This document shows positions 1 through 53,615 of a stretch of DNA of 53,615 nt, piece after piece. Both the position numbers and the translations under genes were made by a program. Under the pieces are notes generated by a model that saw only the letters and a list, made by a program, of their open reading frames with translations, did no database searches and was not told the origin of the DNA. This DNA is from Clostridia bacterium (GTDB taxonomy: Bacteria > Bacillota > Clostridia > Oscillospirales > CAG-272). The stretch covers positions 1 through 53,615 of the forward strand of contig JAFXAN010000126.1 of NCBI GenBank assembly GCA_017517035.1, written 5' to 3'. Within the stretch, counting starts at the first letter, position 1. Each line of letters opens with the position of its first letter.

Positions 1-230
1 ATAAGGCTCCCCTGTTTTAATAGGGGAGCTGGCACGGCGAAATAACTTGCCGTAGAAAAATAGATACTATTCGCCGTGACTGAAGGGTGTAGCTTGCAAA
101 GTAACTATAAAAAACAAACAAGTTACCTTACACCTCATAAGCCCCTTCCGTCTTTTGCCTTGCGGCAAAATCCACCTCCCCTAATTTTGCTTTGCAAAAT
201 CAGTGGAGGCTCCCATTCATCCTCATCACC
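1..230. repeat. Hairpin-rich intergenic repeat (MITE/REP-like), left window edge
   Basis: No convincing gene lies here. The stretch is a chain of inverted repeats: GGCTCCCCT/AGGGGAGCT (about 5-28), CACGGCGAA/TTCGCCGTG (34-42 and 70-78), a long arm GGTGTA...GTAACT pairing with AGTTAC...TACACC (about 86-152), TTTTGCC/GGCAAAA (about 155-172) and ATTTTGC/GCAAAAT (about 183-200). A GGCTCCC element recurs near 207-213. Such modular palindromic units are common between genes of uncultured Clostridia. That the window begins inside it fits an assembly break at a repeat, which is inference. Confidence 0.5.
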
Positions 231-294
231 GTCTATTCACCTTTTCAACAGTTCGACAAATATCTATTTGATTGCTGAAAAACTCAAAAACAGA

Positions 295-329
295 AATAAA
301 AATGTGGCAGAGCTTATAAGCTCTGCCAC
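295..329 (-). terminator. Rho-independent terminator of the capsule kinase operon
   Basis: GTGGCAGAGCTTATAAGCTCTGCCAC (304-329) is a 26-nt perfect palindrome seven bases past the kinase stop codon. Read on the minus strand it is followed by ATTTTTATTT, a usable U-rich tail. Confidence 0.85.
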
Positions 330-335
330 GGTGTT

Positions 336-1088
336 TTATTCCTTGTCATTTTTCAGCTTTGCATATTGGCTTTGTTCATAATTGTCATTCTGAACATAAT
401 CACCATATTGCTTATTATAGTTCTTATAACCGAGCAAATATGTTTTATAATTGTAATTTGTTGATTCAGCCATATTAAGAACTGCACCGATCAGGCGACA
501 ACCGCTTCTTGTGAGCTGAGATTTTATCTTTTGAAGCATTCTGTGATTGGTATGGTTTGCAGCAACATTCAAAATTACTCCGTCGCATTGAGCAGCGATT
601 ACAGCAGCGTCAATGACAAGTCCGAGCGGGGGAGTGTCGATTACTATATAATCAAAAATTGTACGGTAATAGTCGAGCATTTCCTCAAATCTCTTGCTTC
701 CCAGAAGTTCAACGGGATTCGGAGGGTAAGGACCGGAAAAGGCAATGAAGAAATCGGGGTACTGGGTTTCGTAAACGATCTGATCGCTTTCTGTCTGACC
801 GGAAAGATAATGGCTCAAACCAACAATTTCATTTTCATTTGTATGCTTTTCAACAAAGACGGATTTTCTCAGATCCGCATCAACGAGAAGCACTTTTTTC
901 CCGGACTCTGCAAGACTTTTTGAAAGCTCCATTGAAACAAAGCTTTTTCCCTCATTCTGACCTGAACTTGTAATTGCGATGACCTTCGTATCAGATCCGC
1001 TGAAAAGAATATTTGTTCTGAGAGTTTTGAAAGCTTCTTTTATCTCATAACGATCCGGAGTTCTTGTGATAAGATTTACGGTTTTCAT
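336..1088 (-). CDS. cpsD: Bacterial tyrosine kinase (BY-kinase), CpsD/CapB family
   Basis: Cytoplasmic ATPase-like tyrosine autokinase that works with a membrane chain-length protein to control polymerisation and export of capsule or exopolysaccharide. At 250 aa it has the family length. Visible motifs: Walker A variant SSGQNEGKS (residues 41-49), Walker A' VLLVDAD (66-72), Walker B DYIVIDTPP (146-154), and a C-terminal tyrosine cluster (residues 212-242, nine Tyr) that is the expected autophosphorylation tail. It lies 64 bp downstream of the Wzz-like gene, in the same direction, so both are probably one transcript from the promoter near 1981-2009. No polysaccharide synthesis genes are visible; they may lie beyond the left edge or elsewhere. 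The family call is firm; the exact polymer is unknown. Confidence 0.9.
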   Translation of the reverse strand: MKTVNLITRTPDRYEIKEAFKTLRTNILFSGSDTKVIAITSSGQNEGKSFVSMELSKSLAESGKKVLLVDADLRKSVFVEKHTNENEIVGLSHYLSGQTESDQIVYETQYPDFFIAFSGPYPPNPVELLGSKRFEEMLDYYRTIFDYIVIDTPPLGLVIDAAVIAAQCDGVILNVAANHTNHRMLQKIKSQLTRSGCRLIGAVLNMAESTNYNYKTYLLGYKNYNKQYGDYVQNDNYEQSQYAKLKNDKE

Positions 1089-1152
1089 TTATCAATAATA
1101 TGCGCGCCTTGGCGTGATCCTTTCAAAAAATAATTGAATTCAACAAAACGAT

Positions 1153-1932
1153 TTATTTTTGGACCTTTTTCTTTACAGCTTTTTTGGAGCGACTCTTCTG
1201 CCTGCGCAGAAGCGACATATCCGGGATTGAGCCGAGAACACAAACGCCCAAAGCCTTTTCAACATCGTCAGGAGTTCGAATGTTGTCATTGAATATATGA
1301 ATAACAACGATTATCGCAGCTGCAAATACAACTCCAACAAATACTGCAAGAATGATATTTTTACTCATAACCGGACTTGAGGGTGCTATCGGAATCTCTC
1401 CGTATTCCTCAATGGTTATATCCTCAACGCCCATAATTTCGATGGCTTTTTTTCTTGAAACCTTGGCAAAAGCATCGACAAGCAGCTTTGCTCTGACCGG
1501 ATCTTTATCGGTCACGGTTATATCAACAAATCTCGTTTCGTTGCTATCGAGAGAAAGCTGACCCTTGAGCGATTTATAGTTTGCGGGATTTTCACCGATA
1601 GATTCAAGAACCTGTCTATAAACTTCATTACTTTTTATAAGTACCTTGAAGTCATCCTTCAGAGTGACTGCACTGTTAAGGTCGCTTATTGAGGTCGAAA
1701 GTGAACTCTGTCTGTTAAGTATGTAAACTCTTGCAGTGGAATTATAAAGCGGTGTTGCCATTTCTGCCGTGTAATAATATGCGGCAACAGCAGCTAAAAG
1801 CCCCGCAAGAATCAAAACCCAGAATTTGCCCAAAACAGCGGCAATAAGCTCCCCTATCGAAATTTCAAATTTAGATTTTTCTTCAAAAACATAGTTTGAA
1901 GAATTGGCATTGTTCAAGTTTTCGGATTTCAC
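1153..1932 (-). CDS. Wzz/CapA-type polysaccharide chain-length determinant
   Basis: Membrane protein of the Wzz/YveK family, the kinase modulator in Gram-positive capsule systems. It has a first membrane helix at about residues 37-54 (FWVLILAGLLAAVAAYYY), an extracytoplasmic loop, the typical proline-rich second segment (IPIAPSSPVMSKN) and a second helix at about 190-212. The cytoplasmic tail continues through NIRTPDDVEKALGVCVLGSIP, the usual contact region for the kinase, and ends in a Lys/Arg-rich stretch. The start is GTG at 1930-1932, preceded on the minus strand by GTGAGG. In these systems the tail activates the partner kinase encoded next; that role is inferred from family and position. 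Confidence 0.87.
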   Translation of the reverse strand: MKSENLNNANSSNYVFEEKSKFEISIGELIAAVLGKFWVLILAGLLAAVAAYYYTAEMATPLYNSTARVYILNRQSSLSTSISDLNSAVTLKDDFKVLIKSNEVYRQVLESIGENPANYKSLKGQLSLDSNETRFVDITVTDKDPVRAKLLVDAFAKVSRKKAIEIMGVEDITIEEYGEIPIAPSSPVMSKNIILAVFVGVVFAAAIIVVIHIFNDNIRTPDDVEKALGVCVLGSIPDMSLLRRQKSRSKKAVKKKVQK

Positions 1933-1980
1933 AATTTTTACCTCACTCTATATATAAATAATAGAATAAATCACTAATGT

Positions 1981-2009
1981 ATTATAACATAATCTCATTC
2001 CGAATGCAA
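1981..2009 (-). promoter_or_regulatory. Sigma-A promoter of the capsule kinase operon
   Basis: On the minus strand TTGCAT (2009-2004) is followed after 17 bp by TATAAT (1986-1981), about 50 bp upstream of the GTG start of the chain-length gene. Confidence 0.7.
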
Positions 2010-2109
2010 CAGTTTTTACAAAAAAAAAGAAAAAACAGAAAAAATCCAATAAAAAATTAAAAAAGTATTAAATTTTTTGACAAAATGCGATAGAAAATAC
2101 GATCATAGC

Positions 2110-2138
2110 TTGACATTGGAAGAAAAATATGTTATGAT
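2110..2138 (+). promoter_or_regulatory. Sigma-A promoter of the SLH protein gene
   Basis: TTGACA (2110-2115), a 17-bp spacer and TATGAT (2133-2138) form a near-consensus promoter. Transcription would begin near 2145, leaving a leader of about 160 nt. It is divergent from the capsule promoter within the same 373-bp intergenic stretch. Confidence 0.85.
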
Positions 2139-2144
2139 AGAGTG

Positions 2145-2305
2145 TAAATTCCGTAATTGGCTCGTTATGTCGAATAGCAATCTCGGATATTTCCGAGAAA
2201 AAACACTTTTTGATTTTTCTTGCCAAAAACGGAAACATTTTCGGGGATGAATCCGTCATTTACGGATGGATGATTCCAAAACAAAATTTACGGAGGTAAA
2301 ATTTT
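2145..2305 (+). promoter_or_regulatory. Structured 5' leader of the SLH protein mRNA
   Basis: The predicted leader holds two compact hairpins: TCTCGGA/TCCGAGA (2181-2198) and ATCCGT/ACGGAT (2251-2267), then a strong ribosome binding site (ACGGAGG) before the ATG. No known riboswitch core is recognisable by eye. Long leaders are common on abundant surface-protein mRNAs, where they can stabilise the message. Confidence 0.45.
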
Positions 2306-5300
2306 ATGAGAAAAACACTCACAAGAGTATTTGCTTCGCTTCTTTGCATAGCAATGCTCGCAACCTGCGCTTTCATGGCTTCTGCTGCGGAAGAATTTTC
2401 CGATGTGAAGAGCAGTAACTGGTTCTATGACTATGTTACTTACATGGCAAGTAAGGGCATTATTAACGGTTATCCCGACGGAACATTCGGTCCCAATAAG
2501 AATGTTAATCGTTCCGAGTTCGTAACAATGATGGTTAACACCTTCGGTCTCACAGCCGAGAAATCCATCAACTACAATGATGTAAAGAGCTCGAATTGGT
2601 ACTATGATTATTATAGCAAGGCTGCGGCACAGGGATTCCTTACCGAAGTCTTCACAGGAAACACAATGCGTCCCACAGAGGAGCTTACCCGTGAGGAAGC
2701 AGCAGCTCTCCTTATGGCTTATATGGAGTATCCCGAGGACGAAAAGGCTTCAACCTCAAAGTTTGAGGACTATGATGAGATTTCTTCGTCATATAAGGAC
2801 TATGTTCTTCAGGCTGCAAAGGCAGGTATCATCGACGGTATTGAAGAGGATGGAGATTTCTATTTCCGCCCCGATGATACTCTTACCCGTGCACAGGCTG
2901 CAAAGATCCTTTCTGTTGCTGCCGGTACTATCGCAGATGATGATATCGAGGACGAACTTGAGTCCGGAGTTAGCGAAAATCTTGTTGTAACAAAAGCTTG
3001 CACGATCGAAAATATTGATATCCCCGGTAATGTAATAATCGCAGAGGGCGCAACAGGTACGGTTACTTTCATGAATTGTGATATTGAAGGAACAGTTTCT
3101 GTTCGTTCGAAGGCAAAGGTTGTTTTCACAAACGGCTATGTTGAAGAAATCAATCTTGATATTGTTTCCGCAAATATTGTGGTTAAGCAGTCTGTTGAGG
3201 TTGACACCATCAATGCTTATAATGCCAGTGCAACAATTGCAGTTGAAACAGACGCATCTGTTTCACAGCTCAATGTTCATAGTGGCTCCAATAGCGTTAA
3301 GGTCACAGGCACAAGCGGTGAGATCGAAACTCTTGTTGTGAAGGCTAATTCCTTCACTTCTACCATTACTCCCGATGAGTGCGAGGTGGATAGCAGCGTT
3401 TCGGCAACTATAGGTGGCGTTTCTTACAAGAATGGTCTTAAAGGCAATATTACATCATATTGGGATGATGGAAAGGAATACCTCAGCTTTGAGACTTATA
3501 AGGATGGATCTATCCAGTATTATTATTTGACATCTTCATCTGTATCAAAGGCGAATTTTGCGACAGGATACAAGAATGCAACAAAGAAAGGTGCTATCAC
3601 TGTGAAGAACGGTGAGTCGATGAAGAAAGAAATCGCAGGTGACACTGTAAGTACAAGTGACTTTAAGTATGTTGCTGTTGCTTTTGTTAATGATACTACT
3701 GTTCTGAGCGACCCCGTAGTTATCAACCGCACCAATACCAAGCTCAGCTTCTCAGGTACACCTACTATTACTGATTCTAACGGCAAGGACTATCTTAAGG
3801 GTACAGCAGCTACTACAGGTACACTTTATTACTACTATACTTCTTCATCTACCGTGCCTGCTTCATATTCTGAGGCAGAAACAGCTTACATTGTTGCAGA
3901 AAGCGCATATAAGGGCACTATTTCTGCAAAATCCACATCTGTTGCAAGTGCGCTCAAGGTTGAGTCTACAGATGCAAGCTATGAATATATTGTAGTATAC
4001 CTTAGAGGTGATAATGATCGCAAATATGATCCCGTTATTATCAAGAAAACCATAAAGGTAGAAACTCCCAAGTTTGCGCCTTATATTCTCACAACAAGTG
4101 AGGATGGCTATGATTATCTTGTGATCACACATACAGCAAAGGCTCTCGTTAAGATCCTTTACAATGATAGTGCAATGAACTATGACGGATCTGCTTTCGA
4201 TGCTGAATATAATGCAAATAACAAGACTCCCACAGATGGATCCACTAAGCTTTCATATTCGGGTTATACGGAAGCAAATAAGGAAACAAGAATCAAGCTT
4301 GCAAAGAGTAGCGAGGTTAATGGCTACAGTACTGCACTTGTCAGAATAGGAAGTTCTGCACCTGAAAAGATTGACAGAATAGATGATGCAGATGGATTTA
4401 ATGACAATGCAATTCCGTCAGCTCTCAAAACAACAGGTAAGGATATCATTGCATTTACTCCTTATGCCGGCGCAAAACACGGCGATAAGGTTATGTATAT
4501 GTATGTAAGCGCAAGCAAAAACTATACAAGTGAAGCATTCCTTGAAGCATATGCAGATGTTGCAGATGAACTTAAAGGAACTGTTGATGCCACCGGCGGT
4601 TATTATAAATTCTCCTCAGACGAGAAGAGCTCGGATATCAGCGAAGGTTATATTGCATTTATGTTCATTGGTTCGGGCAGAAATTATCAGCCTGTAACTG
4701 TTGCTCGAGGAACCATTGGTACATGTATCCAAGGAGAACCTGTTGTAGTTTATGATGTTGATGCAGGTACTGCACTCATAACCTTGAATGCAAAGGTTCC
4801 GTTTACTCTTCAGTACTTCCCTATTGATGAGAATATATACAGCATGGAACTTTTGGCTGTTATGTTCAACTCGGGAAGAATGCCTGATGGAGAAACTCCG
4901 CTTAATATTGGAAAACTTGATTCCGGCTCGAGTACAACCAACAAGGTTGTTGCCGGTAAAAATGAAAACCTTGATCTTAATGAGAATAAAACTGTTGTTG
5001 CTGAAACCAGCAAATACCTTGCAATAAGAGCAGTTTCGGAAAACGGCGCAACAAATTACAATCCTATGGTTGTCGCAATCAAAACTATTGATGACGGAAT
5101 TGTTGGTGGAGCTACTCCCGATATCAGCTTCGCTTCGGATGACGGTAAGATCGAAATTACCATCAATGCTTCGAAAAATGCCGAGGGTAAGATATTCAAA
5201 TTCTGGTATACTAATACAGAACCCAAGACCGAAGCACAGTATAATGCAATATTTAAGGAAACAAAGAATTCCGGTTCTTGGCCTATAGGTTCGATTTTGA

Positions 5301-5785
5301 CATCCACAAGCTTTGAAGCAGGTAAATGGATCGATTTGGCTGATTACAAGTACCTTGTTTATAAGGTTGTTGACAGTACCGGAAAGAGCATGACTCCGGG
5401 CTATAAGACTATACCTGTGAAGTTTAGGGCAAACGCAGATATCAAAGCAGACGGTACAACGCTTTCTTTGATCCATGTTAAACCGTGCGATACTGAAAAA
5501 TATACTGTTTATTGGTTCTACAGCACGACCGAGGTTGCAGTTACCCGTTCTAATTTCAATAGCAAATATAGCTCTGTAGCTAATGCATACAAGGGTTCAA
5601 AAACCGATGTTAAGGTTTCGAGTGCAAACAACGAGGACTTCCCGATTGTTACAAACTTTGCACAGCCTGAAGGTACAAACGCTGTTAAGTATAAGTATAT
5701 TTATGTATGTCTCTATGATACAACTCTGAAAAAATTCTATCAGCCTGTTGAACTTAAGGTTCCCGGAACATATACAATCGGTTGA
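2306..5785 (+). CDS. SLH-domain surface protein with about seven repeat domains
   Basis: Secreted protein of 1159 aa, probably held on the cell wall non-covalently by three S-layer homology domains. A signal peptide occupies residues 1-28 (cleavage near ASAAEE). The SLH repeats follow at about 30-90, 92-150 and 153-205; the first contains GIINGYPDGTFGPN and the third FRPDDTLTRAQAAKIL. Residues about 220-365 are a run of short beta repeats resembling a parallel beta helix. From about 370 to the end there are roughly seven divergent repeats of about 100 residues, each with a Tyr-rich strand (YYYLTSS, YYYYTSS, MYMYVSAS, FWYTNTE, YWFYSTT) and ending in a pattern like YxPVVI. I know no function for these repeats. 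A strong promoter and terminator make it a single-gene transcript. It could be an S-layer or scaffold protein; this is inference. Confidence 0.85.
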   Translation: MRKTLTRVFASLLCIAMLATCAFMASAAEEFSDVKSSNWFYDYVTYMASKGIINGYPDGTFGPNKNVNRSEFVTMMVNTFGLTAEKSINYNDVKSSNWYYDYYSKAAAQGFLTEVFTGNTMRPTEELTREEAAALLMAYMEYPEDEKASTSKFEDYDEISSSYKDYVLQAAKAGIIDGIEEDGDFYFRPDDTLTRAQAAKILSVAAGTIADDDIEDELESGVSENLVVTKACTIENIDIPGNVIIAEGATGTVTFMNCDIEGTVSVRSKAKVVFTNGYVEEINLDIVSANIVVKQSVEVDTINAYNASATIAVETDASVSQLNVHSGSNSVKVTGTSGEIETLVVKANSFTSTITPDECEVDSSVSATIGGVSYKNGLKGNITSYWDDGKEYLSFETYKDGSIQYYYLTSSSVSKANFATGYKNATKKGAITVKNGESMKKEIAGDTVSTSDFKYVAVAFVNDTTVLSDPVVINRTNTKLSFSGTPTITDSNGKDYLKGTAATTGTLYYYYTSSSTVPASYSEAETAYIVAESAYKGTISAKSTSVASALKVESTDASYEYIVVYLRGDNDRKYDPVIIKKTIKVETPKFAPYILTTSEDGYDYLVITHTAKALVKILYNDSAMNYDGSAFDAEYNANNKTPTDGSTKLSYSGYTEANKETRIKLAKSSEVNGYSTALVRIGSSAPEKIDRIDDADGFNDNAIPSALKTTGKDIIAFTPYAGAKHGDKVMYMYVSASKNYTSEAFLEAYADVADELKGTVDATGGYYKFSSDEKSSDISEGYIAFMFIGSGRNYQPVTVARGTIGTCIQGEPVVVYDVDAGTALITLNAKVPFTLQYFPIDENIYSMELLAVMFNSGRMPDGETPLNIGKLDSGSSTTNKVVAGKNENLDLNENKTVVAETSKYLAIRAVSENGATNYNPMVVAIKTIDDGIVGGATPDISFASDDGKIEITINASKNAEGKIFKFWYTNTEPKTEAQYNAIFKETKNSGSWPIGSILTSTSFEAGKWIDLADYKYLVYKVVDSTGKSMTPGYKTIPVKFRANADIKADGTTLSLIHVKPCDTEKYTVYWFYSTTEVAVTRSNFNSKYSSVANAYKGSKTDVKVSSANNEDFPIVTNFAQPEGTNAVKYKYIYVCLYDTTLKKFYQPVELKVPGTYTIG

Positions 5786-5799
5786 TGATTTTTCCACAC

Positions 5800-5830
5800 G
5801 GACTGCCGCATAATGCGGCAGTCCTTTTTT
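5800..5830 (+). terminator. Terminator of the SLH protein gene
   Basis: GGACTGCCGCA/TGCGGCAGTCC (5800-5824) forms an 11-bp stem with a three-base loop, followed by TTTTTT (5825-5830), 15 bp after the stop codon. Confidence 0.92.
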
Positions 5831-5983
5831 GCGCCATGACCTTAAGGTATTTTGAACAATGAAAAAATGCCGTTTTTGTCCAATATCTCCAATGGTTTTG
5901 TGTTTTTAAATAGTTTAAAAGGGTAAAAAACGATGTTTTTTTTATATTTTGGCAAAAAAATTTGTAAAAATGTAAAAAAACCT

Positions 5984-6012
5984 TTGACAAATGGCTTCGA
6001 TTGGTGTATAAT
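5984..6012 (+). promoter_or_regulatory. Sigma-A promoter of the rsmE operon
   Basis: Exact consensus TTGACA (5984-5989), 17-bp spacer, TATAAT (6007-6012), 73 bp upstream of the rsmE start. The rest of the 300-bp gap holds only the preceding terminator and AT-rich sequence. Confidence 0.9.
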
Positions 6013-6085
6013 ATTGTATGTATATGTGTATAGGGGGAGTTTTGCGCTTTTTTTAGCACATTCTCTCACATAGTGGAGATATTTT

Positions 6086-6844
6086 ATGCCAAGATTTTTT
6101 GTTCCAAAAGAAAATTTTGATTTTGAAAACAACAAGGTCAGTATCATAGGTGAGGATGCAAGGCATATTTCCTTCTCTCTTCGAAAGGCTGTGGGGGATC
6201 GTATAACGGTTTCAAACGGCATTGATGCTGAATATGAGTGCGTTCTTGAACGCTTTGAAAATGAAAAGGTTTTCTGCAGGATAGAGAGCGCAAAGGAGCT
6301 TGAAACAGAGCCACCCTTCATCGCAAAAATTTATCAGGCACTCCCAAAGGGGGACAAGCTTGATACGATCATTCAAAAATCGACCGAGTGCGGTGCTTCG
6401 CTTATCGGAACCTTTGAAAGCGAATTTTGCATAGCAAAGGAAAAATCCGATTCAGCCGAAAGAAAGCTGGAGCGCAGACGCAGGATCGCCTATGAAGCTG
6501 CAAAGCAATGCGGAAGAGGAAAGATCCCCGAGGTGTGTGCCACGGTGGATTTTAAAACCGCTGTCAAAGAAGCGTCAAAGGCGGATATCCCGATCTTTTG
6601 TTATGAAGGCGATGGGACTGCTCCTCTCGGTGAACTTCTTCGTTTTTCGAGGAAAAAGATCGACGGCAAAAAATGTCCGGAAATTTCAGTAATTATAGGC
6701 TCTGAGGGCGGCTTTTCACCCGAGGAAGCAAATTTTGCAAAGGAAAACGGTATGCTTATGGCGGGGCTCGGAAGAAGGATCCTTCGTTGCGAGACTGTGG
6801 CGGGCTTTGTGCTTGCTTGCCTCGTTTATGAGCTTGAACTGTGA
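6086..6844 (+). CDS. rsmE: 16S rRNA m3U1498 methyltransferase RsmE
   Basis: SPOUT-class methyltransferase that uses S-adenosylmethionine to methylate N3 of U1498 in 16S rRNA. At 252 aa it has the normal length. The N-terminal PUA-like part starts MPRFFVPKEN and includes the motif EDARHISFSLRKAVGD. The C-terminal knot carries the signature IIGSEGGFSPEEA (about 209-221) and GLGRRILRCETVAG (about 228-241), which form the SAM-binding knot. It is first in its transcript and is followed with almost no gap by a membrane protein. Its neighbours vary between clostridial genomes, so no link to their function is implied. Confidence 0.93.
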   Translation: MPRFFVPKENFDFENNKVSIIGEDARHISFSLRKAVGDRITVSNGIDAEYECVLERFENEKVFCRIESAKELETEPPFIAKIYQALPKGDKLDTIIQKSTECGASLIGTFESEFCIAKEKSDSAERKLERRRRIAYEAAKQCGRGKIPEVCATVDFKTAVKEASKADIPIFCYEGDGTAPLGELLRFSRKKIDGKKCPEISVIIGSEGGFSPEEANFAKENGMLMAGLGRRILRCETVAGFVLACLVYELEL

Positions 6845-6861
6845 AAAAATGGAGTATGGTT

Positions 6862-7611
6862 ATGGCAAAAAAGGTTAATGACTCAAAAATAAAAAGATCC
6901 GACGTTCTCTATTACAGAATGTTGATTGTGTTGGCTGCACTGATCGCTGTGATCTTCAGCATCACTTATGCAACTCGCACCGCAGAAGGAAGCAATAGCT
7001 TCATTATGATCGGAGCACCTATCACTGCAGTGGTGTTTGCCGTGCTTTGCGTGCCGGCTGTGATTTTTTATGCCGTTTGCAGAAAGAAAGGCATAAATGA
7101 AAGAAACAGAGTGTTCTCAAGCGGGTATCTTCTCTTGCTCACTCTGTGGCTCACATCTGTTTTTGCCCTTTACGGTCCGCTCAGCTCAAAGGCTGCCATG
7201 GCTTATATAATCGTTACTGCGGCTCTTTATTACATTTACTATATCTTTAAAAAAGAATTTTTCGTGCTTTCCGTTTATGCTTCACTCGGAGCTGCATTGC
7301 TTCTCTCGATAAATTCTGCAAGAACGGTTGAGCATATTATTTCAGCTATTCTTTCTGTGCTTATCAGCGCAGCAGTGCTTTGGGCAGTTGCAAGAGACAA
7401 GAAAAAAGCATTGACGCTCAAGATTGGCAAGGGAACGGTAGGTATAACCGACGGAAGCTTTAAGCTTTATCCTTTTGCGGTTCTTGCCTTGGTTATAGTT
7501 CTTGGTGCTTTGCTTAGCTTTTTCATGGCAAATGTCGCATTCTATTCACTTGTAATTCTTTTCGCAGCATACCTTATCTTTACCATAGTAAACACGGTAA
7601 AGATGATGTGA
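6862..7611 (+). CDS. Polytopic membrane protein of unknown function
   Basis: I do not recognise a family. The protein (249 aa) is almost wholly hydrophobic, with about eight predicted membrane segments and a short basic N-terminus (MAKKVNDSKIKRSD), so the N-terminus is probably cytoplasmic. The frame is open from a GTG at 6841 that overlaps the rsmE stop, but I chose the ATG at 6862 because GGAG (6851-6854) sits seven bases upstream and the extra seven residues look unconserved. It is co-directional with rsmE and could be translationally coupled to it. A soluble stretch (KIGKGTVGITDGSFKL) lies between helices 6 and 7. No catalytic motif or transporter signature is visible. Confidence 0.7.
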   Translation: MAKKVNDSKIKRSDVLYYRMLIVLAALIAVIFSITYATRTAEGSNSFIMIGAPITAVVFAVLCVPAVIFYAVCRKKGINERNRVFSSGYLLLLTLWLTSVFALYGPLSSKAAMAYIIVTAALYYIYYIFKKEFFVLSVYASLGAALLLSINSARTVEHIISAILSVLISAAVLWAVARDKKKALTLKIGKGTVGITDGSFKLYPFAVLALVIVLGALLSFFMANVAFYSLVILFAAYLIFTIVNTVKMM

Positions 7612-7676
7612 AATGCGTCGTAATAGAGTAAAATTCCGAAATATCAAATCATGAGATAAGGATTGGGAGAAAAGAT

Positions 7677-8762
7677 ATGTCTAACAGATTGTTTCAGAGC
7701 GTAATTCATCAGATGAAGGATGCGGTAGACCGCACTATAGGTGTCATTGACGAAAACAATGTAATAATTGCTTGCTCCGAGCTTGTTAAGATCGGTGAGG
7801 TGATGCAGGGTGTCCGCGAAGAAATGGTTTATTCCGCAGAGGTCGTAACTGTCGGCGGTTATACATACAGACCCATTTCTGCGGGAGCAAAGGCAGAATA
7901 TGTAATATTTGTTGAGGGCGAGGATAAGATGGCCGATAAGTTCTCAAAGCTTCTTGCTATCGCACTCGGAAATATCAAGAACTATTATGATGAAAAATAC
8001 GATAAGGGATCGTTTATCAAGAATATCATTCTCGATAATATTCTCCCCAGCGATATTTATATAAAGAGTAAGGAGCTTCATTTCAACACCGATGAGAGCA
8101 GACTTGTTTTCCTCATTAAGTTTGACGGAAAGACAGATGTTATGCCCTTTGAAATGCTCCAGAATATGTTCCCCGATAAGACAAAGGATTATGTTATAAG
8201 TGTTGGCGAGCATGATATAGTCCTCGTTAAGGATATGAAGCCGGGAACCGATACAAAGGAGATCGAAAAGATCGCAACGACCATTGCAGATACTCTCCAG
8301 ACAGAGTTCTATGCAAAGGTATCCATCGGTATCTCGACCATGGTAGATAATATCAAGGATCTTGCAAAGGCATATAAGGAAGCACAGGTTGCACTTGAGG
8401 TCGGCAAGGTATTCGAAACAGAAAAGAATATCGTAAGCTATGAGAACCTCGGTATTGGCCGTCTTATTTATCAGCTTCCCACAACTCTTTGCGAAATGTT
8501 CCTCCAGGAAGTCTTCAAGAAGGGCGGATTTGAATCTCTCGACAGAGAAACTCTCCAGACCATTCAGGCATTCTTTGAAAACAACCTCAATGTTTCGGAA
8601 ACCTCGAGAAAGCTTTTCGTGCATAGAAACACACTCGTTTACCGACTCGAGAAGATCCGCAAGCTCACAGGTCTTGACCTTCGTGAGTTTGAGCACGCTA
8701 TAACATTTAAGGTTGCCCTGATGGTTAAGAAGTATCTCAGCTCCAAGCCCGCTAAGCTCTGA
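7677..8762 (+). CDS. CdaR/PucR-family transcriptional regulator
   Basis: Regulator of the CdaR (sugar diacid) / PucR type, 361 aa. The N-terminal 110 residues look like the putative sugar-diacid-binding sensory region. The middle (about 130-260) resembles the GGDEF-like CdaR domain. The C-terminus (about 285-358) is a clear PucR helix-turn-helix: FFENNLNVSETSRKLFVHRN, then TLVYRLEKIRKLTGLDL. The start at 7677 has GGGAG nearby upstream. A terminator follows at 8804-8869, so it ends the first part of the block. No sugar-acid genes are adjacent, so its targets cannot be read from context; CdaR-like proteins also control unrelated genes in Firmicutes. Confidence 0.82.
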   Translation: MSNRLFQSVIHQMKDAVDRTIGVIDENNVIIACSELVKIGEVMQGVREEMVYSAEVVTVGGYTYRPISAGAKAEYVIFVEGEDKMADKFSKLLAIALGNIKNYYDEKYDKGSFIKNIILDNILPSDIYIKSKELHFNTDESRLVFLIKFDGKTDVMPFEMLQNMFPDKTKDYVISVGEHDIVLVKDMKPGTDTKEIEKIATTIADTLQTEFYAKVSIGISTMVDNIKDLAKAYKEAQVALEVGKVFETEKNIVSYENLGIGRLIYQLPTTLCEMFLQEVFKKGGFESLDRETLQTIQAFFENNLNVSETSRKLFVHRNTLVYRLEKIRKLTGLDLREFEHAITFKVALMVKKYLSSKPAKL

Positions 8763-8803
8763 TAATACATTCATAGTGGCAGTAACAATGTGAAACATCA
8801 TTA

Positions 8804-8869
8804 TGAGGAACGCATTGTGTGCGTTCGTCGGTCTTTGCCGCCTATTCGCATACGCGTTCCTCATTTTTT
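8804..8869 (+). terminator. Long-stem terminator after the CdaR-like gene
   Basis: ATGAGGAACGC (8804-8814) pairs perfectly with GCGTTCCTCAT (8854-8864), followed by a T run (8864-8869). The 39-nt loop contains further GC-rich pairing. Confidence 0.75.
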
Positions 8870-8928
8870 GCCCGAAGTAATGCGCATATGTGCGCCTGCC
8901 CGGATCAAAGAAAGGATTAATTAGCTTA

Positions 8929-9612
8929 ATGATTGAGTTCAAAAATGTCAGAAGTATCTATAAAAGAAATAATCATGTTGCGCTTGATGATGTGAGCTTC
9001 AGAATCGAGGATGGAGAATTTGTTTTCATCGTCGGTCATTCGGGAGCCGGAAAGACAACAATGACAAAGCTTCTTCTCCGTGAAATGGTGCCAACATCGG
9101 GATCTATTACGGTTAATAATTACAATCTCAAGAAGATGCCCAAATTCAAGGTTGCAAAATACCGCAGAAGTCTCGGCGTCGTTTTCCAGGATTTTAAGCT
9201 TTTTCCTCAGAAAACCGTTTATGAGAATGTGGCGTTTGCAATGCAGGTGGTCGGAACTCCCAAGGCGCTCATTGCAAGACGAGTTCCTGCAATCCTCAAG
9301 TCCATGGGACTTATTGATAAGGCAAAGAACATCCCCGAGGAGCTTTCGGGAGGCGAGCAGCAGAGAGTTGCCATTGCGAGAGCCATTGCAAATACTCCCG
9401 ATATAATCATCGCCGATGAGCCGACGGGAAATATCGACCCTCAGATGGCGGCGGAGATCATGGAGCTTCTTGTTTGGATAAATCAGAAATTCGGAAAGAC
9501 CGTGGTTGTGGTTACTCATGCGGAAAATCTTGTCAATACATATCAAAACAGGGTTATTCGCCTTGATCACGGTAAGGTTACAAGCGATAGAGTGGGAGGC
9601 ATGTTTGAATGA
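8929..9612 (+). CDS. ftsE: Cell division ATP-binding protein FtsE
   Basis: ABC-type ATPase that, with FtsX, transmits cell-division signals across the membrane to a peptidoglycan hydrolase. It has 227 aa from the ATG at 8929; an in-frame upstream ATG at 8890 would add 13 unconserved residues. Motifs: Walker A GHSGAGKTT, Q-loop VVFQDFKLFP, signature LSGGEQQRVAIARAI, Walker B IIIADEPTGNID and the H-loop VVVVTHAENL. The next gene, ftsX, starts inside its stop codon (ATGA), so translation is coupled. The pair heads a division cassette with an M23 hydrolase and an S41 protease. Confidence 0.95.
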   Translation: MIEFKNVRSIYKRNNHVALDDVSFRIEDGEFVFIVGHSGAGKTTMTKLLLREMVPTSGSITVNNYNLKKMPKFKVAKYRRSLGVVFQDFKLFPQKTVYENVAFAMQVVGTPKALIARRVPAILKSMGLIDKAKNIPEELSGGEQQRVAIARAIANTPDIIIADEPTGNIDPQMAAEIMELLVWINQKFGKTVVVVTHAENLVNTYQNRVIRLDHGKVTSDRVGGMFE

Positions 9613-10544
9613 ATAACAATATGACCCACAAAAAACAGCCCCAAAAGATGAAAAAAAGCTATAATCCGTTTATGTTTATCGGAGAGGCATTTAAAAACCT
9701 TTGGCGTGACAGAGTTATGTCAACAGCTTCAATTCTCGTTCTCGCAAGCTGCCTTGTACTTCTCGGCTGCTTCTCGCTTTTGGTGGTAAATATCAATATC
9801 AATATGAATAGACTCGTTTCTCTTAATGAGATAGTCGTTTTTGTTGATTATGATCTGCCCCCGGAGCAGGTGGAGATAATCGGACAGAGAATAAGAGTGC
9901 TTGACAATGTGGAAACCATTGAGTTTATTTCAAAGGACTCGGGTCTTGACTCAATGAAAGAGGACTATGCCGGCTTTGAGGATGTTTTTGACAGCATGAA
10001 GGAATCGGGAGATAACCCGCTTTCCGATAGCTTCAGAATCAAATATAAGGATAATTCCAAGGTTACAACACTTGATTATAATCTTCGTCAGATCGAGGGC
10101 GTGAGAAAAGTGAATAACCGCCTTGATCTTGCCACATCCCTTGAGAATTTCAAAAACGGCATTTCGGTCATTTTCATCGGATTTCTCGCAGTACTCTTTA
10201 TTGTCAGCGTGTTTATCATCATAAATACCATCAAGCTGGCGGTAAATTCCCATATGGAAGAGATCAGAGTTATGAAATATATCGGTGCATCCGATTGGTT
10301 CATCGTTGTGCCTTATATCATCGAGGGCACGATAATCGGAATTTTCTCAAGCGTCATTGCATATCTTGCCCAGTGGTATGTTTACTTTAGCCTTGAAAAA
10401 ATGGTCGCAACAGATATCAAAATGGTAGAGCTTATGTCATTTGGTGACATTGGAGGCATTGTTGCCCTTTCATTCCTCGCAGTAGGTATTATTACGGGAG
10501 TTGTGGGCAGTTGCATCTCACTACATAAAAATTTGCAGGCATAA
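9609..10544 (+). CDS. ftsX: Cell division permease-like protein FtsX
   Basis: Integral membrane partner of FtsE, 311 aa. It has a cytoplasmic N-terminus (MNNNMTHKKQPQKMKKSYNP), one membrane helix at about 37-60, an extracellular domain (about 65-185) with the family pattern VVFVDYDLPPEQVEIIGQRI, then three C-terminal helices with the conserved cytoplasmic loop IRVMKYIGASDWFI. This four-helix plan is standard for FtsX. The extracellular domain should contact a coiled-coil hydrolase, and such a protein is encoded 23 bp downstream. The start overlaps the ftsE stop by four bases. Confidence 0.94.
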   Translation: MNNNMTHKKQPQKMKKSYNPFMFIGEAFKNLWRDRVMSTASILVLASCLVLLGCFSLLVVNININMNRLVSLNEIVVFVDYDLPPEQVEIIGQRIRVLDNVETIEFISKDSGLDSMKEDYAGFEDVFDSMKESGDNPLSDSFRIKYKDNSKVTTLDYNLRQIEGVRKVNNRLDLATSLENFKNGISVIFIGFLAVLFIVSVFIIINTIKLAVNSHMEEIRVMKYIGASDWFIVVPYIIEGTIIGIFSSVIAYLAQWYVYFSLEKMVATDIKMVELMSFGDIGGIVALSFLAVGIITGVVGSCISLHKNLQA

Positions 10545-10567
10545 AAAAGAAAGGAGCTTAAACGCAG

Positions 10568-11764
10568 ATGAAAAAGGCAAAAATATTTAATAAGAAAATA
10601 TTGTGCTTTGCACTTGCAGCGATGTTTTGCATCATTGGCGCGGGCGAATTTCTTATAAGAGCAAGTATAACTCGTGCGGCAACAGATGCAAATGTTACCG
10701 CAATGGAGAACAAGATAAAGGATATCCAGACAAAGAAAAAAGACGTTCTTGCCAAGATGAATGCGGCAAAAAACAGCAAAGCTGAGGCAACACAGTATAA
10801 ATCCTATATCGACGAGCAGGTGAATCTCACAGAGGAAGAGATCACAACTATAAACGCTCTTATAGCAGAGCTTGATAACAAGATTGCAGAAAAGGAAGCC
10901 GAGATAAAGGTAGCCTCGGATAATATCGAAACACAGTATAATAATTTCAAGCAGATAATGCGCCTTTCATATGAGGAGGGCAATGCAAGCTATGTTGAGA
11001 TGGTGCTTGGCTCCGAGGATTTCTACGATTTTCTCGTGAGAATTGAGCAAGTAACCTCACTTATGGAATATAGCACAAAGCTCCTTGATAGCTTCAAGGC
11101 TGATAAAGCTGCTCTTGAAAGTGCAAAAGAATCTCTTCAGGCTTCAAAAACCACGCAGGTAATTTACCAGGGAGAGCTTCAGTCAAGAAGAGAGGAGCTT
11201 GAAGCCTTGCAGGAGGAAAATGCGAATTATCTCAGCGCACTTTCAAAGGATATAAGCTCATATCAGGCAACATATGATAGCTATGCAAAGGCAGAGGATG
11301 AGCTTGATAAGCAGCTTGAAAAATATCTTCGTGAGCTGCAGGCAAAGGAGAACAGCCAGTATGTTGGCGGTGAATTTAATTGGCCGCTTCCGCTGAATTG
11401 GAAGAGCATAAGCTCCGCATATGGCTATAGAACTCTCAACGGAAAGAGAGAGTTCCATCGCGGAATTGATATACCCGCATCAAAGAATACAAATATTTAT
11501 GCTTCAAACAGCGGTAAGGTCGTAACCGCAACATTCCATTATAGCTATGGAAACTATGTTGTTATAGACCACGGTGGAGGAAAATCTACACTCTATGCCC
11601 ATGCGAATAAGCTCAACTGTAAGGTTGGAGACTATGTAAAGCAGGGAGATGTTATCGCATTTGTTGGAACAACGGGACATTCATATGGAAATCACCTGCA
11701 TTTTGAGGTGAGAATCAACGGTACTGCAAAGAATCCTTTGGATTATGTTGTCAGACCAAAATAA
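10568..11764 (+). CDS. Secreted coiled-coil M23 peptidoglycan hydrolase (EnvC/PcsB-like FtsEX partner)
   Basis: Exported zinc endopeptidase of 398 aa. A signal sequence (about 1-37) precedes a long coiled coil (about 40-260) rich in Glu, Lys and Ala. A LytM/M23 domain follows at about 270-395. All catalytic residues are present: zinc ligands H297 and D301 (HRGID) and H378, plus H345 and H376 (HLHFE). It is therefore probably active itself, unlike E. coli EnvC, which activates amidases. Coiled coil plus lytic domain directly after ftsEX is the architecture of FtsEX-gated hydrolases. An AGGAG site precedes the ATG. The following protease gene starts 34 bp after its stop, or overlaps it if an upstream ATG is used. 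Confidence 0.9.
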   Translation: MKKAKIFNKKILCFALAAMFCIIGAGEFLIRASITRAATDANVTAMENKIKDIQTKKKDVLAKMNAAKNSKAEATQYKSYIDEQVNLTEEEITTINALIAELDNKIAEKEAEIKVASDNIETQYNNFKQIMRLSYEEGNASYVEMVLGSEDFYDFLVRIEQVTSLMEYSTKLLDSFKADKAALESAKESLQASKTTQVIYQGELQSRREELEALQEENANYLSALSKDISSYQATYDSYAKAEDELDKQLEKYLRELQAKENSQYVGGEFNWPLPLNWKSISSAYGYRTLNGKREFHRGIDIPASKNTNIYASNSGKVVTATFHYSYGNYVVIDHGGGKSTLYAHANKLNCKVGDYVKQGDVIAFVGTTGHSYGNHLHFEVRINGTAKNPLDYVVRPK

Positions 11765-11798
11765 AACTAAAAAGCATCAGGCTTTTTCGGAGGTCAAT

Positions 11799-13079
11799 TT
11801 GAAGAGTAGAATATCAATTATAACGCTATTGCTGTGCATAATAGTAACAGCAGTTGCGGTTTTCATGTCAACATATACGGTTTTGACAGATAATTACAGA
11901 GAAGAGCTTGCAAAGGCTTATGCCGAGGATACGGTCGTTGGGGAAGAGATTCCCGAGCTTCCTCAGCAGGAACAAGCACAAAAAAGTATATATGAGGAAA
12001 AGCTTTCGACAGTTCTCGGTTATTTTGAAGGGCGTGCATATTACGATCTGGATACAGAAGCCGTGATCGAAGGAATGCTTGACGGCGTTGCATACGGAAC
12101 AGGCGACAGATATGCGGAATACTATACCGCAGAGGAATATGCAACATTTACTGCGGAGAGTAACGGCGAGATGCAGGGCATCGGAGTCAATATAATTTTC
12201 AACGCAGATTATAATGCAATAGAAATTATCAATGTTATGCCCGATTCTCCGGCACTTGAGGCGGGACTTCTTCCCGGAGACCTGATACTTTATGTAGGTC
12301 TTGGCGAAAACGCTGAAAGCGTTGCCGAGATGGGCTATACAATGGCGGTTTCCAAGCTTCAGGGACTTGCCGGCACAAAATGCGAATTTACTGCTGTCAG
12401 AAATGAGAATTTTGAAGAGCCTATTGATTTTTCGATAGACAGAAGAAAGGTTACTGTGCAAACTGTCACTCATCATCTGTATGAGGGAGATAAGAGCATC
12501 GGTATTATCGAAATAAGCCAGTTTGATAAGGTAACTCCCGAGCAGTTTTTCGTTGCTCTTGACGATCTGCAGGGAAAAGGCGCAACTAAGATCATTTTTG
12601 ATGTTAGAAACAACCCCGGCGGAGACCTCAATGCTATTTGTGAGATCCTTGATTTTCTCGTTCCCGAAGGTCCGATAATCAGAATGAAGGATAAGGCGGG
12701 AAATGAGAGCGTTATACAGTCGGAGGGCAGTGAATACGGCGCACCGATGGCGGTTCTTTGTAACGGAAGCTCCGCAAGCGCAGCAGAGCTTTTCACAAGT
12801 GCGCTGAAGGACTATAAAAAGGCTGTGATAGTCGGAACGACAACCTTCGGAAAGGGAAGCGTTCAGACAATATATAGCCTCCCTGACGGCAGCGGAATAA
12901 AGATGACGACAAAAATGTATTTTCCACCGTTCTCAGAAGGGTATGACGGAGTTGGAATAACTCCCGATATCGAGGTCGAGATGGCTGAAGAATTTAAAAA
13001 TGTAAGTCTTTATAAGATTTCCGATGCTGATGATACGCAGCTTCAGAAAGCTATAGAATATTTAAACGAAAACTATTAA
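11799..13079 (+). CDS. S41 C-terminal processing peptidase with PDZ domain (CtpA/CtpB-like)
   Basis: Membrane-anchored serine protease of 426 aa acting outside the membrane. I chose the TTG at 11799 because a perfect GGAGG (11789-11793) lies five bases upstream; the frame is also open from an ATG at 11745 overlapping the previous gene, but that gives 18 poorly signal-like residues. Residues 5-27 form a signal anchor. A PDZ domain covers about 125-200 (GIGVNIIF, PDSPALEAGLLPGDLILYV). The S41 domain contains the catalytic serine S325 in GSSASAAE and lysine K352 in TFGKGSVQ, so the Ser-Lys dyad is intact. Position after ftsEX and the M23 hydrolase suggests processing of division or envelope proteins; the substrate is unknown. 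Confidence 0.9.
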   Translation: MKSRISIITLLLCIIVTAVAVFMSTYTVLTDNYREELAKAYAEDTVVGEEIPELPQQEQAQKSIYEEKLSTVLGYFEGRAYYDLDTEAVIEGMLDGVAYGTGDRYAEYYTAEEYATFTAESNGEMQGIGVNIIFNADYNAIEIINVMPDSPALEAGLLPGDLILYVGLGENAESVAEMGYTMAVSKLQGLAGTKCEFTAVRNENFEEPIDFSIDRRKVTVQTVTHHLYEGDKSIGIIEISQFDKVTPEQFFVALDDLQGKGATKIIFDVRNNPGGDLNAICEILDFLVPEGPIIRMKDKAGNESVIQSEGSEYGAPMAVLCNGSSASAAELFTSALKDYKKAVIVGTTTFGKGSVQTIYSLPDGSGIKMTTKMYFPPFSEGYDGVGITPDIEVEMAEEFKNVSLYKISDADDTQLQKAIEYLNENY

Positions 13080-13099
13080 ACATCAAAGGAGATATGGTA

Positions 13100-13588
13100 A
13101 TGTCAAAGGCAAAGCAGATGCTCTATACCAAAGAAGGTCTTAAGGAGCTTACAGATGAGCTCAGCTATCTGAAAAACACAAAGAGGAAGGAAAATCTTGA
13201 GGCGATCGCAGTTGCAAAGTCCTTTGGTGACCTTTCCGAGAATGCAGAATATGATGCGGCAAGAAATGAGCAGGCTCAGATCGAAGCAAAGATAAAAGAG
13301 CTTGAAGAAATGATAGCAAATGCGGTCGTTGTTGATGAGGATGCCATCGACGCAGGCGTTGTAAGCATGGGATCGCATGTAAAGGTTATAATTGAGTCAA
13401 CAGGCGCAGAAAAGGAATATAGCATTGTTGCGCCTAACCAGGTCGCTCCTATGCAGGGACTTATTTCCGATCAGTCCCCTGTAGGTAAGGCACTTATCGG
13501 CGCAAGAGCAGGTGATGAGGTCTCCTTTGAGGTACCCAGCGGAGCTGTTCGCATGAAGGTTGTTGAAGTTTCAAGATCAAAGAGCTGA
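13100..13588 (+). CDS. greA: Transcription elongation factor GreA
   Basis: Factor that enters the RNA polymerase secondary channel and stimulates cleavage of backtracked transcripts. At 162 aa it has the family length: an N-terminal coiled coil (about 5-78) with the conserved AVAKSFGDLSENAEYDAA tip region, then the C-terminal FKBP-like domain ending in VGKALIGARAGDEVSFEVP. I chose the ATG at 13100, eight bases after GGAG (13088-13091); the ATG at 13094 is too close to that site. It lies 20 bp after the S41 gene and 34 bp before lysS, an arrangement (greA-lysS) frequent in Clostridia. Confidence 0.95.
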   Translation: MSKAKQMLYTKEGLKELTDELSYLKNTKRKENLEAIAVAKSFGDLSENAEYDAARNEQAQIEAKIKELEEMIANAVVVDEDAIDAGVVSMGSHVKVIIESTGAEKEYSIVAPNQVAPMQGLISDQSPVGKALIGARAGDEVSFEVPSGAVRMKVVEVSRSKS

Positions 13589-13622
13589 TAAAAGATAAAA
13601 ATTCCGAAAGGACACTATAAAA

Positions 13623-15137
13623 ATGGCAGAAGAAAAGAATGTACAGAATACAGAAGAAGTTGAAGAAATAAGCGCAGAGGAGCTTAGCGACATATTGAGA
13701 GTACGCCGCGAAAAGCTTGCTGATCTTCAGGCGAAGGGCGAAAATCCCTTTGAAAAGGTAAAATTCGATTTTGATACTTATACAAGCGAGATCCGTGAGA
13801 GATTCGAGGAGCTTGAGAATAAGGATGTTAAGATCGCTGGCAGACTTATGAGCCGCCGAGATATGGGTAAGGCAAACTTCATTGATGTTGCAGATGAAAA
13901 GGGAAGACTTCAGTGCTATGTCCGCATCGACGAGATCGGTGAGGAGGCTTTTGAAGGCTTTAAAAAGTGGGATATCGGTGATATCGTCGGTATCAGCGGC
14001 TTTGTTTTCAGAACAAGACGCGGCGAGATCTCCGTTCATGTTAAGGAGATCGAGCTTCTTGCAAAATCTCTGCTTCCACTTCCCGAAAAATTCCACGGCC
14101 TTAAGGACCAGGAAACAAGATACAGACAGAGATATGTTGATCTTATCGTTAATCCCGATGTTAAGGATACATTTGTAAAGCGCTCAATGATCCTTAAGGA
14201 GATAAGAAATTATCTCGATTCCAAGGGCTTCCTTGAGGTTGATACACCTATTCTCGTTCCACTTGAGATCGGTGCATCCGCAAGACCCTTCGTTACACAT
14301 CATAATACTCTCGATATGGATATGTATCTCCGTATCGAAACAGAGCTTTATCTTAAGAGACTTATCGTCGGAGGTATGCACAGAGTTTATGAGGTGGGAA
14401 GAATCTTTAGAAATGAAGGAATGGACCCAAAGCATAATCCCGAGTTTACTTCCATCGAGCTTTATCAGGCATTTACCGACTATAAGGGCATGATGGATCT
14501 TGTTGAAGAGCTTAATACCATGCTTGCAGAGAAGATCTGCGGCTCAAAGGTCATCACATATCAGGGTAAGGAGATCGACATGGGTCATTGGGAAAGAATG
14601 ACCATGGTCGAGGCTGTTAAGAAGTATAGCGGTTGTGATTATAATGATTGGGCAACCGACGAGGATGCAAGAGCTTGTGCAAAGAAGATGCATGTTGAGG
14701 TTCCCGAAAACGCAACAAAGGGAACTGTTCTTGTTGAGTTTTTTGACGCTTTTGTTGAGGAAAACCTCATTCAGCCTACATTTATCTATGATTATCCTGT
14801 TGAAAATTCTCCTCTTGCGAAGAGAAAAGCAGATGATCCTGCATTTACCGAGCGTTTTGAATATTTTATCAACGCAACAGAGTTCGGAAATGCGTTCAGC
14901 GAGCTGAATGATCCTATCGACCAGAAGGAAAGATTTGAAAAGCAGGTTGCTGCAAAGAAGAAGGAAGAGCCAAACTGTAATGCAGAGGTTGATTACGATT
15001 ATGTAACTGCCCTTGAATACGGTATGCCTCCCACAGGCGGTCTGGGCTTCGGTATCGACCGTCTCGTAATGCTTCTTACAGACAGTGCATCCATCCGTGA
15101 TGTGCTTCTGTTCCCCACAATGAAGCCGTTAGACTAA
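13623..15137 (+). CDS. lysS: Lysyl-tRNA synthetase, class II
   Basis: Charges tRNA-Lys with lysine. The 504-aa protein has an N-terminal OB-fold anticodon-binding domain (about 60-165, including VKIAGRLMSRRDMGKANFID) and a class II catalytic domain. Motif 2 is seen as RIFRNEGMDPKHNPEFTSIE and motif 3 as GLGFGIDRLVMLLTD. Residues 10-40 are an acidic extension (EEVEEISAEELSDILRVRRE) often seen in clostridial enzymes. It ends the housekeeping block; a terminator stands 100 bp downstream. Confidence 0.96.
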   Translation: MAEEKNVQNTEEVEEISAEELSDILRVRREKLADLQAKGENPFEKVKFDFDTYTSEIRERFEELENKDVKIAGRLMSRRDMGKANFIDVADEKGRLQCYVRIDEIGEEAFEGFKKWDIGDIVGISGFVFRTRRGEISVHVKEIELLAKSLLPLPEKFHGLKDQETRYRQRYVDLIVNPDVKDTFVKRSMILKEIRNYLDSKGFLEVDTPILVPLEIGASARPFVTHHNTLDMDMYLRIETELYLKRLIVGGMHRVYEVGRIFRNEGMDPKHNPEFTSIELYQAFTDYKGMMDLVEELNTMLAEKICGSKVITYQGKEIDMGHWERMTMVEAVKKYSGCDYNDWATDEDARACAKKMHVEVPENATKGTVLVEFFDAFVEENLIQPTFIYDYPVENSPLAKRKADDPAFTERFEYFINATEFGNAFSELNDPIDQKERFEKQVAAKKKEEPNCNAEVDYDYVTALEYGMPPTGGLGFGIDRLVMLLTDSASIRDVLLFPTMKPLD

Positions 15138-15192
15138 TAAAACCCTTGAAAATAAAGGATTTTCGGACTTTGAAAAACGAAAAAACACTCAA

Positions 15193-15231
15193 TTTACCAG
15201 AGTTTTACCACTGATTTTTAATTTTTTACCA
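15193..15231. repeat. Three phased TTTACCA direct repeats
   Basis: TTTACCA occurs at 15193-15199, 15204-15210 and 15225-15231. The spacings are 11 and 21 bp, one and two helical turns, so the sites face the same side of the DNA. Similar iterated TTTTACCA boxes occur at ends of clostridial integrative elements as recombinase arm sites. No integrase is present here, so the role is inferred. Confidence 0.4.
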
Positions 15232-15236
15232 ATGAA

Positions 15237-15270
15237 AAGTACTGCCATTACCCAACGGCAGTACTTTTTT
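15237..15270 (+). terminator. Terminator downstream of lysS
   Basis: AAGTACTGCC (15237-15246) pairs with GGCAGTACTT (15257-15266) across a 10-base loop, followed by a T run to 15270. Confidence 0.88.
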
Positions 15271-15391
15271 ATTGAATTATTTACAATTGAGCCTAAATGT
15301 TAAGATGATATTGTTATTCCTTATTTTTTCTCTTCTTCTTTCATACTTATCTCGAATAGAATAGTAGCGAAATTCTCTAACCCTCGGAGAG

Positions 15392-15439
15392 CCCTATGTG
15401 TTAACACCCTCCGTAAGTGGGGGTGTTGACACAATAGGG
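15392..15439 (+). other. Candidate oriT: long inverted repeat upstream of the relaxase
   Basis: CCCTATGTGTTAACACCC (15392-15409) pairs with GGGTGTTGACACAATAGGG (15421-15439), with 11 of 12 inner bases matched, one bulged A, and an 11-base loop. CTATGTG|TTA at 15394-15403 resembles the TAGTGTG|TTA nick region known for pMV158-type (MOBV) plasmids. It lies 80 bp before the relaxase start. The rest of the 382-bp gap holds the lysS terminator, the TTTACCA repeats and a pyrimidine-rich stretch. Confidence 0.45.
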
Positions 15440-15519
15440 ATACGTCTCCCCTTCTTCTCTTCTCCTTTTCTCCTCCGCTTCTATTCTTCTTCAAAAAATT
15501 GTGAAAGGAAAGTGATTAT

Positions 15520-16707
15520 ATGATCCAAATCAGTGGTACAGTGACGGTTGGAAATGGGAGTGAATTTCACAACCATGACCACAAGTACAGAAGCACCTTG
15601 AAACACGTTATAAACCCCGAAAACGATGTTATAGAGCTAATCCCATACAAAGACTACAAGACGCATATAAACGAAATTATGCGGCCTTATATAGAGGAAT
15701 ATAACGAGAGACAAGAGAAGAAATACAAGGCTGCTTGGGAGAGATTTAATGCAGGCAAAATCAAAAACAAACCCAAGAAAAAAGATTATAAACTAATGGG
15801 ATTTGACTACTACAACGACCACAAGAATGACATAATGAAAATTCCGAGAAACGGCAAAACAGAGGTCATTCCAATATTTCGTTCATTCATCATCGGCATC
15901 GGCGATCAAGACGATAAAAAGAAAATACCGCAGGAAGTTGCGGTGAGGATTTTTCAAAATACTTTAGAGCAATTCAAAAAGGATTTTCCCAATTTCCATT
16001 TGCTCGGAGCGACCTGTCACGCGGGTGAGAGAGGCTATTGGCATTTTCATTTAGATGTAAAGCCGTTATACGAAAAGGAAAACTCAAAAGGCCTAAAAGT
16101 TGGTGTGGGACTTGATAAAACTCTTATCAAAATGGGTTATCATAGTGAGCATAGTATCATAAATGGTCGGGATAAAGTCCCGCTGCTGTTTAACGCTATG
16201 AGAAATCAAATCTACCGAGAGCTTGAGTTGTCCCTCGCTGCAGAAGGCATCAGAATGCAATACGGAGTTTCAGAACGGAAAGACCCGGGCAAGGACAGTG
16301 GCAAAAATCAACGCCTTGAGGATTGGCAAAAAACGAGAGATGCAGTTCGTGAACTACAACATAAAAAGAACACAGCCCTCGATATCTTGGAACGAGATAA
16401 AATCTCACCTGATGATCTAAAAGCTGCCCTTACCGCTGCGATCGACATCACAGACAAAATCGAAGAAATCGAAAACAGTCCCCGAAAACGCATCGACAAA
16501 AACAAAGTTGTTGTTGAGTTTCATCTCCTTGACCAACTCCGCAGTTTTGTGGAAAAACTTGTGGAATTGATAGCCGTTTTTCTCCGAGACAGAGACGAAT
16601 ACAAAAGAAAATACGAGGAACTGAAAAGAGAGAAAGAAAAGCTCAAGGATAATGAAAATATTGAACATAAAAAAACAGACATAACCGATAAATGTGTATC
16701 TCGCTGA
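15520..16707 (+). CDS. MOBV-family relaxase (Mob/Pre plasmid recombination protein)
   Basis: DNA relaxase expected to nick an oriT and start conjugative mobilisation. In 395 aa it shows the MOBV layout: an N-terminal HN..(K)YR region (FHNHDHKYRSTLKHV), the linker EEYNERQEKKYKA typical of Mob/Pre proteins, and a metal-binding histidine motif CHAGERGYWHFHLDVKPL at about residues 166-183, where most relatives have HxDExxPHxH. The C-terminus (about 235-390) is highly charged coiled coil. No replication, integrase or coupling protein gene is adjacent, so it sits in a minimal mobilisable element or a remnant that would depend on helper functions. The ATG has an AAAGGAAAG site upstream. Confidence 0.75.
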   Translation: MIQISGTVTVGNGSEFHNHDHKYRSTLKHVINPENDVIELIPYKDYKTHINEIMRPYIEEYNERQEKKYKAAWERFNAGKIKNKPKKKDYKLMGFDYYNDHKNDIMKIPRNGKTEVIPIFRSFIIGIGDQDDKKKIPQEVAVRIFQNTLEQFKKDFPNFHLLGATCHAGERGYWHFHLDVKPLYEKENSKGLKVGVGLDKTLIKMGYHSEHSIINGRDKVPLLFNAMRNQIYRELELSLAAEGIRMQYGVSERKDPGKDSGKNQRLEDWQKTRDAVRELQHKKNTALDILERDKISPDDLKAALTAAIDITDKIEEIENSPRKRIDKNKVVVEFHLLDQLRSFVEKLVELIAVFLRDRDEYKRKYEELKREKEKLKDNENIEHKKTDITDKCVSR

Positions 16708-16729
16708 ACCCTATAAACTCGCCCGCCAC

Positions 16730-16763
16730 AAAAAAGCACAAGTCCGTAAAACCAGACTTGTGC
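16730..16763 (-). terminator. Terminator of the GH26 operon
   Basis: GCACAAGTC (16736-16744) pairs with GACTTGTGC (16755-16763). On the minus strand the stem is followed by TTTTTT (16735-16730), so it stops GH26 transcription; read the other way it may also end the relaxase gene. Confidence 0.8.
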
Positions 16764-16810
16764 ATAACTGAGACTTGGATTTTTAAAATTTTTGTTAAAG
16801 GGGATATAAA

Positions 16811-17848
16811 TTAAATCATTTTTGCGACATCCTCAAGTCCAAGGATTCCGTTTGCATTCATGAAGATGTTTCCTTTTGTCATCTCGTTGAGTGTAAGTGG
16901 AGATGTCCATGTGAGCATATATGTTGCGGTATATCCATCAGAAGAGAGTTTGCGGACAAGGGCAAGCAGATCCTCACCGCTGAAGATATCCGGTTGTTTT
17001 GTTCCTTCCTCAGGATTTGCTTTAATAGCTCCTCTGGGACCCCATTCAGCAAATGCCAGTGGTTTCCCGGTTGAAGCAAGGTCTTTATAGGTACTGTTTT
17101 TTTCAATTTCATAATTTCCACTGCTGTACCAATCCATTCCAACAAAATCGCACATATTTCCGGGATATCCGTAAAGAGCCCTTTTCATACCTTTATTATC
17201 GTCTGCAACGATATTTGGACTATACTCCCAAAGAAGATTATCAAGGTTTCTTTCGTAATTGAAATAGTCATAGATATATTTCCATGTGGCAATAAAGGTT
17301 TCTTCATTTATTGATCTGTGATACTGTGTTTTTTCATCCCATTGAACCATACAAAACCAAAACCAACATCCGTTTGCTTCGTGTAATGGTCTCCAAATTA
17401 CGGGAACCTTGTTCTTTTTCAACTTTTCAAGAAAATCTGCGATTGCAGAAAGTTCCATTTTGAAATATTTATTAAGCTCGGTTCCATCGGTTAGCATTTC
17501 CAACCACGTTTCGTTACCGCCGATAATTCCTCTGTACCCATCAACATCAGGATTTTTGTTTTTTGGATTTGCTAAATGAGCACTACAGGTAACAAGTCCC
17601 CCCTTTTCGGCATAATCGGTAATTTCTGAAACGACCTGTTCGATACCTTCTTCACCAAGTTTCGCAAGGTTTGATTTTCTGATATCAAACCCGAGAATTC
17701 CCGGATATTTACCGGTATTATTTTTGAATCTTTCGAGTGTTTTACTGACCATCGAAGGGGAATTGTTCATTTCTTCACCAAAAATGAGAAGATTTTTATC
17801 AGCATATACTTTTTTGAAAAGTTCAATAACTTGCTGTTTGGTGTACAT
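16811..17848 (-). CDS. GH26 glycoside hydrolase (beta-mannanase-like), no signal peptide
   Basis: Probable endo-beta-mannanase or related retaining glycosidase of family GH26, 345 aa. The catalytic pair is visible: acid/base E157 in IWRPLHEANG and nucleophile E268 in LAFAEWGP. Other family features are the conserved aromatic run CWFWFCMVQW and YGYPGNMCDFVGMDWY. There is no signal peptide, so it should act in the cytoplasm on imported oligosaccharides, unlike its neighbour. AAGGAG precedes the ATG. It lies 33 bp downstream of a second, lipoprotein GH26 gene on the same strand, and the two catalytic domains are clearly similar, so they probably arose by duplication. Substrate specificity within GH26 (mannan, lichenan, xylan) cannot be told by eye. 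Confidence 0.85.
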   Translation of the reverse strand: MYTKQQVIELFKKVYADKNLLIFGEEMNNSPSMVSKTLERFKNNTGKYPGILGFDIRKSNLAKLGEEGIEQVVSEITDYAEKGGLVTCSAHLANPKNKNPDVDGYRGIIGGNETWLEMLTDGTELNKYFKMELSAIADFLEKLKKNKVPVIWRPLHEANGCWFWFCMVQWDEKTQYHRSINEETFIATWKYIYDYFNYERNLDNLLWEYSPNIVADDNKGMKRALYGYPGNMCDFVGMDWYSSGNYEIEKNSTYKDLASTGKPLAFAEWGPRGAIKANPEEGTKQPDIFSGEDLLALVRKLSSDGYTATYMLTWTSPLTLNEMTKGNIFMNANGILGLEDVAKMI

Positions 17849-17881
17849 GGTATTTTCTCCTTGGGAATATTATTGTTAAAA

Positions 17882-19822
17882 TTATTTTAAATCTTCAAAT
17901 AAAGCTTTTACTTCTGCTTGACCGAGTGTTCTTGGATCAGCCATAAATTCTGCAGATTTGCCGAGACTGGGTATAGAAATATTGGCTGTCCAAGTTAGCA
18001 AATATGCAAATTTATAATTTTTGCCGGATCGTTTCATTTCGTCGAATATTGTTAGAATAGATTCGCAAGAAAACAGGTCTTCTTGCTTTTCACCTTCTTC
18101 ATCGGCTTGAAGGTTGCCGCTTGGACCGAATTCTGTCAGACTTACGATCATGCCGAGCGATGTAAGATCTCTGTATGTGGTAATATCTTCAAGAGCTGCA
18201 TATATATCAGCAGTACTTGTGTACCAGTCAAATCCTACAAGATCAACATAATCTTTTCCCGGAAAGCCATATAGAGGAGCTACCATAGTAGAACTTTCAT
18301 TTCCGATGTTCGGGCTGAATTCCCAAAGAAGATTATCCAGTCCGCGTTCTAATGTGAAATAATTGTATATATATTTCCAAAGGTTTGAGAAGGATTCTTC
18401 ACTTATTTTAGTCTTGCCCTGAACCATGCAAAACCAGAACCAGTTTGCATTTGCCTCGTGAAGAGGTCTCCAAATGATGGGTACACCATTATTTTTTAAT
18501 TCTTCAAAGAAATCAGCAATTTCTGAAAGTTCTTTTTTTAATGAAGTATTATAATTTGTTCCCTCTGTGACAAGTTGTGCCCAGGCATCGTCTCCACCCA
18601 AAATTCCTCTGTATGATTCAACGGTTGGGTCACCGCCGTTTTCTGCTGGGTTTGAAAAATGAGCACTGGCGGTTACAAGTCCACCGCCTTCGGCAAATCT
18701 TGTGAGATCAGCGATGACCTTTGCACAACCTTCTTCACCGAGCTTATGTAAATTGGAAAGCCTTACATCAAGTCCGATAATTCCGGGATACTGACCTGAT
18801 TTTTCATAATATTCAGTGAGCATTTTTGAAACATTGTTTGCACCGTTATTTATTTCTGTTCCAACAATGATCTCATCGGAGTTATATACTTTTTCAAGGA
18901 CTGTCATAACATCTTCCTTTGAGTATATTTCTCCGATTTCATATTTTGACTGGGTATTATGAGAAGAAGTTATATCAAGCACACGGTTTTTTACATCATT
19001 TAAAAGTGATTCAACATAATTGAGTCCCCATTCTGCGTCATAATATGAAGGAATAATTTCAATGTTTCCGTCGACCACAGAAAATGACGAACTTTTTTTA
19101 TCATCTCCCGAGTCACATATTCTGATAACGTGTGTGTCTTTGGGCAAGGAAGCATTAGGATTGGTGAATATCTGTAGCTTAACATCGGTTATACGGAAAA
19201 TTATATTTCCAAGCTTGTTGGCTACATCTTCAAATATTGGTGAGGTGTTTACAATTACAAAGTTAGAAATGGAAGTTCCTTCTATTGTAAGTTTATCTAT
19301 AAGTTTTGTTTCGGGTGAATAAATGTATCCTTTTTCATCACCCGGAATACATAATTTTCCGGATTTGTTTACCATTTTTGTTGTCCAAAGCTTAACAGCG
19401 GCCTCAAGTGCTTCGGTAGAGCCTGCACAGATGATTATTTTATCTCCAACACGCCGTATAAGATATTCGCTATAAGAAGTTATATCTTCCATAGCTTTTT
19501 TTGTTTCGTTTCTTTTGGTATTTCCAATTAAAATTTCCTTTTTCTTTGCACCGCTATAATCGGTACCGAGCTTCATGTCTGTTTCGAATTTGTCGTTAAG
19601 TGTTTTGCGAAGGTATACAGCAACTGCTTTTTCTTCGTCAGAAGCTTTATCACTTCTTACAATCGAGAATTCCGAAAGATCGGAAATAACATTGAGAGAA
19701 GCTGTGTCGTTCTTGTTTTGCGAGTCTTTTTTGCTTGTCCCTTCTTCTTTTTCACAAGAAACAAGAAGAATTACGGAAAATGCAATGATTAAGGTTAAAA
19801 TAACGTATAAAATTTTCTTCAT
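17882..19822 (-). CDS. Lipoprotein GH26 glycoside hydrolase with extra N-terminal domain
   Basis: Surface-anchored GH26 enzyme of 646 aa. I start it at the ATG at 19822, behind a GGGGGG-rich site; nine further in-frame residues upstream are not signal-like. The signal peptide ends in a lipobox with C23 (VILLVSC), so the mature protein is lipidated. Residues about 45-175 resemble the alpha/beta domain found before glucuronidase-type catalytic domains (AVAVYLRKTL, EILIGN, EYLIRRVGDKIIICAG); a further unassigned stretch follows to about 295. The GH26 domain occupies about 300-646 with acid/base E456 (WRPLHEANANWFWF) and nucleophile E564 (VSLTEFGPSG). It probably cuts mannan-type polymers outside the cell, feeding the cytoplasmic GH26 encoded next. 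Confidence 0.85.
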   Translation of the reverse strand: MKKILYVILTLIIAFSVILLVSCEKEEGTSKKDSQNKNDTASLNVISDLSEFSIVRSDKASDEEKAVAVYLRKTLNDKFETDMKLGTDYSGAKKKEILIGNTKRNETKKAMEDITSYSEYLIRRVGDKIIICAGSTEALEAAVKLWTTKMVNKSGKLCIPGDEKGYIYSPETKLIDKLTIEGTSISNFVIVNTSPIFEDVANKLGNIIFRITDVKLQIFTNPNASLPKDTHVIRICDSGDDKKSSSFSVVDGNIEIIPSYYDAEWGLNYVESLLNDVKNRVLDITSSHNTQSKYEIGEIYSKEDVMTVLEKVYNSDEIIVGTEINNGANNVSKMLTEYYEKSGQYPGIIGLDVRLSNLHKLGEEGCAKVIADLTRFAEGGGLVTASAHFSNPAENGGDPTVESYRGILGGDDAWAQLVTEGTNYNTSLKKELSEIADFFEELKNNGVPIIWRPLHEANANWFWFCMVQGKTKISEESFSNLWKYIYNYFTLERGLDNLLWEFSPNIGNESSTMVAPLYGFPGKDYVDLVGFDWYTSTADIYAALEDITTYRDLTSLGMIVSLTEFGPSGNLQADEEGEKQEDLFSCESILTIFDEMKRSGKNYKFAYLLTWTANISIPSLGKSAEFMADPRTLGQAEVKALFEDLK

Positions 19823-19860
19823 TTGTGGTCCCCCCATAGAATAATGCACAAGATATTGTA

Positions 19861-19889
19861 ATTATACACGATGGAAATCTAAAAGTCAA
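19861..19889 (-). promoter_or_regulatory. Promoter of the GH26 operon
   Basis: On the minus strand TTGACT (19889-19884), 17 bp, TATAAT (19866-19861), 39 bp before the lipoprotein ATG. Confidence 0.75.
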
Positions 19890-20090
19890 GCAAAGAGCAG
19901 GCGTGGTGATTTTTGCGATTTTGTCAAAATGAACAAATGTTACAAAGTTTTTTTGGTAATAGGGTATATTTTTCGAAAAACATATTATTGTTAAAAAAAT
20001 CATTTTTTGTATATCTTACACATCAAAAAAATAGTTACTCTGTTTGAAACTATCAAAAATTGAGAAAAGTGAAGTTTTTTGTATAAAATA

Positions 20091-20127
20091 AAACGCACAA
20101 AAACGATTGTTTCGTTTTCGTGCGTTT
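20091..20127 (-). terminator. Terminator of the AraC regulator gene
   Basis: AAACGCAC (20091-20098) pairs with GTGCGTTT (20120-20127), and the inner AAAACGA/TCGTTTT extends the stem. T-rich sequence follows on both strands, so it may work in both directions; it lies just after the regulator's stop on the minus strand. Confidence 0.8.
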
Positions 20128-20129
20128 AT

Positions 20130-20978
20130 TTATTTTGAATTGTTTTTCAGAATTCTGTATTCGGAGGGGAGAAAACCGCTATAAGCCTTGAATGTTTTTG
20201 AAAAATGAGACAGATTCTCATATCCAACCAAGTTTGCAACCTCGCTTACCGAATAATTGTTGGTTTCAAGAAGCTTTTTGGCTTGCTCGCATCTGAGAAT
20301 ACTTATATATTCCGTAGTGGTATAACCTGTATAAAGCTTGAATTCTCTTAAAAAATGATATTTACTGACATTTACATTTTGAGCTATGACTTCAAGAGTT
20401 AATGGGGAACAGTAATTTTCATTTATATATACAAGACCTTTTTTGATGTAATCTTTTTGAACGGATTTTTTTCCAGAGCTTATTTTTTCGGAGTGATATG
20501 TATAGAGATGAGAAACAAGAAGAAGGGCAAGAGAGCGCATATTGGGGACAAAGAAACGTGAAGATTTATCCTCCTGCTTAAAATAGCGGATGGCTTCGAT
20601 AATGAGCTTCACAGCCTCATTGTCATTAAATTTGGTTACAAATCTGAATTTTTCAATATCAAAGCCATTTTGCTTGAAAAAATCAAGTCCTATAATGAAG
20701 CAATGATAGACGGGCTTGGTTTTACTTGAGATGAGATGAAGCTGATTGGAATTTATGATGATAATATCTCCTGCTACAAAATCGGTTTCCTGTGCATCGC
20801 AAATAACCGAACCTACACCTTCAATTATATAAAGGATCTCTATACTGTCGTGCCAATTTCCTTTCATCATATAGTAACTGACATTTGCGTGAGCTATAAA
20901 AGGTAAAAAATTATCCTTCCATTCGTGAAGCTCATATTTTTCTCTGGAATTTGTTTGCTTTTTCTCTTTTTTATTCAT
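20130..20978 (-). CDS. AraC-family transcriptional regulator
   Basis: DNA-binding regulator of 282 aa. An N-terminal cupin-like sensor (about 15-130; GSVICDAQETDFVAGDIIII) is followed by two C-terminal helix-turn-helix motifs: LTLEVIAQNVNVSKYHFLRE and the second with VSEVANLVGYENLSHFSKTF, ending at the family signature GFLPSEYR. I chose the ATG at 20978, preceded by GAGGAC; the longer frame adds 32 unlikely residues. It lies upstream of, and in the same direction as, the GH26 genes, but a terminator separates them. AraC regulators next to glycosidases usually sense the oligosaccharide product; control of the GH26 pair is inferred. Confidence 0.88.
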   Translation of the reverse strand: MNKKEKKQTNSREKYELHEWKDNFLPFIAHANVSYYMMKGNWHDSIEILYIIEGVGSVICDAQETDFVAGDIIIINSNQLHLISSKTKPVYHCFIIGLDFFKQNGFDIEKFRFVTKFNDNEAVKLIIEAIRYFKQEDKSSRFFVPNMRSLALLLVSHLYTYHSEKISSGKKSVQKDYIKKGLVYINENYCSPLTLEVIAQNVNVSKYHFLREFKLYTGYTTTEYISILRCEQAKKLLETNNYSVSEVANLVGYENLSHFSKTFKAYSGFLPSEYRILKNNSK

Positions 20979-21009
20979 CTTGTCCTCACTTTTTAAGCGA
21001 TATGATTCT

Positions 21010-21053
21010 ATTATAAGGCACAAAAAAGTTTTTTTCAAGACTTTTTGAAAAAA
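21010..21053 (-). promoter_or_regulatory. Promoter and overlapping inverted repeat of the AraC gene
   Basis: Minus strand TTGAAA (21038-21033), 17 bp, TATAAT (21015-21010). A perfect 9-bp inverted repeat, TTTTTTCAA (21030-21038) and TTGAAAAAA (21045-21053), overlaps the -35 box and could be an operator. Confidence 0.6.
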
Positions 21054-21309
21054 TAATTCAAAAAATACGCTCAACGTTTCCTTTATTTGTCAATTTATTG
21101 TTAATGTGGTGAGATGTTCTTTTAAATGTTGATCTTGCCGTGATATGCAAAACCCCAATGTTTATTAGTGCTTTTGTTTAAAGGCGTCACGAAGATAGTT
21201 GGCATAATATGGCTTTTTGTCAAAAAACAACAACTCGTTGCGTAAAATATAAAATCTGCTTTTTTTGAAAGGACAGCAATATAACGTTAACGATTAGCAA
21301 TTTAAACTA

Positions 21310-21338
21310 TTGAAGGAAATCCGATAATTGTTTAAAAT
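21310..21338 (+). promoter_or_regulatory. Candidate promoter of the first LRR_5 protein gene
   Basis: TTGAAG (21310-21315), 17 bp, TAAAAT (21333-21338), about 50 bp before the ATG. The remainder of the 412-bp gap (20979-21390) holds the AraC promoter and otherwise nothing I can name. Confidence 0.5.
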
Positions 21339-21390
21339 AAAAGCATACGGTTGAAAAACCGAAAAAACAAAAAACGAGAGGAATAAGACT

Positions 21391-24195
21391 ATGAAAAAAC
21401 ATTTTTTGAAATTGTTGAATTTCATTTTCATTCTTACTGCTTTGCTTATTGTTTTCACATTTGGCATCAGTGCTGCCACTGTTGTGGAGGATATGCCTGC
21501 AGGCGATGATCTTTACTTCAGAATCGTGGAGGAAAACGGCGGCCAGACAATGGAATTCTATGGTGAAGGTACTGCGCTTAAAGCCGTACATTCGGAAACA
21601 AGCGAATATCTTACTCCCGGCTACACCAAATATATAGCCGCTTCCACAAACAACTATAAGAATTCAAGTCACTATCAATACAGAGCTACTGTAACAAAGG
21701 TAAGATTCCTTACTCCCAATCTTACTTCCTTCTTTGATTACTTCTTTTACAATTTCAGCAAGATAGTTGAAGTTGAATTGCACGCAAATATAACCAAGCT
21801 TACAGACGGTGCTTTTAACGGTATCAAGGCGATCACAACTGTTTACACAACAGGTCAGACTCGCGTAGAAGGAACCGCTAATCTTTCTAACATCACTACT
21901 CTTGGAAATTATACCTTCTGTGATAATAAATTCAGCAAGATAATTTTCAGCAGTTCAACAACATATGTTGGACAGCAGACCTTTAAGGGTTGTACCAACC
22001 TTACTTCTCTTGAGCTTCCTGCGGCGATAGCTTCTACACATGCGGATGCATTTAAGGGTTGTGCGGGTGTTACAACACTTACGGTTTACAATAATTCTAT
22101 TGACGTTTCTAAATTTGCCGGAGGTCTTACAGGTCTTACAACAATTGTTGCTAATTCGGGATCTGCAGCCGAAACATATGCAAATGCTAACGGAAAGACA
22201 TTTGAAATCGTTAAGCATCCTGCGGGCGAAGGCGTATTCTTCCGTGTGATTCCCGAAAACGGAAGCTACACAATGGAGATTTCTGGTGATGGTACCGCAC
22301 TTCAGGCTCTTGATTCTACAGGTACTGTGCTTAAGGGCGGTTACAGCTATACGTCAAATGCAAGTAAGGGAACACACTATTCCTACAGATCTATGGTTAC
22401 AAAGGTGAAATTCCTTACACCTAATCTTACTTCAATTTCCGGTTATTATTTCTACAATTTCAGAAGCATAGCAGAGGTTGAATTCCATCCCGATATGAAA
22501 AACATTTCAACCGAGGCATTCCTTGGTATCACTGCAATTAAGACTTGCTATACCACAGGTCAGCAGGTAGAGGTTGGAACTGCTAATCTTACTAACTTTA
22601 CAACATTAGGCAATTATGCTTTTTCCGGAAATCTCTTTGAAAGAATCGTTTTCGGTAGTGATATCACATATATTGGCTATCAGGTTTTCCAAAATTGTAA
22701 GTCACTTAAGTCTATCGAACTTCCCGCTAACATTGCAGGAGTTAATGCAGAGGCATTTGCTGGTTGTGCAGCTGTTACAACACTTACGGTCTATAATGAT
22801 TCACTTGATATTTCAGGCTTTGCCGCTAAGCTTACCGGTCTTATAAAAATAATCGGTTATAGCGGTTCTCCTGCACAAGAATTTGCAGATGGCAATGATG
22901 CTATAGAATTTGAAATTTTCAGTTTTCCTGCAGGTGCGGATCTTTATTTCCGTTTGATATCCGAGAATGATAGCTATACAATGGAAATCTTTGGAGAAGG
23001 TACAACACTTCAAGCGATAGATGCTTCTACCGGCGAGTATATGGCAGGTGGTTACAGCTATACAAATGTAGCGAAAAATGCAACACATCGTCCTTACAAG
23101 GATATGGTTACGAAGGTAAAATTCCTTACACCTAACCTTACAAAGATAAACGGCTATTATTTCTATGACTTCAGAAAAATAGCAGAGGTTGAATTCCATC
23201 CCGATATGAAGAATGTTTCAACTGAGGCATTTTTGGGTATTACAGCAATAAAGACTTGCTATACTACAGGTCAGACACCTGTAGAGGGAACAGCAAATCT
23301 TACTAATTTCAATATTTTAGAAAGCTTTGCTTTTTCGGGAAATCTCTTTGAAAAAATCGTTTTCGGTAGTGATATCACAACTATTGGCTATCAGGTTTTC
23401 CAAAATTGTAAGTCACTTAAGTCTATCGAACTTCCCGCTAACATTGCAGGAGTTAATGCAGAAGCATTTGCCGGCTGTGTTTCTGTTACATCACTTACTG
23501 TTTACAATGATAAGTTGGGTGTTGCAGATTTTGCCGCAAAACTTACAGCTCTTGAAACGATAGCAGCTCATTTCGGTTCTCCCGCATATGACTATGCTTA
23601 CGAAACCGGTAAGAACTTTGTTCTTGTCAGTGCAAATAATCTTCTAACTTTTGAGGGATTCCAGATAAGAGAAGAGAACTATAACGGTCTTCGTTCCCTG
23701 TTCTCTGCTAATCTTGTAAATCTTAATGAACTTGTAGAGAAGGGATTCACAATTGTTGAAATGGGAAGCCTTATAGCTTCAAGTGACAAGCTTGAAGCAA
23801 ACGGAGAGGAACTTACTGTTTCATATGAGGGCGGTATTGTTTCTTCACTTGGTTATGCGGCAAAGATCGCAGTTGTTAAAAACGGTGAGCTTACAGATGC
23901 GCGTACACTCAATTCTTCCACATCGGAAAAACTCAATTATGCTTGCACTGTTATAAACTACGATCAGAACACTTATGATAAGTTGGCAACTTTCCGTGGT
24001 TATATCGTTCTTGAGGATTCTAATGGCAACTCTTATGTATATTATGTTGATCTTGTTGATACTGATGGAACAAATTATAATTCTACTTCTCTTGATAAGA
24101 TGGTGGAAAAATTTGAAAATGACGGAATAACGGATCTCACAAATAACATTTGTTATGTTGATGTTAAGAAATTCAGAGAGAACTCTATGAAATAA
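21391..24195 (+). CDS. BspA-like LRR_5 surface protein with three modules
   Basis: Secreted protein of 934 aa. A signal peptide covers about 1-29. Three copies of a roughly 237-residue module follow (about 35-275, 276-511, 512-750). Each starts PAG(D/E)xxxFR, has a beta-rich segment with MEF.GEGT or MEI.GDGT, then LRR_5 repeats with patterns such as LTSLELPAAIAS and LKSIELPANIAG, and ends near ETYA/DYAYETGK. A separate C-terminal domain (about 751-934; GFQIREENYNGLRSLF ... YLDVKKFREN-like end) recurs in the next gene. There is no LPXTG motif, SLH domain or C-terminal helix, so anchoring is unclear. BspA-like LRR proteins are often adhesins; that role is inferred. Confidence 0.85.
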   Translation: MKKHFLKLLNFIFILTALLIVFTFGISAATVVEDMPAGDDLYFRIVEENGGQTMEFYGEGTALKAVHSETSEYLTPGYTKYIAASTNNYKNSSHYQYRATVTKVRFLTPNLTSFFDYFFYNFSKIVEVELHANITKLTDGAFNGIKAITTVYTTGQTRVEGTANLSNITTLGNYTFCDNKFSKIIFSSSTTYVGQQTFKGCTNLTSLELPAAIASTHADAFKGCAGVTTLTVYNNSIDVSKFAGGLTGLTTIVANSGSAAETYANANGKTFEIVKHPAGEGVFFRVIPENGSYTMEISGDGTALQALDSTGTVLKGGYSYTSNASKGTHYSYRSMVTKVKFLTPNLTSISGYYFYNFRSIAEVEFHPDMKNISTEAFLGITAIKTCYTTGQQVEVGTANLTNFTTLGNYAFSGNLFERIVFGSDITYIGYQVFQNCKSLKSIELPANIAGVNAEAFAGCAAVTTLTVYNDSLDISGFAAKLTGLIKIIGYSGSPAQEFADGNDAIEFEIFSFPAGADLYFRLISENDSYTMEIFGEGTTLQAIDASTGEYMAGGYSYTNVAKNATHRPYKDMVTKVKFLTPNLTKINGYYFYDFRKIAEVEFHPDMKNVSTEAFLGITAIKTCYTTGQTPVEGTANLTNFNILESFAFSGNLFEKIVFGSDITTIGYQVFQNCKSLKSIELPANIAGVNAEAFAGCVSVTSLTVYNDKLGVADFAAKLTALETIAAHFGSPAYDYAYETGKNFVLVSANNLLTFEGFQIREENYNGLRSLFSANLVNLNELVEKGFTIVEMGSLIASSDKLEANGEELTVSYEGGIVSSLGYAAKIAVVKNGELTDARTLNSSTSEKLNYACTVINYDQNTYDKLATFRGYIVLEDSNGNSYVYYVDLVDTDGTNYNSTSLDKMVEKFENDGITDLTNNICYVDVKKFRENSMK
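22620..22765 (+). repeat. Intragenic near-identical repeat, copy 1
   Basis: About 145 bp that recurs 711 bp (237 codons) downstream at about 23331-23476 with only a few differences, far more alike than the rest of the modules. This indicates recent duplication or gene conversion inside the LRR protein gene. Confidence 0.8.
23331..23476 (+). repeat. Intragenic near-identical repeat, copy 2
   Basis: Second copy of the segment at 22620-22765, in the same frame within the third module. Confidence 0.8.
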
Positions 24196-24208
24196 TTTTC
24201 ACTATCGG

Positions 24209-24247
24209 CTCGCATGACAATCTAATTTATTGTCATGCGAGTTTTTT
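24209..24247 (+). terminator. Strong terminator between two LRR_5 genes
   Basis: CTCGCATGACAAT (24209-24221) pairs perfectly with ATTGTCATGCGAG (24229-24241), followed by TTTTTT (24242-24247). Only 21 bp separate it from the next start codon, leaving no room for a promoter after it. Confidence 0.93.
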
Positions 24248-24268
24248 AAAATGAAAAGGAGACTTAAA

Positions 24269-27200
24269 ATGAAAAAAATGAAGAAACTTTTTTCTTTTAT
24301 ACTTGTAATATTTTTGATAGTTGGTACATTTGGTAATTTTAATGTTTTTGCTATCAATTTGTCAGATGTATCAAGTGTGGCTTCTGCAACCATCGGTGAA
24401 TCGCGCCATAATTCGCCGCTTGATTATGAGGTTGGCGAGGATATCGAATTTTATTTTACATTGAAATCAGGCACTAACACCGTTGTAGCTCCGTATCTTC
24501 ATTATTCTGCAGAAATGGACGATGGCAGAACGCTTAGCGGATACGTTGAGGCTGTTGACGGAGAATATACTGTTACTCTTGAGGGGGGCTTGCTTCGTCC
24601 GGGTTTTGTAAGACTTACTGTAAGTGCTTGTGACAAAAACAAGAACAGCTATTCAAAGGATACCATTCCCGCAGTTGCTCCTTATACTTGCAGCGCAGGT
24701 GCGGCTGTTTCGGATATCTCTTCTGTTTACGGGGCTCCCGATGCTTATGATGAATTCGGCGATTTTGATTCTTTCTGGGCAGCGGCTGTCGCTCAGCTTG
24801 ATGAAACGCAGGCGACTCTTGATTTTATCTATTATTGCGGTGAAAAAGATGTAAACGGTGTTCTTTATGACTGCTATGAGATAGAGATCAACTGTCCGGA
24901 GGATGAATATTATAATTCCGTAACGGGAAAATGGCATGAGGATAACCATACAATGGCTTATCTTACAATTCCGAAGGGAAAAACCAATCTCGGACTCAAA
25001 GTTCGTTATCACGGTTATGATGTTGTACTTCCTAACAGCAAATCAGGTTCCATTGATGCAGGGACCGGTCTTTTTACAGCTGACAAGATATGTCTCAGCG
25101 TTTCTCCACATGCAATTCCTGCTCCCCATAATGTTGAAAATGCGGTAGATACCAATTATGTAAGCGGGGATGCATATCTTCACACATATTATACCAATTA
25201 TACAGGGTACCTTGCAAAGACATACGGCTATTCAAATAACCACGGTTATAATACCGATGAAAATTCAGATCCTAATACTACATATTTTAAATACATGATC
25301 CTTCGTGATCTTCAGGCTCTTAATTTCATTAAGCTTTACTTTGGCGAAAAGGCTGTCAGCGGTTATGAGAGCTGGGCAGGACTTTGGGATGGCGAAAATA
25401 TTCTCGTAACAGGTCCCAGCCAAGGTGGATTGCAGTCTCTTGCGGTTGCAGGTCTTGACAGCGATGTTAATGAAGTTGATGTTGAAGTTCCGTGGTGTGG
25501 CGATGTAGGTGCGGTTACAGATGATTCCGACAGAGCAAAGTCAACTCTTACAAGCAAGATCGGATTCAGAGAGGGTCTTCGCTATATTGATGTTGCAAAT
25601 CATGCGGCAAACATTTCAAAGGACTGCAAAGTAACCATCAATGCAGGACTTATTGATGCCATCTGTCCTCCATCAACAATATTCAGTATCTATAACAATC
25701 TGAATTGTGATGCAACTCTCACAATGCATCAGAATAAGGCACACAGCACCTCGGGTACTGTGATCTATACGCAGACTCTTTCAAAGTCGGCGGACAATTC
25801 CGCAAATGAGAGAGTCATAAGCTTTACAGGAAGTGTAGACTCATCCGTAAAGGAAATCTTCGGTGATGCCTGGCAGAATGTGAGCGGTGAGAAAGTTGTC
25901 AGCAGCGGTGCAAACTCTATCGCAATATATGTTGTTGACAAGAATACCACTACCGACTTTGCTTCTCTTGCGAAGAACAGCACAGCAGAGGCTATAGGTA
26001 TCGTTCTCACAGGCAATGATCTTACCAAGATCAACGGAAAGCTTGCTGAGATCTATGCTCTTCACAACGATGTGAACAGTAAGGTTTGGGTTATCTCAAA
26101 CAGCGGAACATTTAATGCTTCCGATGCTGAAAATGCGGCAATTACCCTTGATGCTTGCCTTGGCGGCGGTGACAGACCCACTGAAAACGCCTTTGTCGCT
26201 CTTTACGGCAAGGATGGTCAGATGGGAACAAGCTTTGCTTTAACTGCAAATGAAAATTACGCAATTATTCCTTCGCCTCTCTATCTTTCGGGTAAGGGAA
26301 TCTTGAGCGAAACTGAAAATGTTACCTTTGGAAATGGCGTTATGTCATCAAACGGTGAGGACGGAAGCATAAAGCTCAGAGTTCCTCCATGTGACGCAGA
26401 GTATTCTGTTGTCGGTATAGGTGATGTTAATGCATACGGTTCTATCGACGGTGTAGGTCTTTGGTTTGTTAAGGATGGATGTCTCACAGTTAAGGGAAGC
26501 GGTGCGGTTCCTTCATATGCTTCAGCTTCCGCAACCCCATGGTCTACTTATAACGTAAGTGAAGTTATAGTTGAAGAAGGTATAACATCTATCGGTTCTT
26601 ACGCATTTTATAAGAAGGCGGTAACAATAACTATTCCTTCCAGTGTTACCGATATTAAAAGCAATTCGATAAGAAGCGGTTCAACCGTTATAGGTTATGA
26701 TAACACCTATGCAAGCACATACGCAAAATCAAAAAATCTTTCCTTCCTGAGCTTGGGCGGTGTTGGCAGTTGCGGTGAAAACCTTTCCTGGCAGTTTGAT
26801 GTCGAAAGCGGTATTTTCCGTGTAACAGGTACAGGCGATAAATTCCAGCCTCTTGATGCCGATGGAAATGTTGTTTCGATAGATTGGCAGGGAACAAATG
26901 CTTCAAAGCGTCAGTATCACACATATGCTACTAAGGTTAAACAGATCATAATTGAAGCTCCCGTGACTACAATTTCACCATATTCATTTAGCGGATTTAC
27001 CGCTTGTGAGGTGATGGAGCTTCCCGTTACATATACAAGCGTTGGCGTTGTTTTGAACGGCATGAAGGCGCTTGATACCGTTTATACTACAGGTCAGGAA
27101 GCAGAAAAGGGAACTGCGAATTTTTCAAATGTAGCGTCCTTTGGTTGGTATGCGGCATCCGCCATCAATGCAAAGAAGATCATTATCGGTGATAAAACAA

Positions 27201-29569
27201 CAAACATCGGTAATGAAGTATTTAAGAATTGTAAATCACTTGAAGAAATAGTTTTTGCAAATAAGCTTACAACGATTTCTCAATATGCTTTCCAGAATTG
27301 TACTTCACTTAAGTCTGTTTCAATTCCTTCAAGCATTAAAACAGTTAATGCAGATGCATTTAAGGGTTGTACTGCACTTGAGGAGCTTACCGTAGAAAAT
27401 AAGGAACTTGAAATTTCGGGTTTTGCATCGGGAATGACAGCTCTAAAGAAGATAATCGGTTACAGTGGCTCTCCTGCAGAGACATACGCAAATTCAAATG
27501 GAATCGAATTCGAATCTCTCAGCTTTGTTCTCAATGATATGCCCGCAGGTGACGATGTTTTCTACCGTCTTGTTGATAACGGTGACGGCACATATACGAT
27601 GGAATTCTACGGAGACGGTACGGCTATCAAAGCAATGAATACATCGGGTGAATATTTCACCTCCGACAGCTATTCGGGTTATGTTTCTAATAATGATTAT
27701 CTTAAATCGACACACTATCCCTTTAAGGATAAGGTAACTAAGATCAAATATCTTACACCAAACGTTGTTGATCTTCCGGGTTACTATTTTATGGGCTTCA
27801 AGGCCACAGAGGTTGAGCTTCATCCAAATATGCAGACTCTTTCTGCCGATGCTTTCAACGGTATAAAAACTATATCTACCATTTATACTACGGGACAAAA
27901 CAAAGTGGAGGGAACTGCTAATCTTTCAAATATAAAGAGTATGGGATCGTATTGCTTCCAGGGCAATGTATTCAAGAAAGTGATTTTCGGAAGTGAGCTT
28001 AAATCCGTGGGATATATGCTCTTCTACAACTGCAAAGCTCTTGAGTCTATTGAGCTTCCCGAAAATATCACAGGCGTTGATTCAACCGCTTTCCAGGGCT
28101 GTAGCGGTGTTACAACTCTTACTGTAGAAAATGCAAAGCTCAATGTTTCGGGATTTGCTTCAAAGCTTACTGCTCTCACAAAAATAATCGGTCACGGTGG
28201 TTCAACTGCTGAGACATATGCAAATGAAAATGGTATTACATTTGAGTTGATAAACGGCACAGGTGATGAAGGTGGAGATGAACCTATTGCACAGTACCCT
28301 GCAGGCGAGGACGTCTATTACCGTATAGTAGAAGAAAACGGCATCTATATTATGGAGATACTCGGTGACGGTACTTCTATGAAGGCTGTAAATGCAGAGG
28401 GAGAATACCTTGCCGACAGCTATAACGGTTACCTTGCAAACAATGCATATAAGAATGCAACACATTATGTTTATAAGGATCAGGTCACAAAGGTAAGATA
28501 CCTTACTCCCAACCTTACGGATCTTCCGGGATATTATTTCTACGGCTTCAAGATCGACGAGGTAGAATTCCATCCCGATATGAAGACGCTTACCCAGGAT
28601 GCATTCAACGGAATTAAAACTGTAACGACTATCTATACAACGGGACAGACTCCCGAAGCGGGTACTGCTAATCTTTCTAATTTCAGCACTCTCGGGTCAT
28701 TCTGCTTCCAGCGTAATCTCTTTAAGAAGATAATCTTCAGCAGTGAGCTTACAGGTGTCGGATACGAAATATTCACAGGTTGTACTGCTCTTGAGACAAT
28801 TGTACTTCCCGAAAATATCAAGGGTGTTGATGCAACTGCATTCAAGGGTTGTACCGGTGTAAAAACACTTGCTGTATACTGTTCTGACGTGAAAGTCGCA
28901 AACTTTGCCGGAACATTGACTTGTCTTGAGTATATTATCGGACATGACGGCTCGTTCGCGCAGACATACGCAGAAGAAAATGATATCGGTTTCATTTCTC
29001 TTGATGCAACGGGTCTTTTGAGCTTTGACGGATTTAAGATCAGAGAAACGGATTATAACGGACTTCGTTCTATTTATACCGCCGATCTTACGGAATTTGC
29101 AAATCTGAGAGAGAACGGATTTAGCGTAGTTGAGTTTGGTGGTCTTGTGGCTTCAGCTGAAAAGCTTAATGAAAACGGTGAGGAGCTTGGCGTTGCTAAA
29201 GATGCAAACGGCGATTATCAGAGCAATAGCTATGCTCATAAGTTTACTATTATGAAAAACGGTAAATTTACAGGCAACAAGATCCTTTCCGCAGATGAAG
29301 AAAAGGTTGAGTTTGCAGTGACTATCATCAATTTCAGTAAAGAAACATTCGAAAAGGATTTCACATTCAGAGGATATATGGTTATTTCAGACGAGAATGG
29401 TAATGAATATATTCTTTATGCCGATCTTACAGATGATGAGGGCAATATCTGTAATACTGCTTCACTTTCGGTAACGGTTGAAAGATTCTTTGAAGACGGT
29501 CTCATTGATCCCGAAACCAATATCAGTTATCTTGATGTTAAAAAGTTTAGGGAAGAGGAAGTTCAGTAA
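24269..29569 (+). CDS. Giant secreted protein: CE7-like esterase fused to LRR_5 modules
   Basis: Secreted protein of 1766 aa from the ATG at 24269 (GGAG seven bases upstream; an in-frame ATG at 24230 lies in the terminator). Signal peptide about 1-28. Residues about 150-500 resemble acetyl xylan esterase/cephalosporin deacetylase (AXE1, CE7): nucleophile S384 in TGPSQGG, acid D463 in AGLIDAICPPST and H492 in NKAHS. The family's RGQ motif is not evident, so activity is uncertain. Residues about 500-700 are unassigned. LRR_5 modules follow from about 715, with PAG-type modules at about 1090 and 1343 like those of the preceding gene, and the same C-terminal domain from about 1583 to the end. Likely a surface protein that binds and deacetylates plant polysaccharide; inference from domains. 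Confidence 0.8.
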   Translation: MKKMKKLFSFILVIFLIVGTFGNFNVFAINLSDVSSVASATIGESRHNSPLDYEVGEDIEFYFTLKSGTNTVVAPYLHYSAEMDDGRTLSGYVEAVDGEYTVTLEGGLLRPGFVRLTVSACDKNKNSYSKDTIPAVAPYTCSAGAAVSDISSVYGAPDAYDEFGDFDSFWAAAVAQLDETQATLDFIYYCGEKDVNGVLYDCYEIEINCPEDEYYNSVTGKWHEDNHTMAYLTIPKGKTNLGLKVRYHGYDVVLPNSKSGSIDAGTGLFTADKICLSVSPHAIPAPHNVENAVDTNYVSGDAYLHTYYTNYTGYLAKTYGYSNNHGYNTDENSDPNTTYFKYMILRDLQALNFIKLYFGEKAVSGYESWAGLWDGENILVTGPSQGGLQSLAVAGLDSDVNEVDVEVPWCGDVGAVTDDSDRAKSTLTSKIGFREGLRYIDVANHAANISKDCKVTINAGLIDAICPPSTIFSIYNNLNCDATLTMHQNKAHSTSGTVIYTQTLSKSADNSANERVISFTGSVDSSVKEIFGDAWQNVSGEKVVSSGANSIAIYVVDKNTTTDFASLAKNSTAEAIGIVLTGNDLTKINGKLAEIYALHNDVNSKVWVISNSGTFNASDAENAAITLDACLGGGDRPTENAFVALYGKDGQMGTSFALTANENYAIIPSPLYLSGKGILSETENVTFGNGVMSSNGEDGSIKLRVPPCDAEYSVVGIGDVNAYGSIDGVGLWFVKDGCLTVKGSGAVPSYASASATPWSTYNVSEVIVEEGITSIGSYAFYKKAVTITIPSSVTDIKSNSIRSGSTVIGYDNTYASTYAKSKNLSFLSLGGVGSCGENLSWQFDVESGIFRVTGTGDKFQPLDADGNVVSIDWQGTNASKRQYHTYATKVKQIIIEAPVTTISPYSFSGFTACEVMELPVTYTSVGVVLNGMKALDTVYTTGQEAEKGTANFSNVASFGWYAASAINAKKIIIGDKTTNIGNEVFKNCKSLEEIVFANKLTTISQYAFQNCTSLKSVSIPSSIKTVNADAFKGCTALEELTVENKELEISGFASGMTALKKIIGYSGSPAETYANSNGIEFESLSFVLNDMPAGDDVFYRLVDNGDGTYTMEFYGDGTAIKAMNTSGEYFTSDSYSGYVSNNDYLKSTHYPFKDKVTKIKYLTPNVVDLPGYYFMGFKATEVELHPNMQTLSADAFNGIKTISTIYTTGQNKVEGTANLSNIKSMGSYCFQGNVFKKVIFGSELKSVGYMLFYNCKALESIELPENITGVDSTAFQGCSGVTTLTVENAKLNVSGFASKLTALTKIIGHGGSTAETYANENGITFELINGTGDEGGDEPIAQYPAGEDVYYRIVEENGIYIMEILGDGTSMKAVNAEGEYLADSYNGYLANNAYKNATHYVYKDQVTKVRYLTPNLTDLPGYYFYGFKIDEVEFHPDMKTLTQDAFNGIKTVTTIYTTGQTPEAGTANLSNFSTLGSFCFQRNLFKKIIFSSELTGVGYEIFTGCTALETIVLPENIKGVDATAFKGCTGVKTLAVYCSDVKVANFAGTLTCLEYIIGHDGSFAQTYAEENDIGFISLDATGLLSFDGFKIRETDYNGLRSIYTADLTEFANLRENGFSVVEFGGLVASAEKLNENGEELGVAKDANGDYQSNSYAHKFTIMKNGKFTGNKILSADEEKVEFAVTIINFSKETFEKDFTFRGYMVISDENGNEYILYADLTDDEGNICNTASLSVTVERFFEDGLIDPETNISYLDVKKFREEEVQ

Positions 29570-29587
29570 AAAAATCACGAAAAAATC

Positions 29588-29621
29588 AAACAACCGAGGT
29601 CTGGTATGACCTTGGTTGTTT
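29588..29621. terminator. Intergenic hairpin after the esterase-LRR gene
   Basis: AAACAACCGAGGTC (29588-29601) pairs with GACCTTGGTTGTTT (29608-29621) with one G-T pair. The plus-strand side lacks a good T run, while the minus-strand side has TTTTTT, so plus-strand termination is only probable. Confidence 0.5.
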
Positions 29622-29661
29622 GGTGGTAATATTCTCTTAAAATGATAGGCGGTGTGCTTAT

Positions 29662-30537
29662 ATGCTTGATTTTTTGGTAGATTTTCTTGATAGATTCGAT
29701 TATCCGCAGGAGGCGAAGAAAGCATTTTATGATTGTTATAATGCTTTAATGGCAGATGGTGCTTCTAAAGAAGTTGTAAACAAGCACCTTGAAAATTATT
29801 CTCTTGGAAATGAATACAATCATGATTCAATGCTTTATCAGATAAAAACTGAGGCTACAAGGATCGGAATTCCGTGGCAGACAGCTCAGCTGCTTATGGT
29901 AATACTTCTTTCAAAATATTTGAAGGAAAAATACAAAGAAAAGGGGATCGAGGAGCAGGTCTGGGTAGATACCGTTGGCGATTTCAAATGTAAGCTTTAT
30001 GAATGTCATAAGGTGTACCATATTTGGGGAAGCTTTGTAGGTTGGTGGTGGAAGGATTTCTTCAGTATGAAGATTTTTGCTCTCGGAAGACTTCAATATG
30101 AAATGAAGCTATTTGATAAAGAATATAAAGATGAGAATGTCCATCTTACACCCGATATGAAGGCAATTTCCATTCATATCCCTTCATCAGGACCTCTTAC
30201 AAAGGAGCTTCGCGAGGATTCCTATAGGAGAGCAAAGGAATTTTTTAAGGATTATTTTGGTGATCAACCAACTCTGTTCATGTGTTCTTCCTGGCTTTTG
30301 TTTCCTGCACACGAGGAAATGATTCCAAAATCAAATATTGTTGATTTTATGCATGATTTCAATATTTTTGAAAGCACGGAGAGTGAAAAATTCGGAGAAC
30401 TTTGGAGAATTTTTGATGATAAATACAGTCTGCCCTATGAAGAGCTTCCGAGAGATACTTCCATGCGCCGTGCCTATGCCGAAAGACTTTGCGCAGGTAA
30501 AAAATTAGGAAAAGGAATAGGTTTTTTTATAAGATAA
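29662..30537 (+). CDS. Acyltransferase-like protein (NAT_N/GNAT_C, DUF5596 type)
   Basis: Cytoplasmic protein of 291 aa. I recognise the pattern of the two-part acyltransferase family (NAT_N plus GNAT_C): an alpha-helical N-terminus (about 1-125), then about 125-275 with IHIPSSGPLTKELREDSYRR, a stretch FFKDYFGDQPTLFMCSSWLL and the ending IVDFMHDFNIF. Members are thought to be GNAT-related acyltransferases without a defined substrate. It sits 20 bp before the next LRR_5 gene and is probably in one operon with it and the FAD oxidoreductase. The start codon follows a GGCGGTGTG stretch rather than a strong ribosome binding site. Confidence 0.6.
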   Translation: MLDFLVDFLDRFDYPQEAKKAFYDCYNALMADGASKEVVNKHLENYSLGNEYNHDSMLYQIKTEATRIGIPWQTAQLLMVILLSKYLKEKYKEKGIEEQVWVDTVGDFKCKLYECHKVYHIWGSFVGWWWKDFFSMKIFALGRLQYEMKLFDKEYKDENVHLTPDMKAISIHIPSSGPLTKELREDSYRRAKEFFKDYFGDQPTLFMCSSWLLFPAHEEMIPKSNIVDFMHDFNIFESTESEKFGELWRIFDDKYSLPYEELPRDTSMRRAYAERLCAGKKLGKGIGFFIR

Positions 30538-30557
30538 CAATGAAAGGGTAACAAAAT

Positions 30558-33500
30558 ATGAAATTTAAAAACAAATTTTTAATTTTCGCAAGCTTTGTGA
30601 TCGTTTTTTCTGCACTGATCACAATATGTGCTTTTGCTGCAGATAGCTCAGGATATACCTTTGATTCCGACAAAAAGACATATACCAATATTAAATGGAC
30701 ATTTACCGAAGAAAGTAAGACGGTAGTTTTTGAGATAGATGCTTCAGCTACCGACAAAAAGGCTTCAACAGTACTTTATGCTGTCGATCCCGAATCGGGT
30801 ATTTCAGGCTCTTGGAACAACCCCATTAAAGGCGGATGGGGACAGTCCACAGGTGTTAAGAAGGTCATTATCAAAGAAGGTATCACAGAAATAAACGGTT
30901 ACTTTTTTTCAAGTAATAAAACCTTGACAACGATTGAATTGCCAACTTCTCTTAAAAAGATCTCGGGCGAAGCTTGTTTCCAGGGATGTCGAGCACTTTC
31001 AAGTGTTTATGTGACGGGAAATTCACCTGTTGCGGGTGAGTTTGATTTCTCATGCGTTGAAAGCTTCGGTGGTGCCTCATACGTTTTTGACCATTGCGTA
31101 CTTATGGAAACTCTCAAGCTCTCCGATGCTCTTACCGGTAATATCGGCACGGAATTTATCAAAGCAATTCCGTCTCTTAAGGAGCTTGTTATACCTGCAG
31201 GTGTAAAAAATGTCAAGGACAAGGCTCTTACCGGTACATCGGGACTTAAGCTGCTCACAGTTCTCGGTTCAGAAACCGTTATTGCAAGTGATCTCGTGTT
31301 CAACGGTAACACAACTTATCCCGCAATTAAGGCGAAAGCAGGCTCAAAGGCGGCTGAATTTGCTCTTGCAAACGGATATACCTTTATCGATATCGACAGC
31401 GGTGTCGAAACAAAGGGTACAAAGCCTGCACCTGTTGAGACTCCCGAATCTTCAGGAAACACAGATAGCGGAAGTACGGAGCCTACCACTCCGCCTTCTA
31501 CAGGACTTGATGCCTTTGATCCCAATAAATGTACTGCTTACGGATATATCAAGGGTGAATATTACGATACATATTGGGTATATTACAGCGAAACAAAAAC
31601 ACTTAAATTTATATCCAATATTACATCCGGTTGGAATGAAACAGGTAGAATCGGAGTTGGCGATAATCCCGACGGTTGGAGTAAATATAAGGCAGAGATA
31701 GAGCACGTTGAGGTTGGTCCTTACATTAAAAAAGTATCATATCTGGCATTTAAGGATCATACAGCGCTGAAAGATATAAAGCTTAATGACAGCATCAGTG
31801 AAATAAATTCGGGTAGCTTTTCGGGTTGTACATCTCTTACAACAATTTGGCGAGAAGGTACGGAAAGAGTAGAGGGCAGAGCAGATCTTACAAAGCTTAA
31901 GGCACTTCCCAATGCTTTTGAAGGAACAAAGATCAATGAATTTCTTTTGGCAGATAATGTAACCATTGCAGAGGCATTTACAAGCAATGCTGTTACGCTT
32001 CTTACTGCCAATATTACCGATACCCTTATAAGCTATGCAAAGGAAAAGGGATATGACCTTAAGAGCACGGTCAACGCTTCCGAGGTTCATAATTATTATG
32101 ATTTAAGTAAGCGCAATTCGAGTTCAAGCTCTTCAGATCAGGACAAAGCAACCTTCAACAAGGATGAATGTACAGCTTACGGATATATTAAGGGCGATTA
32201 TTACGACACATATTGGGCGTATTACAGCGAAACAAAAACTCTTAAGTTCTTCGCATCCGACACTGCAAAGGGCTGGATCGAGACAGGAAGAATCGGTGCG
32301 GGCGAGAATGCGCTCAACTGGAGTGATTATAAAGATGAGATAGAATATGTTGAGATCGGTAGCGGAATTATCAAGGTCTCATATATTGCGTTTAAGGATC
32401 ATACAGCTCTTAAAGAGGTAAAGCTCGGCAAGGGTGTGACCAATATCGGCGAGGATGCCTTTTCGGGTTGTTCTTCTCTTACGACAATTTATCGCGACGG
32501 CGGTGAAAGAATTGAGGGAAGAGCTGACTTTTCAAAAATCGAAAGCGTGCCGAGACTTATTTCGGGCACACAAATAAAAGAAGTACTTCTTTCATCAAAG
32601 GCAAAGGTAAACGGTACATTTGGCTTCAATCTTCAGGACGTTATTTCTCCCGTTATCACAGAGGAGCTTATTCAGTATGTAAAAGAGAACGGATATAACC
32701 TTATCAACAGCAAAAATCCCGAAGAGAGATATGATCATTATATTGAAAAGCCCGATGATATGGTTATGTGCGGAGAAAAATGCGGATTTGGCTTTGATGA
32801 GTCAACAGGAACCCTTACAGTTTACGGCGCAGGCGATATGTCTGATGTTGTAAACTATTACGGAGGCGGTTCTAAAAATGCACCGTGGTTCTCGATAAAG
32901 CAGCAGATCAAGCATATCGTTATCGGAGAATATATTACAGCTATCGGTAAATATAACTTCACGCAGTGCCAGAATCTTGAAACAGTTCAGATTCCCGATG
33001 TCGAAGGATTTATCATTGGTAATGCGGCATTTGAGAAATGTACAAATCTTAAATCGGTTTACAGACAAGGAACAGAACCTATAGAAGGTACTCTTGATCT
33101 TAGCAAGGTTAACGAGATAAATGCATGGACATTTGCTTATGACTATTTGATCGCGAATGTAATAGTAAGCGAAAATACAAATGAGATCGGTAAATCTGTA
33201 TTTGAAGATAATGTTAATCTTCAAAGTATTTACGGTGTTCCGGAATCGTTTGCGGAAACATATGCTTCGGAAAACGGAAAAGCATTTTTTGATATTTCAG
33301 TAAGCACTCCCGAACCCATAAAATGTGAGATTCCCGAGACAACCGAGGCTCAAGTTCGTGAGACAGAGGTGGTAAGCGAAACACAGGATACAGATCTTGT
33401 CACAGATACAACGGATGATATGTTTTCATTCAACGATGAAACTGATGAAGCTGATGAAGCTGATGTAAATGACAGCGAGAACAGCAGAAGCGGAATAATA

Positions 33501-33587
33501 TATGTAATTATTATTGCGGTGGCAGTTGTAATCGTTGTTGCGGTGATTTTCATAATCATCAAAGGTAAGAAAAAAGCTTCCCGATAA
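30558..33587 (+). CDS. Membrane-anchored LRR_5 surface protein with duplicated module
   Basis: Surface protein of 1009 aa. Signal peptide about 1-28; C-terminal membrane helix about 978-1000 (IIYVIIIAVAVVIVVAVIFI) followed by the basic tail KGKKKASR, so it is a single-pass membrane protein with an outside domain. Residues 30-290 hold LRR_5-like repeats. Two very similar modules follow, about 320-530 and 533-735, each beginning KCTAYGYIKGEYYDTYW or ECTAYGYIKGDYYDTYW and containing FKDHTALK. A third, divergent LRR segment covers about 737-905, then an acidic Thr/Glu-rich linker (about 915-970). Unlike the two upstream LRR proteins it carries its own membrane anchor and lacks their shared C-terminal domain. 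Ligand unknown. Confidence 0.85.
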   Translation: MKFKNKFLIFASFVIVFSALITICAFAADSSGYTFDSDKKTYTNIKWTFTEESKTVVFEIDASATDKKASTVLYAVDPESGISGSWNNPIKGGWGQSTGVKKVIIKEGITEINGYFFSSNKTLTTIELPTSLKKISGEACFQGCRALSSVYVTGNSPVAGEFDFSCVESFGGASYVFDHCVLMETLKLSDALTGNIGTEFIKAIPSLKELVIPAGVKNVKDKALTGTSGLKLLTVLGSETVIASDLVFNGNTTYPAIKAKAGSKAAEFALANGYTFIDIDSGVETKGTKPAPVETPESSGNTDSGSTEPTTPPSTGLDAFDPNKCTAYGYIKGEYYDTYWVYYSETKTLKFISNITSGWNETGRIGVGDNPDGWSKYKAEIEHVEVGPYIKKVSYLAFKDHTALKDIKLNDSISEINSGSFSGCTSLTTIWREGTERVEGRADLTKLKALPNAFEGTKINEFLLADNVTIAEAFTSNAVTLLTANITDTLISYAKEKGYDLKSTVNASEVHNYYDLSKRNSSSSSSDQDKATFNKDECTAYGYIKGDYYDTYWAYYSETKTLKFFASDTAKGWIETGRIGAGENALNWSDYKDEIEYVEIGSGIIKVSYIAFKDHTALKEVKLGKGVTNIGEDAFSGCSSLTTIYRDGGERIEGRADFSKIESVPRLISGTQIKEVLLSSKAKVNGTFGFNLQDVISPVITEELIQYVKENGYNLINSKNPEERYDHYIEKPDDMVMCGEKCGFGFDESTGTLTVYGAGDMSDVVNYYGGGSKNAPWFSIKQQIKHIVIGEYITAIGKYNFTQCQNLETVQIPDVEGFIIGNAAFEKCTNLKSVYRQGTEPIEGTLDLSKVNEINAWTFAYDYLIANVIVSENTNEIGKSVFEDNVNLQSIYGVPESFAETYASENGKAFFDISVSTPEPIKCEIPETTEAQVRETEVVSETQDTDLVTDTTDDMFSFNDETDEADEADVNDSENSRSGIIYVIIIAVAVVIVVAVIFIIIKGKKKASR

Positions 33588-33597
33588 GCTGTAGGTT

Positions 33598-34830
33598 ATG
33601 AGCGAAACAATAAAATTCGAAAAAAAGCTTCCGATAAAGGCTAAATATGACATTATTGTTTGCGGTGGAGGAGTTGCAGGTGTTGCAGCAGCAGTTTCCG
33701 CTGCCAAAAGAGGCTGCAGTGTTTTGCTTATCGAAAAATCCTGTATTCTCGGAGGACTTGCAACGCTCGGACTTATAAACACTTTTGTTCCTATGTGTAA
33801 TGGCAGAGGAAAGCAAATAATTTTCGGTCTTGCTGAAAAATGGCTTCGTGAAGGAGCGAAATACGGTTGCGACAAGATCCCCGAGGAATGGGAAAACGGA
33901 GAACCCAAAGAGCCGACAAATGTTCGCTATATTCAGAGATATTCACCGTATATTTTTGCTCTGCAGCTCACCGAAGAGCTGCAGAGCAGCGGTGCGGATC
34001 TGCTTTTCGACTGTGTTGCCTGCGAGCCTGTAATGGAAGGGAAGATATGTCGCGGTGTAATAACCCAAAGCAAGGCAGGACTTGAATATTATTCTTGCAG
34101 GATGCTTATTGATGTTACGGGTGACTGCGATATACTTCGACGAGCAGGTGTTCCTACCGTTGTGGGAGAAAGCTTTTCAACCTACGTTGGCCAGATGATA
34201 TCCCTTGAGAGCTGTGCAAAGGCACTTGAGGAAAAGGATATATCAAAGGCTTTGGGTAAAATCGCAGGTGGAGAGATAAATTATTTTGAAGAGGATCATC
34301 AGACGGATATTTCGATGCGCTTGGGACTTAGTACCGAAAAAATATCGAATTATCTTATCCGAAATCAGATAGAGATACTTGAAAAGCTGCAATCATCCGA
34401 TAGATTTGAGAGGGATGTTGTCAGGCTTCCTATGATGCCTCAGATCAGAACTACATCACATCTTCTCGGTGATTACACGTTCAGCGAACAGGATGCATAT
34501 AAGCATTTTGAAGATTCTGTTTGTGCCATAAACCATTTTGGAAGGAGAGGTGTGCTGTTTGAGGTACCGTTAAGGGCTCTTTGCCGTGGAGACTACCCCA
34601 ATATTTTGACTGCGGGCAGAAGTGCAAGCGCGGCGGGATACGGATGGGATATTTTAAGAGTAATTCCCCCGGCTATACTTACGGGACAAGCAGCAGGCGA
34701 AGCTGCATATCTTGCTTTGCATAGTTCCACAGGCATTTCAGGTATCAACATAAAAAAATTGCAGACAAATTTGGAGAGAGAAAATGTTATGGTACATTTT
34801 CCCGATGATTATATTTCGTCTGAAGATTAA
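33598..34830 (+). CDS. FAD-dependent oxidoreductase (FAD_oxidored family), copy 1
   Basis: Flavoprotein of 410 aa. The N-terminal dinucleotide-binding motif YDIIVCGGGVAGVAAAVSAA binds FAD, followed by IEKSCILGGLATLGLINTF and VPMCNGRGKQIIFGLAEKWL, features of the PF12831 family. The C-terminal GRSASAAGYGWDILRVIPPA is the second FAD-contact region. Substrate unknown; the lack of a signal peptide places it in the cytoplasm. It starts 10 bp after the membrane-anchored LRR gene, so it is in the same transcript. It is strongly similar along its length to the oxidoreductase at 51432-52712 that ends the glycyl radical operon, so both may act on related compounds. Confidence 0.85.
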   Translation: MSETIKFEKKLPIKAKYDIIVCGGGVAGVAAAVSAAKRGCSVLLIEKSCILGGLATLGLINTFVPMCNGRGKQIIFGLAEKWLREGAKYGCDKIPEEWENGEPKEPTNVRYIQRYSPYIFALQLTEELQSSGADLLFDCVACEPVMEGKICRGVITQSKAGLEYYSCRMLIDVTGDCDILRRAGVPTVVGESFSTYVGQMISLESCAKALEEKDISKALGKIAGGEINYFEEDHQTDISMRLGLSTEKISNYLIRNQIEILEKLQSSDRFERDVVRLPMMPQIRTTSHLLGDYTFSEQDAYKHFEDSVCAINHFGRRGVLFEVPLRALCRGDYPNILTAGRSASAAGYGWDILRVIPPAILTGQAAGEAAYLALHSSTGISGINIKKLQTNLERENVMVHFPDDYISSED

Positions 34831-34843
34831 AAACGATTACGCG

Positions 34844-34926
34844 GTTGGCAATATGGTTTTAATAAAAAATTGTTTTCCTTTCTAAAAAATATAATTTGAT
34901 GTTAAAATTGGAGCTGTATTGCCAAC
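34844..34926. repeat. Inverted repeat flanking a possible promoter
   Basis: GTTGGCAATA (34844-34853) and TATTGCCAAC (34917-34926) are perfect 10-bp inverted repeats. The 63 bp between them are AT-rich and include TATAAT (34890-34895). The element sits directly before the histidine phosphatase gene. Confidence 0.45.
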
Positions 34927-34966
34927 ATTTGATTATTTTGAATACAAGGTTAATGAGGTAAAAGTA

Positions 34967-35554
34967 ATGACGGTATATATTGTTCGTCACGGACATAGTG
35001 AAGCAAATGAAAAAGGATTTCACTGCGGACAAAATCAAGTCCCTCTCACAAAAAAAGGGGAAGAAGAAGCGGAAAACGTCGGAAAGCTTCTTCGAAAGAT
35101 AAAATTTGACAAGGTTTATTCAAGTGATCTTAACCGTGCGAACACAACCGGAAAAATTGCACTACCCGAATATGAAATCGAGCAGCTTCCTCTCATTCGA
35201 GAGATAAGTGTTGGAAGTATCGATGGCAGAGACAAGAGGGAACTTGAAAGGGAATTGGGTGAACCACTTATAAAGAATAAAAGGATTTTCGATTTCAGAG
35301 ATTATGGCGGAGAAAACACCGAAATGGTACTTGAAAGAGCGAAAAAATTCCTTGATTTGCTTGCTGAGAAAGGCGACGAAACTGTTGCTGTTTTCACCCA
35401 TGAGGTATTTATCAAATCATTATTCAGTGCAGTTCTTGGCGTTTGGGTTGACATACATAATTATATTTGCAACAATTGTTCTGTTATGGTCCTTACATAT
35501 GAAAATGAAGAATGGAAGCTTTTTTCATGGAATATACAAAGTAACAGTATTTAA
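34967..35554 (+). CDS. Histidine phosphatase superfamily protein (phosphoglycerate mutase-like)
   Basis: Cytoplasmic phosphatase or mutase of 195 aa. The catalytic RHG motif is at the N-terminus (YIVRHGHSEANEKG, nucleophile His in RHG), with KVYSSDLNRANTTGKIA and the second His in VAVFTHEVFIKS. I chose the ATG at 34967, eight bases after GAGG (34955-34958); a TTG at 34919 would add 16 unconserved residues. It is followed after 24 bp by a DMT transporter, so they probably share a transcript. Substrate cannot be assigned; relatives act on sugar phosphates, alpha-ribazole phosphate and others. Confidence 0.85.
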   Translation: MTVYIVRHGHSEANEKGFHCGQNQVPLTKKGEEEAENVGKLLRKIKFDKVYSSDLNRANTTGKIALPEYEIEQLPLIREISVGSIDGRDKRELERELGEPLIKNKRIFDFRDYGGENTEMVLERAKKFLDLLAEKGDETVAVFTHEVFIKSLFSAVLGVWVDIHNYICNNCSVMVLTYENEEWKLFSWNIQSNSI

Positions 35555-35578
35555 CAGTTTATATTTTTGAGGTATACC

Positions 35579-36430
35579 ATGGATTTGATTTTGATTTTCG
35601 GCTTAATAGTTTTAGCAAGCTCAAAGGTCACTTTGCAAGGAATGTTTGCCAAAAAACATATATTGACTTTAACAGACAGTATTTGCTTTAACGGAATAAT
35701 TTTCCTGTTTTCGGCACTCATTTTTATATATGCCTTGAAATGCTCATTTCCCGTTATTATATTCGGATTTATTTTTGGATTGTTCACTGTACTGTTTCAG
35801 TTGTTTTATATTCAGGCAATGTCTTGCGGCAACGTTTCGCTTGCTGTTTTGATTGTAAATTTGAATATGATAGCACCTATTATAATTTCAATTACTTTTT
35901 TCAATGAAAAGATTGGAATTATAAGAGCTTTGGGTCTTGTGACAGTTATTGTTTCCCTTGTGCTCAATGTTGAAAAGAGCGGGGAAAAAATGAGACGCAA
36001 ATGGCTTGTTTGTTCGCTTCTTGCCTTTGTGTGTAACAGCTGTCTTGCGGTATGTCAACAAATATTCGGCAAAACCGAATGGAAGGCAGAGAGGGTTTCT
36101 TTTGTTGCGTGGAGTTATATAATCGCAACTTTAATTTCTGTTGTATTTTACTTCATTTTTCGTACAGAAAAAGAGAAACAAAAATTCAAAATCAGTCCTT
36201 TGGCAATAGGTTACGGCCTTTGTATCGGTGTGATTTTGGGAGTTTTTCAATTCTTGAATACATTTGCGATTTCTACGATCGAAGCAAGCTTCATGTATCC
36301 TATCTATAATGGCGGAACATTGATTTTCACAACTCTTACAGGTGTGATCTTATTGAAGGATAGACTTTCACTGAAACAGATAATCACATTGATCATAGGT
36401 ATTGTTGGAATTGTTTTGGTGAATTTATAA
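35579..36430 (+). CDS. EamA/DMT-family transporter
   Basis: Integral membrane protein of 283 aa with about ten hydrophobic helices in two EamA-like halves. The first half ends near ALGLVTVIVSLVLNV and the second at ITLIIGIVGIVLVNL, each with the family's short cytoplasmic DRLSLKQ or EKIGIIR segment. Start is the ATG at 35579 with GAGG six bases upstream; the TTG at 35567 lies within that site. DMT transporters export or import amino acids, nucleotides or sugars; nothing here shows which. Confidence 0.8.
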   Translation: MDLILIFGLIVLASSKVTLQGMFAKKHILTLTDSICFNGIIFLFSALIFIYALKCSFPVIIFGFIFGLFTVLFQLFYIQAMSCGNVSLAVLIVNLNMIAPIIISITFFNEKIGIIRALGLVTVIVSLVLNVEKSGEKMRRKWLVCSLLAFVCNSCLAVCQQIFGKTEWKAERVSFVAWSYIIATLISVVFYFIFRTEKEKQKFKISPLAIGYGLCIGVILGVFQFLNTFAISTIEASFMYPIYNGGTLIFTTLTGVILLKDRLSLKQIITLIIGIVGIVLVNL

Positions 36431-36499
36431 ATATAGAAAAATAAAAATTGTAAATTGTGACTTGCCGTTTTTTGGCAGGGTCCATAAAAAGGAGAAAAA

Positions 36500-37561
36500 A
36501 TGGAAAAGATCAAAATTGGCATCATCGGAACCGGTAATATTTCAAGAGCTCATATAAAGAGCTATTTGAAAAATCCTAATGTTGAGCTTTATGCTTTCTG
36601 TGATATTCATGAGGGAAGACTTTATGAGGCAGGTAAGGAATTTGGAATTGAGAGACTTTATACAAATCTTGATGAGATGCTTGCACTCCCTGAGCTTGAT
36701 GCGGTAAGTGTTACAACATGGAACAGCGAGCATGCTCCTTGCACTATCAAGGCACTGAACGCCGGAAAGCACGTTCTTTGCGAGAAGCCTATGGCAACAA
36801 CTGTTGAGGATGCCATTGCTATGAAAGAAGCCGCAGAGAGAAACGGAAAACTTCTTATGATTGGTTTTGTGCGCAGATTTGGAAATGATATGAAGCTTAT
36901 CCGTGATTTCAAGGACAAAGAATATTTCGGAGAAATTTATTATTCAAAGGCTACATATGTTCGTCGCAACGGAAACCCCATGGGTTGGTTTGGAGACAAG
37001 AGCAGAAGCGGGGGTGGGCCGCTTATCGATCTTGGTGTACACGTTATCGACTTCGTTCGTTATGTTCTCGGCAATCCTAAACCTGTATCTGTTTATGGTG
37101 CAACCTTCAAAAAGCTTGGTGCAAGAACAAATATCAAGACACCAAAGGGATATGTAAGCTTCAGTGCAACAAAGGATGATATTTGTGACGTTGAAGACCT
37201 TTCAAGTGCAATGGTAAGATTTGATAACGGAGCTGTTCTTCAAATTGAAGCCGCCTTCAGCCTTAATACCACCTCAAATAAGGGTGAGATTGAGCTTTTC
37301 GGAACAAAGGCAGGCGTTAAGCTTGGTAAAACGCTTACCTTTGCAACCGAGACCAACGATTATCTCTCAAATGTTGAAATTTGCCAAGATGCATCCATCG
37401 ATTTCGACGGAATTTTCAAGGGAGAAATCAACCATTTTGTAGACTGTATTATGAATGGAACAAGATGTCAGAATCCCGCAGAGGACGGAATTGAGATTAT
37501 GAAGATTCTTGCAGCAATTTATCAGTCTGCCGAGACAGGTCATGAGGTAGTTATTGATTAA
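36500..37561 (+). CDS. Gfo/Idh/MocA-family oxidoreductase
   Basis: NAD(P)-dependent dehydrogenase of 353 aa. The Rossmann fold begins KIGIIGTGNISRAHIKSYL (GxGxxx motif), the catalytic EKP motif is in VLCEKPMATTVEDA (about 95-108), and the C-terminal beta domain includes GGPLIDLGVHVIDFVRYVLG with the likely catalytic His. Family members oxidise sugars, inositols or sugar phosphates. AGGAG precedes the ATG. It is paired, 24 bp apart, with a sugar isomerase/epimerase, a common combination in cyclitol and sugar catabolism. It is a canonical member, closer to the A type of the operon at 44-48 kb than to the unusual B type. Confidence 0.9.
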   Translation: MEKIKIGIIGTGNISRAHIKSYLKNPNVELYAFCDIHEGRLYEAGKEFGIERLYTNLDEMLALPELDAVSVTTWNSEHAPCTIKALNAGKHVLCEKPMATTVEDAIAMKEAAERNGKLLMIGFVRRFGNDMKLIRDFKDKEYFGEIYYSKATYVRRNGNPMGWFGDKSRSGGGPLIDLGVHVIDFVRYVLGNPKPVSVYGATFKKLGARTNIKTPKGYVSFSATKDDICDVEDLSSAMVRFDNGAVLQIEAAFSLNTTSNKGEIELFGTKAGVKLGKTLTFATETNDYLSNVEICQDASIDFDGIFKGEINHFVDCIMNGTRCQNPAEDGIEIMKILAAIYQSAETGHEVVID

Positions 37562-37585
37562 AACAGGAAAATCAGGGGTGAAAAA

Positions 37586-38470
37586 ATGAAAATTTCGGTT
37601 AGTTCGTATTCCTTTAGCAGTTATATCCGCGGGGGAAAGATGACGCAATTTGATACAGTAAAAAAAGCTGCCGAGCTTGGTTTTGAGGGGATTGAATTTA
37701 CTACTCTTGTACCAAATTCATCTCCGACAAAAGAGGAAAAACTGGAATATGCAAGAAAAATAAAGGCAGAGGCTGAAAAGTGTGGAATAGAGATTGTTGC
37801 TTATTGCGTTAGTGCAAGACTTTTTCAGCTTACAAAAGAAGATAATGCTTCGGTATTGAAGGCAGTGCTTGACGAGGTTGATGTTGCGGCAGAGCTTGGC
37901 GTACCTGTTATGCGTCATGATGTCACATGGAGTGTAAAATTCGGTGAAAATGGAGAAAAAACTGTAAGCTTCGACCACCAGCTTCCTTTAATTACGGAAA
38001 ATGTCAGGAAAATTACCGAGTACGCAAAGAAAAAGGGTATTCGTACTTGTAGCGAAAACCACGGCCACGTAGCACAGGACAGTGATAGGATTGAAAGACT
38101 TTATAATGCTGTTGCAGATGAAAATTACGGTATTCTTGTTGATATCGGAAATTTTGCCTGTGTCGATGAAAATCCTATTACTGCGGTTTCAAGGGTTGCT
38201 CCTTATGCTTTTCATGTTCATGCAAAGGATTTTTATAAAACTAATTTTGGAGAAGAAAATACCCGTAGCGGTGGGCATATAACAAGAGCCTGCAATATTC
38301 TTCACGGATGCGTTATCGGTGACGGTATTATCCCCGTCAAGCACTGTATTGCCGTTCTCAAAAAAGCCGGTTATGATGGCTTTGTTTCGATAGAATATGA
38401 GGGGGCTGATGATTGTATTAAGGCACTTGCAAGAGGGCTTAATAATCTCAGGTCATATATCGAAGAATAA
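37586..38470 (+). CDS. Sugar phosphate isomerase/epimerase (xylose isomerase-like TIM barrel)
   Basis: Metal-dependent TIM-barrel enzyme of 294 aa (AP endonuclease 2 superfamily). Barrel strands and likely metal ligands are seen in FEGIEFTTLVPNS, VMRHDVTWS, TCSENHGHVAQDSDRIERL, ILVDIGNFACVDENP, AFHVHAKDFYK and FVSIEYEGADD. Relatives include inosose dehydratases, 2-keto-myo-inositol isomerases and hydroxypyruvate isomerases. Together with the dehydrogenase just upstream it suggests oxidation followed by isomerisation or epimerisation of a sugar or cyclitol. A terminator follows 12 bp after the stop. The exact reaction is not assignable. Confidence 0.85.
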   Translation: MKISVSSYSFSSYIRGGKMTQFDTVKKAAELGFEGIEFTTLVPNSSPTKEEKLEYARKIKAEAEKCGIEIVAYCVSARLFQLTKEDNASVLKAVLDEVDVAAELGVPVMRHDVTWSVKFGENGEKTVSFDHQLPLITENVRKITEYAKKKGIRTCSENHGHVAQDSDRIERLYNAVADENYGILVDIGNFACVDENPITAVSRVAPYAFHVHAKDFYKTNFGEENTRSGGHITRACNILHGCVIGDGIIPVKHCIAVLKKAGYDGFVSIEYEGADDCIKALARGLNNLRSYIEE

Positions 38471-38481
38471 AAGGTGTAGCG

Positions 38482-38519
38482 AAAATGCATAAGTCCATTT
38501 TTTAGGACTTGTGCATTTT
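38482..38519 (+). terminator. Terminator after the isomerase/epimerase gene
   Basis: AAAATGCATAAGTCC (38482-38496) pairs with GGACTTGTGCATTTT (38505-38519). The core GCAYAAGTCC resembles the terminator at 16736-16763. Confidence 0.85.
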
Positions 38520-38657
38520 GTCAGGACGGATATTTGAGGAATGATGGGTGTTTTGAACTCTACAAATAGGACCACATTTTTTGAATATAAATAACAAGTA
38601 TGTATACTTTTTTGATATCAAATAATAAGCAATGTTATGTCAATAAATAGAAATAAA

Positions 38658-38687
38658 CTGACATTGATTTTTATATATTGATATGAT
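38658..38687 (+). promoter_or_regulatory. Candidate promoter of the MBL-fold hydrolase gene
   Basis: CTGACA (38658-38663), 18 bp, TATGAT (38682-38687), 30 bp before the ATG. Confidence 0.6.
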
Positions 38688-38717
38688 AAGTTATAAAAAA
38701 TCTGTGAGGAATAAAAA

Positions 38718-40037
38718 ATGTCTTTTAAACCGCTTTTAACACAAATAAAACCCTCATATTTTTCGGTGGATTGCGGAATGTCTTATGTTATCCGAACCTC
38801 TGACGGTAAGTTTATCATAATTGATGCAAGCTTCGGTGAATATGATGAACCCCAAAAGCTTATCGAACTTTTAAGAGCGCAATCACCTGAGGGAAAAACT
38901 CCAACTGTTGCCGCCTGGTTTTTCACTCATCCTCATAACGATCACATCGGAACTTTTACCAAACTTTACGACATGGGAAAGGACGTAATTCGAATTGAAA
39001 AAGTTTATTATAACTTTCCCGAATATGATTGGTGCAAAAAGACCTGTAAGATTGATGATTTTTACGCCGCAATTGAATTCTTCGGTGCTGAAAAGATAAC
39101 TCCACAAACAGGAGATGTGATAAAAATTCAAGATGCTGTTTTTTATGTGATCTACACTTCTCAGGATTGTCCTAAGGACACTCAAAATGTCAATGAAACA
39201 TCTCTTGTTATGAAGATGACTCTCGGAAAATACAGTGTCATGTGGCTTGCTGATATACAGAAGTCCGGAGCTGAAGTGCTTCTTCAGAAATATCCGGTGG
39301 ACTTTTTTAAATGTGACATTATGCAAGTAGGACATCATGGTTATAACGGTGGCTCGGAAGAGTTGTACCGTGCAATAGATCCAAGCTACTTATTATGGCC
39401 TATTCCCGAATCACGTTATCTACAAGTGTTAGCATACGAGTGTAATAGCTTTTTGGCAAATTCCGAAAACATAAAAGAAATTTTTGTCAGCGGAATTGAG
39501 CAAACAACTTTTGATATGACAGAAGAAATACAATGTGCTTACCGTTATTTTCCCAAAAAGATATATTTTAATTTTAAAAGCGAGTGTATTAGTGAATGCA
39601 ACATTATGTGCTATAAGGGGGGCCTTATGGGATATGCAGCTCTTAGTGCAAGTTTTGAAAACAATGCAATATCGCTTGAATCCGGTGATATTCATTCACT
39701 TTTGCAGATGGTTCAACGAGGTCAGATTGCTGCAAGTGACAAATATAATTTTTCAATGATTGCTGTGCCTGATTCTCAATTTGAAAAACTTGGAATAATC
39801 TTTGATTGTCTCACACCTACAGAACCGACATCAATTAAAATCTATCCGATTAAACATAATAAAGCGGAAGAATTTTCACTTTCACTTAAAGTTGATAGAA
39901 ATAACGGAACAGCGATTCTCACTCTCAACGGAGACGAAATTTTCACAAAACTATCTACAAAGAAGCCTTGTCCGATAATTATTTATACACAAAAAGGCAA
40001 ACTTACAATCAAAAAGGCAATTTTTGAAAATCTATAA
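38718..40037 (+). CDS. MBL-fold metallohydrolase with extra C-terminal domain
   Basis: Cytoplasmic protein of 439 aa. The first about 250 residues are a metallo-beta-lactamase fold with the metal motif HPHNDH (71-76), a further Asp in LADIQKSG and the His of MQVGHHGYNGG, so a dinuclear metal site looks complete. The arrangement is closest to ComEC-like or uncharacterised hydrolase MBL domains. Residues about 275-439 have no family I recognise; they include predicted beta strands and end in KKPCPIIIYTQKGKLTIKK. The gene stands alone between a promoter and a terminator. Substrate unknown. Confidence 0.8.
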   Translation: MSFKPLLTQIKPSYFSVDCGMSYVIRTSDGKFIIIDASFGEYDEPQKLIELLRAQSPEGKTPTVAAWFFTHPHNDHIGTFTKLYDMGKDVIRIEKVYYNFPEYDWCKKTCKIDDFYAAIEFFGAEKITPQTGDVIKIQDAVFYVIYTSQDCPKDTQNVNETSLVMKMTLGKYSVMWLADIQKSGAEVLLQKYPVDFFKCDIMQVGHHGYNGGSEELYRAIDPSYLLWPIPESRYLQVLAYECNSFLANSENIKEIFVSGIEQTTFDMTEEIQCAYRYFPKKIYFNFKSECISECNIMCYKGGLMGYAALSASFENNAISLESGDIHSLLQMVQRGQIAASDKYNFSMIAVPDSQFEKLGIIFDCLTPTEPTSIKIYPIKHNKAEEFSLSLKVDRNNGTAILTLNGDEIFTKLSTKKPCPIIIYTQKGKLTIKKAIFENL

Positions 40038-40094
40038 AATTAGCTATCACATTTGCTAAGCGTTGCATTTGTGACTGCTTTTATATAACAAATC

Positions 40095-40137
40095 AAGCGG
40101 ATGCTCAGTACCTTCGGTAATTTGCATCCGCTTTTTT
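40095..40137 (+). terminator. Terminator of the MBL-fold gene
   Basis: AAGCGGATGC (40095-40104) pairs with GCATCCGCTT (40124-40133) followed by a T run to 40137. Confidence 0.85.
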
Positions 40138-40170
40138 CTTTTTCGACCTGAGTTAATGATTTAGTCCCTT

Positions 40171-40414
40171 TTATTCCATAACGATATTTCGGTCTACGGT
40201 CAGAATTGTATTTTTATTTGATTTCCCCTTTTTTAACAGCTCCAAATGAGATTTGTATTTTCTTAGTCTCACTACGGAATCCACAAAATTTTCAATTGCA
40301 AAATCTTCCATATCTTTCACAATAGACTCATATATCAACGCTCTCGGCTTGCTTCAAAGAGTTCTTCAGCGAGTCGAGTATTGTTTTGTTTCTGATATCT
40401 ATGATAGAAGCCAT
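40171..40414 (-). pseudogene. Decayed fragment: start of a helicase-type gene joined to an unrelated tail
   Basis: From an ATG at 40414 the minus strand reads MASIIDIRNKTILDSLKNSL and on for nine codons (to ESVDI), then a stop. I know this as the N-terminus of PLD/DEAD-type helicase proteins, which normally run for hundreds of residues more. In another frame the same stretch continues with YESIVKDMEDFAIENFVDSV and later ILTVDRNIVME before a stop at 40171-40173, probably the end of the same or a neighbouring gene. A large internal deletion with a frame change is the simplest explanation. It lies 19 bp after the truncated ATP-binding gene, in the same direction. Confidence 0.5.
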
Positions 40415-40433
40415 TTTTAATCACCTAACAATT

Positions 40434-41111
40434 TTATGCCTTTACATATTTTTGATTGGAGCTCTTGGGTTTATCGGGCATAGTCAATTTTAATTTCCCA
40501 CTTTCAACAAGAGGGGCGACAATCTGTCCCATAACGTAATTACGGGATTTGCCTGCAAAAGAAATAAGTTCTGCTCTTGAACGAGGAACGGAACAAAATT
40601 CGATAATAGAATCGGTGAGAGAAGCAGACTCGGTGTGATACCCGTTCTTCATAATTACCTTGAACTCACCGTGTCTTACTGAAAACACGGGTACGGGAAG
40701 TCCTGCATTTAGGAACTCCATTCTCATTGTAGGAATGCCGGAATATCTGTTCTCTGTAATATTCAAAAGCTCAAGCATATTAGCGAGTGCGGCATTTCTT
40801 GTTTCGGGATGAACCTTTCCGAGCGCATCAATTGTAATCTTGCCATATAATCCACCGCTATTGGTGATTTCCATGCGGTCACGGTACATTTCTATACGAA
40901 TCGGTATGTTTTCGGTATGAATACTATAATCGCGGTGTACCAATGCATTGAGTATTGCTTCGCGCACTGCCTTGATGGGATATTCATTTTTATCTGCACG
41001 CTTGCCGTTAATATCTATAATATAACAGAAAATATAGAAATTGTCAATATATGCACTCTTGTTTTGCCCAATTTTAATTATTGAAAATAGAGTTTGCACA
41101 CAAAAATGCAA
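40434..41111 (-). pseudogene. 5'-truncated ATP-binding protein (AlbA_2/HATPase_c_4 family)
   Basis: The frame encodes 225 aa, but recognisable homology begins only near residue 33 (INGKRADKNEYPIKAVREAI). It continues with LNALVHRDYSIHTENIPIRI, NSGGLYGKITIDALGKVHPE and NRYSGIPTMRMEF, the C-terminal ATPase half of AlbA-type ATP-binding or putative regulator proteins. The last 70 residues resemble a winged helix (SRAELISFAGKSRNYVMGQI). The usual N-terminal AlbA_2 domain of about 200 residues is missing and the first 30 residues look like random sequence, so this is probably a remnant. Such proteins often accompany helicase or defence genes in mobile islands, and a helicase fragment follows directly. 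Confidence 0.6.
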
Positions 41112-41191
41112 GTTTGCACACTCGAGTGCAAATTAATGTGTAAACAAATAGATGGGGCGCAGACAAAACCGCCTGCGTCCATTTTTTGTAT

Positions 41192-41365
41192 TTAATTTGT
41201 ATTGGTCAATGTCTCGATAGCAATTTGCATACCGAGCTTGAATGCATACTCAAATATGGAAGCCTCAGCTAAACTCATATACTCACTCCAGCAGTCATGA
41301 AATTTTTCAAAGGCTTCCTTTTGTTCGTCAGAAAAGCTTTTTTTCGTGGTGACGTGCCATATAGC
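41192..41365 (-). pseudogene. C-terminal fragment of a small mobile-element protein (DUF6809-like?)
   Basis: The minus strand encodes an open tail including SFSDEQKEAFEKFHDCWSEY, then EASIFEYAFKLGMQIAIETL and a stop at 41192-41194, without a start. The pattern resembles the end of small helical proteins (DUF6809-like) found on clostridial conjugative elements. Nothing else in 41112-41697 is gene-like; it also holds a GCGCAG/CTGCGT hairpin (about 41156-41177), TGCGGT/AACCGCA (about 41438-41456) and GACTGT/ACAGTC (about 41469-41487). Confidence 0.35.
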
Positions 41366-41697
41366 CTAATCACATAAAAATAAAAGCACTACACTTTTTT
41401 CTTGTGATTTCTGTCATAATACTTTTACAGAGCAATGCGGTGTCCGGAACCGCAGGGATAAAAAAAGACTGTTCTTGAGACAGTCCTTATCTGTATGCAA
41501 TTTTTAATATTGCATTTTATGTACATGAGTATATATGACATAAATAAATATTTACATATGTAAAACATTTACATAAATAAAAATGGCAAAGTCTAAACAA
41601 ATGATGTGTTTTTTCCCGATATGTGATTTATAAAGCTCTGTATTTTTAGATATGTATTTGTACTTATGTTGAAAAAAGAAAAAGGAGAAAATGTAAA

Positions 41698-42636
41698 ATG
41701 AGCAACAATGTTGGACTTGAAATGAAAGAAAAAGCAAAAAGCGTGAACCTTATCGAATATCTGTTTGAGTATCACTCGGAGCTGATTTCTGAGGTGGGAC
41801 ATAACCGTTTTGTTCACCCTGATCACGATTCATTAGTGATTATGGAAAGAGGGTTCTTCCGTCACTCATCCCCCGATTGCAGAGGTGACCAGATACAGTT
41901 TTTAATGAATTTCCTTCATATGTCATTTCAAGATACGGTTCGTGAGCTTTGTGCACACGCAGACGAGTCGGGTATGAAATTGGAGGAGCATCAGCTTTCC
42001 CGCAATGCAAAGGAAAAGTTTTTTTACTTGCCGTACCCAACAGAAGACATTTATAAGCGTGTATGGGCGTATTTAACAACAAAGAGAGGCATACCTGCCG
42101 AAATAGTTCAAGAACTGTTCGATGCAACCTTGCTATATCAAGCAGAGGAATATGGGAACTGCGTATTTCATTATGACGGTGCAGGGAACTATGCGGAGAT
42201 AGTGGGGACATCAGATATCAAGTTTCGTCGATGTGCCGAAGGCTGTGCACCCGGAGCATATTGGGCTTGCGGAAATATAAATGGCGACACAGCATATGTA
42301 TGCGAGTCCGCAATTGACGCAGTAAGCCTTATGGCATTATATCGCAAATATTGTGATGGCGATCCTGCTTTTATATCTATAGGCGGGCTTAAAGACATTT
42401 CAATCAACAATGTACGAACCAAATACGAGAATGTCATTATCGCAGTAGATCGAGACGATGCAGGAGATTTCTGCTACAGTAAGCATAATGATCTCCCACG
42501 CATTCTTCCACCAAACATTCACGGAAAAAACGGAGAAAAGCTGAAGGATTGGAATGATGTTATAAGATACTGCGACAATGAAGAAAAAGTCAAAAAAAGT
42601 ATCGAGATATTTGCCGATATGGGCTTACCGTTTTAA
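41698..42636 (+). CDS. DUF3991/Toprim domain protein of mobile elements
   Basis: Protein of 312 aa with the layout of DUF3991-Toprim proteins carried by conjugative elements and plasmids, thought to be primase-like. A zinc-ribbon/CHC2-like N-terminus (residues about 35-75; GFFRHSSPDCRGDQIQFLM) has lost most cysteines, DUF3991 covers about 119-190 (YLTTKRGIPAEIVQELFDA), and the Toprim domain shows the conserved E203 (VCESAIDAVS) and DxD at 251-253 (IIAVDRDDAGD). AAGGAG precedes the ATG. It is intact, in contrast to the decayed genes on its left, and may be the last working gene of an element. A role in DNA transfer replication is inferred. Confidence 0.8.
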   Translation: MSNNVGLEMKEKAKSVNLIEYLFEYHSELISEVGHNRFVHPDHDSLVIMERGFFRHSSPDCRGDQIQFLMNFLHMSFQDTVRELCAHADESGMKLEEHQLSRNAKEKFFYLPYPTEDIYKRVWAYLTTKRGIPAEIVQELFDATLLYQAEEYGNCVFHYDGAGNYAEIVGTSDIKFRRCAEGCAPGAYWACGNINGDTAYVCESAIDAVSLMALYRKYCDGDPAFISIGGLKDISINNVRTKYENVIIAVDRDDAGDFCYSKHNDLPRILPPNIHGKNGEKLKDWNDVIRYCDNEEKVKKSIEIFADMGLPF

Positions 42637-42914
42637 TAAAATTATTGCATCAAGGATTCTGACATAATTATAGTAGAGTATAAAGATAAGATTGGAGCTT
42701 ATTATTTCAGACCTTTCTCCAAGAACATCTTTTGCTTCTTTTTCATTGTTTTTAGGCTCCGATTACGAAACCACACATATAAAGGTCTGAAATTTCTCAT
42801 ATTTTGCCGATCACCGCCTCCTAAAAAAATGGGTGATCGGCTACCCTAAAATACGCGCGGTGGTGTGGGAGGACAGCTAATCAACTAATGGTTAGCTTCC
42901 TACTCGATTGCTTA
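42637..42914. other. Gene-free stretch with nested inverted repeats
   Basis: No gene is seen. ATTTCAGACCTTT (42704-42716) and AAAGGTCTGAAAT (42781-42793) are perfect 13-bp inverted repeats. TTGGAG (about 42692-42697) can pair with CTCCAA (about 42717-42722). GCCGATCACC and GGTGATCGGC (about 42803-42841) form a second 10-bp hairpin, and AGCTAA/TTAGCT (about 42876-42898) a third close to the AraC stop codon. Some may be terminators, but none has a clear T run. Confidence 0.5.
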
Positions 42915-43850
42915 TCATTTATTTTCATTATGTTCCTTCAAAGCACCGGGGCCATCCTTATAATTTTTAATTCGTTCTCTGATTTCGCTCGGAGAGAACC
43001 CCTCTTCCTTTGCGAACATACGGCTGAAATAGCTTGGATTATCATATCCGAGAGAATAGGCGATTTCAGCAATCGAAAGCTCCGATGTTCGCAGAAGCTC
43101 AATGGCGTTTGAGATCTTATTTTTTGTGATATACTGAATGGGAGTTATTCCCAGATGCTTTCTGAAAAGGCGTATCATGTGCTGAGGTGAAAGATGGCAA
43201 AGCTCGCACAGTTGTTCTGTGGAGATTTTTTTATTATAATTCTGTTGAATAAATGAAAGTGCCTGACGTAGCGGTGGCGGTATGTCAGGGGGCACCGTGC
43301 TGCTTGCGGTGATTGAAATGACGTTAATTGATACCGAGGATAAAAATTCAACTAACTTCAGCGAGATAAGCAGCGGTGAAACATAGGTTGCTGAAATTTT
43401 TTTTTGTGGGATTTGACGGAGAAGTGTGCAAAGCTCATCAAAACCATCTCCTGTGTTTCCATGATGATTTATATAAAGGTGAGTTGGCAGAAGCGAAAGC
43501 CTTTTTTGAACAGAAAGCGATGCATTTTTGTTAATTATCTCCTTAAGCTCGTTTTCTGCTTCCTTGTTTGAGAGAGAATCAATGGTAGACCTTAGCATAA
43601 AATGAACATAAAGGAGTTTACAGCTTTTGTCATTTACAGGACGGCGAATATATTCTTTGCTTGGGGGTATGAGTATATAATCCCCCTTGCTTAATGTTAA
43701 ATTATTATCATCTATATCTATTCTGCAAGCCCCCTCGGTTATCAAAATGAGAATTGCGCGTCTGTCTGCACATCTCCATAGTGTTTTCCTTTCTATTTCA
43801 TATGTTTCTTCGATTTCCGGAAGTGTTTGCAGAGAGAGTTTATAAACCAT
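42915..43850 (-). CDS. AraC-family regulator divergent from the glycyl radical operon
   Basis: Regulator of 311 aa. The N-terminal sensor (about 10-130) includes ACRIDIDDNNLTLSKGDYIL, a cupin-like fold; the C-terminus holds two helix-turn-helix motifs, ISTEQLCELCHLSPQHMIRL and LSIAEIAYSLGYDNPSYFSR, ending in EGFSPSEIR. I chose the ATG at 43850 behind a GGGGGG-rich site; the longer frame adds 20 residues. It faces the seven-gene operon starting at 44008 across 157 bp, and two 12-bp direct repeats upstream of the operon promoter are likely binding sites. It is therefore the probable local activator; the inducer is unknown. Confidence 0.88.
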   Translation of the reverse strand: MVYKLSLQTLPEIEETYEIERKTLWRCADRRAILILITEGACRIDIDDNNLTLSKGDYILIPPSKEYIRRPVNDKSCKLLYVHFMLRSTIDSLSNKEAENELKEIINKNASLSVQKRLSLLPTHLYINHHGNTGDGFDELCTLLRQIPQKKISATYVSPLLISLKLVEFLSSVSINVISITASSTVPPDIPPPLRQALSFIQQNYNKKISTEQLCELCHLSPQHMIRLFRKHLGITPIQYITKNKISNAIELLRTSELSIAEIAYSLGYDNPSYFSRMFAKEEGFSPSEIRERIKNYKDGPGALKEHNENK

Positions 43851-43880
43851 AGTTCCCCCCCATTTCGGTTGCTTTTTGAA

Positions 43881-43913
43881 AATGTTAAAATTGTGCATAT
43901 GAATGTTCAAATT
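43881..43913 (+). promoter_or_regulatory. Tandem direct repeats, probable AraC operator
   Basis: AATGTTAAAATT (43881-43892) and AATGTTCAAATT (43902-43913) match in 11 of 12 bases with a 21-bp period, two helical turns. The downstream copy ends five bases before the -35 box, the usual position of AraC activator half-sites. Confidence 0.6.
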
Positions 43914-43918
43914 CGATA

Positions 43919-43947
43919 TTTACAAAATTTATTTTTTAACCTAAAAT
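43919..43947 (+). promoter_or_regulatory. Promoter of the glycyl radical operon
   Basis: TTTACA (43919-43924), 17 bp, TAAAAT (43942-43947). A palindrome AACAGA/TCTGTT (43954-43969) lies at the likely transcription start and could be a second regulatory site. Confidence 0.6.
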
Positions 43948-44007
43948 AATTATAACAGATTTTTCTGTTTATGTAAAGATATAAATCAAAAAAACGGAGA
44001 AAAAATT

Positions 44008-45102
44008 ATGTCAGCAAAAAAATGGAAGGTCGCAGTTGTTGGCTGTGGCACGTTCGCAAACGATCAGTATTTCCCCAATATAGCCAAGGAGGCAAATGCA
44101 GTCTGCGTTGCAGCTTGCGATATCGTACCCGAAAGAGCGCAGAGCGCTTGCGAGAAATACGGTATTCCCGAATGGTATACAAGTGTATATGAAATGTTAG
44201 AAAAGTGCGATTTTGATATCGCCATCGATGCAACCTCAATTCAGGCGCACCATGAGGTCAATATGGCGATTCTCGGGGCGGGCAAGCATCTTATCAGCCA
44301 AAAACCCGCTGCTCCCACGGTCGAATTGCTTACCGAGCAGATAGAGCTTGCAAAAAATAAGGGTGTTAAATTTGTGTGCGTACCGATTCATCCCATGAGA
44401 TTTGACCTTGCTGTTGCAAAGCAGATGATAGCAGATGGAGCCATCGGAGAGCTTTCATATATCAAGTGTAATGTTGCTCATGGAGGCCCTAACTATTTCC
44501 AGTACCGCGATGCTGACCCAACGTGGTTCTTCGAGGACGGTGCAGGAGCACTTGTTGATATGGGTGTTCACGGTATTCAGATAGTGACACATATGTTTGG
44601 CCCGGCAAAGAAGATCAGCTGTCTTGCGGCGGTTACAACACCCGAGAGAACGGTACGTTCAGGCAAATTTGACGGCAAAAAGATAAAGGCAGACAAGATT
44701 CCCGATCAGTATTTTATTAACATAACCTTTGCAAACGGAAAGATAGGCTTCATTGACACAGGATTTTCACAGAAGGCTTCAAAACAGCCTCAGCTTGAGA
44801 TCTACGGTAGCGAGGGAACAATTTCTCTTACATCAGGATATATGCAAAATCCTATGCCGAGCGTCTATATGGACGCACCCGAACGTGGAATCCGAGGTTG
44901 GGTAGAGCCTATGACATGGACGAGTATTCCGAAGAAGCTCATCAGCCAGTGCTGCTGTCTCCGTGATATAATCGAAGCCATTGAGGGTGAATGTGATCCT
45001 ATGCTGACACCCGAGCACGCAAGACACGTGCTTGAGATCATGTGTAAGATCCCCGAGGCGGTAAAAACGGGTGCTACCGTTGAGCTTGAAACAACATTTT
45101 AA
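44008..45102 (+). CDS. Gfo/Idh/MocA oxidoreductase, type A, first operon gene
   Basis: Probable NAD(P)-dependent sugar or polyol dehydrogenase of 364 aa. Rossmann motif VAVVGCGTFANDQYFPNIA; the usual EKP motif appears as QKP (HLISQKPAAPT), keeping the catalytic Lys but losing the Glu. The C-terminal domain has GAGALVDMGVHGIQIVTHMF. CGGAG precedes the ATG. Its stop is followed after 12 bp by the type B gene. It resembles the third gene (46214) and the pair A-B seems duplicated as A'-B'. The family could act on sugars, inositols or N-acetyl sugars; the operon context suggests a first oxidation before radical chemistry. Confidence 0.88.
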   Translation: MSAKKWKVAVVGCGTFANDQYFPNIAKEANAVCVAACDIVPERAQSACEKYGIPEWYTSVYEMLEKCDFDIAIDATSIQAHHEVNMAILGAGKHLISQKPAAPTVELLTEQIELAKNKGVKFVCVPIHPMRFDLAVAKQMIADGAIGELSYIKCNVAHGGPNYFQYRDADPTWFFEDGAGALVDMGVHGIQIVTHMFGPAKKISCLAAVTTPERTVRSGKFDGKKIKADKIPDQYFINITFANGKIGFIDTGFSQKASKQPQLEIYGSEGTISLTSGYMQNPMPSVYMDAPERGIRGWVEPMTWTSIPKKLISQCCCLRDIIEAIEGECDPMLTPEHARHVLEIMCKIPEAVKTGATVELETTF

Positions 45103-45114
45103 GAGGTGATTCGA

Positions 45115-46194
45115 ATGGATAAATTAAGAGTTGCATTTTTCGGAGCAGCACATCCCCATGTGGATGCCATTATGGAAACAATAGTGAACAATTCCGAGGA
45201 TTTTGAAATTATCGGGTTTGCCGAGGTTTCCTTTCCACCGAGAGACCCGTTTACATATGACGAAAAACACAGCATAATTGTTGGCACCTTCAAATGTCCC
45301 GAATATGACGATTGGAAAACTCTTGCTTCTCTTAATGTGGACCTTGCGGTGGTAAATTCGGACAATGCGGCAAGAGAGGAGATATGCTGTTATCTGCTTT
45401 CAATGGGAATAAATGTTCTTGACGAAAAGCCTATGGCGATGAATTATGCCGCGGCAAAGAGAATGTGCGATATTGCAAAGGAAAACGGTGTTCATATGCT
45501 CACAAACTGGCCTATTGCATGGTTTCCTGCGTTCCGTCTTGCCAAAAAGCTTCTTGACGAGGGCAGAATAGGAAAGCTGATGAAGGTCACATACAGAAGC
45601 CCCGCAACATGGGGGCCGTTCTCATACAGAGAATTTGTAAAATATCCAACAGAGCATTTTAAGGATAGCTGGTGGTATAAGGCTGAATACGGAGGCGGTT
45701 CTATCCTTGACTATGCTTGCTACGGTGCGATACTTTCCACATGGATGTTCGGAAAAAGAGCCGAAAGAGTTTGCTGCATGACAAAGCAGTTTGTAACAAC
45801 ATTTTCAGATGTTGAGGACTGGAGCGCAATGCTTCTCGATTTCGGTGACGGAGTTGGAATGATCGAAGGCTCGTGGGCAACATATAACAGTGGAGAGGTT
45901 CCTTCGGGGCCTATACTTCACGGAACGGAGGGAACTATCGTCTGCGAGAGACATTCGACAATAGTTAAGGTTTATGAAGGCAAGAGTCACACCCCCGTAG
46001 AGCCTACGGAGATTATAGATGCAGGCATTGCAGACCAGTCAACAGCACTTGGCAAACATCTTGCAAGAGTGATTCGAGGCGAGGAAGAGCCGGTGGATAT
46101 GCTCAGCACCGAGGTTAATCTTTCGGTGGTAGCCGCTCTTGATGCGGGAATAAAATCCGCAAAAACAGGAAAAACAGTAGAAGCAGAAAAATAA
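45115..46194 (+). CDS. Gfo/Idh/MocA oxidoreductase, unusual type B
   Basis: Dehydrogenase of 359 aa from the ATG at 45115 behind GAGGTGAT. The N-terminal nucleotide-binding loop is atypical, VAFFGAAHPHVDAIMETI instead of GxGxxA. The catalytic motif VLDEKPMAMNYAAAKRM is normal. Shared with the fourth gene are the loop pattern AHxHV, NWP (LTNWPIAWFP), the run SWWYKAEYGGGSILDYACYG and a W-(M/L)-FG motif. These mark a distinct subfamily. The substrate is unknown. It forms a two-gene unit with the type A gene before it. Confidence 0.85.
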   Translation: MDKLRVAFFGAAHPHVDAIMETIVNNSEDFEIIGFAEVSFPPRDPFTYDEKHSIIVGTFKCPEYDDWKTLASLNVDLAVVNSDNAAREEICCYLLSMGINVLDEKPMAMNYAAAKRMCDIAKENGVHMLTNWPIAWFPAFRLAKKLLDEGRIGKLMKVTYRSPATWGPFSYREFVKYPTEHFKDSWWYKAEYGGGSILDYACYGAILSTWMFGKRAERVCCMTKQFVTTFSDVEDWSAMLLDFGDGVGMIEGSWATYNSGEVPSGPILHGTEGTIVCERHSTIVKVYEGKSHTPVEPTEIIDAGIADQSTALGKHLARVIRGEEEPVDMLSTEVNLSVVAALDAGIKSAKTGKTVEAEK

Positions 46195-46213
46195 TTTTTA
46201 GGAGATAAATGAT

Positions 46214-47332
46214 ATGAGTAAGCTCAGAGTTGCCGTAATAGGTACCGGAATGATAGCAAACAGTGCACATTTTCCTGCACTTAACGATCTTAGAAAAGAA
46301 GGACTTATCGAGGTTGTAGGCGTTGCGGACATCCGTGAGGAGGTTGCGGCAGAAACTGCAAAGAGACACGATGTTCCGAATTATTATAAAGACCCCCAGA
46401 AGATGCTTGACGAGCTTAAACCCGATTTTGTTGCGGTATGCACACCAAATATGTACCATAAGGAATGGACAATAAAGGCTCTTAAAGCCGGAGCACACGT
46501 TGCCTGCGAGAAGCCTATGGGACTATCTGTCTCCGATGTTAAGGAGATGTGGCAGACTGCAAAGGACTGCGGAAAGATGCTTTTCCCTTGTCAGTGCATG
46601 AGATGGAGAAATTATATGCAGCAGTCAAAGATTCTTGTGGATAGCGGTGAGCTTGGAGATGTTTATTTCTCGGATATCGAGTTCATCAGAAGAATTGGAA
46701 TCCCTACGTGGGGTATGTTCCATATGAAGGAGCATAATTTCGGTGGCCCGTTCTGCGATCTCGGAGTTCATCTTATCGACTCACTTCTATGGATTGTTGG
46801 AGATAAGAAGGTCGAGGCGGTTTCGGGAAGTGCATATACAAAAATCGCAAATCAGGGGGAGGATATTCTTCTCAGCATTGCGGAGAGCGGCGCATATTCG
46901 GGCGCATTCACCCCAAGAAAATATGATTATAAGGAATTTAACGTTGAGGAATTTTCAACAGGTTTTATGCGTCTTGAAGGAGGCATGAGCGTTAATTTTA
47001 AGTTCTCCTGGGCGCTCAATCTTCCCACAACAAATCTTGATATGGTAATCTGCGGTGATAAGGGCGGTCTTTCGGTAAATAAGGAAAAACTCTATAAGAA
47101 TATCGGCAAATTCCAGTCGGAATGTGATATGAAATGGTTTGATAACGGTGCATATAAGGGAGTTGCATTCGAGCAGCACAGATATATGTACAGAAATATC
47201 ATAAACACACTTGCAGGTAAGGAAGAATACCTCATAAAAGAGCATCAGAATATTGAGGTCACAAAGGCAATAGAGTGCTTCTATAAGTCTGCAGAGCTCC
47301 GTCGCGAGGTAAGAGTGGAGGAGCTTAAATGA
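46214..47332 (+). CDS. Gfo/Idh/MocA oxidoreductase, type A'
   Basis: Dehydrogenase of 372 aa with a canonical Rossmann motif (VAVIGTGMIANSAHFPALN), catalytic EKP in HVACEKPMGLSVSDV, and the C-terminal motif GGPFCDLGVHLIDSLLWIVG. AGGAG lies before the ATG. The next gene begins inside its stop codon (ATGA), so translation is coupled. It is the second type A member; compared with the first it keeps EKP rather than QKP, suggesting specialisation after duplication or different substrates. Confidence 0.88.
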   Translation: MSKLRVAVIGTGMIANSAHFPALNDLRKEGLIEVVGVADIREEVAAETAKRHDVPNYYKDPQKMLDELKPDFVAVCTPNMYHKEWTIKALKAGAHVACEKPMGLSVSDVKEMWQTAKDCGKMLFPCQCMRWRNYMQQSKILVDSGELGDVYFSDIEFIRRIGIPTWGMFHMKEHNFGGPFCDLGVHLIDSLLWIVGDKKVEAVSGSAYTKIANQGEDILLSIAESGAYSGAFTPRKYDYKEFNVEEFSTGFMRLEGGMSVNFKFSWALNLPTTNLDMVICGDKGGLSVNKEKLYKNIGKFQSECDMKWFDNGAYKGVAFEQHRYMYRNIINTLAGKEEYLIKEHQNIEVTKAIECFYKSAELRREVRVEELK

Positions 47333-48426
47333 GTATTCGTGCCGTAATTTGCGGCTGTGCCCATATGCACGTAAATGAGGTCGCCCTTTACATAAGCGAG
47401 CAAACATCAACAGAGCTTTGCGGTGTTGCGGATATCGCTCCCGAATTTCCCGAAAATACCGATAAAAGATATACCCGTGCATGGAATTTCAAAAATGTTG
47501 TTGAAAAATATTCTGCAAAGCCTTTTGATGATTACAAAAAAATGCTTGATGAGATAAAGCCCGATGTTGCTTACCTTCTCTGCGAGAACTATCGCAAGGC
47601 AGAAATAGCAGAAGAAATTGCAAGGCGCGGTATTAACGTCATCATCGAAAAGCCTATGGCAACAACGGCTTCAGAGGCTCGAAAAATCGTTTCATTAAAA
47701 GAAAAATACGGAGTTGAGATATACGTCAACTGGCCCGTTACTTGGCGTAGATACATCCGTGAGATGAAGGCAACTGTTGATAGCGGAAGGCTTGGAAAGA
47801 TTCAGAAGCTTCGATATCTCAACGGTCATACAGGACCTCTGGGCAAGGGCGCAAAGCACCGCGGCGTAAGCGCAAAGGCTGAAGAAATGACAGACGAGGA
47901 AAGAGGACGTACTTGGTGGCACCAAAAGAAGTGCGGCGGCGGTGCGTATCTTGATATTCTTTGTTACGGTTGCTATTTCAGCAGATGGCTGTTTGGAAAG
48001 CTTCCCGTTGATATTATGTCTGTTGGCGAAAATCTAAACACTCCTTTTGGTGACACAGAAGATAATATTGCTGCAATTCTACGATTTGAGGATGGATTTG
48101 CGGTAGCCGAGGGCACGTGGACTACTCCCAGAAGAAGAATGCCCACAGGCCCCGAGATCATTTGCTCCGACGGTGTTGTCTGGTGTGACGGAGTTCCGGA
48201 TGGCGAGGCATTTGTTGCGGCTTCCGACATTTACGGAAATGACATTGACGCAGATCATCAGAAGGACGACGAGCACTTTCGCAATATGCCTTGGCACTAT
48301 GCTGCACATGTGAAGCAGGGAATGCCCATTCACGAAACACTTACAGCAGAGTTCAATGCGGATGTGGTTGCCATGATCGAAGCGGCTGAACGCTCAAATG
48401 CGAGCCGCAAAGCAGAAAAAGTGTGA
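47329..48426 (+). CDS. Gfo/Idh/MocA oxidoreductase, unusual type B'
   Basis: Dehydrogenase of 365 aa and second member of the atypical subfamily: nucleotide loop AVICGCAHMHVNEVALYI, catalytic NVIIEKPMATTASEA, then VNWPVTWRRYI, TWWHQKKCGGGAYLDILCYG and SRWLFGK, lining up with the type B gene at 45115. The start overlaps the previous stop by four bases, and its own stop overlaps the activase start (TGATG). Such tight coupling suggests the dehydrogenases, activase and radical enzyme are needed together. Confidence 0.85.
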   Translation: MSIRAVICGCAHMHVNEVALYISEQTSTELCGVADIAPEFPENTDKRYTRAWNFKNVVEKYSAKPFDDYKKMLDEIKPDVAYLLCENYRKAEIAEEIARRGINVIIEKPMATTASEARKIVSLKEKYGVEIYVNWPVTWRRYIREMKATVDSGRLGKIQKLRYLNGHTGPLGKGAKHRGVSAKAEEMTDEERGRTWWHQKKCGGGAYLDILCYGCYFSRWLFGKLPVDIMSVGENLNTPFGDTEDNIAAILRFEDGFAVAEGTWTTPRRRMPTGPEIICSDGVVWCDGVPDGEAFVAASDIYGNDIDADHQKDDEHFRNMPWHYAAHVKQGMPIHETLTAEFNADVVAMIEAAERSNASRKAEKV

Positions 48427-49223
48427 TGAATAAAGAAAATATAAGCGCACGAGTCACCGAAATAGAAAGATTTTCGGTGCACGACGGTCCCGGGATACGT
48501 ACTGTGGTCTTTCTCAAAGGCTGTCCTTTAAATTGTGCTTGGTGTCATAACCCCGAGTGTATCTCATTTGAAAAACAAACCTTGGTATATACGGAAAAAT
48601 GTATCGGCTGCGGCAAATGCGATCAGGGGTGCTATTCGGGCGCAAGAGTTGAGTGCGGAAAAGAAATGACCGTTGATCAGGTGATGGAAGAGGTGCTCCA
48701 GGATCAGATATATTATGGAGAGCACGGAGGTCTGACTATTTCAGGCGGTGAGCCTTTGGCACATAGAGAATTTACAATGGCTCTCATTCGCGCATGCCGA
48801 GAAAAAAATATAAAGGTAGGTATCGAGACCTCGCTTTACCGTTTTGACGAAGAGTTGCTTTCTTCGCTCGACCTGATAATGGCCGATATGAAGATATTTG
48901 ATTGTGATATTCATCGCAAATGGGTAGGAGTCGGAAACGAGGAGATAAAAAACAATCTCTGCCGAGCAAACGAACTTGGTATACCCATGATTGTTCGCAC
49001 ACCTGTGATCTGTGGAATAAATGACAACACGGAAAACGTAAAGCGAACAGCTGAATTTTTGCGTGAGCTTAAAAACGTAACGTCCTATGAGCTTTTGCCT
49101 TATCATCCATTGGGAGTTTCCAAGGCAGAGGCACTTGGGATAAAGCAAACAGAATTTAAAACACCCTCACAAAGTCAAATGGAGGAACTTAATAAATATG
49201 CTGACATATCAAGACAGACTTGA
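48426..49223 (+). CDS. Glycyl radical enzyme activating enzyme (radical SAM)
   Basis: Iron-sulfur enzyme of 265 aa that uses S-adenosylmethionine to install the glycyl radical on its partner, encoded next. The radical-SAM cluster motif CxxxCxxC is C33, C37, C40 (GCPLNCAWC), preceded by the family signature FSVHDGPGIRTVVFLKGC. A ferredoxin-like insert carries C59, C62, C65 and C69 (CIGCGKCDQGC) for an extra [4Fe-4S] cluster. SAM-binding ISGGEPL is at 106-112. Start ATG at 48426 overlaps the preceding stop; a GTG one codon earlier is possible. The gene overlaps the radical enzyme gene by 26 bp. Length and motifs are normal, so it should be active. Confidence 0.93.
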   Translation: MNKENISARVTEIERFSVHDGPGIRTVVFLKGCPLNCAWCHNPECISFEKQTLVYTEKCIGCGKCDQGCYSGARVECGKEMTVDQVMEEVLQDQIYYGEHGGLTISGGEPLAHREFTMALIRACREKNIKVGIETSLYRFDEELLSSLDLIMADMKIFDCDIHRKWVGVGNEEIKNNLCRANELGIPMIVRTPVICGINDNTENVKRTAEFLRELKNVTSYELLPYHPLGVSKAEALGIKQTEFKTPSQSQMEELNKYADISRQT

Positions 49224-51414
49224 CGCTATGCGTCGTACCAAGATCGAGCATACGCTGGCAAAAAAAGAACAGAACGGATATACCGATCTTGACGATTTCG
49301 GTACTGTTCCGCTACCCGAGGACTATTATGTTGAGCCTTGGTACAACAGCGAGAACGGTAGCTTTTATGGACTTGAAGGTATGAGCGAGAATTTCTGCAG
49401 AGTAATGGCTGCACATCCGGCCTATGTCGATCCGATGGAAATGCTTTGCGGCAGATGGCGTGATATGCTTGTGAACTATCGCGGAGATATACATTATCTT
49501 CCCAATTGGATAAAAAAGAACGAAAAGCTTTATAACTTTATCGCAAGTGGTGCAACAGCACAGTGGAGCAAGCGTTGGGACGAAAAACGGTTTCCATACG
49601 ACGATCTCAAGCCTCTCCAGAAAAAGTACAATATTCAGACCGGTATTGACGGAGATGCTCATTTTGCCTGCGATTACCGCATTGGTCTTGAGCTTGGCTT
49701 TGGCGGACTTCTTGACAAAATAGAAAAATATCGCAAGATCAATACGGATAAAAAGGACTTTTATGATGCCGAAGAGCGTTGTGTTCGTGCCATTATTGAT
49801 TTTATTGACAGACATATAGAAAAGATTCGGGAGATGATTCCGTTAGAGGATCGGCCCGAGATCAAGGAAACTCTTTTGAAGATGCTTTCCGTATGTGAAA
49901 ATATTCGTCTGGGAGCGCCCAAGACTTTTCATGAGGCTTGTCAATGGGTAAGCTTTTTCAATTGTGCAGCACGAGTTTTCACTCGTGACGGTGCAGGTTT
50001 CCAGCTGGATACTATCTTGTATCCTTACTATGAAAACGATATAAAGAGCGGTGAGCTTGATGACGAAAGAGCAAAATTCCTCATCGCAAATCTTCTGCTC
50101 ATTGATCCTCATTACTATCAAATCTCCGGTGTTGATGCCGAGGACCGCGATCTGACAAACCATCTGTCCTATCTTATTCTTGATGCGGCAGATTCTATCA
50201 ATATTTCCTGTAATCTTACGGTCAGAGTTCATGAAAATTGCGATCAGTCGTTTCTGCACCGTGCGGTGGAATATTTGTTTAAGAATAAAAACGGTTGGCC
50301 TCGTTTTTGCGGTGATAAGAACCTATGCGAGGGCTATATGCGCAACGGTGTGGACAAACAGACAGCCAGAGAGCGTATTGCTGTAGGTTGTAATTGGATG
50401 TGTGTTCCCGGTAAGGAATTTCCAATGAACGATACGGTCAAGATCAACGTGGCAAAGGTTCTTGAAGTAGCACTTGAGGAAATGAAAAATGAAAACGAAA
50501 GAAGCGCAGAATACCTCTATTCCATTTTCGAAAAGCATCTTAAAAAAGCTATTGAGGTCACCGCAGCAGGTGTAAACCACCATCTTGACCACGTTCACGA
50601 CGTAACTCCGGAGCTTATTATGAACCTTATGTTCACCGGATCCATTGAAAAGGGACTCGATGCCTCTCAATGTGCCGAGCTGTTCACGGTGGGGGTTGAC
50701 GGAGCAGGTCTTGCTGTTGTTGCCGACTCTTTTGGCGCTATCTCTACAAGAATTGAAGAAGAAAAGGCTCTTTCTTGGGATCAGCTCTATGAGGCTCTTG
50801 AAAGTGATTTTGCGGACGAGCGAATTCGCTTGATGCTCAATTCTTCGCCCAAATATTGTCATGGAAACACTGTGTCCGATGAGTGGGCGAAACGTTTGAC
50901 GAAAACTTGGACAAAGCTTGTAAAAGCTCAGAAAATGCCCAATGGCAGACAGCTTGTTCCCGGTTGGTTCTCCTGGGCGCGCAGTATTGAATACGGGTCT
51001 ACCGTCGGTGCTATGCCTAACGGAAGAAAAGCATACGAGCCAATCTCCCACGGTGCAAATCCCAATCCGCATTTCAGAGTTGACGGGGCGGTCACTGCAC
51101 AGTCGAACGGAATTGCATCCGTTCAGTGCGGATATGGTAATACGGCTCCGCTTCAGATCGAGTTTGACCCTAAAATCACAATGGAGCAGGGCGGTGTTGA
51201 CATCGTTCTTGACTTCATCAAGGCTCATATTGCAAGCGGTGGAACACTGATAAATATTAACATTCTCGATTCGGAAAGGCTCATGGAGGCCCACAAGGAT
51301 CCCACGCTTCATCCCGATCTTGTGGTGCGTGTGACCGGATTTACGGCATATTTTGCCTCACTGTCACCCAAATTCCGTCAGCTTGTTGTTGATCGTTTCC
51401 TTGAAGGAATGTAA
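49198..51414 (+). CDS. Glycyl radical enzyme of uncertain class (PFL-like)
   Basis: Radical enzyme of 738 aa in the pyruvate formate-lyase superfamily. The glycyl radical site is G714 in VVRVTGFTAYF near the C-terminus, and the active-site loop carries C398 in AVGCNWMCVPGKEF. Diol dehydratases, choline lyase and related classes have GCxE there; this protein has Asn, Trp and no Glu, and a second Cys at 402. It also lacks the adjacent Cys pair of pyruvate formate-lyase. Its class is therefore unknown to me, although the fold and radical residues are complete. Start ATG at 49198, with GGAGG at 49181-49185 inside the activase gene. The four dehydrogenases upstream and FAD oxidoreductase downstream suggest a polyol, cyclitol or keto-sugar-derived substrate; this is inference. 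Confidence 0.9.
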   Translation: MLTYQDRLDAMRRTKIEHTLAKKEQNGYTDLDDFGTVPLPEDYYVEPWYNSENGSFYGLEGMSENFCRVMAAHPAYVDPMEMLCGRWRDMLVNYRGDIHYLPNWIKKNEKLYNFIASGATAQWSKRWDEKRFPYDDLKPLQKKYNIQTGIDGDAHFACDYRIGLELGFGGLLDKIEKYRKINTDKKDFYDAEERCVRAIIDFIDRHIEKIREMIPLEDRPEIKETLLKMLSVCENIRLGAPKTFHEACQWVSFFNCAARVFTRDGAGFQLDTILYPYYENDIKSGELDDERAKFLIANLLLIDPHYYQISGVDAEDRDLTNHLSYLILDAADSINISCNLTVRVHENCDQSFLHRAVEYLFKNKNGWPRFCGDKNLCEGYMRNGVDKQTARERIAVGCNWMCVPGKEFPMNDTVKINVAKVLEVALEEMKNENERSAEYLYSIFEKHLKKAIEVTAAGVNHHLDHVHDVTPELIMNLMFTGSIEKGLDASQCAELFTVGVDGAGLAVVADSFGAISTRIEEEKALSWDQLYEALESDFADERIRLMLNSSPKYCHGNTVSDEWAKRLTKTWTKLVKAQKMPNGRQLVPGWFSWARSIEYGSTVGAMPNGRKAYEPISHGANPNPHFRVDGAVTAQSNGIASVQCGYGNTAPLQIEFDPKITMEQGGVDIVLDFIKAHIASGGTLININILDSERLMEAHKDPTLHPDLVVRVTGFTAYFASLSPKFRQLVVDRFLEGM

Positions 51415-51431
51415 AGTAGGAGAACTCTGAT

Positions 51432-52712
51432 TTGGAACATATTAAGTACGAAAAATATTTGACAGTAAAGAAAAAATATGATGTGATCGTGTGTGGAGGC
51501 GGTGTTGCAGGTGTTGCGGCAGCCGTAAGCTCTGCTAAAAACGGATTGTCAACTCTTCTTCTTGAAAAAAGCAATATTCTCGGCGGTCTTGGTACACTCG
51601 GACTTATAAATCTGTTTGTTCCTATGTGTAATGGACGTGGAAAGCAAATAATTTTTGGGCTTGCCGAAAAATGGCTTCGGAAAAGTGCGGAGCTTGGCTG
51701 GGATACCATTCCCTTTGAGTGGAAAAACGGTGAACCTAAAGAAGAGACCAAGGTTCGGTACATACAAAGATATTCTCCGACGATTTTCGCATATCAGCTT
51801 ACAGAAGAGATAACAAAAAGCGGTGCAGATATTCTTTTTGATTGCATGGCGATCGATCCTGTAATGGAGGGCAATGTTTGCCGTGGTGTCATAACCGAAA
51901 GCAAAGGCGGGACCGAGTTTTACGGATGCCGAATACTGATCGATACCACGGGAGATTGTGATGTTTTGCGACGCGGTGGCATACCGTGTGAAAACGGAGA
52001 AAATTTCTTTTCCTTCTTTACAAAAATGGTGGATCTCGAAAGCTGTAAAAAAGCGGTTGAAATGGGGGATATACGATATTTGTATAAGGATCTCAGCGGA
52101 GGCAGTATCAACCTTTTTGGTGACGGTCAACCTGATGACATACCGCGCTGGTCAGGACTTTCCGCAGAAAATGTGACTGATTATATCGTTCGAAATCATC
52201 TTTTGATTCTCGAAAAACTGAAAAACAGCGATAGAAAAACTCGAGATATCGTCACCTCGCCCGGGATGCCTCAGTTCAGAACCACCTGCCATATTAGGGG
52301 CGATTATTCTCTGAAGCTTTCCGACGCATACCGCCATTTTCATGATTCAATATGTGCGATTAACGATTTTGAGCATAGAGATCATCTTTTTGAGATTCCG
52401 TTTCGTTGTCTCGTTAGAAGTGACTATCCCAATATAATCACCGCAGGCAGAAGCGCGGATGGCACGGGCTACGGTTGGGATCTGCTTCGTGTAATACCTC
52501 CGGCTATCCTTACAGGACAAGCAGCAGGGGAAGCTGTTTCACTTGCTCTTAAGACAGGGAAAAATATTGCTGAGCTTGATATAAAGGCTCTGCAAAATAC
52601 CCTTGAAAAGAACGATGTAATGATTCACTTTCCTGATGAATATATACCCGAAGACAGAACGGTAAATATACACGGTAAAAATGCCGCAGAAATTGATGGC
52701 GGTCATATGTAA
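51432..52712 (+). CDS. FAD-dependent oxidoreductase (FAD_oxidored family), copy 2
   Basis: Cytoplasmic flavoprotein of 426 aa, last complete gene of the operon. FAD-binding motif YDVIVCGGGVAGVAAAVSSA, then LEKSNILGGLGTLGLINLF and VPMCNGRGKQIIFGLAEKWL; the second contact region is GRSADGTGYGWDLLRVIPPA. The start is TTG at 51432 with AGGAG nine bases upstream, 17 bp after the radical enzyme. It matches the protein at 33598-34830 along nearly its whole length (for example the N-terminal and VRYIQRYSP regions), so the two are recent paralogues. It may feed or remove electrons from an intermediate of the radical pathway; unproven. Confidence 0.85.
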   Translation: MEHIKYEKYLTVKKKYDVIVCGGGVAGVAAAVSSAKNGLSTLLLEKSNILGGLGTLGLINLFVPMCNGRGKQIIFGLAEKWLRKSAELGWDTIPFEWKNGEPKEETKVRYIQRYSPTIFAYQLTEEITKSGADILFDCMAIDPVMEGNVCRGVITESKGGTEFYGCRILIDTTGDCDVLRRGGIPCENGENFFSFFTKMVDLESCKKAVEMGDIRYLYKDLSGGSINLFGDGQPDDIPRWSGLSAENVTDYIVRNHLLILEKLKNSDRKTRDIVTSPGMPQFRTTCHIRGDYSLKLSDAYRHFHDSICAINDFEHRDHLFEIPFRCLVRSDYPNIITAGRSADGTGYGWDLLRVIPPAILTGQAAGEAVSLALKTGKNIAELDIKALQNTLEKNDVMIHFPDEYIPEDRTVNIHGKNAAEIDGGHM

Positions 52713-52731
52713 AAAGAAAAGAATAAGGATT

Positions 52732-52821
52732 ATGAAAAAGCTGTTTGTATTGTTTAATATTCTTTCACTGATGCTTGTGCTATCCTTTTCGGTAAACACG
52801 GGAGATTGTGATGTGTTATGA
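52732..52821 (+). pseudogene. Signal-peptide gene start cut off by the insertion sequence
   Basis: An ATG at 52732 with AAGGAT upstream opens a typical export signal, MKKLFVLFNILSLMLVLSF, but the frame stops after 29 codons at 52819-52821, where the insertion sequence begins. It is probably the start of the next operon gene, for example a binding protein or surface enzyme, whose remainder is displaced beyond the insertion. Its last codons (NTGDCDVL) come from an 18-bp segment identical to 51947-51964 in the FAD oxidoreductase gene. Confidence 0.5.
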
Positions 52822-52848
52822 TACAATTGATAGGTGACAAATAAAAAA

Positions 52849-52918
52849 GGAAATAGCGACCAGATGTGATATAATGGTAATAACCACAAAACCAAAAAAT
52901 CACAAAGGAGCTATTTCC
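52849..52918 (+). promoter_or_regulatory. Transposase promoter and translation-blocking inverted repeat
   Basis: GGAAATAGC (52849-52857) pairs with GCTATTTCC (52910-52918), which lies between the ribosome binding site (AGGAG, 52906-52910) and the ATG at 52920. An extended -10, TGATATAAT (52867-52875), lies between the two arms, so a transcript from it lacks the left arm and stays translatable, while read-through RNA from outside would be blocked. Confidence 0.6.
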
Positions 52919-52919
52919 A

Positions 52920-53615
52920 ATGAATATTATAACATCAGAAGCCCACTTTCGTCAACGGGTATTGAAATATTCGTTAAAAAATGGAGTGACAGCAGCGAGC
53001 ATACGGTTCAAAAGAAGCAGACAAGCGATATACGAATGGAAAAGGAAGTGGGACGGAAAAAGTTGGCACAGCTTAGTAGAAAAGAGCCATCGTCCACATC
53101 ATCATCCAAATGAACACACGGCAGAAGAGAAAGAAATGATCTTACGCCGTTATCCCCGATACAAAGACGATATGATGCTTCTTTGGAATTCATTGCGCAA
53201 GAGCGGGTATACACGAAGCTATACAAGCTTGGTAAGGGTAGTGCGCAAATATGGGTGCAGCCGAAGATTAAAAAGCGTACAGCAAGGAAAAATAAGCCTT
53301 ATACAAGAGCAGAATATCCCGGCCAAAAGGTACAGGTGGACGTAAAGTTTGTACCCTCTTATTGCGTTACACATGGGCAAAAATTCTATCAGTACACCGC
53401 AGTTGATGAATGTACTCGCTGGACATACAGAGAAATGTATGAGGAACACAGCACAGACGGTTCGGTGCGTTTCCTTGTGAATTTAATAAAAAGCGGTCCT
53501 TTTCCAATAAGAGAAATACAAACGGACGATGACAGACCGTTTGACCGATTTGCAAAAGCGGACATATTGGTCGTCGTCAACGCACGGATATGGGCTTGGT
53601 GTCAGATGTCCGATG
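52920..53615 (+). pseudogene. DDE transposase, frameshifted and incomplete
   Basis: The first frame starts MNIITSEAHFRQRVLKYSLK with a helix-turn-helix (AASIRFKRSRQAIYEWKRKW) and HRPHHHPNEHTAEEKEM, typical of IS3/IS481-like integrase-type transposases. Family similarity then moves to the -1 frame near a run of five A at 53270-53274 and continues as KKRTARKNKPYTRAEYPGQ and KVQVDVKFVPSYC, with catalytic Asp (VQVDVKF) and YTAVDECTRW, to IREIQTDD. Restoring one A joins the two parts smoothly as SRRLKKRTARKNKPYTRAEY. So there is either a one-base deletion, an assembly error or a -1 ribosomal slip at AAA. The stop of the first frame is at 53343-53345. The C-terminal third lies outside the window. 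Confidence 0.75.

Follow-up and report, generated by a model that had tools for sequence, protein, structure and literature searches.

The glutamate of the CXE motif is conserved among glycyl radical enzyme (GRE) eliminases (PMC7077986; PMC8473560). It is regarded as the proton acceptor in all of these enzymes, and its replacement kills IslA: the E470Q variant showed no detectable activity (PMC8473560). What reaction, then, is catalyzed by a GRE that possesses tryptophan at this site? The question is raised by a gene in the window, that is, the whole stretch of DNA that we analyzed (53,615 nucleotides of a contig from a Clostridia bacterium). If Trp at the Glu site is invariant in a clade, either there is another way to run radical elimination or the reaction is a different one. 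The original prediction for this gene was a GRE with thiyl Cys398 and radical Gly714, without the GCxE motif and possibly of an undescribed class. The gene and the codons considered here are as follows.

49181..49185, + strand: GGAGG sequence resembling a ribosome-binding site of the GRE gene (read from the sequence)
49198..51414, + strand: W-type GRE, 738 aa (Pfam PF02901/PF01228, AF2 model, Foldseek)
49660..49662, + strand: codon of His155, aligned to glycerol dehydratase His164 and invariant in alignment A2
50389..50391, + strand: codon of Cys398, presumed thiyl radical site (alignment with 2f3o, 1r8w and 8yjo; invariant)
50395..50397, + strand: codon of Trp400, in place of the CXE Glu (all 62 distinct relatives have C-x-W)
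50401..50403, + strand: codon of Cys402, not conserved (Ser, Cys or Ala in relatives)
50416..50418, + strand: codon of Glu407, candidate substitute acid/base, invariant in alignments A1 and A2
50431..50433, + strand: codon of Asp412, aligned to glycerol dehydratase Asp447 and invariant in A2
51337..51339, + strand: codon of Gly714, radical glycine (RVTGFTAYF; alignment with solved GREs)

The open reading frame is complete, starts with ATG and overlaps the upstream activase open reading frame (48423-49223) by 26 bases. The protein matched the PFL-like family PF02901 (2e-96) and the Gly_radical family PF01228 (4.6e-10). In the alignment with the solved GREs 2f3o, 1r8w and 8yjo, Cys398 corresponds to their catalytic Cys and Gly714 to their radical Gly. 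Thus, the prediction of a GRE with these two residues was borne out by the Pfam matches and the alignment. The other marks of the superfamily are also present: the C-terminal RVxG[FWY] loop (RVTGF at Gly714), a catalytic Cys in the middle of the protein within a PFL-like barrel (the Cys398 alignment, PF02901 and the fold match), and a cognate radical SAM activase nearby (48423-49223). The AF2 model has a pLDDT of 88 and a pTM of 0.90. Its best Foldseek match was glycerol dehydratase (1r8w; TM 0.80, 19% identity), followed by propanediol dehydratase, PflD, HypD and CutC. As modelled, the fold appears to be that of an eliminase, yet the CXE motif that defines the eliminase class is absent. The dN/dS value against a paralogue of 76% identity was about 0.07, at a dS of 2.5, which is near saturation; other pairs were saturated at silent sites. 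Judged from this comparison, the gene is under strong purifying selection.

The Cys-loop motif is GCNWMC. Therefore, Trp400 stands at the position of the eliminase CXE Glu. We gathered relatives from searches of genomes of the same family and of a named genome collection, and C-x-W was found in all 62 distinct sequences (from Clostridia, Oscillospiraceae, Christensenella-type bacteria and Spirochaetes). The predicted absence of GCxE was thus confirmed, as was that of a neighbouring Cys of the pyruvate formate-lyase type: Cys398 is followed by Asn399. Cys402, which had been singled out as a special feature, fared differently. Because position 402 varies among Ser, Cys and Ala, Cys402 is not a feature of the clade and was rejected as a catalytic residue. 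In a 41-row alignment, positions 155, 407, 412, 339, 343, 501, 510, 511, 618 and others were invariant. His155, Glu407 and Asp412, together with Cys398, are invariant among the W-type relatives, and Glu407 most readily suggests itself as a possible replacement acid. The numbers of glycerol dehydratase His164 and Asp447 were counted on the alignment, and the roles that we ascribe to these residues are presumed. Cys, Gly and activase are retained throughout the W-type clade.

We then consider whether this clade belongs to a described class. A tree was made with E. coli PflB, PflD and YbiW, three HypD, three CutC, the other 17 GREs of the same genome and 18 W-type sequences. The W-type rows formed a single clade with support of 100, and the stem of this clade is long, at 1.5 changes per site. 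Clustering was the check proposed with the original prediction, and in this tree of representatives the W clade stood apart from CutC, HypD, PflD, YbiW, PflB and the 17 other GREs. The mutual order of some of these 17 is unsure because of long branches. The score of the window GRE against the PFL2-3 subfamily model was 278.6 bits (cut-off 678). Against the NCBIfam GRE equivalogs, whose cut-offs for full-length enzymes are about 1000 or more, it was at most 208 bits. Identity as HypD, CutC, 3-sulfopropanediol dehydratase, a decarboxylase or PflD was rejected by the NCBIfam cut-offs, and the tree also rejected HypD, CutC, PflD and YbiW. IslA and the glycerol and propanediol dehydratases were compared with the window GRE by pairwise score only. 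Because the protein does not cluster with the tested GREs and scores far below the equivalog cut-offs, an undescribed isofunctional clade is a fair reading. Its membership in the GRE superfamily and in a clade of its own is well supported by these sequence comparisons. In this sense the predicted new class stands, but not as a new kind of system: it is reasonable to regard the W-type as a new clade with an altered catalytic motif and as a variant of the GRE kind. A literature search, in which coverage of subscription journals was thin, found no publication on this clade.

The W clade is divided into three subclades. Subclade A contains the window GRE, and its members are about 67-77% identical to it. 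Subclade B (about 45-49% identical) has members in Neglectibacter timonensis, Chakrabartyella piscis and a spirochaete; the members of subclade C are about 35-38% identical. The bacteria that carry W-type genes live in the guts of mammals, birds, fish and termites. Among the matches listed, roughly a tenth of 246 family genomes possess a W-type member, and none was found in a sample of 298 other genomes of the phylum at E 1e-130. The clade is thus patchy and concentrated in the family of the host. The host genome itself (3.07 Mb, 165 contigs) has an unusual GRE repertoire. In the stretches that were read (loci L083-L098), 20 GREs were found, 13 with CXE and 7 without it. The latter are three W-type enzymes and enzymes with GCNM (L091:7319), GCNQ (L084:7054), GCYN (L087:6373) and ACCT (L098:6430). 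Most relatives had 0-4 GRE matches; one family genome had 7, and two order genomes had 7 and 11. Many of the GREs in L084, L085, L087, L089, L091, L092 and L095 adjoin an AraC regulator, with no recognised activase in the stretch read. Their activases may therefore be shared. Because the set is large and 7 of its 20 members do not possess CXE, the genome is a good place to seek new radical chemistry in plant-glycoside breakdown.

The neighbouring genes may show on which substrates the enzyme acts. Their order is AraC regulator (on the opposite strand), Gfo1, Gfo2, Gfo3, Gfo4, activase, GRE and FAD oxidoreductase.

42915..43910, - strand: AraC-family regulator, divergent from the operon (Pfam)
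44008..45102, + strand: Gfo1, DgpA1-like dehydrogenase (phmmer 9m3d, 7.7e-25, residues 5-361)
45106..46194, + strand: Gfo2, Gfo/Idh/MocA dehydrogenase with D..CY motif (Pfam, motif reading)
46214..47332, + strand: Gfo3, relative of DgpA-type glycoside 3-dehydrogenases (phmmer DgpA 7xr9, 1.2e-52, residues 1-362)
47329..48426, + strand: Gfo4, Gfo/Idh/MocA dehydrogenase with D..CY motif (Pfam, motif reading, locus comparison)
48423..49223, + strand: GRE-activating radical SAM enzyme, 266 aa (TIGR02494, 2e-81; Cys motifs)
51432..52712, + strand: FAD-dependent oxidoreductase, PF12831 (Pfam)

The activase scored 273 bits against TIGR02494 (cut-off 174). The activases of subclade A, including that of the window, have a single auxiliary CxxCxxCxxxC motif, and many in subclades B and C have two. 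Gfo3 matched DgpA over its full length with 182 bits and DgpA1 with 171 bits; the best non-DgpA chain gave 85 bits. Gfo3 is, on these scores, a full-length relative of DgpA and is predicted to be of the glycoside 3-dehydrogenase type. Because its identity to DgpA is only about 30%, transfer of the substrate is unsafe. Gfo1 is nearest to DgpA1 by phmmer, and a gene 53% identical to it lies near the W-type GRE of Neglectibacter timonensis. Gfo2 and Gfo4 are of a second type, with the catalytic motif D..CY instead of D..H.

In subclade A, Gfo4 is the steadiest partner of the activase-GRE pair. The order Gfo3-Gfo4-activase-GRE is repeated in five loci (L044, L046, L050, L052 and L057) and beside the paralogue in L088, and Gfo3 is 87-89% identical in three relatives. 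In L051, relatives of both Gfo3 and Gfo4 are present and are not contiguous. In two loci of subclade B, L060 and L061, the GRE adjoins a relative of Gfo3 (45-47% identical), and in a third, L053, relatives of Gfo1 (53%) and Gfo4 (31%) lie near the GRE. Overall, 22 of 36 W-GRE loci had a Gfo gene within 6 kb; for the other GREs of the host genome, the figure was 0 of 16 loci (Fisher 2.8e-5, a value that overstates independence because the co-occurring loci are related). The neighbourhoods of subclades B and C vary, and 14 of the 36 loci do not have a Gfo gene within this distance. The original prediction matched the neighbourhood to none of the familiar GRE operons, such as cut, pdu-type, hyp, isl or pfl. 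This statement should be qualified, in that the four dehydrogenases are not a chance collection: two of them resemble DgpA, a known type of glycoside 3-dehydrogenase, and the pair adjoining the activase is conserved.

The FAD oxidoreductase is retained in only 2 of 36 W-GRE loci, and a search of solved structures gave no informative relative of it. Several sugar-type neighbours recur beside the relatives, namely AP_endonuc_2 TIM barrels, ThuA, glucuronate isomerase, GH28, GH26 and ABC sugar transporters; sialidase-like repeats with a DHDPS-family aldolase were also seen. A uronate isomerase adjoins the GRE of L078, and GH28 adjoins that of L031. The beta subunit of C-glycoside lyase (PF19906) was not found in the host genome, which is 97% complete. 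As a positive control, the same search gave a match in 1 of 199 genomes of a phylum sample. Among annotated neighbours, in which open reading frames of fewer than 90 aa are not listed, neither the accessory small subunits nor the hydrocarbon-type operon of X-succinate synthases was recognised.

Several other features of these loci were observed. About 5.5 kb upstream of the operon, the window encodes a further pair of Gfo/Idh/MocA and AP_endonuc_2 proteins (36500-38470), which is typical of keto-sugar pathways. The region 21391-33587 encodes three large leucine-rich-repeat proteins of the BspA type, of which one has a domain resembling acetyl xylan esterase, and a GH26 enzyme is encoded at 17882-19849 on the - strand; in L088, too, GH26 comes after the GRE paralogue. 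In the last part of the window (52920-53614), a helix-turn-helix open reading frame (PF13518) overlaps a second, open-ended one; together they resemble a portion of a transposase gene that may be frameshifted. In L047 (6020-8179), L048 (6043-8205) and L049 (6054-8201), a second GRE, with GCGE, immediately precedes the activase and the W-type GRE. These GCGE enzymes are only 21-22% identical to it, and two different GREs thus have one activase in common.

From these results, we tentatively propose that the encoded GRE is functional, belongs to an uncharacterised isofunctional clade and works in an anaerobic 3-oxo-glycoside pathway. It would be a radical lyase or dehydratase whose substrate is a glycoside in oxidised (3-oxo) form or an anhydro-sugar. 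DgpA first oxidises puerarin at C3 of its sugar, and a separate complex then cleaves the C-C bond (PMC8563793). An enzyme close to DgpA accepts many C- and O-glycosides, which it oxidises at C3; its NAD stays bound during a ping-pong cycle with 3-oxo-glucose, and, like DgpA-type enzymes, it is unable to cut the C-glycosidic bond (PMC11239390). The proposal is consistent with the intact catalytic Cys, Gly and activase, with the invariant C-x-W, His155, Glu407 and Asp412, and with the eliminase fold, for which glycerol dehydratase is the best structural match. The relationship of Gfo3 and Gfo1 to DgpA and DgpA1, the enrichment of Gfo genes at W-GRE loci, the recurrent sugar-type neighbours and the lack of a PF19906 match in the genome point in the same direction. 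A precedent is provided by YbiW and PflD, which are reported as GREs that open 1,5-anhydro-sugar rings (PMC12441222). However, they perform this related ring opening with the Glu kept. The 14 loci without a nearby Gfo gene, the varying neighbourhoods of subclades B and C and the low identity of Gfo3 to DgpA also argue against the proposal.

The mechanism may be as follows. The activase would put the radical on Gly714, which would hand it to Cys398. Gfo3 and Gfo1, possibly with Gfo4 and Gfo2, would act on a glycoside or anhydro-polyol and turn one of its sugar hydroxyls into a ketone. The Cys398 thiyl radical would then abstract the hydrogen adjacent to the ketone, and the resulting alpha-keto radical would expel the beta C-O (or C-C) bond or open the ring without the CXE Glu base. 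We propose that this is possible because the hydroxyl of an alpha-keto radical is more acidic than that of a plain polyol, and the ketone may thus partly stand in for the absent Glu. Trp400 may pack on the sugar ring, and His155 and Asp412 may hold hydroxyls as in glycerol dehydratase. Afterwards, the dehydrogenases might reduce the product, thereby recycling tightly bound NAD. In its full form, namely a base-free radical elimination on 3-oxo-glycosides (C-glycosides or anhydro-sugars) in which the ketone made by a partner dehydrogenase replaces Glu, as a radical counterpart of the DgpBC lyase, the idea is speculative and on balance unlikely. The dehydrogenase partners point to a concrete and testable substrate class, glycosides, and the glycoside hypothesis is open to test by existing biochemistry and with two culturable hosts.

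The nearest rival, itself possible if somewhat doubtful, is an ordinary dehydratase of a polyol, cyclitol or sugar acid. Here Glu407, Asp412 or His155 would replace the CXE Glu in proton transfer, and the dehydrogenases would act downstream on the product. The invariance of these three residues, the alignment of Asp412 and His155 with glycerol dehydratase residues and the eliminase-like fold agree with a moved base, and the uronate isomerase at L078 and GH28 at L031 give some relatives a sugar-acid context. By itself, however, a moved base leaves two things unexplained: the recurrent DgpA-type Gfo partners, and why the replacing residue is an invariant Trp and not a small one.

Known GREs without the CXE Glu, such as pyruvate formate-lyase and the X-succinate synthases, perform C-C chemistry. 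Cys398 might accordingly attack, or abstract a hydrogen, beside the ketone made by a dehydrogenase, and a sugar carbon chain or C-glycosidic bond would be split, much as pyruvate formate-lyase and C-glycoside lyases do. The DgpA pathway ends in C-C cleavage (PMC8563793), and the genome gave no match to the usual lyase subunit. We consider a C-C lyase improbable: the adjoining second Cys of pyruvate formate-lyase is absent, Cys402 is not conserved, and the similarity to PflB (59.5 bits) and BSS (56 bits) is weak. A radical epimerase, in which the thiyl radical removes and returns one sugar hydrogen and an acid/base Glu is unnecessary, would account simply for the loss of the base and would suit the sugar dehydrogenases and epimerase-like AP_endonuc_2 proteins nearby. 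We know of no GRE epimerase, however, and the neighbours already supply an NAD-dependent ketone route to epimers, which makes this reading very improbable. Finally, a degenerate or regulatory GRE without catalysis, which the missing Glu and the inactive IslA E470Q (PMC8473560) might suggest, is hardly credible given that Cys, Gly and activase are kept across the clade at a dN/dS of about 0.07.

Among known systems, the GRE eliminases are close to the window GRE in form. It has the same fold (TM about 0.8), Cys and Gly loops and activase as glycerol/propanediol dehydratase, CutC, HypD and IslA, and shares the His155 and Asp412 positions with glycerol dehydratase. In contrast to these enzymes, which keep the CXE Glu, it possesses an invariant Trp; it is also shorter (738 aa), is only 19-22% identical to them and, in the tree, lies in another clade than the CutC, HypD and PflD sequences included there. 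YbiW and PflD, described as lyases of 1,5-anhydroglucitol-6-P and 1,5-anhydromannitol-6-P, act on sugar-like rings and are a good fold match to the window GRE. Unlike it, they keep CXE (GCIE and GCVE) and use phosphorylated PTS-derived substrates, whereas dehydrogenases and no PTS were seen at the window locus. Pyruvate formate-lyase and the X-succinate synthases resemble the window GRE in the absence of the CXE Glu, but the former has an adjacent Cys-Cys in its active site, where the window GRE has Asn399 after Cys398. The dgp/dfg clusters for C-glycoside deglycosylation (DgpA, DgpB and DgpC) have the DgpA-type dehydrogenase in common with this locus, and an AP_endonuc_2 protein with some of the W-GRE relatives; in contrast, the published descriptions that we found of them include no GRE, and the host genome gave no match to the DgpB-type subunit (PF19906). 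Aminoacyl radical enzymes, in which Ala, Ser or Thr replaces the radical Gly (PMC11528403), are, like the W-type GREs, non-canonical GRE homologues from gut genomes. They change the radical residue, whereas the window GRE keeps Gly714 and the Glu of its Cys loop is changed instead.
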